Of a DNA stretch of 64,000 nt, positions 1 to 64,000 are shown one piece after another (within the stretch, counting starts at the first letter, position 1; each line of letters starts with the position of its first letter). The DNA comes from Dysidea avara. Its lineage: Eukaryota > Porifera > Demospongiae > Dictyoceratida > Dysideidae. Location of the stretch: the NCBI RefSeq assembly GCF_963678975.1, contig NC_089275.1:13981682-14045681 (forward strand). Reading direction: 5' to 3'. The notes under the pieces are model-generated. The model was not told the DNA's origin, searched no databases, and saw nothing but the letters and a program-made list of their open reading frames with translations. The translations under genes and the position numbers were made by a program.

Positions 1-62
1 AAGTTCCTATTTTGGCACATTAGCTATAACAATTATTTTGCTCAATGCCAAAGTAGGAACTT
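1..62. repeat. Short inverted repeat (hairpin), possibly cut by window edge
   Basis: Bases 1-17 are complementary to 46-62 over all 17 positions, with one G-U pair, around a 28-nt loop. This is the shape of a tiny MITE or a hairpin RNA precursor. The left arm begins at base 1, so the arms may extend beyond the window. No transcript evidence is available. Confidence 0.6.
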
Positions 63-156
63 TCCCACAGAGCTATGCTGAAATACCACTACTTTTTATT
101 GCATAGATCCCTAGTTTATTTATAAATTAACAATTTTTAAAATACTAGTTATATGT

Positions 157-255
157 ACTGCTTTGTAAAATGTAGTGTACCACATCAAATAACAATAAAA
201 ACTAAAGCAAAATAAAACAGGCCTGGTCACCTGGTCAACTTCGGGGAGTTGTTAG
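157..255. repeat. Dispersed repeat, copy 1 (copy 2 at 17,163-17,255)
   Basis: This stretch aligns with 17,163-17,255. Shared blocks include AAATGTAGTGTACCACA and a second block around CCTGGT-ACTTGGTCAA. The family is not recognised. In copy 1 it directly abuts the degenerate 3'-end motif of the composite repeat. Confidence 0.55.
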
Positions 256-546
256 ACTTACCAAGCTACATGGTAGTGGGCCGTGTGGCCCAAGAAGCCA
301 GCGTACCACCCTGAGTAATTCTAATCCAAAACAGCCAAGCTGTAAAAAAAGAGTGTGGCCCTCACAAAGGCTATGGTGAAAAAAGATGTGAAAAATTTTG
401 GCACCAAATCCACCTGAATTGTCGTCATTAAAATTTTTACCATTAACCTACCATCACAGCCATTTCTTGGCCGCCACCTTGGATTTCACATCTTTTTTCA
501 CCATAGAGGCTGCACTCTTTTTTACAGCTTGGCTGTTTGGATTAGA
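256..546 (-). mobile_element. Internally deleted composite repeat: 3'-end motif plus foldback
   Basis: Bases 320-546 form a foldback with long complementary arms; the outer ends read TCTAATCCAAAACAGCC and its reverse complement. The same foldback starts both large composite repeats at 8,727 and 35,007. Immediately to its left, 262-315 matches, in reverse orientation, the last 70 or so bases of those composites (shared GGCCCAAGAAGCC core). Read on the - strand the order is foldback then 3' end, as in the large copies but without the minisatellite. This looks like an internally deleted, non-autonomous derivative. Confidence 0.65.
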
Positions 547-699
547 AAGTATATAGCTAGAAGGATCTGAATCAGATAAAAGTCCAGGAGAGACATCGAT
601 TTCCAAGTTTCTATTTGCTCTGCGGTCAGTGCATGTGAGTTACATATTACATATGAAAATAAAATTGCTATATAATACTTTGGATGTTTTGTCCTGTTT

Positions 700-1060
700 G
701 CCATTTCTTGGCTGGTACATGCCTTTGGCGCATCCTTCCTGTCACACCATGTGGTAGTACAAGTTGTCCATTAACTCATCTCCAGGTTCTAGCATTTGTA
801 GGGGCTCACTTAGCTCGATTGTCTTCTGATCAGCTATTGATCCTTCGTAACTTTTGAGACACAAATGTTATGGCTCTACTTAGTGTAAATCCTATCAATA
901 CTTTAACAGTATTTCTGTTTTTATAATTGGAAATGTGTACAGTGTAAGCCTGACCTAGAGGTGATGAAGGTTGCTCTATAAAAAACTCTATTATAACCTG
1001 GATACTGTTTTTTGAAAATCTTATATTTGTTAACAACATGCATTCCATAATGGGAATCGT
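700..1060 (-). pseudogene. DDE_Tnp_4-type transposase relic, catalytic-region fragment
   Basis: The - strand reads a 72-residue open segment (1,048 down to 830) containing SNYKNRNTVKVLIGFT. This resembles the conserved NYK-x-HNTVKxLIGITP block of DDE_Tnp_4 (Harbinger/ISL2EU-like) transposases. A frame change beyond 830 leads to a segment reading LEPGDELMDN, like the family's LxPGDxxMADRGF block, and then a stop. No intact gene remains. A coiled-coil ORF on the same strand at 4,028-4,204 could be its N-terminal part, which would make the LINE between them a later insertion. The family call rests on motif memory only. Confidence 0.55.
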
Positions 1061-1200
1061 TCAATAGGTTTAAAGTTGTGGCAAAGCAAATTTGTCCAAG
1101 TCACTGTTATGCATGACACAGATGATTGTGAGACAGCAAATTGGCTGGCCAATTCTAACTATGGATATTCCACCAGTCGCAGTAATGTTATAAACGACTC

Positions 1201-1467
1201 GTGTGTCTGATATATCGTCCACCTAACTGTTCTGATCAATATAATACCTCACTCATGGCATACCTCAATTCATTCGATAGTACCCAAAACATTGGTTTAT
1301 TGGGAGATTTAAATTTTCCTGACATAGACTGGAGTATCTACAGTGGTAGTTCCCCCACAGCTGATGATTTCGCAGAAGTAGTATTTGGACTCAATTTGAT
1401 TCAATGCATAACTGGCCCCACGCATCGCGCTGGGAACACCCTAGACATAGCCTTGTCTAATATTTAG
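1201..1467 (+). pseudogene. LINE 1 endonuclease (APE/EEP) domain, C-terminal part
   Basis: The 88-residue reading frame contains LIYRPPN and LLGDLNFPDIDW, the characteristic motifs of APE-type endonucleases of non-LTR retrotransposons, which nick target DNA to prime reverse transcription. The frame ends at TAG 1,465-1,467. The domain's conserved SSDHYL motif appears in the next frame at about 1,516-1,533, which shows a +1 frameshift. The N-terminal half of the endonuclease is missing. There is no credible start codon; the frame opens after an upstream stop. Confidence 0.75.
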
Positions 1468-1469
1468 TG

Positions 1470-3178
1470 GCCTTCAACATATTGAAACCTGCACAAACCT
1501 ACCACCCAACCTCTCATCTGACCATTATTTGATAAAACTTCTCATTAACCATGTCCTCAGCAAACCTACAAAAATACGTATACAAAGATTAGATTACAAT
1601 AAAGCTAACTGGGAGGACATGAACCAATTCCTTACAGAATATGACTTTACCTTAGCATTGAATTCTAAAAATGTCGAATTTATCTGGCTATACCTGAAAA
1701 CTGCCATAAATAGTGCTTTAAATCTATATGTTCCTAATATCTCTATTAAAGAATCAAATCATCCCAAGTGGTTTAACCCAACAATCCGTCACAAAATCAA
1801 GTGCCTCCGCACTGCTAAGAGACAACTTGTGAGACATCCTACAGAAAGGAAAAGACTTAAAGTGGAGGATCTACAAAGGGAATTACAACAGATGATAACT
1901 GAAGCAAAGCATGATTATGAAACAAATCTAGCTTTATTCTATGCTCACAGTAATAGTAACAAAATTTTTAAATATATATCAAGTATCAAAGGGCGAGAAA
2001 GCTTTCCTGCTAAAATGTACCACATAAATGAATCAGCATCCACTGACTTGGAAAAAGCTCAACTATTTAACAATTATTTCCACTCAGTTTTTCCTACATT
2101 TACAGGTTCAACATCATCTGTATCTGACTTACAATCAAGCAGTGTCACTCCTCATGTTCAAGATATTCTGTTTTCTGATTCTGACGTCCTTGACTTACTT
2201 ATATCTCTTGACGAAACCAAAGCTTGTGGCATTGACAGCTTTAGCCCAAAAATCTTCAAATACTGTGCAGGGCCACTACTTCATATAATTTGCCATCTTT
2301 TTCACACGAGTATATCATGCAGTTTTAATCCTCTTGACTGGCGCACTCATTGTGTGGTTTCTGTGTACAAATCTGGGGACAAAAGTTCTGTGAGCAACTA
2401 CAGACCCATCTCACTGTTATGTATTTTATCGAAGGTTCTAGAAAGAATTGTGTATAATAATATAATTAATCGTGTCAGAGAACAATCCACCAAACATCAG
2501 TTTGGTTTCCTTCCTAGAAGATCTACGTTACAGCAGTTACTAGTATTTGCAGAAAACGTCTTTGAACCTAACAAATGTGAAGTGGATGTAGTATACACGG
2601 ATTTCAAGAAAGCTTTTGACTCTGTCTCTCACCACCACTTACTTGGCAAATTACTAACCTTTGGAATAACTGGTAAAGCAAGACAGTGGTTTGAAGCATA
2701 TCTACACAATCGCTATCAATGTGTCAAGATAGGAGATTCACTGTCAGAATTATGTTATGTACATTCAGGGGTGCCCAAAGGAAGTGTCTTAGGACCTTTG
2801 TTATTCGTCATTTTCATTAACAACCTACCCGAATTCATTCAATTTGCAACTCCTTTTATATACGCTGATGACACCAAACTTCTATATGCAATTAGATCTC
2901 GTGAAGATACTGCAAAGTTACAAACTGATATCAACAGAGCTTCTAATTGGAGCACCCTGACTGACTTACCTTTCCACGAATCCAAATTTATTCATTTACG
3001 TTTCTTCTCGACTACAACAGTCCCTCCTACATACACCATCAATGGAAATCCTATTAAATGTCTAGCACAGCATAAAGATCTTGGAGTAACATTCACATCT
3101 GACTTCAGCTGGTCAGCACACTATAACAACATATGTACGAAAGCTTACCAAACCTTAGGACTTATCAGAAGAACATTC
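1470..3178 (+). pseudogene. LINE 1 reverse transcriptase
   Basis: This roughly 560-residue open frame carries the end of the endonuclease, a linker and a reverse transcriptase. Visible RT motifs in order are [52 protein letters not shown] and the catalytic FIYADDTK. These place it in the CR1/Jockey/L2 group of LINEs; the exact clade was not determined. The frame stops at TAG 3,179-3,181, and the same frame reopens at once, with homology to the - strand LINE at 17,938-18,621 continuing across the stop. The TAG is therefore a nonsense mutation, not the natural end. Confidence 0.85.
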
Positions 3179-3181
3179 TAG

Positions 3182-3766
3182 GTTAACAGTGCTGAGGCAA
3201 AGAAACGTCTATACCTAGCACTAGTCAGATCACAACTATTATATTGTTCACAATTATTGAGGCCTCAACTAATAAGAGACATTACTGCACTAGAACGCAT
3301 TCAACGAAGAGCCACTAAATATATCCTTAACGATTATACATCCTCATACAAACTCAGACTGGAACAACTGCATCTCCTGCCTCTCATGTATCACTACGAA
3401 CTCCAAGATATACTGTTTCTAATAAAATCATTAAAGTCACCCACTGATAATTTTAACATCTACAACTACATTACTTTTGCAAGAGGCAACACCAGATCTG
3501 GGATTAACCAAAAACTGAATCATCCAAGGACATCATCAGTAACACAACATCATTTTTACTTTAACAGGATAGCCAGACTATACAATTACTTACCAGTCAT
3601 TGATCTTTCACTATCTACCAACACAATTAAATATCGTTTAACTAACTACTTATGGTCGCATTTTACTAATAACTTCAACCCTGAGAGAGCTTGTACATTT
3701 CACCTTTTGTGCCCTTGCCACCGCTGCTCTAGAGCGCCAATTTCTACCAATTTTAACAAACTCTAG
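3182..3766 (+). pseudogene. LINE 1 RT C-terminal region with Cys motif
   Basis: This is in the same frame as the RT segment, beyond the premature TAG. It aligns throughout with the - strand LINE 2 protein: both contain ALERIQRRATK/CFERIQRRATK-like blocks and end in a CPCxxC motif (CPCHRC here, CPCSKC in LINE 2). The natural stop is at 3,764-3,766. The function of the C-terminal region is not known; the Cys cluster may bind nucleic acid. Confidence 0.75.
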
Positions 3767-3843
3767 CTATCTATTGTAATTATAAGTAACTAACAGTTGT
3801 AATTATTAGTTATTGCTCTGTATTGTATGTATGTTTCTTTGGC

Positions 3844-3893
3844 AGTGGGTATCTATTACCCACTGACCTTTAATGCAGTCCTGAACTGCATTA
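3844..3893 (+). other. Paired 3' UTR hairpins of LINE 1
   Basis: Two perfect stem-loops lie just before the A-rich tail. The first has an 8-bp stem (3,844-3,851 with 3,857-3,864) and a 5-nt loop. The second has a 9-bp stem (3,871-3,879 with 3,885-3,893) and a 5-nt loop. Terminal stem-loops in CR1/L2-like LINEs are thought to be recognised by the element's own RT. LINE 2 has an equivalent pair with different sequence. Confidence 0.75.
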
Positions 3894-4027
3894 AAAAGTA
3901 AAAAAAACAAAAAAAAAACTGTTCTAACAAAGGAAGTTTTTGAGATCACCCACAATACATTTCATCAAAATCATTTTTATATTTTTTTCTTTTCAAATCC
4001 TCATTATTTCTCCAAGACTACTGTACT

Positions 4028-4204
4028 TCATAAAAAGTATCCAAGTTGCATAGTTTGGGATGCCTGTAATGTTTCAAAACAAAATAATTGCTTTTCTGAT
4101 TTATTTTTAGCTTGGTGCAGTTTATTCTCCAGTTCCCTAATCCTTAACTCCAATTCACAGACTTTGCTTTCCAAAGCATGGAATTCACTTGATTGTGAGT
4201 CCAT
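4028..4204 (-). CDS. Short coiled-coil ORF, probable N-terminal remnant of a DDE transposase
   Basis: This 58-residue frame runs from ATG (4,204) to TGA (4,028). Residues about 10-35 are rich in Leu, Glu and Lys with heptad-like spacing (ALESKVCELELRIRELENKL), suggesting a coiled coil, followed by FCFETLQ. DDE_Tnp_4 transposases often have such a coiled coil before an 'F-x-E/F' segment, and a fragment resembling the catalytic part of such a transposase lies on the same strand at 700-1,060. Linking the two is inference. It could also be a chance ORF. Confidence 0.35.
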   Translation of the reverse strand: MDSQSSEFHALESKVCELELRIRELENKLHQAKNKSEKQLFCFETLQASQTMQLGYFL

Positions 4205-5924
4205 GACACAGTGTCATGTAAAAGCTACAAAATCTTGTACAACTTTTAGCAAATGTTGCTTGTCAGACATTTGTGAGCTCAAGTGTGAAGGCTACGGCCA
4301 TTGTCAATGGTCAACAGAAGAGGTTCACTAGGTTAGTCATTTCTATAAACTAGGATAGCCATGGTTAGAATCTTACAAAGTGTTTATGTTCACAATTAAT
4401 CCTCAAAAATTTGATATTATATTTGTCCAACTTTAAGCTAGCATTTAGCATATAGGGCTATGCAATTATATCGATTACCATAGATCAAGAAATTTCAGGT
4501 TATAAAATTGCCATGAAATTAATATGAAGTCTTTTTAATTTTGAATAGTTAAGATACACACAGTACAAAAAAATATTTTTATGCAAAAAATTATGGATGC
4601 AGTGAATAATTACTTTCGCATACTCATACAATCTTCCCAGATGGAAATAGCTATAGCGACAAAAGTATATAACACGGACAGTAACTTAATGTGTATTTTA
4701 TACCGCTTTCTCCGCATCTTTACAGGTAAACTGGCAACCATCCGTAAGATCAGCTGTGGAGCCTCGATTTAGTGGAGCGTATTACAAATTAAACCAGAAG
4801 ATCAATGCTATACCAGCTGGAACCAATGCATGCTAGCTACACTGTATATGCATATGTAAAGATCCTCGCTACGTAGCCATACACATGATTATTATTGTGT
4901 TGTCACATACACAATGGCATATTATGCTGAGAAAGTCCCAAGTTAAAGCTATTATGTTAGTGTCATTAATTTTGTATATCAATCTTTTATAACTCCTATA
5001 ACTTAAAAGAGTACTAAGCCACGAGAAAACTACCAGAATTCATCCACTTCATAGTCAATTGTTTTTTATTGTTGTTCAGTATAGTGAAAGCTGCAGGCAC
5101 ACACATGTAGGTGTTAATCTTCACTGCTCAAAAATAATAGCTAACTAGTGATACAGGTGCAGCTACGCATGCAAAATGGGATCTCTGGCTAGCATCAGTC
5201 CTCAATCAATACTGTCATCTCATCGTGAGAGTAAAACAAGGCAGGTTTTTTGGTATCATGGGTGCCGCCCACACCTTTGTTGTTCCTACTGTAGTACTTG
5301 TGATGACAGTATGTCATTAGTGGTTAATTGAGGGGCCGGAATCAGTCAACTGTATTACAGCATCTCAACCTCAAGTCTCCAACGCTATGTTTTTCCTTTG
5401 GGTGGGGGAAAGTGTGCATTTCCCCCAATCAGATACAATAGCTACTAATATTATAGGGCACGTGATAACTATCCATTCGGGCCCGTGAGTGATAAACCCT
5501 TTGTCTTGGGGAGCCTAGCTGAGACGATCTGGGATGTTTTGAGAGTTATATTGTGCGGACGCCCATGCATGACATTCCCCATTATTCTTATCTATCATAT
5601 ATCTTAACCTATACAACAAACTTACTACAATCAGTGCTAGTCACCTCGCCAGTTAAGCCGACATTTCTCTTCTGATCTATATAACTGAAACAATTAGAGT
5701 ACGTACTACTACAGGTAATTTGTGGCTGTGCGGGCGGGCGCCTAGCTATCTGCTTGATTGTACGTTTGATCACTGCACGTACGGCATAATAACACTTTTG
5801 AAAAACCTAAATAAACCATTAGCTAGCTAACCATTTTCCCCCCCGTTTAAAGTACTGATGTAATGACTTAACAACACAATCTGACAGTGGCAGTGACTGA
5901 CAGGGGCGTGCCAAGGGGATTTCC
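4205..5924. other. No recognisable gene
   Basis: I see no convincing coding region, RNA gene or tandem array here. Open frames are short and of low complexity. Confidence 0.5.
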
Positions 5925-5944
5925 AGGGGTTTCAGGAAACCCCT
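5925..5944. repeat. 20-bp near-perfect palindrome
   Basis: AGGGGTTTC-AG-GAAACCCCT has 9-bp perfect arms around a 2-nt centre. It lies in a locally GC-richer patch that may be the edge of an unrecognised repeat. The sequence to 6,338 contains a 111-residue open frame with no recognisable features. Confidence 0.5.
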
Positions 5945-6338
5945 ACTGAAATTGTCGGTAGCAAGCAAAGCCCAGGCCAGTGTGTCGCTGCTGATTTGTT
6001 GGCAAACGCAAAAATCAGCCCGAGTACATCATTATTATTGCAGTGGAGGATCTGGTGGGAGTGTCTGTACAGCCCTCTCCAAACAGCTTCCCTCGCAACT
6101 CTCAAACAATATAATTATTATACAAGATCGAAATACTAGTCTAATAGAGCAGTCAGTGACACACTCTGATAGAACAGTCACTAACACTCCTGCACAGTTG
6201 CTTGGTATGAAAACTTGCATCTACAACAATATGCCATGGGCACACTTAGCCTGCTACGTAAATGAGATTTTTAATTTGTATGAATAGTAATTCTATAGCT
6301 ATTCAATTTACTTTGGCTCATGAGACATAACTGAACTA

Positions 6339-6863
6339 CGACATGATTTAGTCATTCAGTCTTTGGTCGACAGTTTCATCAGGGTTTACATTGACTTGCC
6401 CTATATCCGGGTTTATGCTGACCTTCCTAACTTGCGAGCCAGTGAGTCACCCCCATCTACACTTCCACCTAATGTGATTGTGACCCCCTTTAGACCAGAC
6501 ATTGTTATCCATAATACCGTCACTTCTAGTATACTTTTATTTGAACTGACATGTCCATTGGACAGCGCCCACCATCTTGAGCAGGCTAGATCTCGCAAAC
6601 AAAATAAGGCTGAATACCACCAAATTCTATCAGAGCTAGATTGGTTAAATGTTACCAACTTTTATGAGACTCTTGAGATCAGCGTTTTAGGTCACTTCCA
6701 GCAATTTTCAGTCACTAACACTTACAATGTACTACATTTTATTGATAAGGACATCAATATCACAAGGTCACTGGTTCGACGGATGCTGGATGATGCCTCG
6801 AAGGTTTGTATGGCTGCATCCCAGAGGATTTTTATGGCAAGGGATTGCCGAGAGTGGTTGTGA
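6339..6863 (+). pseudogene. C-terminal PD-(D/E)XK-like endonuclease tail of a non-LTR retroelement
   Basis: The frame reads about 175 residues to TGA at 6,861-6,863. It contains RPDIVIHN, then LLFELTCPLD and ARSRKQNKAEYHQ. The spacing PD...ELT...K fits the restriction-like endonuclease found C-terminal to RT in R2/NeSL/CRE-type elements, where it nicks the target site. Earlier RT sequence is absent, and upstream stops in the same frame show 5' truncation. No poly(A) tail is evident, though the 3' flank is T-rich (about 6,880-6,930). It is probably a dead 3' fragment, although a domesticated stand-alone domain cannot be excluded. Confidence 0.6.
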
Positions 6864-7203
6864 TAATGTACTTGTAATTTAATATATTTGTTTTGTTTTG
6901 TAATCGTTGTTTTTGTTTGTAATTGTAATTACTTTTCTCCCTTGCCATGCCCACGTTGGTATCACTTGATCACCAGCCTTGTGGTCGCATGTGACCGAGG
7001 GTTACTGAATTTGTAAATGTATATACATGTCTCATTTATTATGATGGTTTCAACTCAACACTGATGACAGCCACTGATTACCTTAAACTTAAGTGGTATT
7101 CTACAGCTAATCTACTAGCTGGTTAGCGGCCTGGGTATATTATGTATTATGTTACTACTGATGGAGGCAACACAATTATAATTAATTTTGTTAAAGATAC
7201 AAA

Positions 7204-7309
<106 letters not shown>

Positions 7310-7719
7310 CAAGAGTCACGTTTTGTTAGTTTTAAGGCTCTTAGAAGTACTTAATGTTATTACTATAGGAATTTTAGAACTAAAATATGACACACAGTAT
7401 ATGCTCAGTTCTATAAGTATGATGTGCACTGAGCCAGCAAAACAGGACATGTGGGTACATAAATTTTTTCTGTTTTTTTTCAAAATATGACTCACAACAG
7501 TTTATGGTGGCCATCAAACTATAGCCATGAAATTTTCAAGTCAGAACTTTTTAAAGTTTAATTGGCTCTGTATATAATACTATGTCAGTATGTAGATATT
7601 GTAATACTAAAATACAATCTGCTATCTAGTGATGAGCTGTAGTTTGTGCCCACATGCCTGGTTTATACACGCTAACCACATTATGGTAGACAGGGCCTCA
7701 CTTATGCATTGAATATATA

Positions 7720-7931
7720 TGGTGATCAATTGTAAACTTGTAGTCACGGATATTACCAAAAGTAGCTACTGTGATTAGTTCTCATGCCATCCCTCCCTAA
7801 GGGCATTGTAAACAATACGTCACATTAGCTAACATGAAATGTAGCAATGATTACAATTATACCTACAGTAACTGATAATCATACATGTATGGTATATAGT
7901 TAATCACTTCATTACTCCTTGTTCTTTGTTA
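7720..7931. repeat. Dispersed repeat, about 210 bp, copy 1 (copy 2 at 15,799-16,002)
   Basis: The two copies share long identical blocks, for example around CATCCCTCCCTAAGGG, AACAATACGTCACATTAGC and TACATGTATGGTATATAG, and differ mainly by small indels. They lie in the same orientation 8.1 kb apart. No coding capacity or terminal repeats were recognised. Confidence 0.8.
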
Positions 7932-7981
7932 ACATACCAGAATGTATTAATAGTTCAAGTATTTTTTGTTTCATAAAGTAA

Positions 7982-8147
7982 ATGACATTCATTAGTTTGA
8001 TACACTGAAGCCATATAGATTATATCTACAGAATCCCTTCACAGCATACTGCCTCAGTGATTGACATGTTCATATAATGACATTCATTGACCACATAGAT
8101 TTTATTTATGTGAATCCCTTCACAGCACACAGTTTGCTGACTGCCAT
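7982..8147. repeat. Diverged tandem duplication of about 95 bp
   Basis: Two adjacent units both start with TGACATTCATT, contain CATAGATT and GAATCCCTTCACAGCA, and end near CATG. The rest of the interval to 8,725 shows no gene. Confidence 0.6.
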
Positions 8148-8726
8148 GATAGTAAAGAACTCATAATATAAGATATCAATATTATATGATATTATGCATG
8201 TTATATACATGCAGTTCATCTTACAGTCAACCGGCTGGATGTACATATTGCAGCAGTGATATCACTTGCACAGCATCAACAAGATTATGTAACAGAAATA
8301 ACATCATGTTACATAATACCTTACACTATATTATAGCTGTGCTATTGAAGCTCTTACAAATGCCAAAAATGACTAGTCCAGTTAATATCACCTTACAGTA
8401 TTTTTGTCAAATAGTGTATAGCTAGAAGTTCAGTATGTCTCACAGCTTATGACCTACGTAGATTGCGCAGTGCTACATGTGTGTTTGTGATTACGGCAAG
8501 TTGAAGGCTTTAAGGCTATGAGCCACCTGTATAAAAAACTGCCTCACTAAAAAAGCCAACTTTAAACTACAGATCCCTTGACGGGACATTTATATATTAA
8601 TCCACTGTCAAAAGCAGCCACCTGCATACCAGTTCAGCCCAGAAGCTGCTGTTTTAGATAAGTTCCACTGTACAGGTACTTTAATCTCTTCTCAGAACTT
8701 TCCCTGAACACACTGGTAATATATTA

Positions 8727-9048
8727 TCTAATCAAAAACAGCCAAGCTGTAAAAAAAGGTGCGGCCCCCAAAAAGGCCATGGTGAAAAAAGATGTGAAAT
8801 CCAAGGTGGTGGCCAAGAAATGGCTGTGATGGTAGGTTAATGGTTACATTTTAATAACAACAATTCAGGTGAATTTGGTGCCAAGACCAAGCGGCACAAA
8901 ATTCACCTGAATTGTCGTTATTAAAATGTAACCATTAACCTACCATCACAGCCATTTCTTGGCCGCCACCTTGGATTTCACATCTTTTTTCACCATGGCC
9001 TTTTTGGGGGCCGCACCTTTTTTTACAGCTTGGCTGTTTTTGATTAGA
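8727..9048. repeat. Foldback terminus of composite copy A
   Basis: Two arms of about 150 bp are near-perfect reverse complements, running from TCTAATCAAAAACAGCC to the mirrored GGCTGTTTTTGATTAGA. The same foldback occurs at 320-546 and 35,007-35,325. ORFs in it are by-products of the palindrome. Confidence 0.85.
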
Positions 9049-9261
9049 TATCACTTCTTTTTGTATTTGTATACTGCAAAGCCGGCCTATGGCTGGCTTT
9101 GGGGCTTTTTTAACCGATGTGTTTTTTTCTTTACTACAGGAAGAAGAAAAGAACTTAAAGAAGAATTTTAGTACTTCAATTATTTTTGATTTTATTAGTA
9201 ATTATACAAATTATATACATATATTTATTACATACCCATTATTCCCCACAGGATATTTTTT

Positions 9262-12200
9262 TGCAGCTGATCTCTCTACTGGGTGACTTGAAATGTAGCT
9301 GAACTATATACAGGATGGTTTCTTTGTAGCTGAACTCTCTACAAGGTAACCTCTTCTAGCTGGTCTCTCTACAGGGTATTTTGTTTCTAGCTGAACTCTC
9401 TACAGGCGATTTGTTTGCAGCTAAACTCTCTACATGGTGGTGTCTTTGTAGCCGAACTCTCTACATGATGATTTCTTTGTAGCTGAACTCTCTATAAGGT
9501 GACTTCGTCTAGCTGAACTCTCTACAGGGTGATTTTTTTGTAGCTGAACTCTCTGCAGGGTGATTTGTTTGCAGCTGAACTCTCTACATGATGGTTTCTT
9601 TGTAGCTGAACTCTCTACAAGGTGACTTCGTCCAGCTGATCTCTCTACGGGGTGATTTGTTTCTAACTGAACTCTCTACAGGTGATTTGTTTGCAGCTAA
9701 ACTCTCTACATGGTGGTTTCTTTGTAGCTGAACTCCCTACATGGTGGTTTCTTTGTAGCTGAACTCTCTACAAGGTAACTTCTTCTCTACAGGGTGATTT
9801 GTTGTAGTTGAATTCTCTACAAGGTGGTTTGTATGAGGCTGAACTCTCTACATGGCGGTTTCTTTGTAGCTGAACTCTCTACAGAGTGATTTGTTTGCAG
9901 CTGAACTCTCTACATGATGGTTTCTTTGTAGCTGAACTCTCTATAAGGTGACTTCGTCTAGCTGAACTCTCTACAGGGTGATTTTTTTGTAGCTGAACTC
10001 TCTGCAGGGTGATTTGTTTGCAGCTGAACTCTCTACATGATGGTTTCTTTGTAGCTGAACTCTCTACAAGGTGACTTCGTCCAGCTGATCTCTCTACGGG
10101 GTGATTTGTTTCTAACTGAACTCTCTACAGGTGATTTGTTTGCAGCTAAACTCTCTACATGGTGGTTTCTTTGTAGCTGAACTCCCTACATGGTGGTTTC
10201 TTTGTAGCTGAACTCTCTACAAGGTAACTTCTTCTCTACAGGGTGATTTGTTGTAGTTGAATTCTCTACAAGGTGGTTTGTATGAGGCTGAATTCTCTAC
10301 ATGGCGGTTTCTTTGTAGCTGAACTCTCTACAGAGTGATTTGTTTGCAGCTGAACTCTCTACATGATGGTTTCTTTGTAACTGAACACTCTACAAGGTGA
10401 CTTCTTCTAGCTGATCTTTCTACAGGGTGAATTGTTGTAGCTGAACTATCTACAAGGTAACTTCTTCTAGCTGATCTCTATACAGGGTGATTTGTTTGTA
10501 GTTGAATTCTGTACAGGTGGTTTCTTTGTAGCTGAACTCTGTACATGATGGTTTCTTTGTAGCTGAACTCTTTACAAGGTGACTTCTTCTAGCTGAACTC
10601 TCTAGGAGGTAATTTCTTTGTAGCTGAACTCTCTATATGATGGTTTCTTTGTAACTGAACTCTCTACAAGGTAACTTCTTCTAGCTGATCTTTCTACTGG
10701 GTGATTTGTTTGCAGCTGAACTCTCTACATGGTGGTTTCTTTGTTGCTGAACTCTCTACAAGGTGAATTCTTCTACCTGATCTCTCTACAGGGTGATTTG
10801 TTTGTAACTGAACTCTGTACAAGTGCGTTTTTGTGGGTGATCTCACTGCAGGTTGATTTGTTTGTAACTGAACTCACTAAAGGGTGATTTGCTTGTAGCT
10901 GAACTCCTTGCATTGTATCTAGTTTCTAGCTGATCTCTCTACAGGGTGATTTGTTTGTAGCTGATCTCTCTACAAGTTGATTTGTGTGTAGCTGATCTCT
11001 CTGCAGGTTGATTAATTTGCAGCCGATCTCTCTACAAGGTAATTTGTTTGTAGCTGAACTGTCTATAAAGTGATTTATTTGTAGCTGATCTCTCTGCAGG
11101 TTGATTTGTTTTAGCTGAACTCTCTACAGGGTGATTTACTTGTAGCTGAACTCCTTACATTGTGTCTAGGTTCTAGCTGATCTCTCTACAGGGTGATTTG
11201 TTTGTAGCTGATCTCTCTACAAGTTGATTTGTGTGTAGCTGATCTTACTACTGGTTGATTTGTTTGTAGCCGATCTCTCTACAGGGTAATTTGTTTGTAG
11301 CTGAACTCTGTACAAGGTGCTTTTTTGTAGGTGATCTCACTGCAGGTTGATTTTTTTGTAGCTGAACTCACTAAAGGGTGATTTGCTTGTAGCTGAACTC
11401 CTTACATTGTGTCTAGTTTCTAGCTGATCTCTCTACAGGGTGATTTGTTTGTAGCTGAACTCTCTATAAGGTGATTTGTTTGCAGCTGACCTCTCTACAT
11501 GGTGGTTTCTTTGTTGCTGAACTCTCTACAGGGTGTTTTGCTTGTAGCTGAACTCTCTACAGGGTGATTTGTTTCTAGCTTATCTCTCTACAAGTTGATT
11601 TGTGTGTAACTGATCTCTCTATAAGCTGATTTGTTTGTAGCTGAATTCTCTGCAAAGTGTTTTGTTTGTAGCTGACCTCTCTTCAGGGTGATTTGTATCT
11701 AGCTGATCTCTCTACAGGGTGATTTTTTTGTAGCTGACCTCTCTTCAGGGTGATTTGTTTCTAGCTGATATCTCTACAGAGTGATTTTTTGTAGCTGACC
11801 TCTCTTCAGGGTGATTTGTTTCTAGCTGATCTCTCTGCAGGATGATTTTTTGTAGCTGACCTCTCTTCAGGGTGATTTGTTTCTAGCTGATTGCTCTGCA
11901 GGTTGATTTGCTTGTAGATGAACTCTCTACAGTGTAACTTGCTTGTAGCTGAACTCCTTACTTTGTGTCTAGTTTGTAGCTGATCTCTCTACAGGGTGAT
12001 TTGTTTGTAGCTGAACTCCTTACTTTGTGTCTAGTTTGTAGCCGATCTCTCTACAAGGTAATTTGTTTGTAGCTGAACTATCTATAAGGTGATTTGTACA
12101 TAGCTTATCTCTCTGCAGATTGATTTGTTTTAGCTGAACTCTCTACAGGGTGATTTGTTTCTAGCTTATCTCTCTACAGGTTGATTTGTTTGTTGCTGAT

Positions 12201-12850
12201 CGCTCTAAAGGTTGATTTGTTTGTAGCTGAACTCTCTGCAAAGTGTTTTGTTTGTAGTTGATTTCTCTACAAGGTGATTTTTTGTAGCTGAACTCTCTAC
12301 AGGGTGATTTGCTTGTAGCTGAACTCCTTACATTGTGTCTAGTTTCTAGTTGATGTCTCTACAGGGTGATTTTTTGTAGCTGAACTCTCTACAGGGTGAT
12401 TTGTTTCTAGCTTATCTCTCTACAGGTAGATTTGTGTTGATTTGTTCATTGCTGATCGCTCTAAAGGTTGATTTGTTGCAGCTGAACACCCTGCAAAGTG
12501 TTTTGTTTGTAGCTGATCACTCTAAAGGGTAATTTGTTTGTAGCTGAACTCTCTCCACAGTGACTTGTGTGTAGCTGAATTCTGTGTAGCTGAATTCTCT
12601 AGAGAGTGACTTAATTGTAGCTGAATTCTGTGCACAGTGCATGACTTGTTTATAGCTGAACTTTCTTCAGTGTGACTTGTAATGTTCTGAATCTCTATAG
12701 TGATATATTTGCTTAACTCTCCACATGGTGATTGTCTTCTTGCTGAACTGTCTATAAGATTAACTGTTTGCAGCTGAACTCCCTATAGAATAACTTGTGA
12801 TGTAATAAAATTCTATAATGGAATAAATAAACTAGCCGAATGCTCTATTA
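9262..12850. repeat. 31-bp minisatellite, about 115 units
   Basis: The array consists of units related to GTAGCTGAACTCTCTACA followed by a GGTGATTTGTTT-like spacer, about 31 bp per unit. Variants alternate (GAACTC/GATCTC; AAGGT/AGGGT/TGATGG). A segment of about 449 bp is tandemly duplicated within it (compare 9,491 onward with 9,940 onward). Units become more diverged toward 12,850. There are no unique spacers, so it is not a CRISPR-like array. Confidence 0.93.
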
Positions 12851-12853
12851 GGG

Positions 12854-13667
12854 TGACTGTTCTATTAGAGTATCTCGATCTCGCATTTGCTACACGGAGT
12901 TGGCTTTCGAATCATAACTCAGTGGTTTGTAATCCGATTCTTCTGTACTACTGCAAGGACTTTCTATGAAGATTATTCCAGCTATACGCCGATTTTCAGC
13001 TCATTGCTCTAAGCGGTTTGCCTAGTAGGCGTGAAAATTAATACTTTTTATTCATAAAAATCGATCGCGTAATTGTGACACAGGTTGGGTTTTGTGTCAT
13101 ATCTCCGTGGTCTTTATCTCGATTCCTTTCAAACCACCAAAAGGCACTCCTACGATGGTTACTCCATCTACATAGCAATTTTTAACTCATTCCATGAAGC
13201 GGTTTACCCTGTAGGCGTGACAACAAATCGATCTTGTTTTACGCGAATAATCGGTCATAACTCCTGAACCATTCATCGGATTTGTACCAAATTTGATGCT
13301 AGGATTCGCCTTTGGACTCCCTTTCTTTGTGCCAAATTTTAAGGCGATCGGAGTACGCGTTTGCTTGTTATAGCAATTTTTGCAAGTGTGCGAAAAGACG
13401 AAGAAGAAGAAAAAAAAAAACGTAGAAAAAAAACGAAACTTTGGCAGCTCGTATCTCGGAAATGGCTGGAGCGATTTCCTTCAAAATTGGAATGTAGACT
13501 TCCTTGGCTGGCGGAAAACTGTGTAGCAAATTTGGTTCCAATCAGATAAGTGATCACCGAGATACAAAGGTGTGAAAATGACGTTTTCGTTCTTCCTGTC
13601 AATATACTCACGGGTGTGGCGCGCCGGCTTCTTGGGCCGCACGACACACTACCGTGTGTCTTGATAT
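12854..13667 (+). repeat. 3' module of composite copy A with terminal hairpin
   Basis: The module holds three diverged blocks of about 170 bp (starting near 12,900, 13,085 and 13,250), the first two ending in AAGCGGTTT-x-TGTAGGCGTG-like sequence. A purine run (13,397-13,436) and a GC-rich end follow. The terminal stem GACACAC/GTGTGTC with a TACC loop lies at 13,643-13,660. The same module occurs in copy B, split by a LINE. No protein is recognised. Confidence 0.65.
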
Positions 13668-14249
13668 GTATATAAAAATCAAATATTTACAAGCTTCCTC
13701 TGTGCATGTACGTATCATTTCACTCATTTTACAATTGCACTAATTTCTTTTTTTAAATGAATTCTGTGGAAAACTTTGTAACCAATAATTTAAATACAAC
13801 AATGAACAATTTTTAAGAGGCTCTGCGCATGTGCACATTTAGAATTACATGTATGTACGCATGCCGATGTATGCATGCATAATATAGTGTATAATTTCAC
13901 AATAATATTATTAATTATTGACATACTGTATGACTATTTATTGAGCAATCAGCAACACTATAAAATTAATGTTTAAAGGGAAATCTAGATCTTATAGAGT
14001 GATTACTCTTAGTATTGGCACCAAAACCATCATTACAATACGTATGTACATTATACATAATGCTATTCAGACACATAAACAGTACCTACAGTAGCAAATA
14101 TTGTGTAATAAGCCAACAAGCAAGACAGATACATTATTTATGTAATTGTCAGTTTAAGATTACTAACTATTATTCCTTAATTCCTTGAAGAGGAAGAACA
14201 GTCATAGGAACTATCAGCCCCTGAAATGTATTATGTATTATAGTTGTGT

Positions 14250-14297
<48 letters not shown>

Positions 14298-15336
14298 TTA
14301 CAGTTGTTAATTGCACATATATGTCCTTTCCTATTTATAGTAAGTAAGCATTTATTACTGTACTTAGTGGCACTTTTATGTCACAATAAGTTAAGGTATG
14401 TGTAGGTACATGTAGAGATGTGTACTCAAAACAGTTTATCAGGTTTGTGCCGTTTGTCTATATACATGCTACAGCTGGTGTCTTACACATAGTCACATAC
14501 CTATGTGCTCTATATATGTAAAAAAGACTTCATAATATGTTTATGGGGAAGAGTATCTGACTGGAGCACATTTAGTAAACACATTGCTCAAGTAACATCT
14601 CAGGCTTCTCTTAGAAAGGCTTGAACTTTTCAATACTAATCATCACCTATCAACAGTTCTTTGTTATTAGTAGTAGAGGTGTACATATGATCAAAAGTGA
14701 ACTTACAGCAGTGTGTTTGTACAGGCCATACTGGCAGTTATACACTCTCCCCCATACATTCTTATGAACTCCTGGTGTGTAGCTACACACATGAGCATAT
14801 ATAAGGTGTATAAAAGCATATAATTATACTCCAGCATAAATTTTGCAGCTTGCAGCATATTGAGGAGGCTACGAAGGGATGGTAGACAACACAACCTACA
14901 CTATTTTCCATGAATTTTGTGTTTGTATTAATGAGACAATAATAATCAATCTCTGAGATATCTATTTTGCTTTTGAATTAACACTAGACAGTGAGATTGG
15001 TTTTTCGCAAAACTTTTTGATTACGTTAATGTACTGGAGTCCACTAGTGATACTGCAGAATGGTATTATGGTTGATCACTTTCAATAGTTACAGGAAGAA
15101 TGAATGTAGAAAATAGTATAGTAACTCTTGTACATATTTACCAGTACAGCATTCATCATATAGCATACATACAGTAGCTAAGTAGAAATCAGTAATTTCT
15201 ATGCAAAGCCACATACATATAACCTGCTTGCAGCATAAGTACCTGTATGTGTTTAGCTATGTGCTTTAATTGCATGACCTCCATTCCTGGTCAGCAAGCG
15301 TTAAGGTTAACTACAATAATAGCTGCAGGATCCTTA
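13668..15336. repeat. Non-coding stretch with a (GT)n microsatellite
   Basis: A (GT)n tract lies at 14,244-14,295. Otherwise I see AT-rich sequence with no supported gene. Confidence 0.6.
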
Positions 15337-15610
15337 CACTACCAGATACAGTGCATGAAATTTCCATGAAAATAACCATGAAAATATCTATGGTTTATCC
15401 CATGAATTTTAATGTTTCATGGGTACTGCACCAATGAAATCTCTGCAATGCCATGAAATTACCATGATAATCTGATCAATAGACGTATTTCATGGCCCAT
15501 GAAACAACCAATGGTATAACATAATCAACTTTCATGGTACATTTCATAGGGGAGATTTAACATTTCATGGAAAATTCATAGACGTTTCATGGCATACTTC
15601 TCTGGTAGTG
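15337..15610. mobile_element. Small inverted-repeat element (MITE-like) with CACTACCAGA ends
   Basis: This 274-bp segment starts with CACTACCAGA and ends with its exact reverse complement TCTGGTAGTG. Inside are many copies of ATGAAA/TTTCAT words in both orientations, giving an internally self-complementary element. No convincing target-site duplication is visible in the flanks. The CACTA start is suggestive of the CACTA/EnSpm group, but this is weak. Confidence 0.6.
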
Positions 15611-15798
15611 AATTAGTGAAGCACTTTCAGTATCACTACAGAATATTTAGCTGGAGGTCTCACTAAACACTCCACATTAATTACATAGCATACTCAGTAT
15701 AAACTTGATTTATTTAGCTATGCTCAAACACATACAGAATAACTTCTCGATTCTGTGTACATGGGAGATCCTATCTTTATGTGTATACATTCAATTCA

Positions 15799-16002
15799 AC
15801 ATGGTGATCAATTGTAAATTATTACCATCATTAGCCTATGGGATAATGGGGTATTAGTTCTCATACCATCCCTCCCTAAGGGTATTGTAAACAATACGTC
15901 ACATTAGCTAACATGAAGTGTAGCAATGTTTACAATTACCTACAGTAACTGATAATCATACATGTATGGTATATAGTTAATCACTTCATTACTCCTTGTT
16001 CT
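15799..16002. repeat. Dispersed repeat, copy 2 of 7,720-7,931
   Basis: Direct copy of the repeat at 7,720-7,931 with scattered differences. From here to 17,162 no gene is recognisable. Confidence 0.8.
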
Positions 16003-17162
16003 ATATGCTGACATATGACTCATTATGCCATACCACTTCAATATCATGTTTTGATAGTGTCAATACTGGGCTTCTGTGGATACAATCATTATAGCTATCA
16101 ACAGGCAAAGCATCTATATATGTTATGCACATTCATATGAGCATACAATTATGTTAATAGCATACCTGTACAAACAATTCACACTAGTAAAGTTAAGTTC
16201 AGAAGTATGCGTGACCTTATGTCCATGCATACTGCAACAAAAAGACTATAGCTACTGTACCTTTGAAGCACAGACTAAAGCCACTTAAATTATTAACCAC
16301 TATAGCTATTGTAGGCATGAATTCCTTCAAACCTTTGTGTACTTACTGAGCGAAGATGTTTTTATGCACGTACCATAAAATTCAAAGTACTCAAAAGATA
16401 TGTACATATGTACAAGTATCTAAATGTTGATCTTGTGCTTGAAATGATGCAAGAAATGATCATCATTTTACATACGACATTACAGCTAGATGTCTCTGTG
16501 TATCCACATTTGTGGGAACTGAAGACAACAAGTTAAAGACAGCAATACCATAAAATTCAATTTGGATACTGAATTCTGCAATACAAATGTATAGGAGATT
16601 ACTGCTCTACGCTGACTACAGAACAGCACATAATGTATAGTTTACTGCAATCCATACAGATGTGGCTGTAAGCAACAAGTGTATTAGTGAGTATATCACT
16701 TAAGAAATTCTAATATGCACGCTTCAGGCAATTGTAAACTGCGTAATAATGATGTACTTGTCATTGCATGCCCTCTTAATATTCTGTTGTTTACTGCACA
16801 CTGGTCTCTGCATACTAAAAGTACCAGAATTTAGTAAACTGCACTTGAAATAATACATATAATACATTTGTTCATCAAACCATAATTTACTACTAGGAGA
16901 TATGATTGTTATTTTACAAATGATAATATTATGCACTTTAATTGATTTGAATTTATAGCTATAAAAAAGCAAAACACAATTCTCTCTTAGGCCACAAAAT
17001 GTTAATTATATGTTTTTGGTTCCCTTCCTGGTAATTTTTTGCTTAATGAATTATGCAATCACCATACAATAAGTTACAATATTAAATCTGTTGAAGGGTT
17101 TTCATGTCTTGTAAACACTCATTATAAAGATGGACTAACTTCATACATTTCCCTATAATTCC

Positions 17163-17255
17163 ATGTACTGCTATATCAAATGTAGTGTACCACAACACAA
17201 AGTTGCAAAAAAAACCAGCCTGGTAACTTGGTCAATTTGGGGAATTGGTAAGACC
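17163..17255. repeat. Dispersed repeat, copy 2 of 157-255
   Basis: Shares the AAATGTAGTGTACCACA block and the following CCTGGTAACTTGGTCAA-like block with 157-255. From 17,256 to 17,815 nothing else is recognised. Confidence 0.55.
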
Positions 17256-17819
17256 AGAAACATATAATTAACTTTGCACAGCCTAATGCCTAATGCAAGG
17301 CAAAAAAAAGATGCTGTCGAAATACTATCAATGATTATCAGAGGGAGAACTATCATTGGAACTATCTCCTCTTATGGATCATGTATATCAACTAGTTGTG
17401 TAGTTCATAGTTACTTTAGCTGATCATACACATATACTTATGTCCTTAGCTATTAATAGTAACCATGTACATTATGTAATTTGTGATGTCACATACATAG
17501 ATAATACACAAAGTACACCATTACAGCATGAATATACGAGTGTACATAGTTATATCTACAAAAGGCTAAACAATTCTAACTATGAAATTCCCAGAACTAT
17601 TGTACACTGTATGCATTATACAGTGCACAAGTACCTGTACACTAGCTGTAAACATAGGATGATAGCTTTCTTGGAAAACATCTTATTAAACTCATAATTC
17701 AGACAGTACTTTGTGAGTTTGTTCTGTCAATGTCCTTTGACCTAAGTGGCTCTTACAAATCTCTGTAAACTGCAACATTTAATAGTATTCATAGCAGATA
17801 GTTAATAATAATATATTAT

Positions 17820-18650
17820 TATTATTATTATTATTACTTTATGGCAAGTATGCCAAAGGTCTGCAAGCAACTGGTGCTTGCAGCCTAAAACACAAGTTAT
17901 ACATACATTATAATTACTTTAACTAATTATAACTTAGCTATAGTGTTTGAAAGTTTGATGGTGGCGAGAGATCGTGACATTTGCTGCACGGACATAGATA
18001 ATGGTAGGTACAGTGATTGTCATCGTCAAAATGAGTTACAAAATGATTCCACATAAATTTCTTTAGTTTAGCCTTGATGGTTGCAATTGATAAATTGGTA
18101 TTGATTACAGGAAGAGCATTCCACAAACGAGGAAGGCGATGGAAATAAGAGTTTCTATTTAAGTTTGTACTATGGAGACGATGTTTGAGTTTATTATGTG
18201 TAGAGGATCTGGTGTGACCCTGAGTAAATGTAATGTACCTATTAATGTCAAAGTTTCTTGTGGGTGACTTAAGTGACTTGATCGCAAACAAAACATCCTG
18301 AATCTCGAGGATATACATGAATGGTAGAAGATGAAGTTCTAATAACCTGGATTTGTAGCTGATATTATAATTATTCAAGATGTGTTTGGTTGCTCGACGT
18401 TGAATACGCTCAAAACATAAGATGTCCTTGATTAGGTACGGTCGCCATAACTGAGAGCAATAGGTAAGATGAGGACGAACTAAAGTAATATACAGATGTA
18501 GCTTGACTGATGGGTAGTGATTGGAACAAAAAGTACGTCGTATCAGAGCCAACGATTTATATGCTTTAGATATTATAGAATTGTAGTGATTTGACCACTT
18601 CAGGTCACTGGAGACAATCACTCCCAGGTATCATACTACTTCATGTATAA
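17820..18650 (-). mobile_element. LINE 2: 5'-truncated relative of LINE 1 with (AAT)n tail
   Basis: On the - strand this holds a 227-residue open segment homologous to the C-terminal third of LINE 1 (18,621 to 17,938), starting in the LGVIVSSDLKW block just after the RT domain. It includes the ERIQRRATK block and the CPCSKC motif. Further upstream a TGA interrupts the frame and homology fades near 18,650. The 3' UTR carries two hairpins and ends in an (AAT)n run (17,820-17,836 on the + strand) instead of poly(A). The catalytic RT motifs are missing, so it is a dead copy. Confidence 0.8.
17842..17883 (-). other. Paired 3' UTR hairpins of LINE 2
   Basis: A 9-bp stem (17,861-17,869 with 17,875-17,883, 5-nt loop) and a 5-bp stem (17,842-17,846 with 17,851-17,855, 4-nt loop) lie directly before the microsatellite tail. 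Position and spacing match the pair in LINE 1, but the stem sequences differ. Confidence 0.65.
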
Positions 18651-18665
18651 GACCACATGTTGCCT

Positions 18666-18689
18666 TTGGCAGTCGAAACGCAACCGTCA
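18666..18689. repeat. Left TSD and TIR of the Academ-like element
   Basis: TTGG (18,666-18,669) is followed by the 20-bp terminal inverted repeat at 18,670-18,689, which matches the right end without mismatch. Confidence 0.85.
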
Positions 18690-21600
18690 CAAATTACGCT
18701 TTATTACCTCGGTTTAGTTGCGCGGTCTTTATTCGCCGGGAAAACAAAACGCTTTTCACTGTGGACACCACCTAAATTAACAGCGCTCGCTAGCTTCGAC
18801 GGCTACGTCTTACGACAAGTTACATTAATATACGGAACAACACGTCACTAAGCTTTCCCAATGCACTGATATCTAGCAGCTGCACTGCCTTAGCAACAAG
18901 CTCCAACGCGGTCAGCAAACATGGTAAGTTTATCACATTGTGGTTTTCATGTGTGGTACAATTTGTTTCAGAGTATGTGGGGCTTCGTAATCATGCTAAA
19001 CGCGTAGAGAAATGTTTAGTGTAGATAACAAAATAATAAAAACTTGTGCACTATGGCTGTAGTACCCACTATACATTTATACAATAATAGCATGATAATA
19101 CAATATTTAACAATAGTCATCAGATGGAGTGGACTCTCCAAGTAAGGAAAGATCTGCCACTTGCTCTCAGCCAGCTGACAGTGTGAAGTGCTGCACCCTA
19201 TGTGGTGATAGAGGTAATGGTAAGCAAATGACTAAGTACAGTTACTGGGGGAGTGCTGAAAAGCATTTTGTGTACACACACCTTGGAAAATGCCCCCCAG
19301 ATGAAAGCTATGTTTGTAAGAAACATTTAGTAGAAGCCAAACGACACCATAATGACAACACATTTACACCAAAATGGAAAAAGGCTAATGAAGTTCACAA
19401 TTCTCCTAAAGGCTGTATACATCCACAGTGTCATGACAGATTTCATGAAAAACTTATGAAGCCTGCTTTTGCCACAATCACTGCATTGAAGACTCACCTT
19501 GAAGTGCAGGTAGCTGATGACATCCCATTTCTGTTGTGTCCAGCTTGTTACAGCAAGGTATACCATCAGTTTAACTCCCCAAGTAGATGTTCATCTTGTG
19601 GAGCTACATCAAAACATGGACAAAAATTCATTCGCTACAGTCCCAATCTTACACTGATATCACAGTACCTCACAGAAACAATTGGTACTGAGATAGTCAT
19701 AGGACCAAGTGACAGAATATGTACAAGCTGCTACAACACACATAGTAGCATAGTCAAGTCCATAGAATGCCAACTGAATGGAACAGATGAGATGCTAGAA
19801 AAAGAAATTGAAACATGGGAGGTCACCATTAGAAAACATGATGACGATAAACTAACAAATGCAATTCTTACTGCAGTGCTTTTTGTTGCCCAGTCTTTAC
19901 TGTCACAAAAGGCTGTTCTCCTGCCATGGGTATGCCAAGTATTCCTTGAAGCCTATGGAGTCCAGTATAGTGAAGATGTGAAGTCGGTCAACCTAGAAGA
20001 GAGAGAAAGGATAATTCAATTTTCATCTCGGTGGCTACTAGATCACCTTATTGTTCACCTCCATCCCTATATGATGCACAAGTGTATACACATGAGATTT
20101 GGTACGGTGTTGTACCGAAGAGGGGCAGATCTCTTGGTTGCCTTGTCTTGGGCTCTCAGTTCATCACAGCTTGTGTCATCATTTGAACCTAGTAAACATC
20201 ATCATAAATCACAAAGTAAGCATCCTAACACAGAGACCACACTAAAGGAAGCTAGTGTTATAATAAATGACCTAATCCATGAAGAAATCAACAAATTATC
20301 ACCATCACTTTTAATCAGTATTGATGATAGTCTCAACAATGTGAACCCGTTACTACTACAGTTCTTAACATTTATCACTGACACCATTCGAGAACGTAAA
20401 ACTTCTAGCATTACCTCACATGCAAAGAAAATTCGACTGTTTTTTATCCTGTGCCAATTAATGTTTTGTACCAATCCTAAGAAACCACCACCAATCTACG
20501 ACATAGTAGCAGATACCATCGAAGTTTGTGGGGGATCTCGCAAACTTATGAGAATTTTAAACAGATTGGGATGTTCCAGTTCCCCAGACACCCATGACAG
20601 ATTCGTGACATACCATGCTACGGCTCGACGTCAGGCAGCAATCTGGGATAAAATTTCAACTACATACTTTACTGTAGCCTCAATTGATAACTTCAACATG
20701 CTACAGAGTTATTCTGCTGTTTACTGTGGTGATCAACAGCGGAGTTACCATGGGACAACTCTGCAGCTTGTACAACCAGGAGTACCATTAATACTAACAT
20801 CAAGCAATGAGTTTCAATCTGAACTAGAGACAGCCACTACAGCAGCAGGTACAGATGTGGAGATGACCACACCTCCACCACAATCACCTCCCATTAGTAT
20901 TCAAGAAAGCAATCCAGCTTTTACAACCAATAAACTGATTCGACAGCAGCAACGACAAATGTCACCAGAGAACTCTCCTCACAAGCACGGAAAAAATGGA
21001 CCCAAGCGCCAAAGGACTGTGTCAGTTAACAGCTTAGTACCTTCTCTACAGACCAATTTAGATACACTACCACCACCTCAACTCACACTTACCTTAGAGA
21101 GTTTCCTAGAGAACAACCATCAAGCAAATGAGAGGATATCATTGGACAATAAGCTGTTTTCATACATTATCCAGAAGTATTGTTTGCACTACCGCCAACA
21201 CACAGATAGCGTTTCACCAAATGCTGTTATCAGTGATGTTAGAGTATTTCTAGATGACAACAGGCACTGTGATTTACAGCACACACAGTGTACATCAGCT
21301 GTACATTATATGGAATTATTGGATGAGAACCCTGACTGTGCAGAGACAATGTCAATGGTAGCAGAAGATCTGTTGGCAAGATTTGATGGAGTCCAGGATG
21401 GATGGGTGATTTTAGTGGGAGATGGGAAGACCTATAGACACCTCATGAATGTCAAGAAACAGTATAGCACAATGTTGAGAAAGCTACTAATTTTTCCAGG
21501 AGACTGGCACATTATGAAAAACTACCAGCCTATTTTAATGAAGGAATACTACTCTGCCGGTCTAAGAGAGCTGGCTAAGAATTCTGGCTATCATGGGACC

Positions 21601-24600
21601 ACACTTAAGTCGTTGGAGCACTGTTCAAACTTTAAACGTACACACTATTTCTTGCTGCAAACATGGGAGGCCTTATACAGGGAAATGTGGCGTGCGTATG
21701 TTTTAACCAATAAGACTACCATCACTGAGGATGTCACTTGCATACTCCTTACTGGCATACAGACAAAGAACTCACCTAAGAACATGATGGAGAGAATTTG
21801 TGAACTGGTGAAGGACAGCAACAGTGGAGAAGACTTCAAGAAGTTTGTGAAACAGATGGGTGAAAATGACAAAACATGGAAGTTTTGGACCCAGTTTGTT
21901 TTTACTGACTGTTTTTGTTACTTTGCTCTGTATTTAGCCATAAGGAGTAGCAATTGGGAGTTACGCATAACCAGTTTAAAGCTAATGGCTCCCATGTTTG
22001 CAGCATTTGACAGGGAATATTATGCCAGAATATTGCCCCACCATCTTGGTGAGATTCAACACTACCCACCAGTGCTTTTGAATTGCTTGGAAAGAGGAGC
22101 ATTTACTGTCAAGCTAACTCAGCAACATTGGCGAGCTGTAGCCCTCGATGAGGCACATGAAATGTGCATTAATAAAGATTTAAAGACTGCCATAGCTCGC
22201 CCTACTAAACCTTACCTGCAGAAAACCACATTGTTTTTAAATGATCGAATTAAAGTACACAAAAATCTTATTCAAGAATTGTTCCCAGAACGTTTCGAAC
22301 ACCACAAAGAGTCAAATAATAACATCCTTGATGATTCTCCTCAGGCATGCAAATATGAACAAAACATCAAACAGCTTTGCAGTGTTGCTTCAGAAAATCA
22401 GTTGTTTTGTGTACAGCCTAAGAATAGAGAGCTTTTGAATGTATTCACTGGACAAGTAGCCACCAATGAGCAAGCATGTGATATGCTTTCGTTTCGTCAG
22501 ATTGGAGAGCAAGCATTTCAGGATTACGTCAAGTACCACATGTTGCAGTATCCAACCACAACAAAGCCCACTCTAAGACAACATAAACTGTTGACTATGG
22601 CAACGAAAAAAACAGTTAAACCTAAGGGCACAGCCAAGGAGAGAGATGATAAACATCTAATCACATGTTTACGACGCCATTTAGTTTGGTCCAACTATCA
22701 TAAGCTTGGGAGCCCATCAGAAGTACAATATTCAGAATGGCCACGGGCACTAGCGGATGAGCAAGGTAATCCTCACAAAGGTAATAAGAGCACTTGGACC
22801 ACTAAGCTGGCTAGCCGGTATCAGTCAGCTGATGCTCCCATCCTAGTTTCACACTTGCCATTTATACCTCACATTGCTATTATCGATGCCATGTTTATAC
22901 TAAACACAAGACCACTTCGCCAAACTAAGACTTTCTCTGAATATACAGTCTTTCTTTTTAATCAGTTCATTCTACAACACTTTAAGGCCGGTACATCAGA
23001 GGTTCATTTAATATTTGACAAACCTAATGTGCAAGCGTTTAACCCCAAACAGTTTGAGCAGGCAAGACGGTACTCAAACAGCAACACTGACCATCAACAT
23101 GGCTCTTTTGGTCCTGACGCTCAAGTACCAAACAAGTGGCAGGAGTGTTTACAGTGTCAACAGTGCAAGCGATTATTAGTTGAAGCTGTTGGGCTAGCTC
23201 TACTTCAGAAGGGACGCTATCTCCTAACATCTAAACAACGACTGATTCTAGCTGGGTGTTTCTCGGGTTTAGGTGAGAACACTGCATGGTTGTTAAGCCC
23301 CAGTGAACTTGTTGCAGAGCAACTTGAGGAGTACTACTCAACTGCACAAGAAGCTGACACCAGAATGTGGCGCCATGCTGTGCAGTCACAAGCTAGCAGT
23401 GTTCTCATCTATTCCCCAGATACTGATGTCTACAACATTGGATTAAGTTTCGTGAAGCAACATCCTACAACTACGTACATAGTACAAATTAATGTTCCAC
23501 ACTCTGACAGCAACAAGTACATCAACATTAATAACTTACAAACAGCAATGTTGAAAGACTTTGATTTAAGGAGTATGCGGCAGAATGACCTGGGCTTGGT
23601 ATTGCAAACTTTATTTATTTGCTCAGGATGTGATTACATCTCCTACTTCAGGTCCATAGGCAAGGCTACAGTACTCAATTGTTTCTTTCAGTACGCATCA
23701 TTTATCTGTGGACAAAACATGCCTGGTTGTTTACATGATACATCACCACATAACAAAGAACAAGGATTTTTAGCCTTTGTTAGATTGGTCGGATCATTGT
23801 ATTTTAGAAAGCATTTAAAAACATTTGAAGCAGCTAAAGGACATAAAACCCCCATCCACCTTTATAACTCCATAGATCCATTGTTACAAGCTGAAGAGAG
23901 GCACCGGCTATGGCTAAACCAAATTAGAGAAGTAGTTGGTACCAGAATCATCCATGAAGAGGAAAGAGTACCCACTGTGACATCTCTTTGGCAGCACTGG
24001 CTACGATCATGCTGGATTAGTCAAATGTGGCAGCAATCTAGTAAGCCAGACATTTACGGATCACTACCACCCCCAAATGACTATGGTTGGAAACTGACTG
24101 ATGGAAACTACACCATTGAATGGGAATCCCCTGATACGCAACAGAAAATAAGGGATAACATAGAATTTTTGCTGAAAGGTTGCAGCTGTAAAAGTGGCTG
24201 CAATACTATGAAATGTGGATGCAGAAGGAAACAAAGAAAGTGTGGTCCAGGGTGCCTATGCCAAAGTTGTATGAACACTGATGAATGTGAGAGTAGCAGC
24301 AGTGAAGATGAAGAGACTGATTTTGAAGGAACCAGCTGTGATGAACCTGAAGTAGTATTAGAGCCAATAGAAGAAGAGATTATAACTGAAGATGACTTTT
24401 ATGATACTACTTATGAATACTACATTGTTTAACAATATTTTATGTATCAGTTTTTATGTAAGTTAATGAGGTCTCGTACTACACTCTATCAGTTTGCACG
24501 TGGTACAATTTGTTTCACAAAAGCACATACTTTTATATTGCTTATACAAGTAGGCCATACAAACCTTTCAAAATCCGTAAAGTCAGATTTTGTGCACTCC

Positions 24601-24882
24601 TCATCAGTTTTCAAAGGTGGATAAAAGTTCGGGGCAGTTAAAGAACGTCAACTTTTTCATAGACAAATACTTCCAACTCTTGAGTTCCAATGATTAACGA
24701 ACTAAACAGCTGTCTTCGCCATGTATTCTCAAAGACATTTTTAGCAAAAACACCACTGCATCTCTTCAAACAAACGCTAAGTCTCGCATCCACGTGGTAC
24801 TTCGGAATCGCCATTTTTCACATTACGTAATAATTGCGCTGCAACTAAAAATGCCCATTTTTTGACGGTTGCGTTTCGACTG
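18670..24882 (+). mobile_element. Complete Academ-like DNA transposon
   Basis: The element is 6,213 bp long. It is bounded by perfect 20-bp terminal inverted repeats (CAGTCGAAACGCAACCGTCA at 18,670-18,689 and its complement at 24,863-24,882). Both ends are flanked by TTGG (18,666-18,669 and 24,883-24,886), a 4-bp target-site duplication. It contains one gene coding for a 1,772-residue protein with an XPG/FEN-like nuclease region and a C-terminal Cys-rich CXC motif. Academ transposons are known for 3-4-bp duplications and for an XPG-like nuclease plus Cys8 finger in the transposase. The gene is uninterrupted, so the insertion is probably recent. Confidence 0.8.
18921..24432 (+). CDS. Academ-like transposase (XPG-like nuclease plus CXC motif), 1,772 aa
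   Basis: The likely model is ATG (18,921-18,923) followed at once by a consensus donor GTAAGT, an intron to AG at 19,116, and a single exon 19,117-24,432 (TAA). No in-frame ATG lies near the start of the long exon, which supports the split start codon. The N-terminus is Cys/His-rich (CCTLCG..., CPACYSK, CSSCG). A central block has GDGKTY (Asp 770) and PGDWHIMKNYQ (Asp 797), reminiscent of an RNase H-like transposase core and of DUF6589. The C-terminal part has XPG/PIN-like acidic motifs: IIDAMF (Asp 1258), EADTR (Glu 1413, Asp 1415), SPDTDV (Asp 1436, 1438) and SGCDYIS (Asp 1507), then IGKAT. A CXC cluster lies at residues 1690-1720, before an acidic tail. The protein presumably acts in the nucleus on the element's ends. 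Confidence 0.8.
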
Positions 24883-24886
24883 TTGG
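24863..24886. repeat. Right TIR and TSD of the Academ-like element
   Basis: TGACGGTTGCGTTTCGACTG (24,863-24,882) is the exact reverse complement of the left end, followed by TTGG (24,883-24,886). Confidence 0.85.
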
Positions 24887-26547
24887 CATTTTCTCTTGAG
24901 TTTGTGAACCATTTTCAAAGTCTAGGGGAGACATAGGTGATTCTAAGGGGGGGATGGGGCTATAGCCACCCTGCTGAAAAATAACTTTTTAAAAATCTTT
25001 GGAAAAAGTTGCAGTATAGATTGGTATTGTTATTTTTAACATTTTCATACTTTTAGCATACATTAGCATACATTTTAGGCTGTTTTCGAACCTTCAAATT
25101 GCAGAAATCCTGCAGCTTCTGGGGGTTGCACCCCAGACCCTCCTGAATTTCTACTGGCTTCTATATTGTAAAACAGAAATATGGCATGGCTACTATATGT
25201 ACATGTAGCTATGTGAAATGACATGATAGTAGCTACATAGCTACACATGTGTCTACTTATGTATGTAGCTGTGTAGATTAATAATTGGCAACAGATTTGT
25301 GCACCTGACAAGCTTTCTCTACAGAGAAAAACCATCAATATTATTTTGATGAATAAAGTGTAGCACAAAAATAAGTGAACACACAGCCACAGATGAGGTA
25401 AAATACCTCTCGAGTGGGTATAGCAAGAAAATGAATTAAGTTACAACAAGAGTTCATAATATAGTAGCAATATTATGAACTCTTGGTTACAATAATAAGT
25501 ACTTAAATCCAAAAAATAGAATTGAAGTGGTCAACATTAAGACTCTCCTGACCATTCTGGGAAATCTCTTGCCCCATGAATAGCCTTCCCGAAGATAGAG
25601 ATTGAAACAGCATGCAACTGTCAAATCAAAATTCATCTGCAGGTTGATTTTTTTTTTCATTTTGAATATAATTAAACTGTTATGAAATGACAAAAGGAAC
25701 ATGTAATGGCCTAAGGCACTTATTTCAATTGTATCACAAAAAATAGGGAATGCTTAGACTACAAAAAAACTCATGGTAATCTCTCTTTCTTTGCAATTGT
25801 TTTCTATCCCTGGCAGTCTTGAATGTTCTAGGAGCATGTCAGTTCTAATAAGGCCACGGCTTCTCAGCAGGATATTGTGTATGTGGTAGGAGGAATTGTT
25901 GCTTGCAGAGAGGCACTTGCATGCAATCCAGGTAAATCAGCATAAACTGAGACCATGTTTATAGTTCAGTAGTCAAACAGTGCAAAACGTTATGGATTGG
26001 CAATATGTGACATGGCCCTGTGTCAAGGCACTGGGACAGCCACTCAAAACATGAGCAGTGTTAGGATGAGTGCAACTACATAATCTGAACTTTGTATGTG
26101 GCAATGTTTTAATTTTAACTGACTGCAGTGAGTAGAGCGGAGTCAGAGATGCCACAAAAATAAAGGAGAATTACCCTGGGTTGCATCCAAGACACATGTA
26201 GAAAGTACATTTTGTTACTCAACAATCAGCTTGCACTGATTCCATCATGTACTCTGTCAAGTCTTATAACAACTGATGAATTAGCTATAGTCTAAGATGA
26301 GAAATACTATCAGTGGTATGTTTGGAATGAGGCAAATACTGTAAGCTATCAGGCAACTGGAACTAACTTGAATTGTTTGAGCTCTACTAATGAATCTTTT
26401 GTCACAACGTAAACATAGCTATTGCGACACATCGAGACGTGTGGGTCAAATAACAGAAGTCTTAGTAATCCCACTGCCTACGAATTACACCTACATGATA
26501 TGAATCAGAAGTCATTTGCGCATACCATGACATATCGTATATCGTGC
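24887..26547. other. Intergenic stretch upstream of the host gene
   Basis: No gene is recognised. A degenerate repeat-like patch with GGGGGTTGCACCCC-type self-complementarity lies at about 25,115-25,140. A perfect 16-bp-arm hairpin lies at 25,447-25,485. Confidence 0.5.
25447..25485. repeat. Hairpin with 16-bp perfect arms
   Basis: CAAGAGTTCATAATAT (25,447-25,462) and its exact reverse complement (25,470-25,485) flank a 7-nt loop. It lies about 1.1 kb upstream of the host gene. It could be a micro-MITE or a hairpin RNA; there is no evidence for transcription. Confidence 0.65.
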
Positions 26548-26555
26548 TATAAAAA
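26548..26555 (+). promoter_or_regulatory. TATA box candidate
   Basis: TATAAAAA lies 56 bp upstream of the start codon at 26,604. A TSS about 25-30 bp downstream would give a short leader and would exclude the tiny upstream ATG at 26,572 (ATG plus three codons, then TAG). Confidence 0.5.
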
Positions 26556-26603
26556 CTCGAATTTGTCTGAAATGCAAACAAGCTAGGACGTTGCTTTTCA
26601 GAA

Positions 26604-29014
26604 ATGAGAGCAACTGTAACATTTTTTGTTAGCTTGCTCCTCTACTGTGAGCAATCCAGTGCACAGCTTACTAGGGAGGAGAAACAAAGCGGCCTGGACC
26701 TACACAATGACTTGAGGAGACAAGAAGGAGCCTCCGACATGTTATTAATGGTATTGTTACTATTACAATATACACATCCCGAGATAAAGCCTCTTGTACA
26801 GCTGTACAGCGAGTGACAATATTAAATTCCGGCTATGGTTACGTCCATCAATTATTTAATTTAGTTGTTAACTCCGTTTCGATCTACGTAATAATGTGCC
26901 CCCCGCGAACTTTAAATTTGCTGCTGCTGCTGCTCTTACAGTATATGTACAAACAAGCAATTGTCAAGACTAAAATAACAATAAACACTATTTACATGCA
27001 ATAAATACAAATATTTCTATAGCTATTGTTGTTTATTTTACTCTACAGCAATGGGATCAAGATTTGGCAGAGTTTGCACAGCAGTATGCTGATGAGTGTA
27101 GATTTTCCCACAGCAGTTCAGCTGATCGGATGGGCCTTGTTAATGACTTCTCGTGGATCGGTGAAAACCTTTATGTTACGAGTGCCACAAATCCTGACAG
27201 TGTATTGGACACCGCAATACAAGCTTGGTATAATGAAATATCTGATTACGACTACAATAGCAACACTTGTCAACCAAGTAGAGTATGTGGACACTACACA
27301 CAGGTAAGAAACAGCATTAATTTTCCCTTTCATATTATATATCATTCTTAACATGAATACAGTAAAATGGTTCAAGTGCATGTACACATTATTACACATG
27401 TAGATTAGTATCAACTATAACTGATTTTAGGTTTTACACATATCCAAACTCTACAGGTGGTGTGGGCAAGATCATATTTGGTGGGATGTGGGGCAGCCTC
27501 CTGTACTAGACTATATGATGCTGGATTCTCATCAGGAACTCTTGTTGTGTGTAACTATGCACCAGGGTGAGTTACTCCCTTGTAAAACTGAGCATGTGAC
27601 TACAACAGTACTCCTTATGAATACAACATGATGATGACAATGTACACATTATGTTTTGTGTGTGAAGCCAGTCGTGGTGTATCAGTTTACAGATTACCAT
27701 TTATTGATAAATTCCTTGTAGCCATTGCCATGAATATCTTGGTGACGATGTCTGCACATCAATAAACAAGTGATAGGTGTATTAAATTTGGACGAATTTT
27801 AAGTGTAGGTTAGAATGTAATAGTCCTAAAATGATGTTTCCCTGTTCATAATCAAGCATGAACATGATTTCCATGACTGTATTTCAGAACTCTGACAAAG
27901 AGTTTTAGGCATGAAATTATGGTTTTTAACAGTGATTTGATAAGGTCACCTCAGTTTGAGATTAGAAGTATGGTATATCAATAATGAGGAAGTGGTTTTA
28001 ATAGGTCACAATATTGAGCTTGTCTTAATAAATAAAGAGGTATTACTGAATTGTGCAACTATAGTTATATCACCTAGTAACACATAATTATGATAGTACA
28101 CAAACAGACAGTGTGAATATTTCTAATGAAAATAAACAGATTCAGTTGATCACTATTATAGAGTCACTTCACACTACATTATATCTTGAACGGTGCACAT
28201 CAAATAAACTGACTACCAGTATGTAAACTATTAACTTTCATATACTGTTTTGATCACCACAATCACTAGAACAACAGTGTGGTAATGCTGATTGTAGCAT
28301 GTTATGTAACTACTTTCTGTACGTATGGATTAGTTATGTTATCATCATTATAGAGGTAACATTATTGGTCAACATCCTTACACTGTTGGTGGAGCCTGTA
28401 CTTCCTGTCCAGTTGATGCTAGCAATTGTGTGGATGGACTGTGTTGTAAGTTTAGCAACATGTAGTACACTGTTGCTATGTATAACTATCTCCATCACTT
28501 CCGTCTATGTAAATGACAAAGGTCTTACTCAAATACAGTCCAATTAATAATTTGGTATAGTTGTAAAAGTGAGAATATCTGAAGCATGAACAATGTCAGA
28601 TTTTAGCTAATAATTAGACAAACTGTGTAGGTAAAATTTTAAAAAAAAACTTTAATTCATTTGCTGATAGTGTATTAGCACACCTTTTTCATAATATCTT
28701 TATCAGGGTCAGATCTAGACTTTTTAAAGCGGAGGGGTCACAACATGCAGCTCATCAAGTATTAGTTAAGGTTAAATTTGGCTTCCATGGAATCCTTGGA
28801 TCTGCTCCTCACATCTTGTAATATAAGTGCATAATAGTATGGTATGTTGTAGTTACTGTATGTATGTGTGTTTGAATAATTATGTCTTGTGAGGAAACAA
28901 CAAAATCAATTGTGTAGTTATGTTGTTAACTTTACATGACCTGTTACACAGCTGCTCTGAGTGCACCATTTGCGGTACCTGATGATGACAATGCCGGAGA
29001 GATCATAAAGCCTA
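26604..29014 (+). other. Exons 1-5: signal peptide, CAP domain and linker
   Basis: Residues 1-21 form a hydrophobic signal peptide ending SSAQ. Residues about 23-185 form a CAP (SCP/TAPS) domain: HNDLR, GENLY, WYNEI, the CAP1-type GHYTQVVWA and CAP2-type CNYAPGGN. All four cavity residues typical of CAP proteins (His, Glu, Glu, His) are present. A Cys-rich hinge ([16 protein letters not shown]) follows. Exon 5 encodes a short acidic linker with no stop and joins in phase (A|AA) to the first IPT/TIG exon at 29,887. If the exon 4 donor at 28,446 were not used, a stop would follow within seven codons, giving a possible short secreted CAP isoform. Confidence 0.85.
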
Positions 29015-32000
29015 GTGAGTTTCAGTTGTACTGCTTATGTAGTAGTATGTAAATATACTGTATCCTAGATGGTTTGTATTATGTATTGTGTAAATGCTTA
29101 ACTTCAAGGAAGTTGTTACATCTATTTCATAATCTCACAAGAAGGTTGAACTACTTCAACATGACACCTCAGACTAACATGGGGATTAACATTGCTTATG
29201 AAGTACAAACTGTAATTGCCATACTGCATAAGTGATCTGATTGGTAATATTGGAAAAATTAATTGCCACCTTATTTGCTCAATAAGTACAGCTTGCCTAT
29301 AGTCTCACATGACCTAGAAAACAGTCATTTGCCAAGTTTGTTGTTATGCTTCATTAGCCAATCTACCAAATACAAGAGTTATAATGGCACAAATATTAAT
29401 GTAATAGGCTAGCAAAAGCATTAAGCATTTTACGTTAGAGATGTTTAATTAAAATACATGTTGTAAATACCAAAATACAGTGAAATAATGAACAAACTAC
29501 TAATTATTACTACAATTTCATATTCACATTTTGCAGAGATACTCTAATGCAGTAGTCACAATAAATAATGCACATACTGTAAACAAATAGTCAGCTCTCA
29601 AGCATGCTTATTAATTACATCTGAGAGCTTAATTTTGAGCATGAAGGGCTTGAAGTGCTCAAAAGCATAATATATCTTTTCAAAGCAATATTATTGTGTA
29701 TCCCAGGGCCTTCTCTAATCTACCATAAAGCACAATAATTTGTTTCTTTATGTAATAAACAACCAGGTGCCATGTTTGGTTGTGTAATCACATCTCATAG
29801 AGTTATTACATTTGACCAATGTCCCCTAGTTTGGCTTAGGCAAAATACTGTACATATTAACATTTGCTTCTTCTGTGTATTTACAGAAGTGAACTCAGTT
29901 GTTCCTCGTAATGGCGGTCTTGGAGGTGGAACAAGAATAACCATCTCTGGAATAGGTATGATGGATACCTTACTGTACAGTATGTTTGCTTTGAATAATA
30001 TTATTGTGTCCCTACAATTGGATATACTATATGTACTTAGAATTACAAGTGCTAAAAAAATAACCATGAGCTGCATTTTTCCAGTTCTTAGTCACTTTCA
30101 AATTCTTTGTAAAATGTTATACATTGGCATAATTTAGTGAAAGAAAATGTGTTGCTATATTATTCTCCTAACAAAACAACTATATAAAACAGATTGCTTC
30201 ATTACTGGCCATTGTGTAACATTTTTTCTGTAGGATTTAGTCCTGACCAATACAGTTATGATGATCCTAGTAAGGGTAATCGTGTCTACTTCACTAATGG
30301 TGACAACAGAGTAGAATGTCAAGTATACACCTACTACACTACCACTGAACAAATAGTGTGTGATACTGGGTATGTGGTATTCATTATAATATTACAGGGT
30401 TTTGCATATTACAAAATCACACTAAACTTCAAGTGACATAATAGAAGAAACTTGTGTAGCTGTAGATAAAACTTTTATCATGCACCTTATAAAATAAATT
30501 ATTAATCACTGTCCATGAAGCTATGCTTATACAATGTACATGCATAGCAAATGGAGCCCAAAAGTGTTTTTATTAGAGGTACATGCTGTCCACCACCTAT
30601 GACAATAACGACAGTTATTTGCTCTTCCTGCTCATTGGGGAAGCTTGGATATCTTTAGCTTTAATATAATATCACAAGTGACAATGAGTTAGCTGCTTCC
30701 TGCAGTGTCAGGTCACTGAGCCTCTTTGTTTGTGCATGTATGACCTTTCTCAGAGTTTGATTTTGTTGAGGCTCTTTCCTATTGACAATCCATTAAGTCA
30801 GAAATGCATTCTTCTAAACTTTATCTGGTAATTGAAATCCACTTTTGCAAAGGAATTTGTGAAAGAAGTTTTGAAGAATTGGCTTACAACACTCCCATTG
30901 AATGATCCAGAATGAACTCGATTTTGCTATGCACCAGCTCTGCCTTACAGGATGCTTTGGCCTTGCATTATGGATAGCCTCCCTTCTGTACATGAGCTCT
31001 TGTACTTTTAGGGTTTCCTTTTCTGTGGATCATGTGCTTTCTTGTTCAAAGGAGAATTACCTTTTCTTTGCCACAATAAGATGAGTAACCTAATTACAAC
31101 CATTTTGATGGAGGTATGCTTTCAAGTGTGTACTGAACCAGAACTGCAGCCTGTCCATAATCCCTACCTTAAATACTGAAGAGGGGACTAGCTTGGACAT
31201 CACCATGACTGGCATTTGGGGTGGTGATTCTGAGAGATTTTTTTGTGGATGTCCATGTCTTCCACCATCTACTTGCCCCTTCTAATACTTCTCCCATGCT
31301 TTCATCAAGCATGAAAACATCAAGCATCAAGCTTATGGCCAGTGAATTTGTCATGTTTCATTTACACCTACAGTATATTACCGAGGACAGGAAATCAGCT
31401 CACAGAGCCACAGTGTTTTACAAGCAACTGCATGGCTTCTTTCGTATTGGCTAAGTTGGGTGATGAGTACCCTGTAGTCTTGGGTTGGCTTCGGTGCTGT
31501 CTGGGTTTTCTCTGCTCCAGCCAGCCATTCAATGTATTTGAAGTGCATGCTCTTCCATTGATGTCTACACTAGGACTGCACCACCAATGGATTTTGCACA
31601 AGTGGAGTCCCACCTGCCTGAGTAACATACCCGCTGAGCATGTTATTCCATTTTTTGATTGTTTTGCAGTTGTCCAGAATTGGCCATTCTATATGCTGGG
31701 GTGGTAGGCAAAGGCAGTCCATCAAGCTCAAGAAAAATAAATTAATAAATTAAATTGGAGTTCATGTCAAGAGGATGATATAATTATACTCATATGTTGC
31801 TGATTTACTCAATAGTCAAGGATGTACTATAGGTGTTCTGTTAGTAATGTGGGCTAGCATTTTGCTACATACCACTAACTTACTATATATATATATATAT
31901 ATATATACAAACCAAAATCATACCAATAATGTACTATCTATAGCTATATGTGGCATGCTAAGTAGTAGGGAGTCAGAAACAAACGACTAAAAACTCTGTT

Positions 32001-35000
32001 GAATGCAGAATAAAATTCCAGACCAGGTAGTGACTTGATCCACATACAACTTGCAGTTTATGCCTCTATGGCTGAGGAGCCATACAGCATTCAACCAGTA
32101 CTTAACAATATGATCTTTCCTATTGTGTTTAAAACCCCTCATGGTTCATTAAGGGTTGTTTGTGTTTCATTAATAGTCATATGCTATTATTTTTGATTAG
32201 TCCTTCACCTACTGGTCAGGCAGGAAGTTATGCACTTAATATAATTATTGATGGTAAAACTGTCACCGAACTTGAAGGAAGCTACTGTGGGAGTTGCAAC
32301 TTTGAAGTGAGTGAATTATAATTGAACTGTTTGTGACCTACTATGTCAGTGTTGTTACTACTGTATGTTTGCTTTAATCTGAATAAATTCCATACATAGT
32401 ACCGAGATGACAAAACACCAATGATTGAATATGTTTTTCCACATGCTGGTACCCCAGGTATGTCAGTTAAGTATATAATTCTAGTACAATGTACATGTAA
32501 GCACGAATACTCTTGCATCTTAGACATCCTATCCAAGTAGAGAGCATGCTTGAACACACACTGTCGTGCTCTAATAGTCATATTCTATGACTATATGTTC
32601 AATCTGAGAAACAATGTTCTTGTAGCTATTATGTTTAAACAAATGTGAAACTGCAGTACATGCATATTCATAGCTGCCTGCTCAGAACATATTTCTGCTG
32701 TCAACTCTTCTTGTATCAATGGGATTACTTATTAATGTTATACAGGATCAGTGGCATATCTCACTGGAAGGACCTACACAGTTAATGTTGATGATCCTGA
32801 TGAGGAGGACCTCATCACCAGGTACGCTCCAGTGAAAAACTCACAAGTAAATGCTAAAAGTTTAACATCATTATTAATTTTTATTTCAGAATATTTGTTG
32901 GTAATGAAGTATGTGATCCAATTGATTCTGTCACCGGAGAATCGTAAGCTATTTTGTTCTATTGTATGCTGTATGTACAAGTACACAGAAAATTTTGGAA
33001 CTTTCAACTAGAGTAGGGACCATAACACATTGATAAAAAGTACTGAAACAAGCTGGAGTAGTGCACGATTATTAAATCACAGATCTTACTGTATGATATG
33101 TGACTGGGCCTGCGAAAACAGTCCACATGCCCTGTTTTTGAAAGGCCCAGTCACATATACTGTTTTTTAATTTTTGTTTTATTTTAGTGTTTAATCAGTA
33201 CTTCTTGTACCACACAGGAATTTTTATGATAATCTATTGCATCTTTCAAATTGTGTAGGTACAACAGTAGTCTGTCTGATACCACTGGTATGGTTGGCTG
33301 TTTACCAATGACTGGAAATAGAATCGGTTAGTGTTTAACATAATTCCATTGGTACATTGATGTATGTACATAAATGGTTAGCCAATTGCTTGTAACATAC
33401 AGAGATTTAATTACCTTACTATCTAAATAAGTTGTTAGAAGTAAGGATGATTGTTGTTATACAAACTGAACAACTGCTGAATAATTCAGTATGGTGTTGT
33501 TACTGTGTGGTTTAGTTGTGATTACCTTAATATGTATTTCATCTTTAGCTTCCATGAATGCAACCTTAATTGTTCCGAGTTACGGGAGGTAGGTATATGC
33601 AACATGCCTAAAATATAAGATAACTTCATGCATTTCTGATAAACACTTTCTGGTATTGTTAAACTCTTTTTGATTATGTAGCGCTGTCACTTCAATGGAA
33701 GATTATTCTCTGGACAACAATTTGAGACCATACATTTACCAGACACATGCTGGTGAGTGAAGATATTATGATTGTTCTAATTAAAGTAGCTAAATATTTA
33801 AGATGAACTTTGTTAGTGCACTGTAGTTAAATTTACAAAGAATGGAATAATCAACATGTGCTATAGGTAACAGTTGGCCTGAGTCAATTATGTTCTAAAT
33901 TGTGCTCAAAATGCTTCAGGAATTTCCCTATTATGCTCTTCAGTGTTCAAATCATGTTCCTAGATTTAACAACGTTTCTTAACATTTCAAAAAGTTTTAA
34001 TCAATGATTGCTGTATTAAAGTATTTCACTACAAAATGGCTGTTCTATTAGAGAGTGTTGATCTAAGGAACTGTGTACAATGCATTTGAGTGCCTTAGCA
34101 TTTTCCACTGACTGCTCTATTAGGAAATGTGACTGGATCTGGGAAAACCGGTCTTATTGCCCATGTCAGCAGATTTGATTTTTCATCATAAAGACAAGCT
34201 ACGTGAATAAGCTATTAAATTTCATTACCAAAATCAGCTAGACTTGAGTGGTCTGCTTTTGCTGGCTGCTTTTCCCAAGTACAGTAGCAATCTGTACAAG
34301 AGGTCTGGGGCCCTAATGGAGCTCTGGCCAGCCAGGGAGTTTGGGTCAGCTGTATATGGCTGTACAGCACCATGGTGTTGAACAAAGACCTGTGCTGTAA
34401 ATGTGCTTTCATTTAGCCAGTTTTGAGACTAAAATGGCCCATAACTTGGCTTAATTCATCCCTAAGCCTTCCTTTTCAATTTTTTGACCAACCTTTTGCC
34501 CTTCTTCTGGGCCCCCGCTTCCCTCCCTTTTTGGAGCTTGCCTGATACAGTCAATCTCAGTTTAAACACTACAGGGGTGCATCTAAAATAGTGGGAAACT
34601 TAGCTGTTGGCTACTTGCACATGGATGCTCTAAAAGGTAAGGAATTGATGTAAACGAGTGAATATTTGATACACATAGCTTCAACGATTAGCGAGTTACA
34701 ACACATTAAATACTTAAAACTGGCATTTCAGAATACTTTTAAGTAGGCGATAAGACTGGTTTCCCAGACTGCATCACAAATATTGATTTATTTTCATAGC
34801 ATCAGCTCCATAGTTTGCTCCTAATTAGCTAGCATTATGCTAGCATAACACTCCAGCCAATTATTATGCCAGCATATATGACACAGACCTACATAGTAAA
34901 AGTATACAGTGTTTTGAGGTAGGTTTTTTGAATATGATTTTAGAAATGTGATATTGTCTGTACAGAGATTTTATAAGATAATAAGACATTAGTGGTGTAA

Positions 35001-38000
35001 CACTTATCTAATCCAAAACAGCCAAGCTGTAAAAAACGTGTGCGGCCCTCAGAAAGGCTATGGTGAAAAAAGATGTGAAATCCAAGGTGGCGGCCAAGAA
35101 ATGGCTGTGATGGTAGGTTAATGGTAAAAATTTTAATAACGACAATTCAGGTGAATTTTTGTGCCGCTTCACAAAATTTACCTGAATTGTCATTATTAAA
35201 ATTTTTACCATTAACCTACCATCACAGCCATTTCTTGGCCGCCACCTTGGATTTCACATCTTTTTTCACCATAGCCTTTCTGAGGGCCGCACACTTTTTT
35301 TACAGCTTGGCTGTTTTGGATTAGATTTCATTTCTTTTTGTATTTGTATACCCCAAAGCCGGCCTATGGCCAGCTTTGGGACTTTTTAACCTATGTTTTT
35401 TTCTTTACTACAGGAAGAAGTAAAGATGAAGTAGATATACTTTAAATATTTTATCAGTAAATGTACAAATTATATATATAATACATATGTGACTGGATTT
35501 GCAAAAAGGGGCCTTCCACAAACATCCTATTTGCCAACTTTGACAATTGATAACTTCAGATTGGAAAGAGCTATTGCCTTGAAATTTGGGCAGTGGTGAT
35601 TTCTTTGCAGCTGAACTCTCGACATGATGGTTTCTTTGTAGCTGAACTCTCTACAAGGCAATTTCTTCTAGCTGATCTCTCTACAGGGAGATTTGTTTGT
35701 AGCTGAACTATCTACAAGTTAATTTCTTCTAGCTGATCTCTCTACAGGGAGATTTGTTTGTAGCTGAACTATCTACAAGTTAATTTCTTCTAGCTGATCT
35801 CTCTACAGGGTGATTTGTTTGTAGCTGAAATCTGTACAGGTGATTTGTTTGCAGCTGAGCTCTTTACAGAATGGTTTCTTTGTAGCTGAACTCTCTACAA
35901 GGTAACTTTTCTAGCTGATGTCTCTACAAGGTGGCTAGTTTGTAGCTGAACTCTCTACATGGTGGTTTCTTTGTAACTGAACTTTCTTCAAGGTGACTTC
36001 TTCTAGCTGATCTTTCAATAGGGTGATTTGTTTGTAGCTTCACTCTCTACAAGGTAACTTCTTCTAGCTGATCTCTCTACAGGGAGATTTGTTTGTAACT
36101 GAACTCTCTACAGGTGATTTGTTTGAAGCTGAACTTTCTAAATGATGGTTTCTTTGTAGCTGAAATCTCTACAAGTTAACTTCTTCTAGCTGATCTCTCT
36201 ACAGGGTGATTTGTTTGTAGCTGAATTCTGTACGGGTGATTTGTTTGCAGCTGAGCTCTTTACAGAATGGTTTCTTTGTAGCTGAACTCTCTAAAAGGTA
36301 ACTTCTTCTAACTGATCTTTCTACAGGGCAATTTGTTTCTGGCAGAATTTTCTACAGGGTGATTTCTTTGCAGCTGAACTCTCTACATGGTGGTTTCTTT
36401 GTAGCTGAACACTCTACAAGGTAATTTCTTCTAGCTGATCTCTCTACAGGGAGATTTGTTTGTAGCTGAACTATCTACAAGGTAACTTCTTCTAGCTGAT
36501 CTCTCTACAGGGTGATTTGTTCGTAGCTGAATTCTGTACATGCAGGTGATTTGTTTGCAGCTGAGCTCTTTACAAAATGGTTTCTTTGTAGCTGAACTCT
36601 CTACAAGGTAACTTCTTCTAACTGATCTTTCTACAGGGCAATTTGTTTGTGGCAGAATTTTATACAGGGTGATTTCTTTGCAGCTGAACTCTCTACATGG
36701 TGGTTTCTTTGTAGCTGAACTCTCTACAAGGTAACTTCTTCTAGCTGATCTCTCTACAGGGTGATTTGTTTGTAGCTGAACGATCTACAAGGTAACTTCT
36801 TCTAGCTGATCTCTCTACAGGGTGGTTTCTTTGTAGCTGAACTCTCTAAAAGGTAACTTCTTCTAACTGATCTTTCTACAGGGCAATTTGTTTGTGGCTG
36901 TATTTTCTACAGGGTGATTTGTTTGCAGCTGAACTCTCTACATGGCGGTTTCTTTGTAGCTGAACTCTCTACAAAGTAATTTCTTCTAGCTGATCTCTCT
37001 ACAGGGTGATTTGTTTGTAGCTGAATTCTGTACAGGTGATTTGTTTGCAGCTGAACTCTCTACAAAGTAATTTCTTCTAGCTGATCTCTCTACATGGCGG
37101 TTTCTTTGTAGCTGAACTCTCTACAAAGTAATTTCTTCTAGCTGATCTCTCTACAGGGAGATTTGTTTGTAGCTGAACTCTCTACATGATGGTTTCTTTG
37201 TAGCTGAACTCTCTACAAGGTAACTTCTTCTAGCTAATCTCTCTACATAATCTCTCTACAGGGAGATTTGTTTGTAGCTGAACTCTCTACATGATGGTTT
37301 CTTTGTAGCTGAACTCTTTGCAAGGTAACTTCTTCTATTGATCTCTCCACAGGGCGATTTGTTTGTAGCTGAACTCTCTACATGGTAGTTTCTTTGTAGC
37401 TGAACTCTACAAGGTGATTTTTTCTAGCTGAACTATCTCTTTCCATAGTTGCATGAACTCCCTACAACGTAACTTCTTCTAGCTGATCTCTCTACAGGGT
37501 GACTTGTGTGTAGCTGATCTCTATACAGGTTTCTTATTTCTAGCTGATCTCTTGAATTCTCTTCAGGGTGACTGCTCTATTAGGATGACTGCTCTATTAA
37601 AGTATCTCGATCTCGCACTTGCCGCACCAAGTTGGATTTCGTGTTATAACTCCGTGGCTTTACGTCTGATTCTTCTACACCATTGATGAGCCTTTCTAAG
37701 ATGATTACTCCATCTGTACAACGATTTTCAAAGCATTACCCTAAGCGGTTTATCTGGTAGGCGTGGCAAGCAGTCGTTTTTTTATTAGCAAGTACGAGTA
37801 CGATCTACTGACACCTCATCAGTCAGGATTTCGTTCTGGTTATTCCACTCATGATGTGCTGCTGTATGTAACAGATAAATGGATTAGGGCTATTGATAGA
37901 GGTGAATACACTGGAGCTGTGTTTTTGGATCTGGCTAAGGCCTTTGATACTGTTGATCATGCGATTCTGTGCTCTAAGTTGCAGTGTTATGGTTTTCACG

Positions 38001-41000
38001 GAGCGTCTTATGCCCTGTTATGTGACTATCTGTTAAATCGACAACAACGTCTGGTGTTTAATGGTAACACATCAGACTGGGGCACTGTTACAATTGGTGT
38101 GCCCCAAGGATCTGTTTTAGGTCCATTGCTTTTTGCTTTATACATCAATGATTTGCCATCTGTCGTTGATTACTCTACTATGGACCTGTACGCTGATGAT
38201 GCTGAGTTGCATTATAGCCATTCAGACTTGGGTGTTGTGGAAGCACAAGTTCAATCTGATTTGGACAAGGTAGCTCAGTGGATCAGTAGTTCTCATTTAT
38301 GTCTTAATGTTGTGAAGTCAACTGCCATGCTCATTGGAAGTCGGCAAAGAATTTCGGGCAAAAGTTTTAATGTCTCAATTGGGGGTATGGCTTTAAGCCA
38401 AGTTGACTCTGTTCGATATTTGGGTGTTATAATTGATCCCACATTATCGTGGTCCTTACATATCACTAATATAGCCTCTGGAGTTAGATCAAGATTCTCA
38501 TCAATCTTTCGGTATGGAACTTTGACACCTGCAGTGCTATGTTTGCTTTATTCAGCTTTTGTCCTACCATTGTTTGATTACTGTGATGTTGTGTGGTGCC
38601 CCACCACCGCTAAGTTTACTGCACTGATTGAAAGAACTCACTCTAAGTTTATGAAAAAATTGCCAGCATTGTACCAGAGCAAGTTTTCCTTTACTTTGGT
38701 GGAACGTCGTAAGTTTCATACAGCTATACAGATCTTTAAATCTATTCACCAGAAGCTACCTTCGTATCTCCACAATATATTTCACTATTCCAGAGATATC
38801 ACAGGTCATATTGGTCGAAACATTAATAGACTCTTTGTTCCTAGAGTAAACAACAATTATGGGAAAAGAAGTTTTTATTACAGGGGAGCTATGATATGGA
38901 ACAGTTTACCATCAACTGTTACTGAAGCAACCAACTTATCTAAATTTGTACGGTTATATCATGATAAATTTAGTTGATTGTATCTGTGTAGTTTTGTGTA
39001 CTGTTCTTTGTATACCCTTTTGTGTTGTATGTTTATGTATGTATGTATGTATGTATGTATGTATATATGTATTTGTGTATGTATGTATGTATGCTTGTTT
39101 CGCAGGGCTCCACTGAAAATCAGTGTTTTTCACTGAGTGGAATCCCTGTTTAAATATTACAATTACAATTACAATTACAGCTGATCTCGATTGCGTAATT
39201 GTTACACACTGTTGGTTTTTTTGTTGTATCGTCCTGGTTTTTAGCTCGATTTCTTTCAAACCACAAAAGATTTGAGGTTCAATAGTCAACCTATTCACCC
39301 ACCGATTTTCAGCTTCTTCCCATACGCGGTTTACCCTGTAGGCGTGACAACATATTGGTATTATTTTTCGTGAATAATCGCTCATAACTCTTTGCCTGTT
39401 TATCGTATTACAGCCAAAATTGGTACCGAGATGCGCCTTTATATCCCCCTTATGTGTGCCAAAGTTCAAGACAATCGGATATGGAGTTCGAGTTTTATAG
39501 CAGTTTTTGTAAGTGTGCGACAAGAAAAAGAAAAATAAGAAGAAAAAAACGAAGAAACTGAGCCAATTTTTGAAGTCGCATATCTCGGGAACGCGCGAAG
39601 CGATTTCGCTCACATTTGGAATGTGGAGTGCTGCAGTTGGAGGGAATGTCCACAGCAAAAATCGTCTTGTTTCATCAAGGAAGCACAGAGCTACGGAGGT
39701 GCGAAAATTGCGTTTTCTTTCTTCCTGTCAATATACTCACGGGTGTTACGCGCCGGCTTCTTGGGCCGCACGACACACTACCGTGTGTCTTGATATAACA
39801 CATAATTATAATAGCTGCAGTGATATACACACATGAGTGCTACCATGGGAAGCTTAGGAAGTTTGGTGACTCATTTACAATCCAAACTTTTTGTAGTTCC
39901 AGGGCTTAGCTACAAAGCATTATAATTAACATTGTGTAGAAAGGATGGTCTACACCAATAGTGCACATGTACACCTGTATTTCAGTGTGAGAAACATACT
40001 ATATGTAGATGTCAATCTAGGAGGCCTAGGCTCTGGGAGCATGCTCTCCAGGAAAGATCCTCTGAAGCCAAATTTGAAAGTAGTTTGTCATAATACTGTT
40101 ACTAAAGAATGGCTGGCTGTTGTATTAGGGTGACTGCTCTATTAGGGTATATCTTGATCTTGTTTGCACAGTTCCTGGAGTCTCATAACTCCCTGTAGCT
40201 ACGCCTGCTTACCCTTAGAAGATTATATAACTAGCATAATGAACAAAGTGCTATTCAACTGCATATTGTATGCTACTTCTAGGCTCAAAATTTGCATGAC
40301 ACATACATCCAAGGCTGGTATGCATCAATACTATGCTTTGGGATAAATTGTTTGACTTCAGGATAACAAACCAAATTAACAATGGTTTTATAGACAACTA
40401 TAATTATCTCAAGACTTGATGTTTAGTGGTTTATTGAAATATACTATAAATATTTTTTGAAGAAGCACTAAGGATGATTTCTCTATCACCTATGCAGACA
40501 TAACTGGAGTAAGTCCTAATATGGGTAGCATCAATGGAGGAACTACCATCACGATATTTGGAAAGCACTTTGATCCTAATGCCACTGACACTGAAGTGTT
40601 GGTAGGAGGTGAGATATTATTTAAACTATTACACTATTCCTGAATGTATGTTCTATTTGATATGATAATCCAGACACAAAATATATATTTTTTATATGTA
40701 CACCAAACCTTTTATTTAGTAAAGACAAAAATAGTAACAAACTAGTGTATACAGGGTACATGCTTCTTCATAAAATGAATACAAGCATATAATTTTATAC
40801 TGTTTTGTGCTCATCATAAAAAAAGAATTTTCATGGAATTTGTTGAATACCTTGTTACTTATAAGTCACAACATTAATCCAATCTTATTTTTGGATGTGA
40901 AAGGAACACTATACTGAGATAAATTATGTAGCAGATTTTTAATCAGTGAGCACTCTAATTTGTGAAAATGTACATATAGAAAAAGTACATACAAATTGTG

Positions 41001-44000
41001 ACCACTGTTTACACATCCATCACTTAGGGGTACCTTGTGACATTCAAGATATCACCACAACAGAAATTACTTGTATCACTGGTCCCAGTCAAGGAAATTA
41101 TACTCACTATGCAGGTACATGTAATTAACATGTTTGCCTACATGCTACACTACATAATAATAATAATAATTATCCATTGCTGCTTTGTACAGGTGGTAGA
41201 GGGTTACGTCGTCAACTATACGGACATAGGTGGAATTTAGAGAATTTTAGATCAAATGCAAATGCTAACCCACCAAAGAATGAGAGCTATACTGAAATTG
41301 CATTTGCAACTTATCTGCGACCAGCAGAATTTGGAGAGAGCACTTATTTCAACACAAAATACACAGGGTTTTTTGTACCTCCATTTAGTGGCTTCTACAC
41401 ACTTTATGTTTTATCTGATGATCAAAGCAGGTTTTATCTTAGCCATAACATGTCAGCAGAACATGCTGAACTCGTAGCATATGCTGATCGACATACTAGA
41501 GGCCAATGGAATCACTTACCTACACAGAAGTCTATACCTATTGAACTAGAAGGTGGTAAACCTTACTACTTGGAAGTTTTACATACCCAAGGTCCTGGGG
41601 CTTGGAATCTTGGATTTGGTGCTAAATACCACAATACTAATCTCACATCTAGTGAGGTATATGGAGAACATGAAGAACAACAAATAGTGTTATCAGCAGA
41701 GCTTAAGAAGGAAACACAGGTAAGAGAATATGCTATTGTGTATACACCAATGTTAGATTAAGTATGAACAGATAGTACTCATAGTAGACATCATAATAGG
41801 TCAAATCTTTCTTCTAGAGAGATTTACCAGGAACTCATAGTAAACAATTTCCTTGTAGTCAATAATAAAGTTCATACTATATGTAGTTCCCAAGGCCCAA
41901 GGGTTGTATAACTAACATAAATCTTTATATTTTACACTATGTTGACCTCAATTTACCATGATGTAACAAATAACAGCAAAACAGGTTTCTTCCATATTCC
42001 AGCCTTACACCAAGCATGTTAGCTTCATTTTCTGTAATGCAATAACATTTCAAAGTACATTTTATTATGTGTATGCATGGCCTTTGTTAGGTGGTCACCA
42101 TGTATATTGAACCAATGATATTGAATGTTACAATCACTGGATCTGCATCTTCACCATTTACACTACGATATGGTTCATCAGAATCAACTAGCTTAACTGC
42201 CAGCACATCAGAAACTCAGTTTGACTCAGCTGTGACAGCAATCATTAATGGGGCTAATGCATCGAGCATTATAGTGACCAAGAGTGTTGTTGATGATCAA
42301 ACTACATTTCAAGTAGTATTCTTTGAGGCAACACAGAGAACTACTACCTTAGAAATTGGGCAATATGATTCATCATTTATAACTATTGCTATTGTAACAG
42401 TTCAAATGGGTCGTTTTCCTAATGACTTGATGTTAGGTTTATCAACTCGAATGACAGACACCATCTCACTACCAGACAGTGATAACAATTTCATAGTAGG
42501 CCAACTCCATGACATCATCTCAGTCACTTGTACTAAATCTTCAGCTGGTCAGATATACTGGACACACAGTTATGATGGTACTACTGGTCATATTTCTGGT
42601 ACATTTGATAATACAGTTAATCCACAATGTGGACGATACTCACTAAAGAATCCATTTACAGTATTCACAGCAACTGCCAGTGTAGATGACATCACTGGAA
42701 ACACCATGCCACCTTACCCTGTAGCAGTTTATAACTGGGTAAGGTAACAGTATGTGTATCCTGTAAGAATTTGCCACTTACTGCAACTGTATGCCAATTC
42801 TCAAAAACTGCATAAAAATTGTAATTTCATAATAAAAGCAAACGTTTTGCCCCCACCATTATTACATAGCATACCATTATGGATGGATCAAATGCTACTG
42901 CCATTTTATAAATTATTACACTGGTATGTAACACAGACTGACGTATCACTACTGGAGCTACCACTTCAGACTACTGGAACAACTGTGTGCAGTAAGATTG
43001 CTAATCTATGGCTATTTTGCTATAGGAGACACGTGTCTTCATTCACTATACAAACGTATTCCACAGATACAGCAATGAGACTACATAGAGTAATAAATCT
43101 ACTATATCTTTACAAACAACCATACAGTTAAACACCTAATACTTCTAGCATTTACTGAGGCTTCCCATAGCACATAGAATTATTATGATGGCCAGACTCG
43201 TAAACACTCCACACAAATTTCATGGGTATGTTAGACTATTGATTAAAGTATTACATATAAGATTAACCATAAAATGCTACTTTGGTATACATACAATAGA
43301 GTAACAAGGCTGCTCCTGCAAATAAATAGCAAACCAAACCATGGCTATCAATCATGTGCATCAAAATTAAAATCTCAGTAACTATTGGAGCCTCTAATGT
43401 TTGTTATTGGTCAATGCTTGTAATAAAAGATTAAGGTACATAGAAAAGCCACCTTTCTAACTTTCATAAGTAATAAGTCTATACACTAATCCATCTGCCA
43501 CCTTCCTATTAAAGTCAACAAATCTCGGCCCAAAGGTGGCTTAGACAGGTTTCACATTTAGAGCTATCAACTGCTATAATAAAACTGTCAGCACCACCCT
43601 AATACAGCAGTCCCATTTTAAATTTCTTCCAGTTGCAAGTAACTGCTTAATTCACCTGAAGCAACCCACTATAAATACTACCAAATAGCTTCTAAAATCT
43701 AAAATTTTCAAAAGGGATGTCCGTACCTGTTGTATACATGTGCTTAAAAGGATGTCCGTACCTGTTGTATACGTACATGTGCTTAAAAAATACTATAGTA
43801 TTTTTAGATGTCCGTACCTGTTGTATACATGTACATGTTGTATACATGTACCATACCTGTCGATTTTGAAAATCTTAGATTTCAAAAACATCGTTGTACC
43901 TGTTGTATACGTACATGTGCTTAAAAATACTATAGTATTTTTTAAGCACATGTATACAACAGGTACGAACATCGTTTTAGTCTAATATGTTACTTTCATT

Positions 44001-47000
44001 CTCTAACCCTCACTCTCTGAACTGTTCTATGACCCCTGTTTTGTGCAGTGTTAATGTTTTGTTTCCCATTATAACAGTGCTTGGATACATATGGTACATA
44101 AGTTGATGATTTTCAACAATGAACACTTCTGTATATTGCTAGGCTCACATACAAGCTAGTATAGCTCAAATTCATCTGACATAATACACCACTAGTGATA
44201 GCAGCAATGCATTGAATTCTATGGACAAGGGAACATGCATCTCTGTACCATATTTTTGATTACATAATTTCTTACAGTAGATGCAACAGAATGGCCTGCT
44301 ACTCCCAACATCTTATGTAAGCTGCCTTAGCCATCCAGTTGAGTGAAAAGTTCAACTGGAGTAATTTTGCATCACTAGCAAATAAAGAAAGGCTATGCTA
44401 TGTCTGTGTCACACAAAAATGACATTTAACCTTGTTATCATAACTTTGTTTTGTGGTGTCAGTGATGTAATGTGATGTACTCAAGAATGCTCCTCTTTAC
44501 AATGTCCTAATAAAGTATTTTAAAATTCATTTTTGTACTATATACAAGACATCCATGCCCAAACCCTGCAGTTTACCAAATTACATGTTTCCTTGTCCTT
44601 ACGCTTCAAACTACAGTACTCCTGGTAATAGCTATCATTCCACAATATAAATTCATTTATTGTATATACTTGAAGGTTACCTTTATATGTAAAATGTGTA
44701 TTTGTAGTTTTGCTTTGCATATCGTGGAGCATTACCATTAGTACTGAATACTCAACCTTCTGTATTAATGGCTGATGGGAGTAGAAGAGTTTATGGTGTT
44801 GCAATTCCACTACCTGAAGATGAATTTCCACGCTCCTCAACCAGTTGGTCTTACAGATGTATAAATCTTTATGAGTATTACACTGTGTCCAGCCATTTTG
44901 CAGGAGTAGGACTTGAATTTACTGTTCATCAGTTGCTGTTCAGAATAAGTGGTGATTTATGGGTTGATGAACTTTCCATACAGCAAGGAAGTAATCAAAG
45001 TAAGATATAGCTATCATTATACATATGCCGTAATAATCATCAATACAAATGTGTGTCACTTAAAACAATAATTCATTACACATTCCTCTAAATAAAACGT
45101 GTATACGTATAAATCTAAACCACAACAGCTAAGTTCTGAAGTACCTGTATATGTACATATAATATATATATGGCAATTACTGGTGTGAAAGAGAAGTGAT
45201 GTCAAAGTTGGTGAGAAAGAACTAGCTGCAGTTATGTTAATATCAATACTCTGGGTAACAACTATCATTGCAGCTACCATCTTTCATAACAAATCAGTAA
45301 CATTTAACAGGCTGCACATATTACAACTCTAATGAGGTGGTGTTGATACTTGCAATTTAAAAATTATTTAGCTTTAATTATTATGAGTAGTCCTTCTAGA
45401 GTGGTTATTCATTGTTACTAATGTTGTTCTTCGCTATTAAATGATGGGAAGAAAATTATTGTGTGCTTAACGAGTGCAATTCTAAGAACTTACTAACCCC
45501 TGTACTCTCTTTTGTGCAGTTTTTATTCAAGAACATCCAGTTAGACCCAATGGAATATACATTGATGAAATAGATGTGCAGCACTCTGTTGTACCATATG
45601 AAGGCCTGACTCTATCTGATTCATCCACTTTTGTAACAAGATATCTCACCTATACTGTTAAATACACTGTACATGACTGTGCTGTTGGTATACCACTATT
45701 GAGTTACACTACTACTAATGATGACTTGATAAGTGTCCAAAGAACTGTTGGTGCAACATCTGGGGTGACAGGTGAATTTACAGTCTCTGCACCACAGTAC
45801 ACTACCACAGGAGCTCAAACAATGCAAACCTTTTCATATAATGTTGATGATTCCACACTTGAAAAATGGCTTGAAGAAACATTTGATATTGGTGATGTAC
45901 AAGTCACAGCAAGTGGTTCATGTCATGCAGTGACATACAATATCCAATGGTTGGAAAGAGGTGGTGATCAAGAGCCACTGATGGTTGATGGTAGTGGCTT
46001 GGTCCAAGAAGTTGGAGATAACACTTCTATAGCAGTAGAGACAATTACTAATGGTGGAGTATTTCTGAGGCCTTTCAGAGGTGACATGCTCAGGCTCCCA
46101 AAAGAAGACCCTCAGGTACTTTAACCATAATTTTTTAGTATGCATACACAGAGAAAGAGTATTATTTTATTTTTGAATATACATATATTTATTGCTTATA
46201 TAGAGTTGTGTGATAATGTAGCATATAATTTACTGATGTAAGTTATTTTTCTGTATTCTATAGGTTGAGGTCATAATCAACAGAATCCCATCATCTTGCA
46301 AAAATGACAACTGTAGCTTCATTTTCTCAGCTAACATGACCCCAACTGTGACTTTCATTTCTCCAATAACTGGTCAATCTGGAACCATTGTTAATATCAC
46401 TGGTAGTGATTTTACTCCAAATGTCACAAGTGTGACAATAGGTGATGCTCCTTGTTACATACTGGAAGCTGATGATAGTTTTATTTCATGCATGGCTGGT
46501 GTAAACACAGCTGGTACATATGATGTATATGTCATGATTGAGTCTAAAGGTCTTGCAATGAGTAATGCTACATTTGAGTACACCTTAACTATTGATGGTG
46601 TGTATGACTATGATAGTGGTAGTATAGGAGGAGGTACTCTAGTCACCATACAAGGTGAGGGATTTCCTGAAGTGGATGAACGAGATTTTACAGATCTCAT
46701 TGGTGAATTTACTGTTGTACATTTCTCTAATGCCTCACACATATCACAAACGCCAAGCACAGAACTTACCATTAGGTTTGATAACATTGTCTGTATCATT
46801 GTCAAGTCAAGTAATTCACATGTCACTTGCATGAGTGGTCCTCATCCAGAAGGCATGGTTGACATCACTGTTAATGTCAATAGCATCACAGCTGTCATTG
46901 AAAATGGTTTTCGGTATTCAACTACAGCTATTCCTGTAATAACTAGTATCACACCTTATCATCTAGCTGTACATACAGAGACTACCATCACTATAAGGGG

Positions 47001-50000
47001 GTCATGGGCAGTAGGCATGGTATATATGAATGGTGCAGATATTAGAGTTGTGATAAACGGCCTAGCTTGCGAAGTGATAGCATACAACAATGACAGTATT
47101 GATTGTGGAGCCCCACCACAAGCACCAAATACTTATCCACTCTTTGTGTCTGTCAGTGGGATGGGTTTTGCGATTCAAGAAGCAGCTGTTACTAGTAATT
47201 CAGAATTCTTATATCCACCTGTACTTTATCAACTACAAGTGTCTTCTGTAACCCCTACTATTGGTTCAGTGCTAGGAGGAACACCAATTACCATATACGG
47301 AAGTGGGTTTACCACAGAATCATCTGAAATTAATGTCACAATTGGTGACATTCCATGTAATGTTACTGCTGCTAACACAACTAGTATAGAGTGTATTACT
47401 GGCAGTACTTCTAAGACTGCTACTGTGCAAGCTGCAGTGATAAATTCCACTTTAGTCTGGGACCCATCAGTTGTTGTACTACAAGCAGGAGATAACGTTG
47501 AGTGGACATGGAGTGGTGGAATTTCTCTTGACCTATTCCAGGTTGCCAATGGCTCCAGTGTCTATGATGGTCAGGGATTCAAAACCAGCCGTATGCAAGA
47601 TGGAAGTTTTGCATATACTTTTTCAAAGTCTGGTGTATATTTCTATGCCAGTGATTTTGATAGCTCTACACAACTTAGAGGTGAAATTATTGTTGAAGAA
47701 GTAACTGAACTTACTTTCCCAGTAACAGTAATGATCGGAGATAGTTATGCAGAATATTTGATCACTGACAACCAAGGTAAAAGATCTATATTACCTGGAT
47801 CATCATCTTGTGAAGGTACACCATTTCCTGAAGTTGTCACTTTTGCATACCTCTCATGTACCACTCCAATGGTATCTTCCATATCTCCACTCAATGCAAC
47901 CCTACAAGATACAATCACCCTCACTGGTGAAAGATTTTCAGATGTTACAGAGCTCAACACAGTGAAGATAGGAGATCATGACTGTACAATAGTTGACATA
48001 ACTCACTCTTCAATTAGCTGTATTATAGAAAATACTGCTATTCCTGTTAATGAACCACTATCAGTTGAGGTCTCAGTGTTCAGTTGTGGATATGCTCTTA
48101 TTGCTATAAATGATGAAGTTGACAGGACAATCACTTTCTATGCATTCATTGATAACTACACTCCCAAAGTTGGATCTATTTCAGGTGGCCAAGAACTTTC
48201 AATCACAGGCTCAGGATATCTTGATACCACAACAGTGGACATTGATGGCAATGAATGTGAGATACTGTTTTACAACTATACCAATATTGTTTGCATGACT
48301 CCAGCATATTCTGGATCAGGAGAAGAAATTCAGTCTGCAGTGGTGGTCACTACTAATGGACTAGAAGCCAGGTGTAGACTATCCTCATGTTACTTCAACT
48401 ACTCCTTGTCATCCACACCAACAATCTCCTCAGTAGACCCAACCAGTTTTTATGGTGACATTCCCATCAATTTAACACTAACATTTGATAACTTCTTACC
48501 TCTTTCACCATACGATGTGACAGTTGGATACTACCCTTGTGATGTCATAGAAACATCTAACTTGTCAATCATTTGTACACTCTATCCTATTCCAGCTGGA
48601 GATTACACTTTGGGAGTTACCACATCTTCTGGTGAGGCTATGTTCACTGTATCTCCTAGAGTAAAAAGTGTGGCTCAACTCATGTCGCTTAATCCATCCA
48701 CTGGTAGTGTTAAGGGTGGCAACACCATAGTGATCATGGGTAGTGGATTTTCTAGTGAGACTACTAACCTTAGTGTGCTCATTGGTGAGCAAGAGTGCCA
48801 AGTTTTGTATAGTAATTACTCTGTCGTTTACTGTATTGTGCCTCCACAAACTGATATGTACAACACAGTAACAGTCACAGTCAATGATGTGGTCTTCCCT
48901 ACTGCTACATACAATTATAGCACAGTAGAAAATTCTCCACAGATAATATCCATCACTCCCACATCAGGTCAAGGTGGAGACAATGTAACTATTACTGGAG
49001 ATTTGTTTGCTACTATTTCTTCAGACAATGTGGTCACTATTGGAGGTGCTGAATGTGTTATCTATGATGCATCAATAACAGAGATTAGTTGCACCTTGGG
49101 ACCAACACTTTCCGGATCTTATAAGGTTAATGTCTTGTTAACTGGTACAGGATATGCTGTAGGAGATGTTGACTTCATGTATGTGCTAATGGTCTCCACA
49201 GTTTCACCAATGCAAGGAAGTTTTGCTGGCAAAAATACTCTTACTGTCTTTGGTGTGGGATTTGAACCAGCTTCCACTTTTGTCACCATCTGCAATCAAT
49301 CCTGTATTCCTACTAATGATCCTCCTAGTTTAACCATGTTAAATTGTGAAGTACCAAGTTATACCTACCCTGGATCAGATGTAGTATGTGATGTTATCGT
49401 GACCACAATGGACACTATTTATGTAATACAAGATGGGTATACCTACATGAACAGCTTGACACCACAAGTAACCAGCTTCTATCCACAAATGGGAGGAACA
49501 GCTGGAGGAACTACATTAACAATAACAGGTAGTGGATTTTCACCAAGTGCTATTGTCACTATCAGTGGGGTACAGTGTTCTATAATTTCCATGAATGATT
49601 CAACCATTACATGCCAAACTGGTGCCATTGGCAGAACTATCAAAGCTGAAGTATTGGTTGAAGTTGAAGGAAACTTTGCTGTGACTGGTGGGCTAACATT
49701 TTTCTATGTAGATTTGTGGAGTTCTACGTACACTTGGGGAGGAGAATCACCACCAGTGGAAGGGGATTTTGTTGTTGTACCCAGAGGACAGACTTTAGCA
49801 CTTGATGTACATACTCCCATCTTGTCATTTCTTCTCATTCAAGGAGGAACTGTGATGTTCCTTGATACTCAAGATGTCAGCTTGCATACTCAGTTTGTTC
49901 TAATCACAGACAATGGAGCATTACAAGTGGGAACAGAAGATGAACCCTTTACCCATAAAGCAGAGATAGTCCTTTATGGCCATGTTCTGTCTACTGAATT

Positions 50001-53000
50001 ACCCCTGTATGGTGCTAAGGCATTAGCTGTTCGTCACGGCACACTGGATCTGCATGGAATTCCACTCAACGTAACATGGACTAAACTTGATGTTACTGCA
50101 GACCCTGGAGATACCATGATTACTTTACAAGAAGCTGTACCATGGGAAGTTGGTGGAAAAATTGTCATAGCATCAACTAGCTATAGTCAAAGAGAAAATG
50201 AAGAAGTGGAAATTACTGCTATTGATGGGTCAAGGACTGTGTTAACCATTAGTCCTCCACTGCAGTACCAACATTTGTCAGTTAAACAGACAATAGCTGG
50301 ACAATACATTGACACTAGTGCTGAAGTAGGTTACTTGACCAGAAATGTAGTTTTCAGAGGTAACAGGATTAAAGAATGGGACACTACAATACCAGATTGT
50401 CCCGAAGAGTTCATGCCTGGCCAATTTGATGTGCAGACTTGTTTCCAGGGACGGTTTGGAGAAGAAACAGAAAGCGATCAATTTGGAGGCCAAATCATGT
50501 TACACGCACGAGTTATGGATCAACATTTAGTAACAGGAAGAATTGAATATGTTGAAGTGACTCATGCTGGACAAGCATTCAGACTTGGTCGCTATCCAAT
50601 ACATTTCCATCTCAATGGAGATGTTACTGGATCATACGTGAGGGGATGTGGTATCCACCACACTTTCAACAGAGCTGTCACTGTACATGCTGTAAACAAT
50701 TTGCTAGTTGAGAGGAATGTTGCTTACAATATAATGGGACATGCTTACTTTTTAGAAGATGGAGTAGAGGTTGGTACGATCATTCAAGATAACCTTGGTG
50801 TGTTTGTGAGAGGTTCCAGTAGTTTACTTAATGTTGATGTAACACCTGCTACTTTCTGGGTCGTCAACCCAAACAATACAGTAAGAAGAAATGCAGCTGC
50901 TGGTGGTAGCCATTTCGGTTTCTGGTATAGATTGGAGAGGCATCCCAGTGGTCCATCATTCACTGATACAATATGCCCACAAAATGTCCCTCTAGGAGAA
51001 TTTGATGATAACAGTGCACACTCAATGGGCTGGTATGGCTTGTGGGTATTTCAAACATACTTTCCCAAAGTGGGGGGAGAATGTGATGGTACAGAAGATC
51101 AACCTGCTATATTCAATAGATTGTTAGCATGGAAGAACATTCGAGGAGTGGAATTTCATGAGAGAGTTGGAGCACTACAAGTGCATAATTCTACAATGTT
51201 AGACAATGAGCTTGCTGGTGTAGAGATAACAGAAAATATTGGAGAATGGGGTGAACGAGGACCACTAGTCAAAGATGTACTAATAGTTGGCCACAGTGAC
51301 CTAAATTCAAATAATACTGATTTCTGTTCTGAATCTGGTCTTAGATCACCAAGGTCATATTACTTAACAGTCTCAAATGTAACCTTTGTTAACTTTGATA
51401 GACCAGGCTGTTCAGCCATACTAGCTTGTTCAGACTGTAAAGTTTTTCAAGGTGGCTTTCTAACAAGATATGAACACATCACTTTAATTGATTCCCCTAA
51501 CTTTTCAGAATGGCAATGGAACTTTGAACATGTCCATAGAGATTTAGATGGCTCTCTGTTGGGATTTCCTAATAGTTCACTGGTTCCTTACAGTGGTGTA
51601 CTACCACCTGATCACTGCATGCTACATGAGTCCACCAGCAACTCAATTATCAACAGCAGTGTGTGCGATGCCACAGTTGATTTTGTAAGGATAGCCATAC
51701 ATAGTGTTACGCCATCATCTATATCAAGCCGGACAATTTACCTGACCAATGAATATGGAACTGTGAATTTAGACTATGTGAAAACAAGACTAACTGGTCC
51801 AGCAGGGTACATGGCTATATTTCCTAAAGGACATGAATATCTTTTTAGATGGGATGAGGGTGATCACTTGACAAACATATCATACACCATGCTGATTTCT
51901 GGACTAGAGGAATATGAGTATATTTTGATTTGCCACAATTTTTCCCAATCAATTGATGGAGTTGTTATAAATGAGATAGAACAAAATGAAACTAACACAA
52001 AGCCGAATCCTGCTGTCCATAGTACAGGTGATTGGTTTATTGATGACTCTAACCTGCTAACATATTTGGTAAAAGGTCAACGTGGTAGTGATAGTATAAC
52101 AATTAATTATGCATCTTTTCGCTGCTTCTATGAAAACTGTGTTCCGCCAACTCCACCACCCACTCTCCCTCCAGGTGAAGTTAATGATACACAAAACTGG
52201 TCAGATGTTTCAATCTGGGAAGGAGGACAACTCCCACAAGAAGGTGATAGTGTTTACATTAACTGTACCCTGTATGTGATAATTGACATACTAATCCCGA
52301 GACTGAAAAATATTACAATATGTGGTGGACTGGAACTCCTAGACTCTCTCAATCATACAATTGAAGTAGATAACATATTGATAGATGGGGGAAGACTGGT
52401 GGTAGGCACACCAATCAATCCCTTTCAAAACATGGCCACTATTACTTTACATGGAACTCAAAATACACCAGAATTTATTTTGCCACCGATTGGGCCCATC
52501 CTTGGGGCAAAAGCTATTGGAGTGTTTGGCCAAATAATTCTCCATGGCCAAGAAAGACTTGTTATTTGGACACATTTAGCAAAGACAGTACTTCCAGGCT
52601 CTAACACTATAGAAGTAGTTGACACTCCAGACTGGAGAGTAGGAGAAGAGATAGTAATAGCATCAACTTCTTATGAAATGTCACACACAGAAAAATTTGA
52701 AATTCTTGCTATATCAGGCAACACTATAACACTTAATGGAAACCTACAGTATAAACATCTTGGTGAAGAGACTACAACAGATGATCACATATTTATACAA
52801 AGAGCTGAAGTAGGCCTCTTAACAAGAAATATTAAAATTCAAAGTGGAGATTTTGCCATAACTGATGATCAAGCCTTTGGATGCAGAATACTTGTTGGCT
52901 CATACACAAATTCATTCTCAGTACAAAATGTTGGAAGTGCTCAAATAGATGGTGTAGAGATCATTAATTGTGGACAAGAAGGATACCCAGACTCCTTTGA

Positions 53001-56000
53001 TCCACGGTATTCATTTGCCATACTCAACACTAGAACTACTGCAACTGATACTGACATTACTTACATTAGAAGAAGCAGTATTCATGATGGCTATAACTCT
53101 GGCATTGGTGTGTTTGGATCAGACAATGTATTGGTCTCTGATAATGTCATTCATAGTACTGTTGGTCCTTCAGTGATTTTACAAGGATCAGGTCACACAC
53201 TGGAAAAAACAATGGCAACTGTAGCCTTATTTCCTGGGACATATCGTGGCATTGATGATCCCGAGAATGTTAAATGGACTGCAAATTTTGAGCTAACTGG
53301 TACTACAGATTTGGTGCTAATTGGAAATGCAGCTGCAGGTGGTGGGAAAGTTGGTTTCCATGTTGATGGTGAGCCATGTGATTCTCCAGTAGTTAATGGT
53401 ACACCTCGATGGGAAGGAAATGTGGCCCATTCCACATTACATGGAATACACATACCATATCCTGATGGGCTGCCCCAATGTTCACAGCTGAGCCACTTCA
53501 CAATTTATAGTTGTTACCATTATGGTATTTTTGCATACAGTCAGTCTGGAATTTATATGCAAAACAATGTCTTGGTTGACAATAAAGCTGCCATTTTGTT
53601 ATACGTGTATGCTCCACGCTCCCTATCACATCAAACATCCACAAAGCAAGTAAGAATAGAAAACAGCATCATTGTTGGTAGTAGTCCACATTTAACAGCA
53701 GAAGATGACAGTATTGTTCCAGCAGTAGCATCTCATCCTAAATCATTTCAATCTATACTAGCACCCAATGGTGGTCATGTTGGACTGATACTTTCTAGCT
53801 TTATGTCTGGCATAGGGCACTTTCCTAAATTTTCTTGGGCTTCTCTCAACTCATATCCAGCTATAAGTGGTTTAACATCATTAGATAGTGTAAGCTTCAT
53901 AAACTTTGGTAGACGTGGCTCCATGCGAGATATTGCATTTATGAGTAATCCCGTCAGTGAAGACTGCCAACATCCCACTTATGTGTCCAATATAAAGCTG
54001 ATTAATGTTGATAGCAATTCACTTTACTATAACCACATGCCCAATCTTGGTAGCGTAAATCCTTCTGACTGTGTTGATCTGGACTGTGATGGTCAGAAAC
54101 ACATTCTTATAAAGGATTTAGATGGGTCACTGTTGAACTCTGGTCCTGATGGGACAATTATATCACAAGCAGAGTTTGAATGGGATGGAGATCCCAGAAG
54201 GGGTCTTGGAGATTTCCGCATTCCAAAAGTATTAACAGAAGATACAAGCAATTCCTTGCCAGTAGATGACCTGTTTCCTCTGAAAGGAATTGTGAGAGGT
54301 GGTAACAGATCTGAGTCCAACTGCACTTGGATTTCACAGTGGAATTCCTACAATTGTACTGGACTAGACCATCTAATGTTTATCTTTGAAAGTTTAGATG
54401 AAGACACAGAAGTACGAAGGTTGTCACCATTTGCTCTGGCTGCTAGTGGATTTATCGACTTACTAAATGGACCACAAGATCAAGGATGGTGTGGTGCATG
54501 GCTACACATGTCAAGAAAGAATCTCAACATTTTATGGCCTCATTGCTCCAGGATTAAACTATGAATTAGCTCTATCCAGCACAAACCCACAAAACATGAG
54601 ATTTCATTTGGTATATGCTGAAGAGAGTGATGCCATAAGAATTGCCTTTAAGTACACCAATCCACAAAGGCTAGATATTTACTATGGAGACTCTTACATC
54701 AATCCAAAAAATGTTGAAGAAGATGAAAATGGAGAGCTTGTGTTTAAGTCAAAAGATCCCAGTTTACCATATGATCAGTTTCTTCCTACACTTGATGATC
54801 CAGCGGGGTCTAACTTTTATGAGAGATCATTGGAACAATTGTACTTCATCCTTCGTGGCAATACACCCATCACTGTAAGAACAGCTCCTGTAATCCAGTT
54901 GGCAATTAATCTTCCCCCTGTTACTGTTGATGAATTTTTTGAAGATAACTTAGTTAACAATCTTGCAACATTGCTTGGTATTGATAAGAGCAGAATCAGG
55001 GTGGTAAATGTTATCTCAGAAGCTAGCAACCGCAAGCGACAAGTAGAAGGTACTTCTGTGGAAATAGAGATCGGTAATCCACCTGAAACTACTCTTAATA
55101 ATGAAAATGATACAGCAACTAATGAAACTACCACCACTGATCCAAATGCTCTAGATTTTGATATTCTTGAGAATGTCACTAGTATGGTAGCTGAGGTTAT
55201 TCAAACTGGTCAGCTGGAGGAAATGCTCAATATATCTATTTTATCTGCTGATGTACAGCCACCAGTGGCACCACCAGTAGATCCCACTAGTGGTGTACGA
55301 GCAACACCAGATACAGGTGGCCCACAACCAGGGGAAGTTGAGAATGGTACACTAACTTTTGGAGATAGACTAAACACTTCAGAATCTGATGACACTGGTC
55401 CTATTACACTGGCTATTCCAAGTGAGCTACGATTACTGTCTCAGCCAGAAGGTGGCATTGAGGGGTTGTCACTGACTCCTACTCCAATCCTTGCTGTGTA
55501 TGACAATAATGGAGAAGTAGTTACTAACCTTGGAATAGGTGATCCATGGGTAGCATCTATAGTTGTAACCAGCACTGGTCAGAGCAGTGTTCAAGTGATG
55601 CCTGATACGGAGGTCACCTTCATTGGAGGATATGCTAATCTTACTGACATTTCAATCACTCATCCAGGGTTTGGTTATGTTCTTACTTTCACAGTTACCG
55701 ATCCACCAGTTGGATTTACTATGGACACTGCTCCATTTGATGTCTCAAAAAGAGAATTCATAATCAATGTTGTTCAGGGTTCTCAAACTGGTAGCACTGC
55801 ATTAGAATTATCACCATATCCCATTGTAGAACTGTTAGATAAAGGAATTCTGGAAAAAGTTACTAATATTGGATGGAGAGGCAGAAAATGGTTTGCCAAA
55901 TTAAAGTTGAAAACTGCCAGTGGATCATCAACTGGTCTGGAATGGACTGCTGAATTCAACAGTAATGATACTACCGCTGCATTTAGCAAAGTGTTGATAA

Positions 56001-56734
56001 GTACCCCTGGAAGCTATCTGATGGTGTTCACTGTATTTACTATTCCAGACTCTGACATCATCATCGCTGGGGTGGAGTACAGCCTAACAATCTCAACATT
56101 TCCATCAGCAAAGATGGGCTTTGTACTGGATGCGGATTATGACACTGTAGTTAGTAATGACAAAATGTCCTTTATTTCTTCTGTTGATAATCAACTCTCT
56201 AATATTCTTCCAGACATCACAATCTATAACATTTCAATAGCCAAGGGCAGTATTGTTGTTGATTTCTATATTCAGTCTGCGAATAGACAGGCTGTAATGG
56301 ATGCCATAAGCACTTTTATGAACACTGACATTGTTATTGAGTATAATGGACAGACCTATTTTGCAACAAGCAAGACAACTAGCTTCATAGGTGCTTCTGA
56401 TGATGATAAGAATGATGATAATGATGATGATGAGAATGATGATGATGATGAAACAGTTATAATAATTGGTGCTGTAGTGGGTGGTACAATTCTAATAGTA
56501 TTAATGGGCCTGTTCATATTAGTATGCTATTCATGTCATAAGAAACGCAATTCAAAAGAATATGCCACAACTAGTCATGGTAATGCCGAAAAATATGAGA
56601 CTCGAGAAATGAACTGGCAAACATCATCAAGTGCTCTTGTTAAAGAAAATGAAGGTGCTTCCATGATGACTTTCAATGACAAACCTGAAAAGCTTGCTAT
56701 TGATAATCCTGTATATACTGGAGACTACAACTAA
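26604..56734 (+). CDS. CAP-domain fibrocystin-L (PKHD1L1-like) giant receptor, 21 exons
   Basis: Exons, all with GT-AG borders and matching phases: 26604-26750, 27049-27303, 27457-27566, 28354-28445, 28952-29014, 29887-29955, 30234-30369, 32201-32306, 32400-32457, 32746-32821, 32890-32943, 33259-33326, 33549-33588, 33682-33752, 40498-40608, 41028-41114, 41193-41719, 42091-42738, 44708-44999, 45520-46115, 46264-56734. The product is about 4,690 residues (human PKHD1L1: about 4,240). Order: signal peptide, CAP domain, three IPT/TIG, PA14, linker, eleven IPT/TIG with a cupredoxin-like insert, two G8-plus-beta-helix units, a basic cleavage-type site, one TM helix near residue 4,600 and a cytoplasmic tail. 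It is predicted to be a type I surface protein; vertebrate fibrocystin-L is a cell-surface (stereocilia coat) protein, and its role here is unknown. Odd points: the N-terminal CAP domain, a 10.5-kb last exon and a one-base frameshift near 54,493. Confidence 0.85.
31884..31907. repeat. (TA)n microsatellite in intron 7
   Basis: A run of about 12 TA dinucleotides. Confidence 0.9.
33096..33158. mobile_element. 63-bp MITE-like inverted repeat in intron 11
   Basis: ATATGTGACTGGGCCT (33,096-33,111) and its exact reverse complement (33,143-33,158) bound a 31-nt centre. Related single ends (TGTGACTGGRTYTGSRAAAA) occur at about 34,128 and 35,490, so this is a dispersed family. Confidence 0.7.
35007..35325. 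repeat. Foldback terminus of composite copy B
   Basis: Arms of about 150 bp run from TCTAATCCAAAACAGCC to the mirrored end, with a short loop near 35,160-35,172. The arms are almost perfectly complementary. Confidence 0.85.
35599..37565. repeat. 31-bp minisatellite of composite copy B, about 63 units
   Basis: Same unit family as 9,262-12,850 (TAGCTGAACTCTCTACA plus spacer). Variants such as AAGGTAACTTCTTC are more frequent here, showing that the two arrays have evolved separately. Confidence 0.92.
37785..38977 (+). pseudogene. LINE 3 reverse transcriptase, C-terminal about 400 residues
   Basis: The frame is open without stops to TGA at 38,975-38,977. Visible motifs are [44 protein letters not shown], the catalytic LYADDAE and [12 protein letters not shown]. 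The endonuclease domain and the first RT motifs are missing, so the copy is 5'-truncated and cannot move alone. The uninterrupted frame implies a fairly young insertion. No genuine start codon is present. Confidence 0.85.
39103..39148 (+). other. Terminal stem-loop of LINE 3
   Basis: An outer interrupted stem (CAGGG..CCACT with AGTGG..CCCTG) encloses a 6-bp hairpin CACTGA-AAA-TCAGTG. It immediately precedes the (ATTACA)n tail and is a likely RT recognition structure. Confidence 0.6.
40498..41114 (+). other. Exons 15-16: IPT/TIG domain 3
   Basis: Residues about 449-515 read [21 protein letters not shown] and continue across intron 15 (40,609-41,027) to [15 protein letters not shown]. This is a standard IPT/TIG domain split by one phase-1 intron. 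Confidence 0.85.
41193..41719 (+). other. Exon 17: PA14 domain
   Basis: One exon encodes the whole domain, residues about 515-690. The diagnostic stretch is [17 protein letters not shown] followed by [10 protein letters not shown], then [22 protein letters not shown]14 is a beta-barrel often involved in carbohydrate binding, and fibrocystin-L has one at this position. Confidence 0.85.
42091..46115 (+). other. Exons 18-20: linker region between PA14 and the TIG array
   Basis: These exons encode about 510 residues of beta-rich sequence without a named domain that I recognise. Repeated patterns such as 'FTLRYG...T..L..TS...F..AV' match the corresponding region of fibrocystin-L. The junctions are 42,738/44,708 and 44,999/45,520, both in phase. 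Intron 18 holds an inverted-repeat cluster at 43,715-43,980. Confidence 0.75.
43715..43980. mobile_element. Inverted-repeat cluster in intron 18
   Basis: The word TACCTGTTGTATAC occurs repeatedly in direct orientation, followed by its inverse. Bases 43,896-43,966 form an almost perfect 71-bp palindrome centred on ATACTATAGTAT. A second partial palindrome is centred near 43,795, and nested complementary stretches (TTTTGAAAATCTTAGATTT) lie between. It looks like overlapping or nested insertions of one small foldback family. Confidence 0.7.
46264..49710 (+). other. Exon 21, part 1: eleven IPT/TIG domains and a cupredoxin-like insert
   Basis: Eleven starts of the form 'V-x-x-I-x-P-x-x-G-x-x-x-G-G-T-x-I-T-I-x-G-x-x-F' can be counted, from [15 protein letters not shown] to [17 protein letters not shown]. 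With the three upstream this gives 14, the number usually quoted for human PKHD1L1. Between the fourth and fifth lies a segment (47,431-47,700) reading [15 protein letters not shown] and [13 protein letters not shown], patterned like a cupredoxin but without the Cys/His copper ligands. Confidence 0.8.
49711..52150 (+). other. Exon 21, part 2: G8 domain 1 and parallel beta-helix
   Basis: The G8 domain (about 49,711-50,361) shows W-x-GG-x-x-PPVEGD, [20 protein letters not shown] and [18 protein letters not shown]. The PbH1-type region that follows has [31 protein letters not shown] and [10 protein letters not shown]. The G8-PbH1 pair is shared by PKHD1, PKHD1L1, CEMIP and TMEM2. Confidence 0.85.
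52180..54465 (+). other. Exon 21, part 3: G8 domain 2 and second beta-helix
   Basis: The second G8 (about 52,180-52,845) has [51 protein letters not shown] and [16 protein letters not shown]. The second beta-helix follows, with [18 protein letters not shown] and [15 protein letters not shown], ending in [14 protein letters not shown] just before the frameshift. A Pro-rich linker (52,143-52,172) separates the two halves. Confidence 0.85.
54466..56734 (+). other. Exon 21, part 4: C-terminal ectodomain, TM helix and tail
   Basis: After a one-base frame change (between about 54,490 and 54,497) the protein continues [11 protein letters not shown] basic RKR site lies at 55,031-55,039. An Asp/Asn-rich juxtamembrane stretch (about 56,398-56,450) precedes one TM helix (56,456-56,536). 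The cytoplasmic tail of about 65 residues starts HKKRNSK and ends with NPVY (56,705-56,716) eight codons, counting the stop, before the end. TAA is at 56,732-56,734. Confidence 0.8.
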
Positions 56735-56759
56735 ATCATTAACATCAAAAAGTATTTAT

Positions 56760-56765
56760 ATTAAA
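56760..56765 (+). terminator. Polyadenylation signal candidate (ATTAAA)
   Basis: ATTAAA, the commonest variant hexamer, lies 25 bp after the stop codon of the giant gene. A very short 3' UTR would result. No AATAAA was noticed closer. Confidence 0.4.
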
Positions 56766-58452
56766 CATTTTGAATTAAGTTAGGCAGTAAAGGAGCCAAT
56801 TATGCAATATCTTACTCATGCATCCTGTAATAGATTTTAACTATACATACATGCATTTACTTAACATAATAATTTACTGCATTGCAATATTTTAGGCTGT
56901 TAGCAATATTTAAACCCTTTTTGTACTGTACATTGTATGTTCAATGTGTATGTGAATTGGACAAACCATTTTGTCAACACCTCGGTCACCATGGTAATCA
57001 ACACACAAAGTATAATGCATGACTGTAAAACTGATTTTTAGTAGCTAAACAAACATGATTCGTAGCTGCCACTGAGATTCACTTGACATATTAATAGATG
57101 TAATTTAATGTCTTTTAGTCAGTGAATCTTAAGAGTGGCTCTACTGCAGCTGATTTTAATACTCTGAGATTTATTATAGGTGCCAGGCTATCAATATGCA
57201 CTGTATTGTCCATGAAAAATGGCTTGGCCACAAAAAGGGCAAGTCTATGAAAGCAAAATAAACTTGCAACCAAAAGAGCTGACAATTGGAGTAGCCAAGA
57301 ACGAATGCTAACATAATTATACAACTCACTAAAATCTAAATTATTGATTCATTAAACCTTTATCATTGACTTGTATTTTACATTCAACATTGTTACATTA
57401 CTGCTTAATTTCTCAAATTCCAATTGGCTAAACTCCAATTGGCTAACCTCCAATTAAAAGAAATTAATCAAGAATCCACAAAGGTTTAATGTAGAACATG
57501 ATTCATTTATATACAGGTCCAATACTGGTATTAAAGCTTTGGTTAGTTGTATTCGCATTCATTCTTGGCTGCTTCACGTAATAAGTTTTTTCAGCCACCA
57601 GTTTATTTATTTCCATGAATGTGCCCTTGGATCACAGACAAGCTGATTTTACATTGAGGATTTCACTTTGCATTGGTATAATTTTTATTATTGGTATGTG
57701 ATCTGTTACTAACCTGTAAAACAATATCCTGGAAAGCATTTTGACCACTGGCTACTTTTCATGGACCATCACAGCACATTAATTTTAGCTAAATATGGTG
57801 TATCACAATTTTTACCTTAAGTAATTCACCAAAGTCAGAGCTTTCCTTTATATTCATCACTACCAATAAGTGACAATAACTATGGATATTGAGCATAATG
57901 GGCTCAAACCACACCTAACATCTCAACACTGTAAAGGGAATATCTGTCTTCTGTAATAACAAGACAATAAATGTTTAAGAAAAGTAATGACAAAAAAAGT
58001 TATCGTCAGTCATGAACATTTGATTAAGTAAGCAAATTTATGTGCCCAAGTTTTCGAAACAAAGTTATAGGCTCTCAAGTTCATATTATATACTATTAGA
58101 GGTATGTGGAAAACTCCTTATTGTGCACATAAAATTAATTATAACTAGCACATCTAAATTTCCTGGTATTATTACATATCCTTAAATTAAAATTGCAATT
58201 ACATCACTGACCAGATAAACTAAAGGTATACAAATTTAATAACAGCAAATTAATTTTGTATGCAAGTTACATTATAATATTGTAGTTAGTGTCACATGCT
58301 ATGACTGACTCACATGGTGCACAGGATGGCTGAACCAGAAACTTGAAAATGTTCCTGGTGTATTTACAGGGGCTGATACAGGAGGGGTGGATGGGGTGGC
58401 TAGCCAACCACCATGAATTGAACTACTTTACTTACACATGCAAATCAAAGCA
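56766..58452. other. No recognisable gene
   Basis: AT-rich sequence with short open frames only. A small direct repeat of CCAATTGGCTAA-like words occurs near 57,420-57,450. Nothing else is supported. Confidence 0.5.
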
Positions 58453-58946
58453 TTAATAGCTAAAGTACTCATACCAATCATATAAAACACTTGTAGTACA
58501 CATTTTTCTGTTATGTTTAGTCACAAACTCTTTGCATATTTGTTCAACATTCAGTGGGAAACTAAATCCTTGCATTGCTAACACTCCGAGGTTACCCAGT
58601 CTTTAATCATTCATAGTGGTGCGCAACCATGAGTGGATTTGCCTGAGACAAGAAAAGGTCCTTTCTGCTTCACTGCTTCTGACTAGTATTGCCAATATGC
58701 AGAGGAGTTCTTGTATATTGGGGAAGAATATAGGATTTGCATCTTCACTCAACAAATGAGTTATAGACTTATCCTTTAAAGTTGCACAGAATTTACTGCA
58801 GTGAGTTTTCCATCTTCAATTAAACCTTCTTGCCCAATTTCACTGTCATTGATACTTTCATTATTGGTTGGGGTTTCACTAACAGGCTTCGTTACTTGTT
58901 GAGCTTTAAGTTTTGATCCAAAATAATCTAAAATAGACTTGGACAT
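58453..58946 (-). pseudogene. hAT-family transposase relic with internal deletion
   Basis: On the - strand the frame opens with an ATG (58,946) reading MSKSILDYFGSK, the usual beginning of ZMYM/TTF-finger hAT proteins, and stops after about 57 codons. A different frame then reads FFPNIQELLCILAILV, SEAERTFSCLRQIHSW and LRTTMND, the C-terminal hAT dimerisation (HATC) domain, with one internal TAA, ending at 58,453. The zinc finger and catalytic core are missing. N- and C-terminal ends are joined by a deletion, as in non-autonomous hAT derivatives. It is non-functional. Confidence 0.65.
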
Positions 58947-60646
58947 CTGTACAAACTAGTACATGGCATCTTCAATGCACTTTAACTGAAGTAAAACTTT
59001 CAGGTGTCACAATGTGGTTATGTTCATTTACAGCTGCAGTTGTTAACTGGACATATGCATCATAGCATAGCTACCAACAATTTGCTAAACTTTACTTATA
59101 ATAGCCACTAACATTTATCATTGTTTCTTTAGGTTCAGTACAAGTGGCCAGCACAAAATTTACATTTATAATTTTCAGTCAAAATCACTTCTAGCTTCAA
59201 TCTCAGGAGGGCAATTTTCAAAATTTTCCTTGGGGGGGCATGCCCCCAGACCACCTAGTAAGAGCATGCTTTGTACACTGAACCTATTAACAAACCTTCC
59301 CTTCCCTACACTTTGATAAATCCCCACTTCATTATGGCAGTGCTCATTGTATAAAAAACTAGCAAAAGCATGAAACTAAGCCAGCCACCCCCTTTGATTT
59401 ATTTCTCGATCAGTCCTTGATTTACAACTGTGAGATGTTTGCCAGCTGCTGCCAACATGGCCACACAAATTGCACACTGTAAGTGTCTTGCTACCAGCAA
59501 ATGGCAGAAATGTTTGTCTTTTTATTATTTTATTTATTAAGGCTTTACAGCACAAGTGCTAGGACATCTTGTCTTACATTTGCCAGTTTTTCGCATCATG
59601 ATCAGTTAGTCTGGTGAGGCTATTTCTTAGGGAAAAAAGCATCGTCTTTTATTTGATCCTCTATCCTGAACTGATCCTACAACTTTTTTCTATGACATTA
59701 TTATATGGTTAAAGATTGGTATTCAAACTTTCCTGGCTCAGATGCAAACTGTGCATATACACAATTTGGAAGGGAAGGTTTGGCACTTTTGTCATAATCA
59801 AAATTTCCCTAAAAAGATATGCAACAGTTCCACAATACAGGGGTGGATCTAGTATTTCCCAAGTGGCTAGGAACATCTATAGTAGGACTAAAATATGTGG
59901 CAACTACAACTAGTAGTGCAGTGTGAGAAGCACACTTAGCATGAGGAACCTGATTTATCTAGGGCATCTATAGGCATGCACTTACAGGAAACTTTTGTTT
60001 GCAAATTTAACTTTCTGAGATGGAATTTGGCAGTTATGTTGACTGAACCTTATTGAATGAGCATGTGAGCCACTTTAACTACACGTAAGTGATATTTCTA
60101 GCAGTGGCCAGTGGTAACTAACATTCATATAAAGGGCACAGCATAAATACTGCAATATGGTTTGAGTTCATAGTTGAAGTTCAAGAGGTCTAGGAGTTGG
60201 TCTTTGTTCTTTATAGTTACAATAATTTTAATGATGGATGTGTAGTTGACTGTTCTATTAGAGTATTTCAACAGTTTTACCCTTTGATACGCACTTGTTG
60301 ATTCCTAGAAGAAATTATCTCTTCTGTCTTACTCTTTCCATGTTTTCATTGCCCATGTATGTTTTATATGCAACTGCACTTGTACTGTAGCGTCTACTAT
60401 CTTTTAGCTAGCACATAGCAAAATTTTGGAGGGGTTGCTTCACCCCTCATGAACCAACTCTTGCAATAGAATGTGTTTGCTTTTTCTGAAGGTATATATA
60501 GGTATGCTGCATGTGTAGCTATATGGCACTCACATATCTCCTATAAACAAGGGAAGATCCTGTATAGAACATTTGGGGAAATGCTTACCACTAAAGAGAC
60601 TGTAATGGCTTTTGCTGACTATATATGGAAATGTGTAACATTCAGC
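58947..60646. other. Mostly unique sequence; repeat-like patch near 59,200
   Basis: A GC-rich patch at about 59,225-59,260 (GGGGGGGCATGCCCCC) is a short palindrome typical of MITE ends, resembling the patch at 25,115. No gene is recognised. Confidence 0.4.
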
Positions 60647-62934
60647 ATGTGTGTGTGTGTTGATGTGTCCTACCTGGCATGTGTGTGTGTTGATGTGTCC
60701 TATCTGGCATGTGTGTGTGCTGATGTGTCCTACCTGGCATGTGTGTGTGTTGATGTGTCCTATCTGGCATGTGTGTGTGTTGATGTGCCCTATCTGGCAT
60801 GTGTGTGTGCTGATATGTCCTACTTGGCATGTGTGTGTGTTGATGTGTCCTATCTGGCATGTGCGTGTGTTGATGTGTCCTACCTGGCATGTGTGTGTGC
60901 TGATGTGTCCTATCTGGCATGTGTGTGTGCTGATGTGTCCTATTTGGCATGTGTGTGTGTTGATGTGTCCTATCTGGCATGTGTGTGTGTGTTGATGTGT
61001 CCTACCTGGCATGTGTGTGTGTTGATGTGTCCTATCTGGCATGTGTGTGTGCTGATGTGTCCTATCTGGCATGTGCGTGTGTTGATGTGTCCTACCTGGC
61101 ATGTGCGTGTGTTGATGTGTCCTACCTGGCATGTGCGTGTGTTGATGTGTCCTATCTGGCATGTGTGTGTGCTGATGCGTCCTATCTGGCATGTGTGTGT
61201 GTTGATGTGTCCTACCTGGCATGTGTGTGTGTTGATGTGTCCTATCTGGCATGTGTGTGTGCTGATGTGTCCTATCTGGCATGTGCGTGTGTTGATGTGT
61301 CCTACCTGGCATGTGTGTGTGCTGATGTGTCCTACCTGGCATGTGTGTGTGTTGATGTGTCCTATCTGGCATGTGCGTGTGTTGATGTGTCCTACCTGGC
61401 ATGTGTGTGTGCTGATGTGTCCTACCTGGCATGTGTGTGTGCTGATGTGTCCTATTTGGCATGTGTGTGTGTTGATGTGTCCTATCTGGCATGTGTGTGT
61501 GTGTTGATGTGTCCTACCTGGCATGTGTGTGTGTTGATGTGTCCTATCTGGCATGTGTGTGTGCTGATGTGTCCTATCTGGCATGTGCGTGTGTTGATGT
61601 GTCCTACCTGGCATGTGCGTGTGTTGATGTGTCCTATCTGGCATGTGTGTGTGCTGATGTGTCCTATCTGGCATGTGTGTGTGTTGATGTGTCCTATCTG
61701 GCATGTGTGTGTGTTTGATGTGTCCTACCTGGCATGTGCGTGTGTTGATGTGTCCTACCTGGCATGTGTGTGTGTTGATGTGTCCTATCTGGCATGTGTG
61801 TGTGTTGATGTGTCCTATCTGGCATGTGTGTGTGTTTGATGTGTCCTACCTGGCATGTGCGTGTGTTGATGTGTCCTACCTGGCATGTGTGTGTGTTGAT
61901 GTGTCCTATCTGGCATGTGTGTGTGTTGATGTGTCCTATCTGGCATGTGTGTGTGTTAATGTGTCCTATCTGGCATGTGTGTGTGTGCTGATGTGTCCTA
62001 TCTGGCATGTGTGTGTGCTGATGTGTCCTACCTGGCATGTGTGTGTGTTGATGTGTCCTATCTGGCATGTGTGTGTGCTGATGTGTCCTACCTGGCATGC
62101 GTGTGTGCTGATGTGTCCTACCTGGCATGTGTGTGTGTTGATGTGTCCTATCTGGCATGTGTGTGTGCTGATGTGTCCTACCTGGCATGTGTGTGTGCTG
62201 ATGTGTCCTACCTGGCATGTGTGTGTGTTGATGTGTCCTATCTGGCATGTGTGTGTGCTGATGTGTCCTACCTGGCATGTGTGTGTGCTGATGTGTCCTA
62301 TCTGGCATGTGTGTGTGTTGATGTGTCCTATCTGGCATGTGTGTGTGTTGATGTGTCCTATCTGGCATGTGTGTGTGTTGATGTGTCCTATCTGGCGTGT
62401 GTGTGTGTTGATGTGTCCTATCTGGCATGTGTGTGTGCTGATGTGTCCTATCTGGCATGTGTGTGTGTTGATGTGTCCTATCTGGCATGTGTGTGTTTTG
62501 ATGTGTCCTATCTGGCATGTGTGTGTGATGATGTGTCCTATCTGGCATGTGTGTGTGTTGATGTGTCCTATCTGGCATGTGTGTGTGTTGATGTGTCCTA
62601 TCTGGCATGTGTGTGTGTTGATGTGTCCTATCTGGCATGTGTGTGTGCTGATGTGTCCTATCTGGCATGTGTGTGTGTTGATGTGTCCTATCTGGCGTGT
62701 GTGTGTGTTGATGTGTCCTATCTGGCATGTGTGTGTGCTGATGTGTCCTATCTGGCATGTGTGTGTGTTGATGTGTCCTATCTGGCATGTGTGTGTTTTG
62801 ATGTGTCCTATCTGGCATGTGTGTGTGTTGATGTGTCCTATCTGGCATGTGTGTGTGTTGATGCGTCCTACCTGGCATGTGTGTGTACTGATGTGTCCTA
62901 TCCAGCACGTGTGCGTGCTGATGCGTCTTGTCCA

Positions 62935-62970
<36 letters not shown>

Positions 62971-63009
62971 ATGTGTCCTATCCAACATGTGTCTGTGCCG
63001 ATGTGTCCT
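60647..63009. repeat. 30-bp minisatellite, about 78 units
   Basis: The unit is TGATGTGTCCTATCTGGCAT followed by GTGTGTGTGT. Variable sites are TAY in TAYCTGG, GTGYGTG and the last Y before TGATG. The period is a multiple of three and lacks stops in several frames, so long ORFs appear on both strands. They are broken only where extra T or TG insertions occur (for example near 60,985, 61,500, 61,711, 61,830 and 61,980). Variant patterns show higher-order duplication. I do not regard any of these ORFs as genes. Confidence 0.95.
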
Positions 63010-64000
63010 CCTTAGTTGAACCATTTGCAAAAATACTGAGTCACAGTGTGATGGTTGGGTGGCTGAGAGCCTCACATAGTGAGGACATCATGCAGGTATG
63101 CATGGAGAAGATCTAAGTGCATGTGTGCAACATGTAATATTAGTGTATGTATGCTCATATAAGTTGGCTGATTATTAGCATGTTGCAAGTGAATGCACAC
63201 CATTTATATGTCTTCAGTCAGTTGTAGCTTGAGACTAGCATTCAAGCATAATTAGTTATGCTCCAATAGAGCAGTCAAGGGCACTATTCAGTGGACTGAA
63301 ACATGCACTGGACTCAGGTGACCGGACTGGACTAGACTACTGGACTGACATATATATTTTTGATTTTTACACATTCTGTGATTGGATTTACTGAGTCTCA
63401 CTAGTTAGGGAACATACTAAATGCTGAATACAAGCACTGGAATATCTGAAAACTGTCTTAATAGCTACTTGTGTTTTCTATGTACTGTATGTTGTGCAAT
63501 GATGGTGATAATTAACTAGCACTTATCTGCTGCAGGAAATTAATGTGATTGCCTTAGTTAGCTAGCAATTACAAAATAATTTTCAAGTTGATCATGTTCT
63601 TATAGAATCCTTTTAGAGCAAAGCGAGGTAGTCTTGTGTGGCCAGACCTGTATTTCAATGCAGGAGCATACTAATCAATCACTGCCTCGTTGAAAAAATC
63701 TCTAATTGGTAAGCTCCCATGCTGAAGTAGAAGTCAGGCACCTCTTGCTACTAAAGCTCACATCTCAAAGGAGTGTCATCACTTATTAACTACTGTTGTT
63801 ACATTCCCTTTAACATTACTATACACCATGATTAGGAGTAAGTGCTGTATAGTGATGTATAACAAACAGTAGAAAAAATCTGATTGACTATATGAGACAG
63901 TTTTCACATAATCCACTGCTCATATTCAGTGTTTAGTAGTGCATTGCAGCTTCCCTGAGTGCCCTTAACTATCAAGACTCAGTAAATCCAACCCAGGAGC
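63010..64000. other. No recognisable gene
   Basis: Unique AT-rich sequence. A short cluster of ACTGGACT words lies at 63,290-63,345, and an imperfect inverted repeat (AGCGAGGTAGT with ACTGCCTCGTT) lies at about 63,620-63,691. Confidence 0.45.

Follow-up and report, generated by a model that had tools for sequence, protein, structure and literature searches.

Does a CAP domain encoded directly upstream of a fibrocystin-L-like gene in the sponge Dysidea avara belong to the same protein? The CAP fold occurs in venom, sperm and plant-defence proteins. A sequence-only reading of a 64,000-nucleotide stretch of contig NC_089275.1 (the window, to which all positions below refer) proposed that exons for a signal peptide and a CAP domain are spliced onto the first IPT/TIG exon, which would be a new architecture. 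Its premise that vertebrate fibrocystin-L starts directly with IPT/TIG agrees with the accessible text of PMC11043200, in which the human protein has a signal peptide followed by IPT1.

The gene in the window (copy A) lies on the plus strand and consists of 21 exons between 26604 and 56734; exons 1–20 join into 1202 stop-free codons. The borders proposed earlier were exact (exon 4 end, 28445; exon 5, 28952–29014; exon 6 start, 29887; exon 14 end, 33752), but the gene continues well past the proposed extent of 26604–33752. Exon 1 (26604–26750) contains the ATG, a hydrophobic, signal-peptide-like start and the N-terminus of the CAP domain, and both the start codon and the exon are present in all five copies of the gene described below. 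Exon 2 (27049–27303) encodes the CAP core with its cavity tetrad, as indicated by Pfam, a structure-sequence alignment and comparison of the copies. Exon 3 (27457–27566; Pfam match) encodes the C-terminal part of the domain, ending in VVCNYAPG, and exon 4 (28354–28445) the end of the domain and a CRISP/GLIPR1-type hinge, terminating in phase 1. Of the five small exons previously assigned to the signal peptide and CAP domain, the first four hold the start, CAP domain and hinge, but exon 5 (28952–29014), bordered by phase 1 on both sides and with a counterpart in all copies, encodes an acidic linker to the first IPT/TIG domain. That domain begins in exon 6 (29887–29955). The N-terminal IPT/TIG region continues through exons 7–10 (30234–30369, 32201–32306, 32400–32457 and 32746–32821) and exons 11–14 (32890–32943, 33259–33326, 33549–33588 and 33682–33752), with further IPT/TIG sequence in exons 15 and 16 (40498–40608 and 41028–41114; Pfam TIG at residues 450–508). 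Exon 17 (41193–41719) encodes a PA14 domain (Pfam, residues 562–650), and is followed by exons 18–20 (42091–42738, 44708–44999 and 45520–46115) and by the very long exon 21.

The CAP domain is complete, as had been claimed: residues 31–168 match positions 1–117 of the 117-position Pfam profile PF00188 with an E-value of 1.5e-19 and 71.4 bits, above the curated cut-off of 21.1. Among solved structures, human GLIPR1 (3q2r) is the closest in sequence (E 3.7e-38), and the cysteines of the hinge behind the domain also align with it. The His/Glu/Glu/His cavity tetrad is conserved in all five copies as H70 (CRFSH), E88 (GEN), E112 (WYNE) and H131 (GHYTQ) in copy A numbering. We take H70 to be the first tetrad histidine from the GLIPR1 alignment and from other CAP structures. 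Three of the motifs listed earlier as cavity residues (GEN, WYNE and GHYTQ) do carry the tetrad, a concept described in the available part of PMC4921858, but the fourth, HND, is a conserved motif that does not hold the tetrad histidine. By hydropathy only, scored in copies B–E, the N-terminal start is hydrophobic in B, C and E (best 19-residue means of 1.37, 0.97 and 0.86, respectively); in D, the highest-hydropathy window within the first 200 residues is not near the start.

The body of the protein resembles fibrocystin-L. It contains an IPT/TIG array (2 + 11 Pfam stretches) with the PA14 domain inside it (31.8 bits; cut-off 24), followed by two G8 stretches (49732–50088 and 52216–52581; Pfam) and a CEMIP/TMEM2-type beta-helix (CEMIP_beta-hel, 219.8 bits; match to 8c6i, E 6.3e-48). 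The 11 IPT/TIG stretches, G8 domains and beta-helix are encoded by the first open frame of exon 21 (46264–54564). A frame-breaking 4-nt insertion (TGCA, 54495–54498), found only in copy A on alignment with copies B–E, precedes the stop of this frame. The downstream open frame (54488–56734) is homologous to the C-termini of B–E and includes a transmembrane-like segment (56471–56527) and a tail. In B–E this segment has a top 19-residue hydropathy of 2.74–3.22, with a few other windows above 1.6, and is followed by 71–90 residues. The description of the protein as membrane-anchored therefore applies to copies B–E; copy A is frameshifted ahead of the segment and, as assembled, would give a product without a membrane anchor. 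No relaxed constraint was seen behind the insertion (dN/dS 0.34–0.40 for A versus B–E, 0.25–0.40 among B–E), so the insertion is recent, allelic or an assembly error.

Four further copies (B–E) share this exon set, N-terminal CAP domain included, and are found on the same chromosome (C4) within a span of 182 kb; one of the five genes is on the plus strand and four are on the minus strand. All 20 introns are bounded by GT-AG in all five copies, where the borders of B–E were set by alignment to A and some of those in exons 1, 4, 6 and 8 were shifted by hand by 1–3 bases before the GT-AG check. As had been stated for the downstream junctions, phase is kept throughout by the exon lengths, and the sole break is the insertion inside exon 21 of copy A. 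The proteins of B, C, D and E have 4698, 4724, 4720 and 4736 residues, respectively, and contain no internal stop. Linker aside, amino-acid identity among the copies is 72–95% depending on segment and pair, falling to 63–67% in exons 15–20 for pairs with E. Trees of different segments of the five copies conflict, which suggests conversion or recombination within the cluster. An assembly artefact or chance arrangement was rejected, since these are five separate, sequence-diverged loci of identical structure.

The genome is that of an animal by 27 exon-level Wnt matches, and two other groups of genes in it each resemble one part of the fusion. The CAP-sushi genes on C8 have CAP and hinge exons with introns at the same positions and phases as those of the C4 genes, which points to exon shuffling. 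They differ in that a sushi-like exon comes next, that no TIG or G8 was found among the C8 matches listed, and that the cavity residues are mostly lost (the motifs read DSYTQ or DPYTQ and WFDG, and nothing aligns with H70). The gene on C11 is fibrocystin-L-like and, unlike the C4 genes, has no CAP domain that could be found. Its IPT/TIG pieces are collinear with those of the C4 genes, it has G8 matches, and the border before its first IPT/TIG exon is in phase 1 and identical in position to that of exon 6; overall similarity is modest (best tblastn E-values 4.5e-4 and 0.001, other collinear pieces 0.095–2.8). The inventory of CAP genes was made by a Pfam search, with the best candidates scored and read exon by exon. 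None of the 20 Pfam CAP matches listed is on C11, the 9.7 kb preceding its first TIG exon contain nothing better than E 0.53, and no signal-peptide exon of this gene was identified. The signal-peptide, CAP and hinge exons may have come from a secreted CAP-type gene and been placed, through a phase-1 intron, before the exon that opens the IPT/TIG region in a fibrocystin-L gene, with duplication of the fusion gene probably following. With donor-type genes, a CAP-less acceptor-type gene and the fused product in one genome, the locus offers a clear case of exon shuffling.

The junction itself bears on whether one gene or two are present. The CAP exons (26604–29014) run in phase and without a stop into exon 6 and beyond, as first proposed. 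The linker comprises 20–22 residues (63, 66, 60, 60 and 60 nt in A–E) and is in phase in every copy. In each of the other four copies, a counterpart of copy A exon 5 lies between exons 4 and 6, as modelled, at a score reached by none of 200 dinucleotide shuffles of each copy. A point against the fusion is that the linker is weakly conserved (37–84% identity; dN/dS 0.23–1.03 on 19 codons). By a crude comparison of A with B, C or E, using one shuffle each and leaving aside two introns that exceeded the testable length, 16 of 19 introns were within 0.05 identity of shuffled sequence. Such a pattern is difficult to reconcile with an adjacent secreted CAP gene and a fibrocystin-L gene that were co-duplicated as a pair and wrongly joined. 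This alternative draws on the different endings of the C8 CAP genes and on poly(A)-like motifs (AATAAA/ATTAAA), which every copy has in intron 5 and which C and D have in intron 4 as well. Against it, exon 5 stands out from introns that are mostly at about the shuffled level, with both splice sites in five of five copies and lengths that are multiples of three, and phases agree across the 20 introns. Read-through stops 6, 20, 22, 22 and 33 residues beyond the exon 4 donor and 12, 26, 32, 13 and 11 residues beyond the exon 5 donor (A–E), with no stop common to the copies apart from the close pair C–D after exon 4. Upstream of exon 6, copy A has a 50-codon open frame with one Met and copy E a 9-codon one with a Met; neither is shared, and no start codon common to the five copies was found. 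Given the presence of exon 5 in all copies, the phases and the lack of a common stop or start, the two-gene model was rejected as the main explanation and appears very improbable. The same motifs make a short secreted CAP isoform possible, such that intronic polyadenylation at a single locus would yield it alongside the long protein; the available portions of PMC10772126 and PMC12419799 place CAP-type proteins in sponge skeletal matrices. Since motif positions vary among copies other than C–D, AT-rich introns are expected to hold such motifs, and read-through tails differ, we consider two products unlikely. One gene with the CAP domain N-terminal to a fibrocystin-L-like protein is supported by the five conserved copies, their phases and borders, and the CAP-less relative. 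It is very probably a real fusion, encoding a giant surface protein with a complete CAP domain and hinge at its N-terminus.

Whether the head has a function of its own is a separate matter. If the CAP domain were an exon-shuffling passenger without a binding role, retained only as a source of the signal peptide, its fold could have outlasted its cavity, as in the C8 proteins. The tetrad is intact in all five fused copies, however, and dN/dS of exons 1–4 (0.25–0.34 in 10 of 10 pairs) is near that of the rest of the protein (0.22–0.27 in the first 8190 nt of exon 21; pairs not independent in either case), which leaves the passenger role with little likelihood. By these ratios, purifying selection acts on CAP and body alike (0.18–0.34 overall), and a CAP head kept in five copies looks like a real, maintained protein design. 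Alternatively, the cluster could be an array of five diverging membrane receptors that recognise self, non-self or microbes through the head. Clustering, the conflicting segment trees and the variability of the cytoplasmic ends (in the last alignment window, identity is 49%) would fit such an array, which is nonetheless improbable because the CAP domain is among the better conserved parts (82–87% identity, C–D pair left out) and no sign of diversifying selection was seen, mean dN/dS being at most 0.53 in every 150-column window.

For the preferred fusion, the CAP head would sit at the outermost part of the cell coat on a stalk of IPT/TIG, PA14, G8 and beta-helix domains. There its surface and cation-binding cavity may bind a partner, be it a lipid or a protein of the matrix or of a second cell. 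The sterol/lipid-binding or secreted-effector module suggested by the sequence-only reading is a putative role, and binding of sterols, fatty acids or divalent cations, a trait of the CAP superfamily, would be a candidate activity of the head. Yeast Pry3, a surface-tethered CAP protein, offers an analogy: according to the accessible text of PMC7340583, it is a GPI-anchored cell-wall protein whose effect on a cell-cell process depends on highly conserved CAP residues, with sterol binding reported as dispensable, and it has a Ser/Thr-rich region and GPI anchor instead of a fibrocystin-L stalk. Partner binding by a stalk-held head is a tentative proposal, held with much less confidence than the fusion. 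A new CAP-fibrocystin-L receptor family, formed by phase-1 exon shuffling and cluster expansion, with a cation-dependent head contacting cells, matrix or microbes, is more speculative and rather unlikely.

The CAP head is a testable part of a fibrocystin-L-like protein. A natural version with a domain of ligand- and cation-binding type at its tip suggests that the N-terminal end is a plug-in site for binding functions. In the available text of PMC11043200, stereocilia need fibrocystin-L for their coat, and deafness follows when the protein is lost; its relative fibrocystin is the product of the ARPKD gene, and its molecular function is described as little known in the text of PMC13424714.

No CAP-fibrocystin-L architecture appeared among the literature matches listed, and the suggestion of a new architecture is not contradicted by them. 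A search of a prokaryotic contig collection with the TIG-G8 alignment of the five copies, in which only host contamination would be detectable, gave 33 pattern matches and no confirmed relatives. GLIPR1/CRISP-type proteins (3q2r, snake CRISPs) share the CAP domain, hinge cysteines and tetrad but are small, whereas here the domain heads a protein of about 4700 residues. Human fibrocystin-L has PA14 and G8 domains. The N-terminus does not match the vertebrate arrangement, in which the mature protein starts at IPT1: CAP, hinge and linker stand first, and from its domain order the gene would be classed as a fibrocystin-L homologue with a new head rather than canonical fibrocystin-L. Human PKHD1L1 (4243 residues) likewise has many IPT/TIG domains, a TMEM2-like region and a C-terminal transmembrane segment (PMC11043200, accessible text). 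It differs in its cytoplasmic tail, given as 8 residues there and as 9 in the available part of PMC13424714, compared with about 71–90 here, and in the sponge gene about 3500 codons lie in a single exon.

The genome holding the window comprises 550.8 Mb in 108 contigs, and the window occupies 13981682–14045681 on contig C4. Wnt matches at exon level numbered 27 (best E 1.2e-49), with hits in 0 of 14 control genomes, which marks the genome as animal. The exon borders given by the sequence-only reading, which had claimed that a CAP domain is fused to the N-terminus of a fibrocystin-L (PKHD1L1-like) homologue, were exact to the single base. These exons were extended through segments conserved in paralogues to a full model of the window's gene (copy A), with 21 exons (E1–E21) at 26604–56734. 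E1–E20 code for 1202 residues, and E21, one uninterrupted exon, spans 10,471 nt. Pfam searches placed a CAP domain at residues 31–168 of the E1–E20 protein (E 1.5e-19), which also contains TIG and PA14, and found 11 TIG stretches, two G8 domains and CEMIP_beta-hel in E21. In PDB sequence searches, the CAP head is nearest to human GLIPR1 (3q2r, E 3.7e-38), with an alignment that runs through the hinge cysteines, and E21 is nearest to cell-surface hyaluronidase (8c6i, E 6.3e-48).

A Pfam search of the same genome, with the best candidates scored, gave at least 20 CAP and at least 13 G8 matches. Among the matches listed, five genes on C4, the contig of the window, account for 10 of the 13 G8 matches with two each, and the other three lie on contig C11. 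One CAP match is located upstream of each C4 gene, on its own strand; copy A is on the plus strand, and the four paralogues (copies B–E) are on the minus strand at 14.05–14.22 Mb. All five copies were modelled from 200 kb of C4. The E11–E20 borders needed no adjustment, falling on AG/GT in 40 of 40 alignments, and within E1–E10 some borders of E1, E4, E6 and E8 were moved by 1–3 bases where the alignment flanks were gapped. In the final models, each of the 20 introns is GT-AG in every copy. No internal stop interrupts copies B–E, which encode 4698, 4724, 4720 and 4736 residues. Length differences are multiples of three in E1–E20 of all five copies and in E21 of B–E, copy A deviating there through a 4-nt insertion. 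The linker exon E5 measures 63, 66, 60, 60 and 60 nt in A–E; its counterpart was found at the modelled position in all four other copies, scoring 48–52 against shuffle maxima of 30–36 (200 shuffles each).

On the question of one gene or two, read-through past the E4 donor gives CKF, with tails of 6, 20, 22, 22 and 33 residues in A–E, the one common length being that of the close copies C and D; past the E5 donor it gives 12, 26, 32, 13 and 11 residues. The frame upstream of E6 is open for 50 codons with one Met in copy A and for 7–9 codons in B–E, with a Met only in copy E. No start codon before E6 is thus common to the five copies. In a crude intron comparison (one shuffle each, two overlong introns left out), 16 of 19 introns of A against B, C or E were within 0.05 identity of shuffled sequence and three were higher; introns of C against D were clearly above it in six of seven. 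Since the introns are mostly at shuffle level, the exons outside the C–D pair are not mere leftovers of recent duplication. Over 10 pairs, dN/dS was 0.25–0.34 for E1–E4, 0.18–0.31 for E6–E14, 0.27–0.34 for E15–E20 and 0.22–0.27 in E21, taken over its first 8190 nt; the linker, with 0.23–1.03 on 19 codons, is weakly constrained. Mean dN/dS stayed at or below 0.53 in every 150-column window; variability was highest in the last one (49% identity), for which copy A was left out. Selection operates on both the CAP part and the fibrocystin-L-like body. Shared models in five copies, GT-AG introns and selection on both parts thus bear out the proposed fusion, which is very probably real.

The insertion (TGCA, 54495–54498) is present in copy A and missing from B–E. 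It leads to a stop at 54562–54564, so that the protein ends at 3968 residues and does not reach the transmembrane-like segment. Under the usual exon-junction rule, a stop in the last exon may spare a transcript from decay; because this stop sits there, the copy A transcript might escape decay and give an anchorless form. No relaxed constraint was seen in the copy A frame behind the insertion, which is recent, allelic or an assembly error.

The C11 gene, a second fibrocystin-L-like gene, matches copy B from residue 224 (E 0.001), where the first complete codon of exon 6 lies, and again at 449–502 (E 4.5e-4). Other matching pieces are collinear but weak (E 0.095–2.8), and TIG domains cross-match. 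Its TIG1 exon has an acceptor identical to that of E6 in position and phase. No CAP match lies on C11 among those listed in the genome search, the 9.7 kb upstream gave nothing better than E 0.53 against the CAP part, and a signal-peptide exon of this gene was not found. Either the CAP part was added to the C4 genes or it was lost from C11; we infer addition, because the vertebrate protein starts with a signal peptide followed by IPT1 (PMC11043200). Contig C8 carries three complete or partial CAP genes (two in locus L021, one in L022), whose exon borders coincide with those of CAP exons 2, 3 and 4 (phases 0, 0 and 2). Their hinge exon is two codons longer at its end, which is again in phase 1, and is followed by a phase-1 sushi-like exon. 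Such a pattern would be the expected trace of exon shuffling through phase-1 introns.

Elsewhere in the genome, a cluster on C3 has at least 10 CAP matches in the Pfam search. An intronless 666-residue ORF on C3 (L025:784-2784; G000:C3:4299784-4301784) contains four tandem CAP domains, GAPR-1-like by eye, with no evident signal peptide. TIG domains also occur in stop-free open frames of 13,588 and 13,596 residues at G000:C12:6196039 and 6277573.

HND, listed by the sequence-only reading as a cavity residue, does not hold the histidine of the CAP cavity tetrad (His/Glu/Glu/His), which we take to be H70 (copy A numbering) from the GLIPR1 alignment and from other CAP structures. The tetrad, as described for Pry1 (PMC4921858), corresponds to H70, E88, E112 and H131, and all five copies retain it intact. 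The C8 CAP-hinge-sushi genes keep GEN, have DSYTQ or DPYTQ and WFDG instead, and have no residue aligned with H70; most cavity residues are lost and the intron positions kept. To our knowledge, the nearest precedent for a tethered CAP domain acting at the cell surface is yeast Pry3. According to PMC7340583, GPI-anchored Pry3 inhibits mating via highly conserved CAP residues, sterol binding not being required. Sponge skeletal matrices contain CAP-type proteins (PMC10772126 and PMC12419799), so a matrix role is possible. Our best guess, a tentative one, is that the surface-displayed CAP head binds a partner. Among the full-text literature matches listed, no paper describes a fusion of a CAP domain with fibrocystin, fibrocystin-L or G8; within that set, CAP-fibrocystin-L is provisionally a protein of known kind whose domain architecture is new.

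Segment trees group A with B in E1–E4 (support 0.70), E1–E7 (0.91) and E6–E14 (0.93), A with E in E15–E20 (1.00), and B with E in E21 (0.99). Because these trees disagree, recombination or conversion between the C4 copies is likely. Synonymous divergence is lowest at B residues 139–286, which together with the conflicting trees suggests gene conversion among copies A–E.

Intron 14 of copy A is 6745 nt long, versus 76–2905 nt in the other copies; its region 35595–38977 holds a 31-bp repeat array (54 copies), and the ORF at 37745–38977 is reverse-transcriptase-like by eye. Upstream of the gene, 19117–24432 is a single ORF of 1771 codons with a DUF6589 match, perhaps transposon-related, and 1451–3181 is a reverse transcriptase ORF (RVT_1, E 7.7e-27). 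At 60650–62956, 76.6 tandem copies of a 30-bp unit (93% matches) contain long open frames on both strands.
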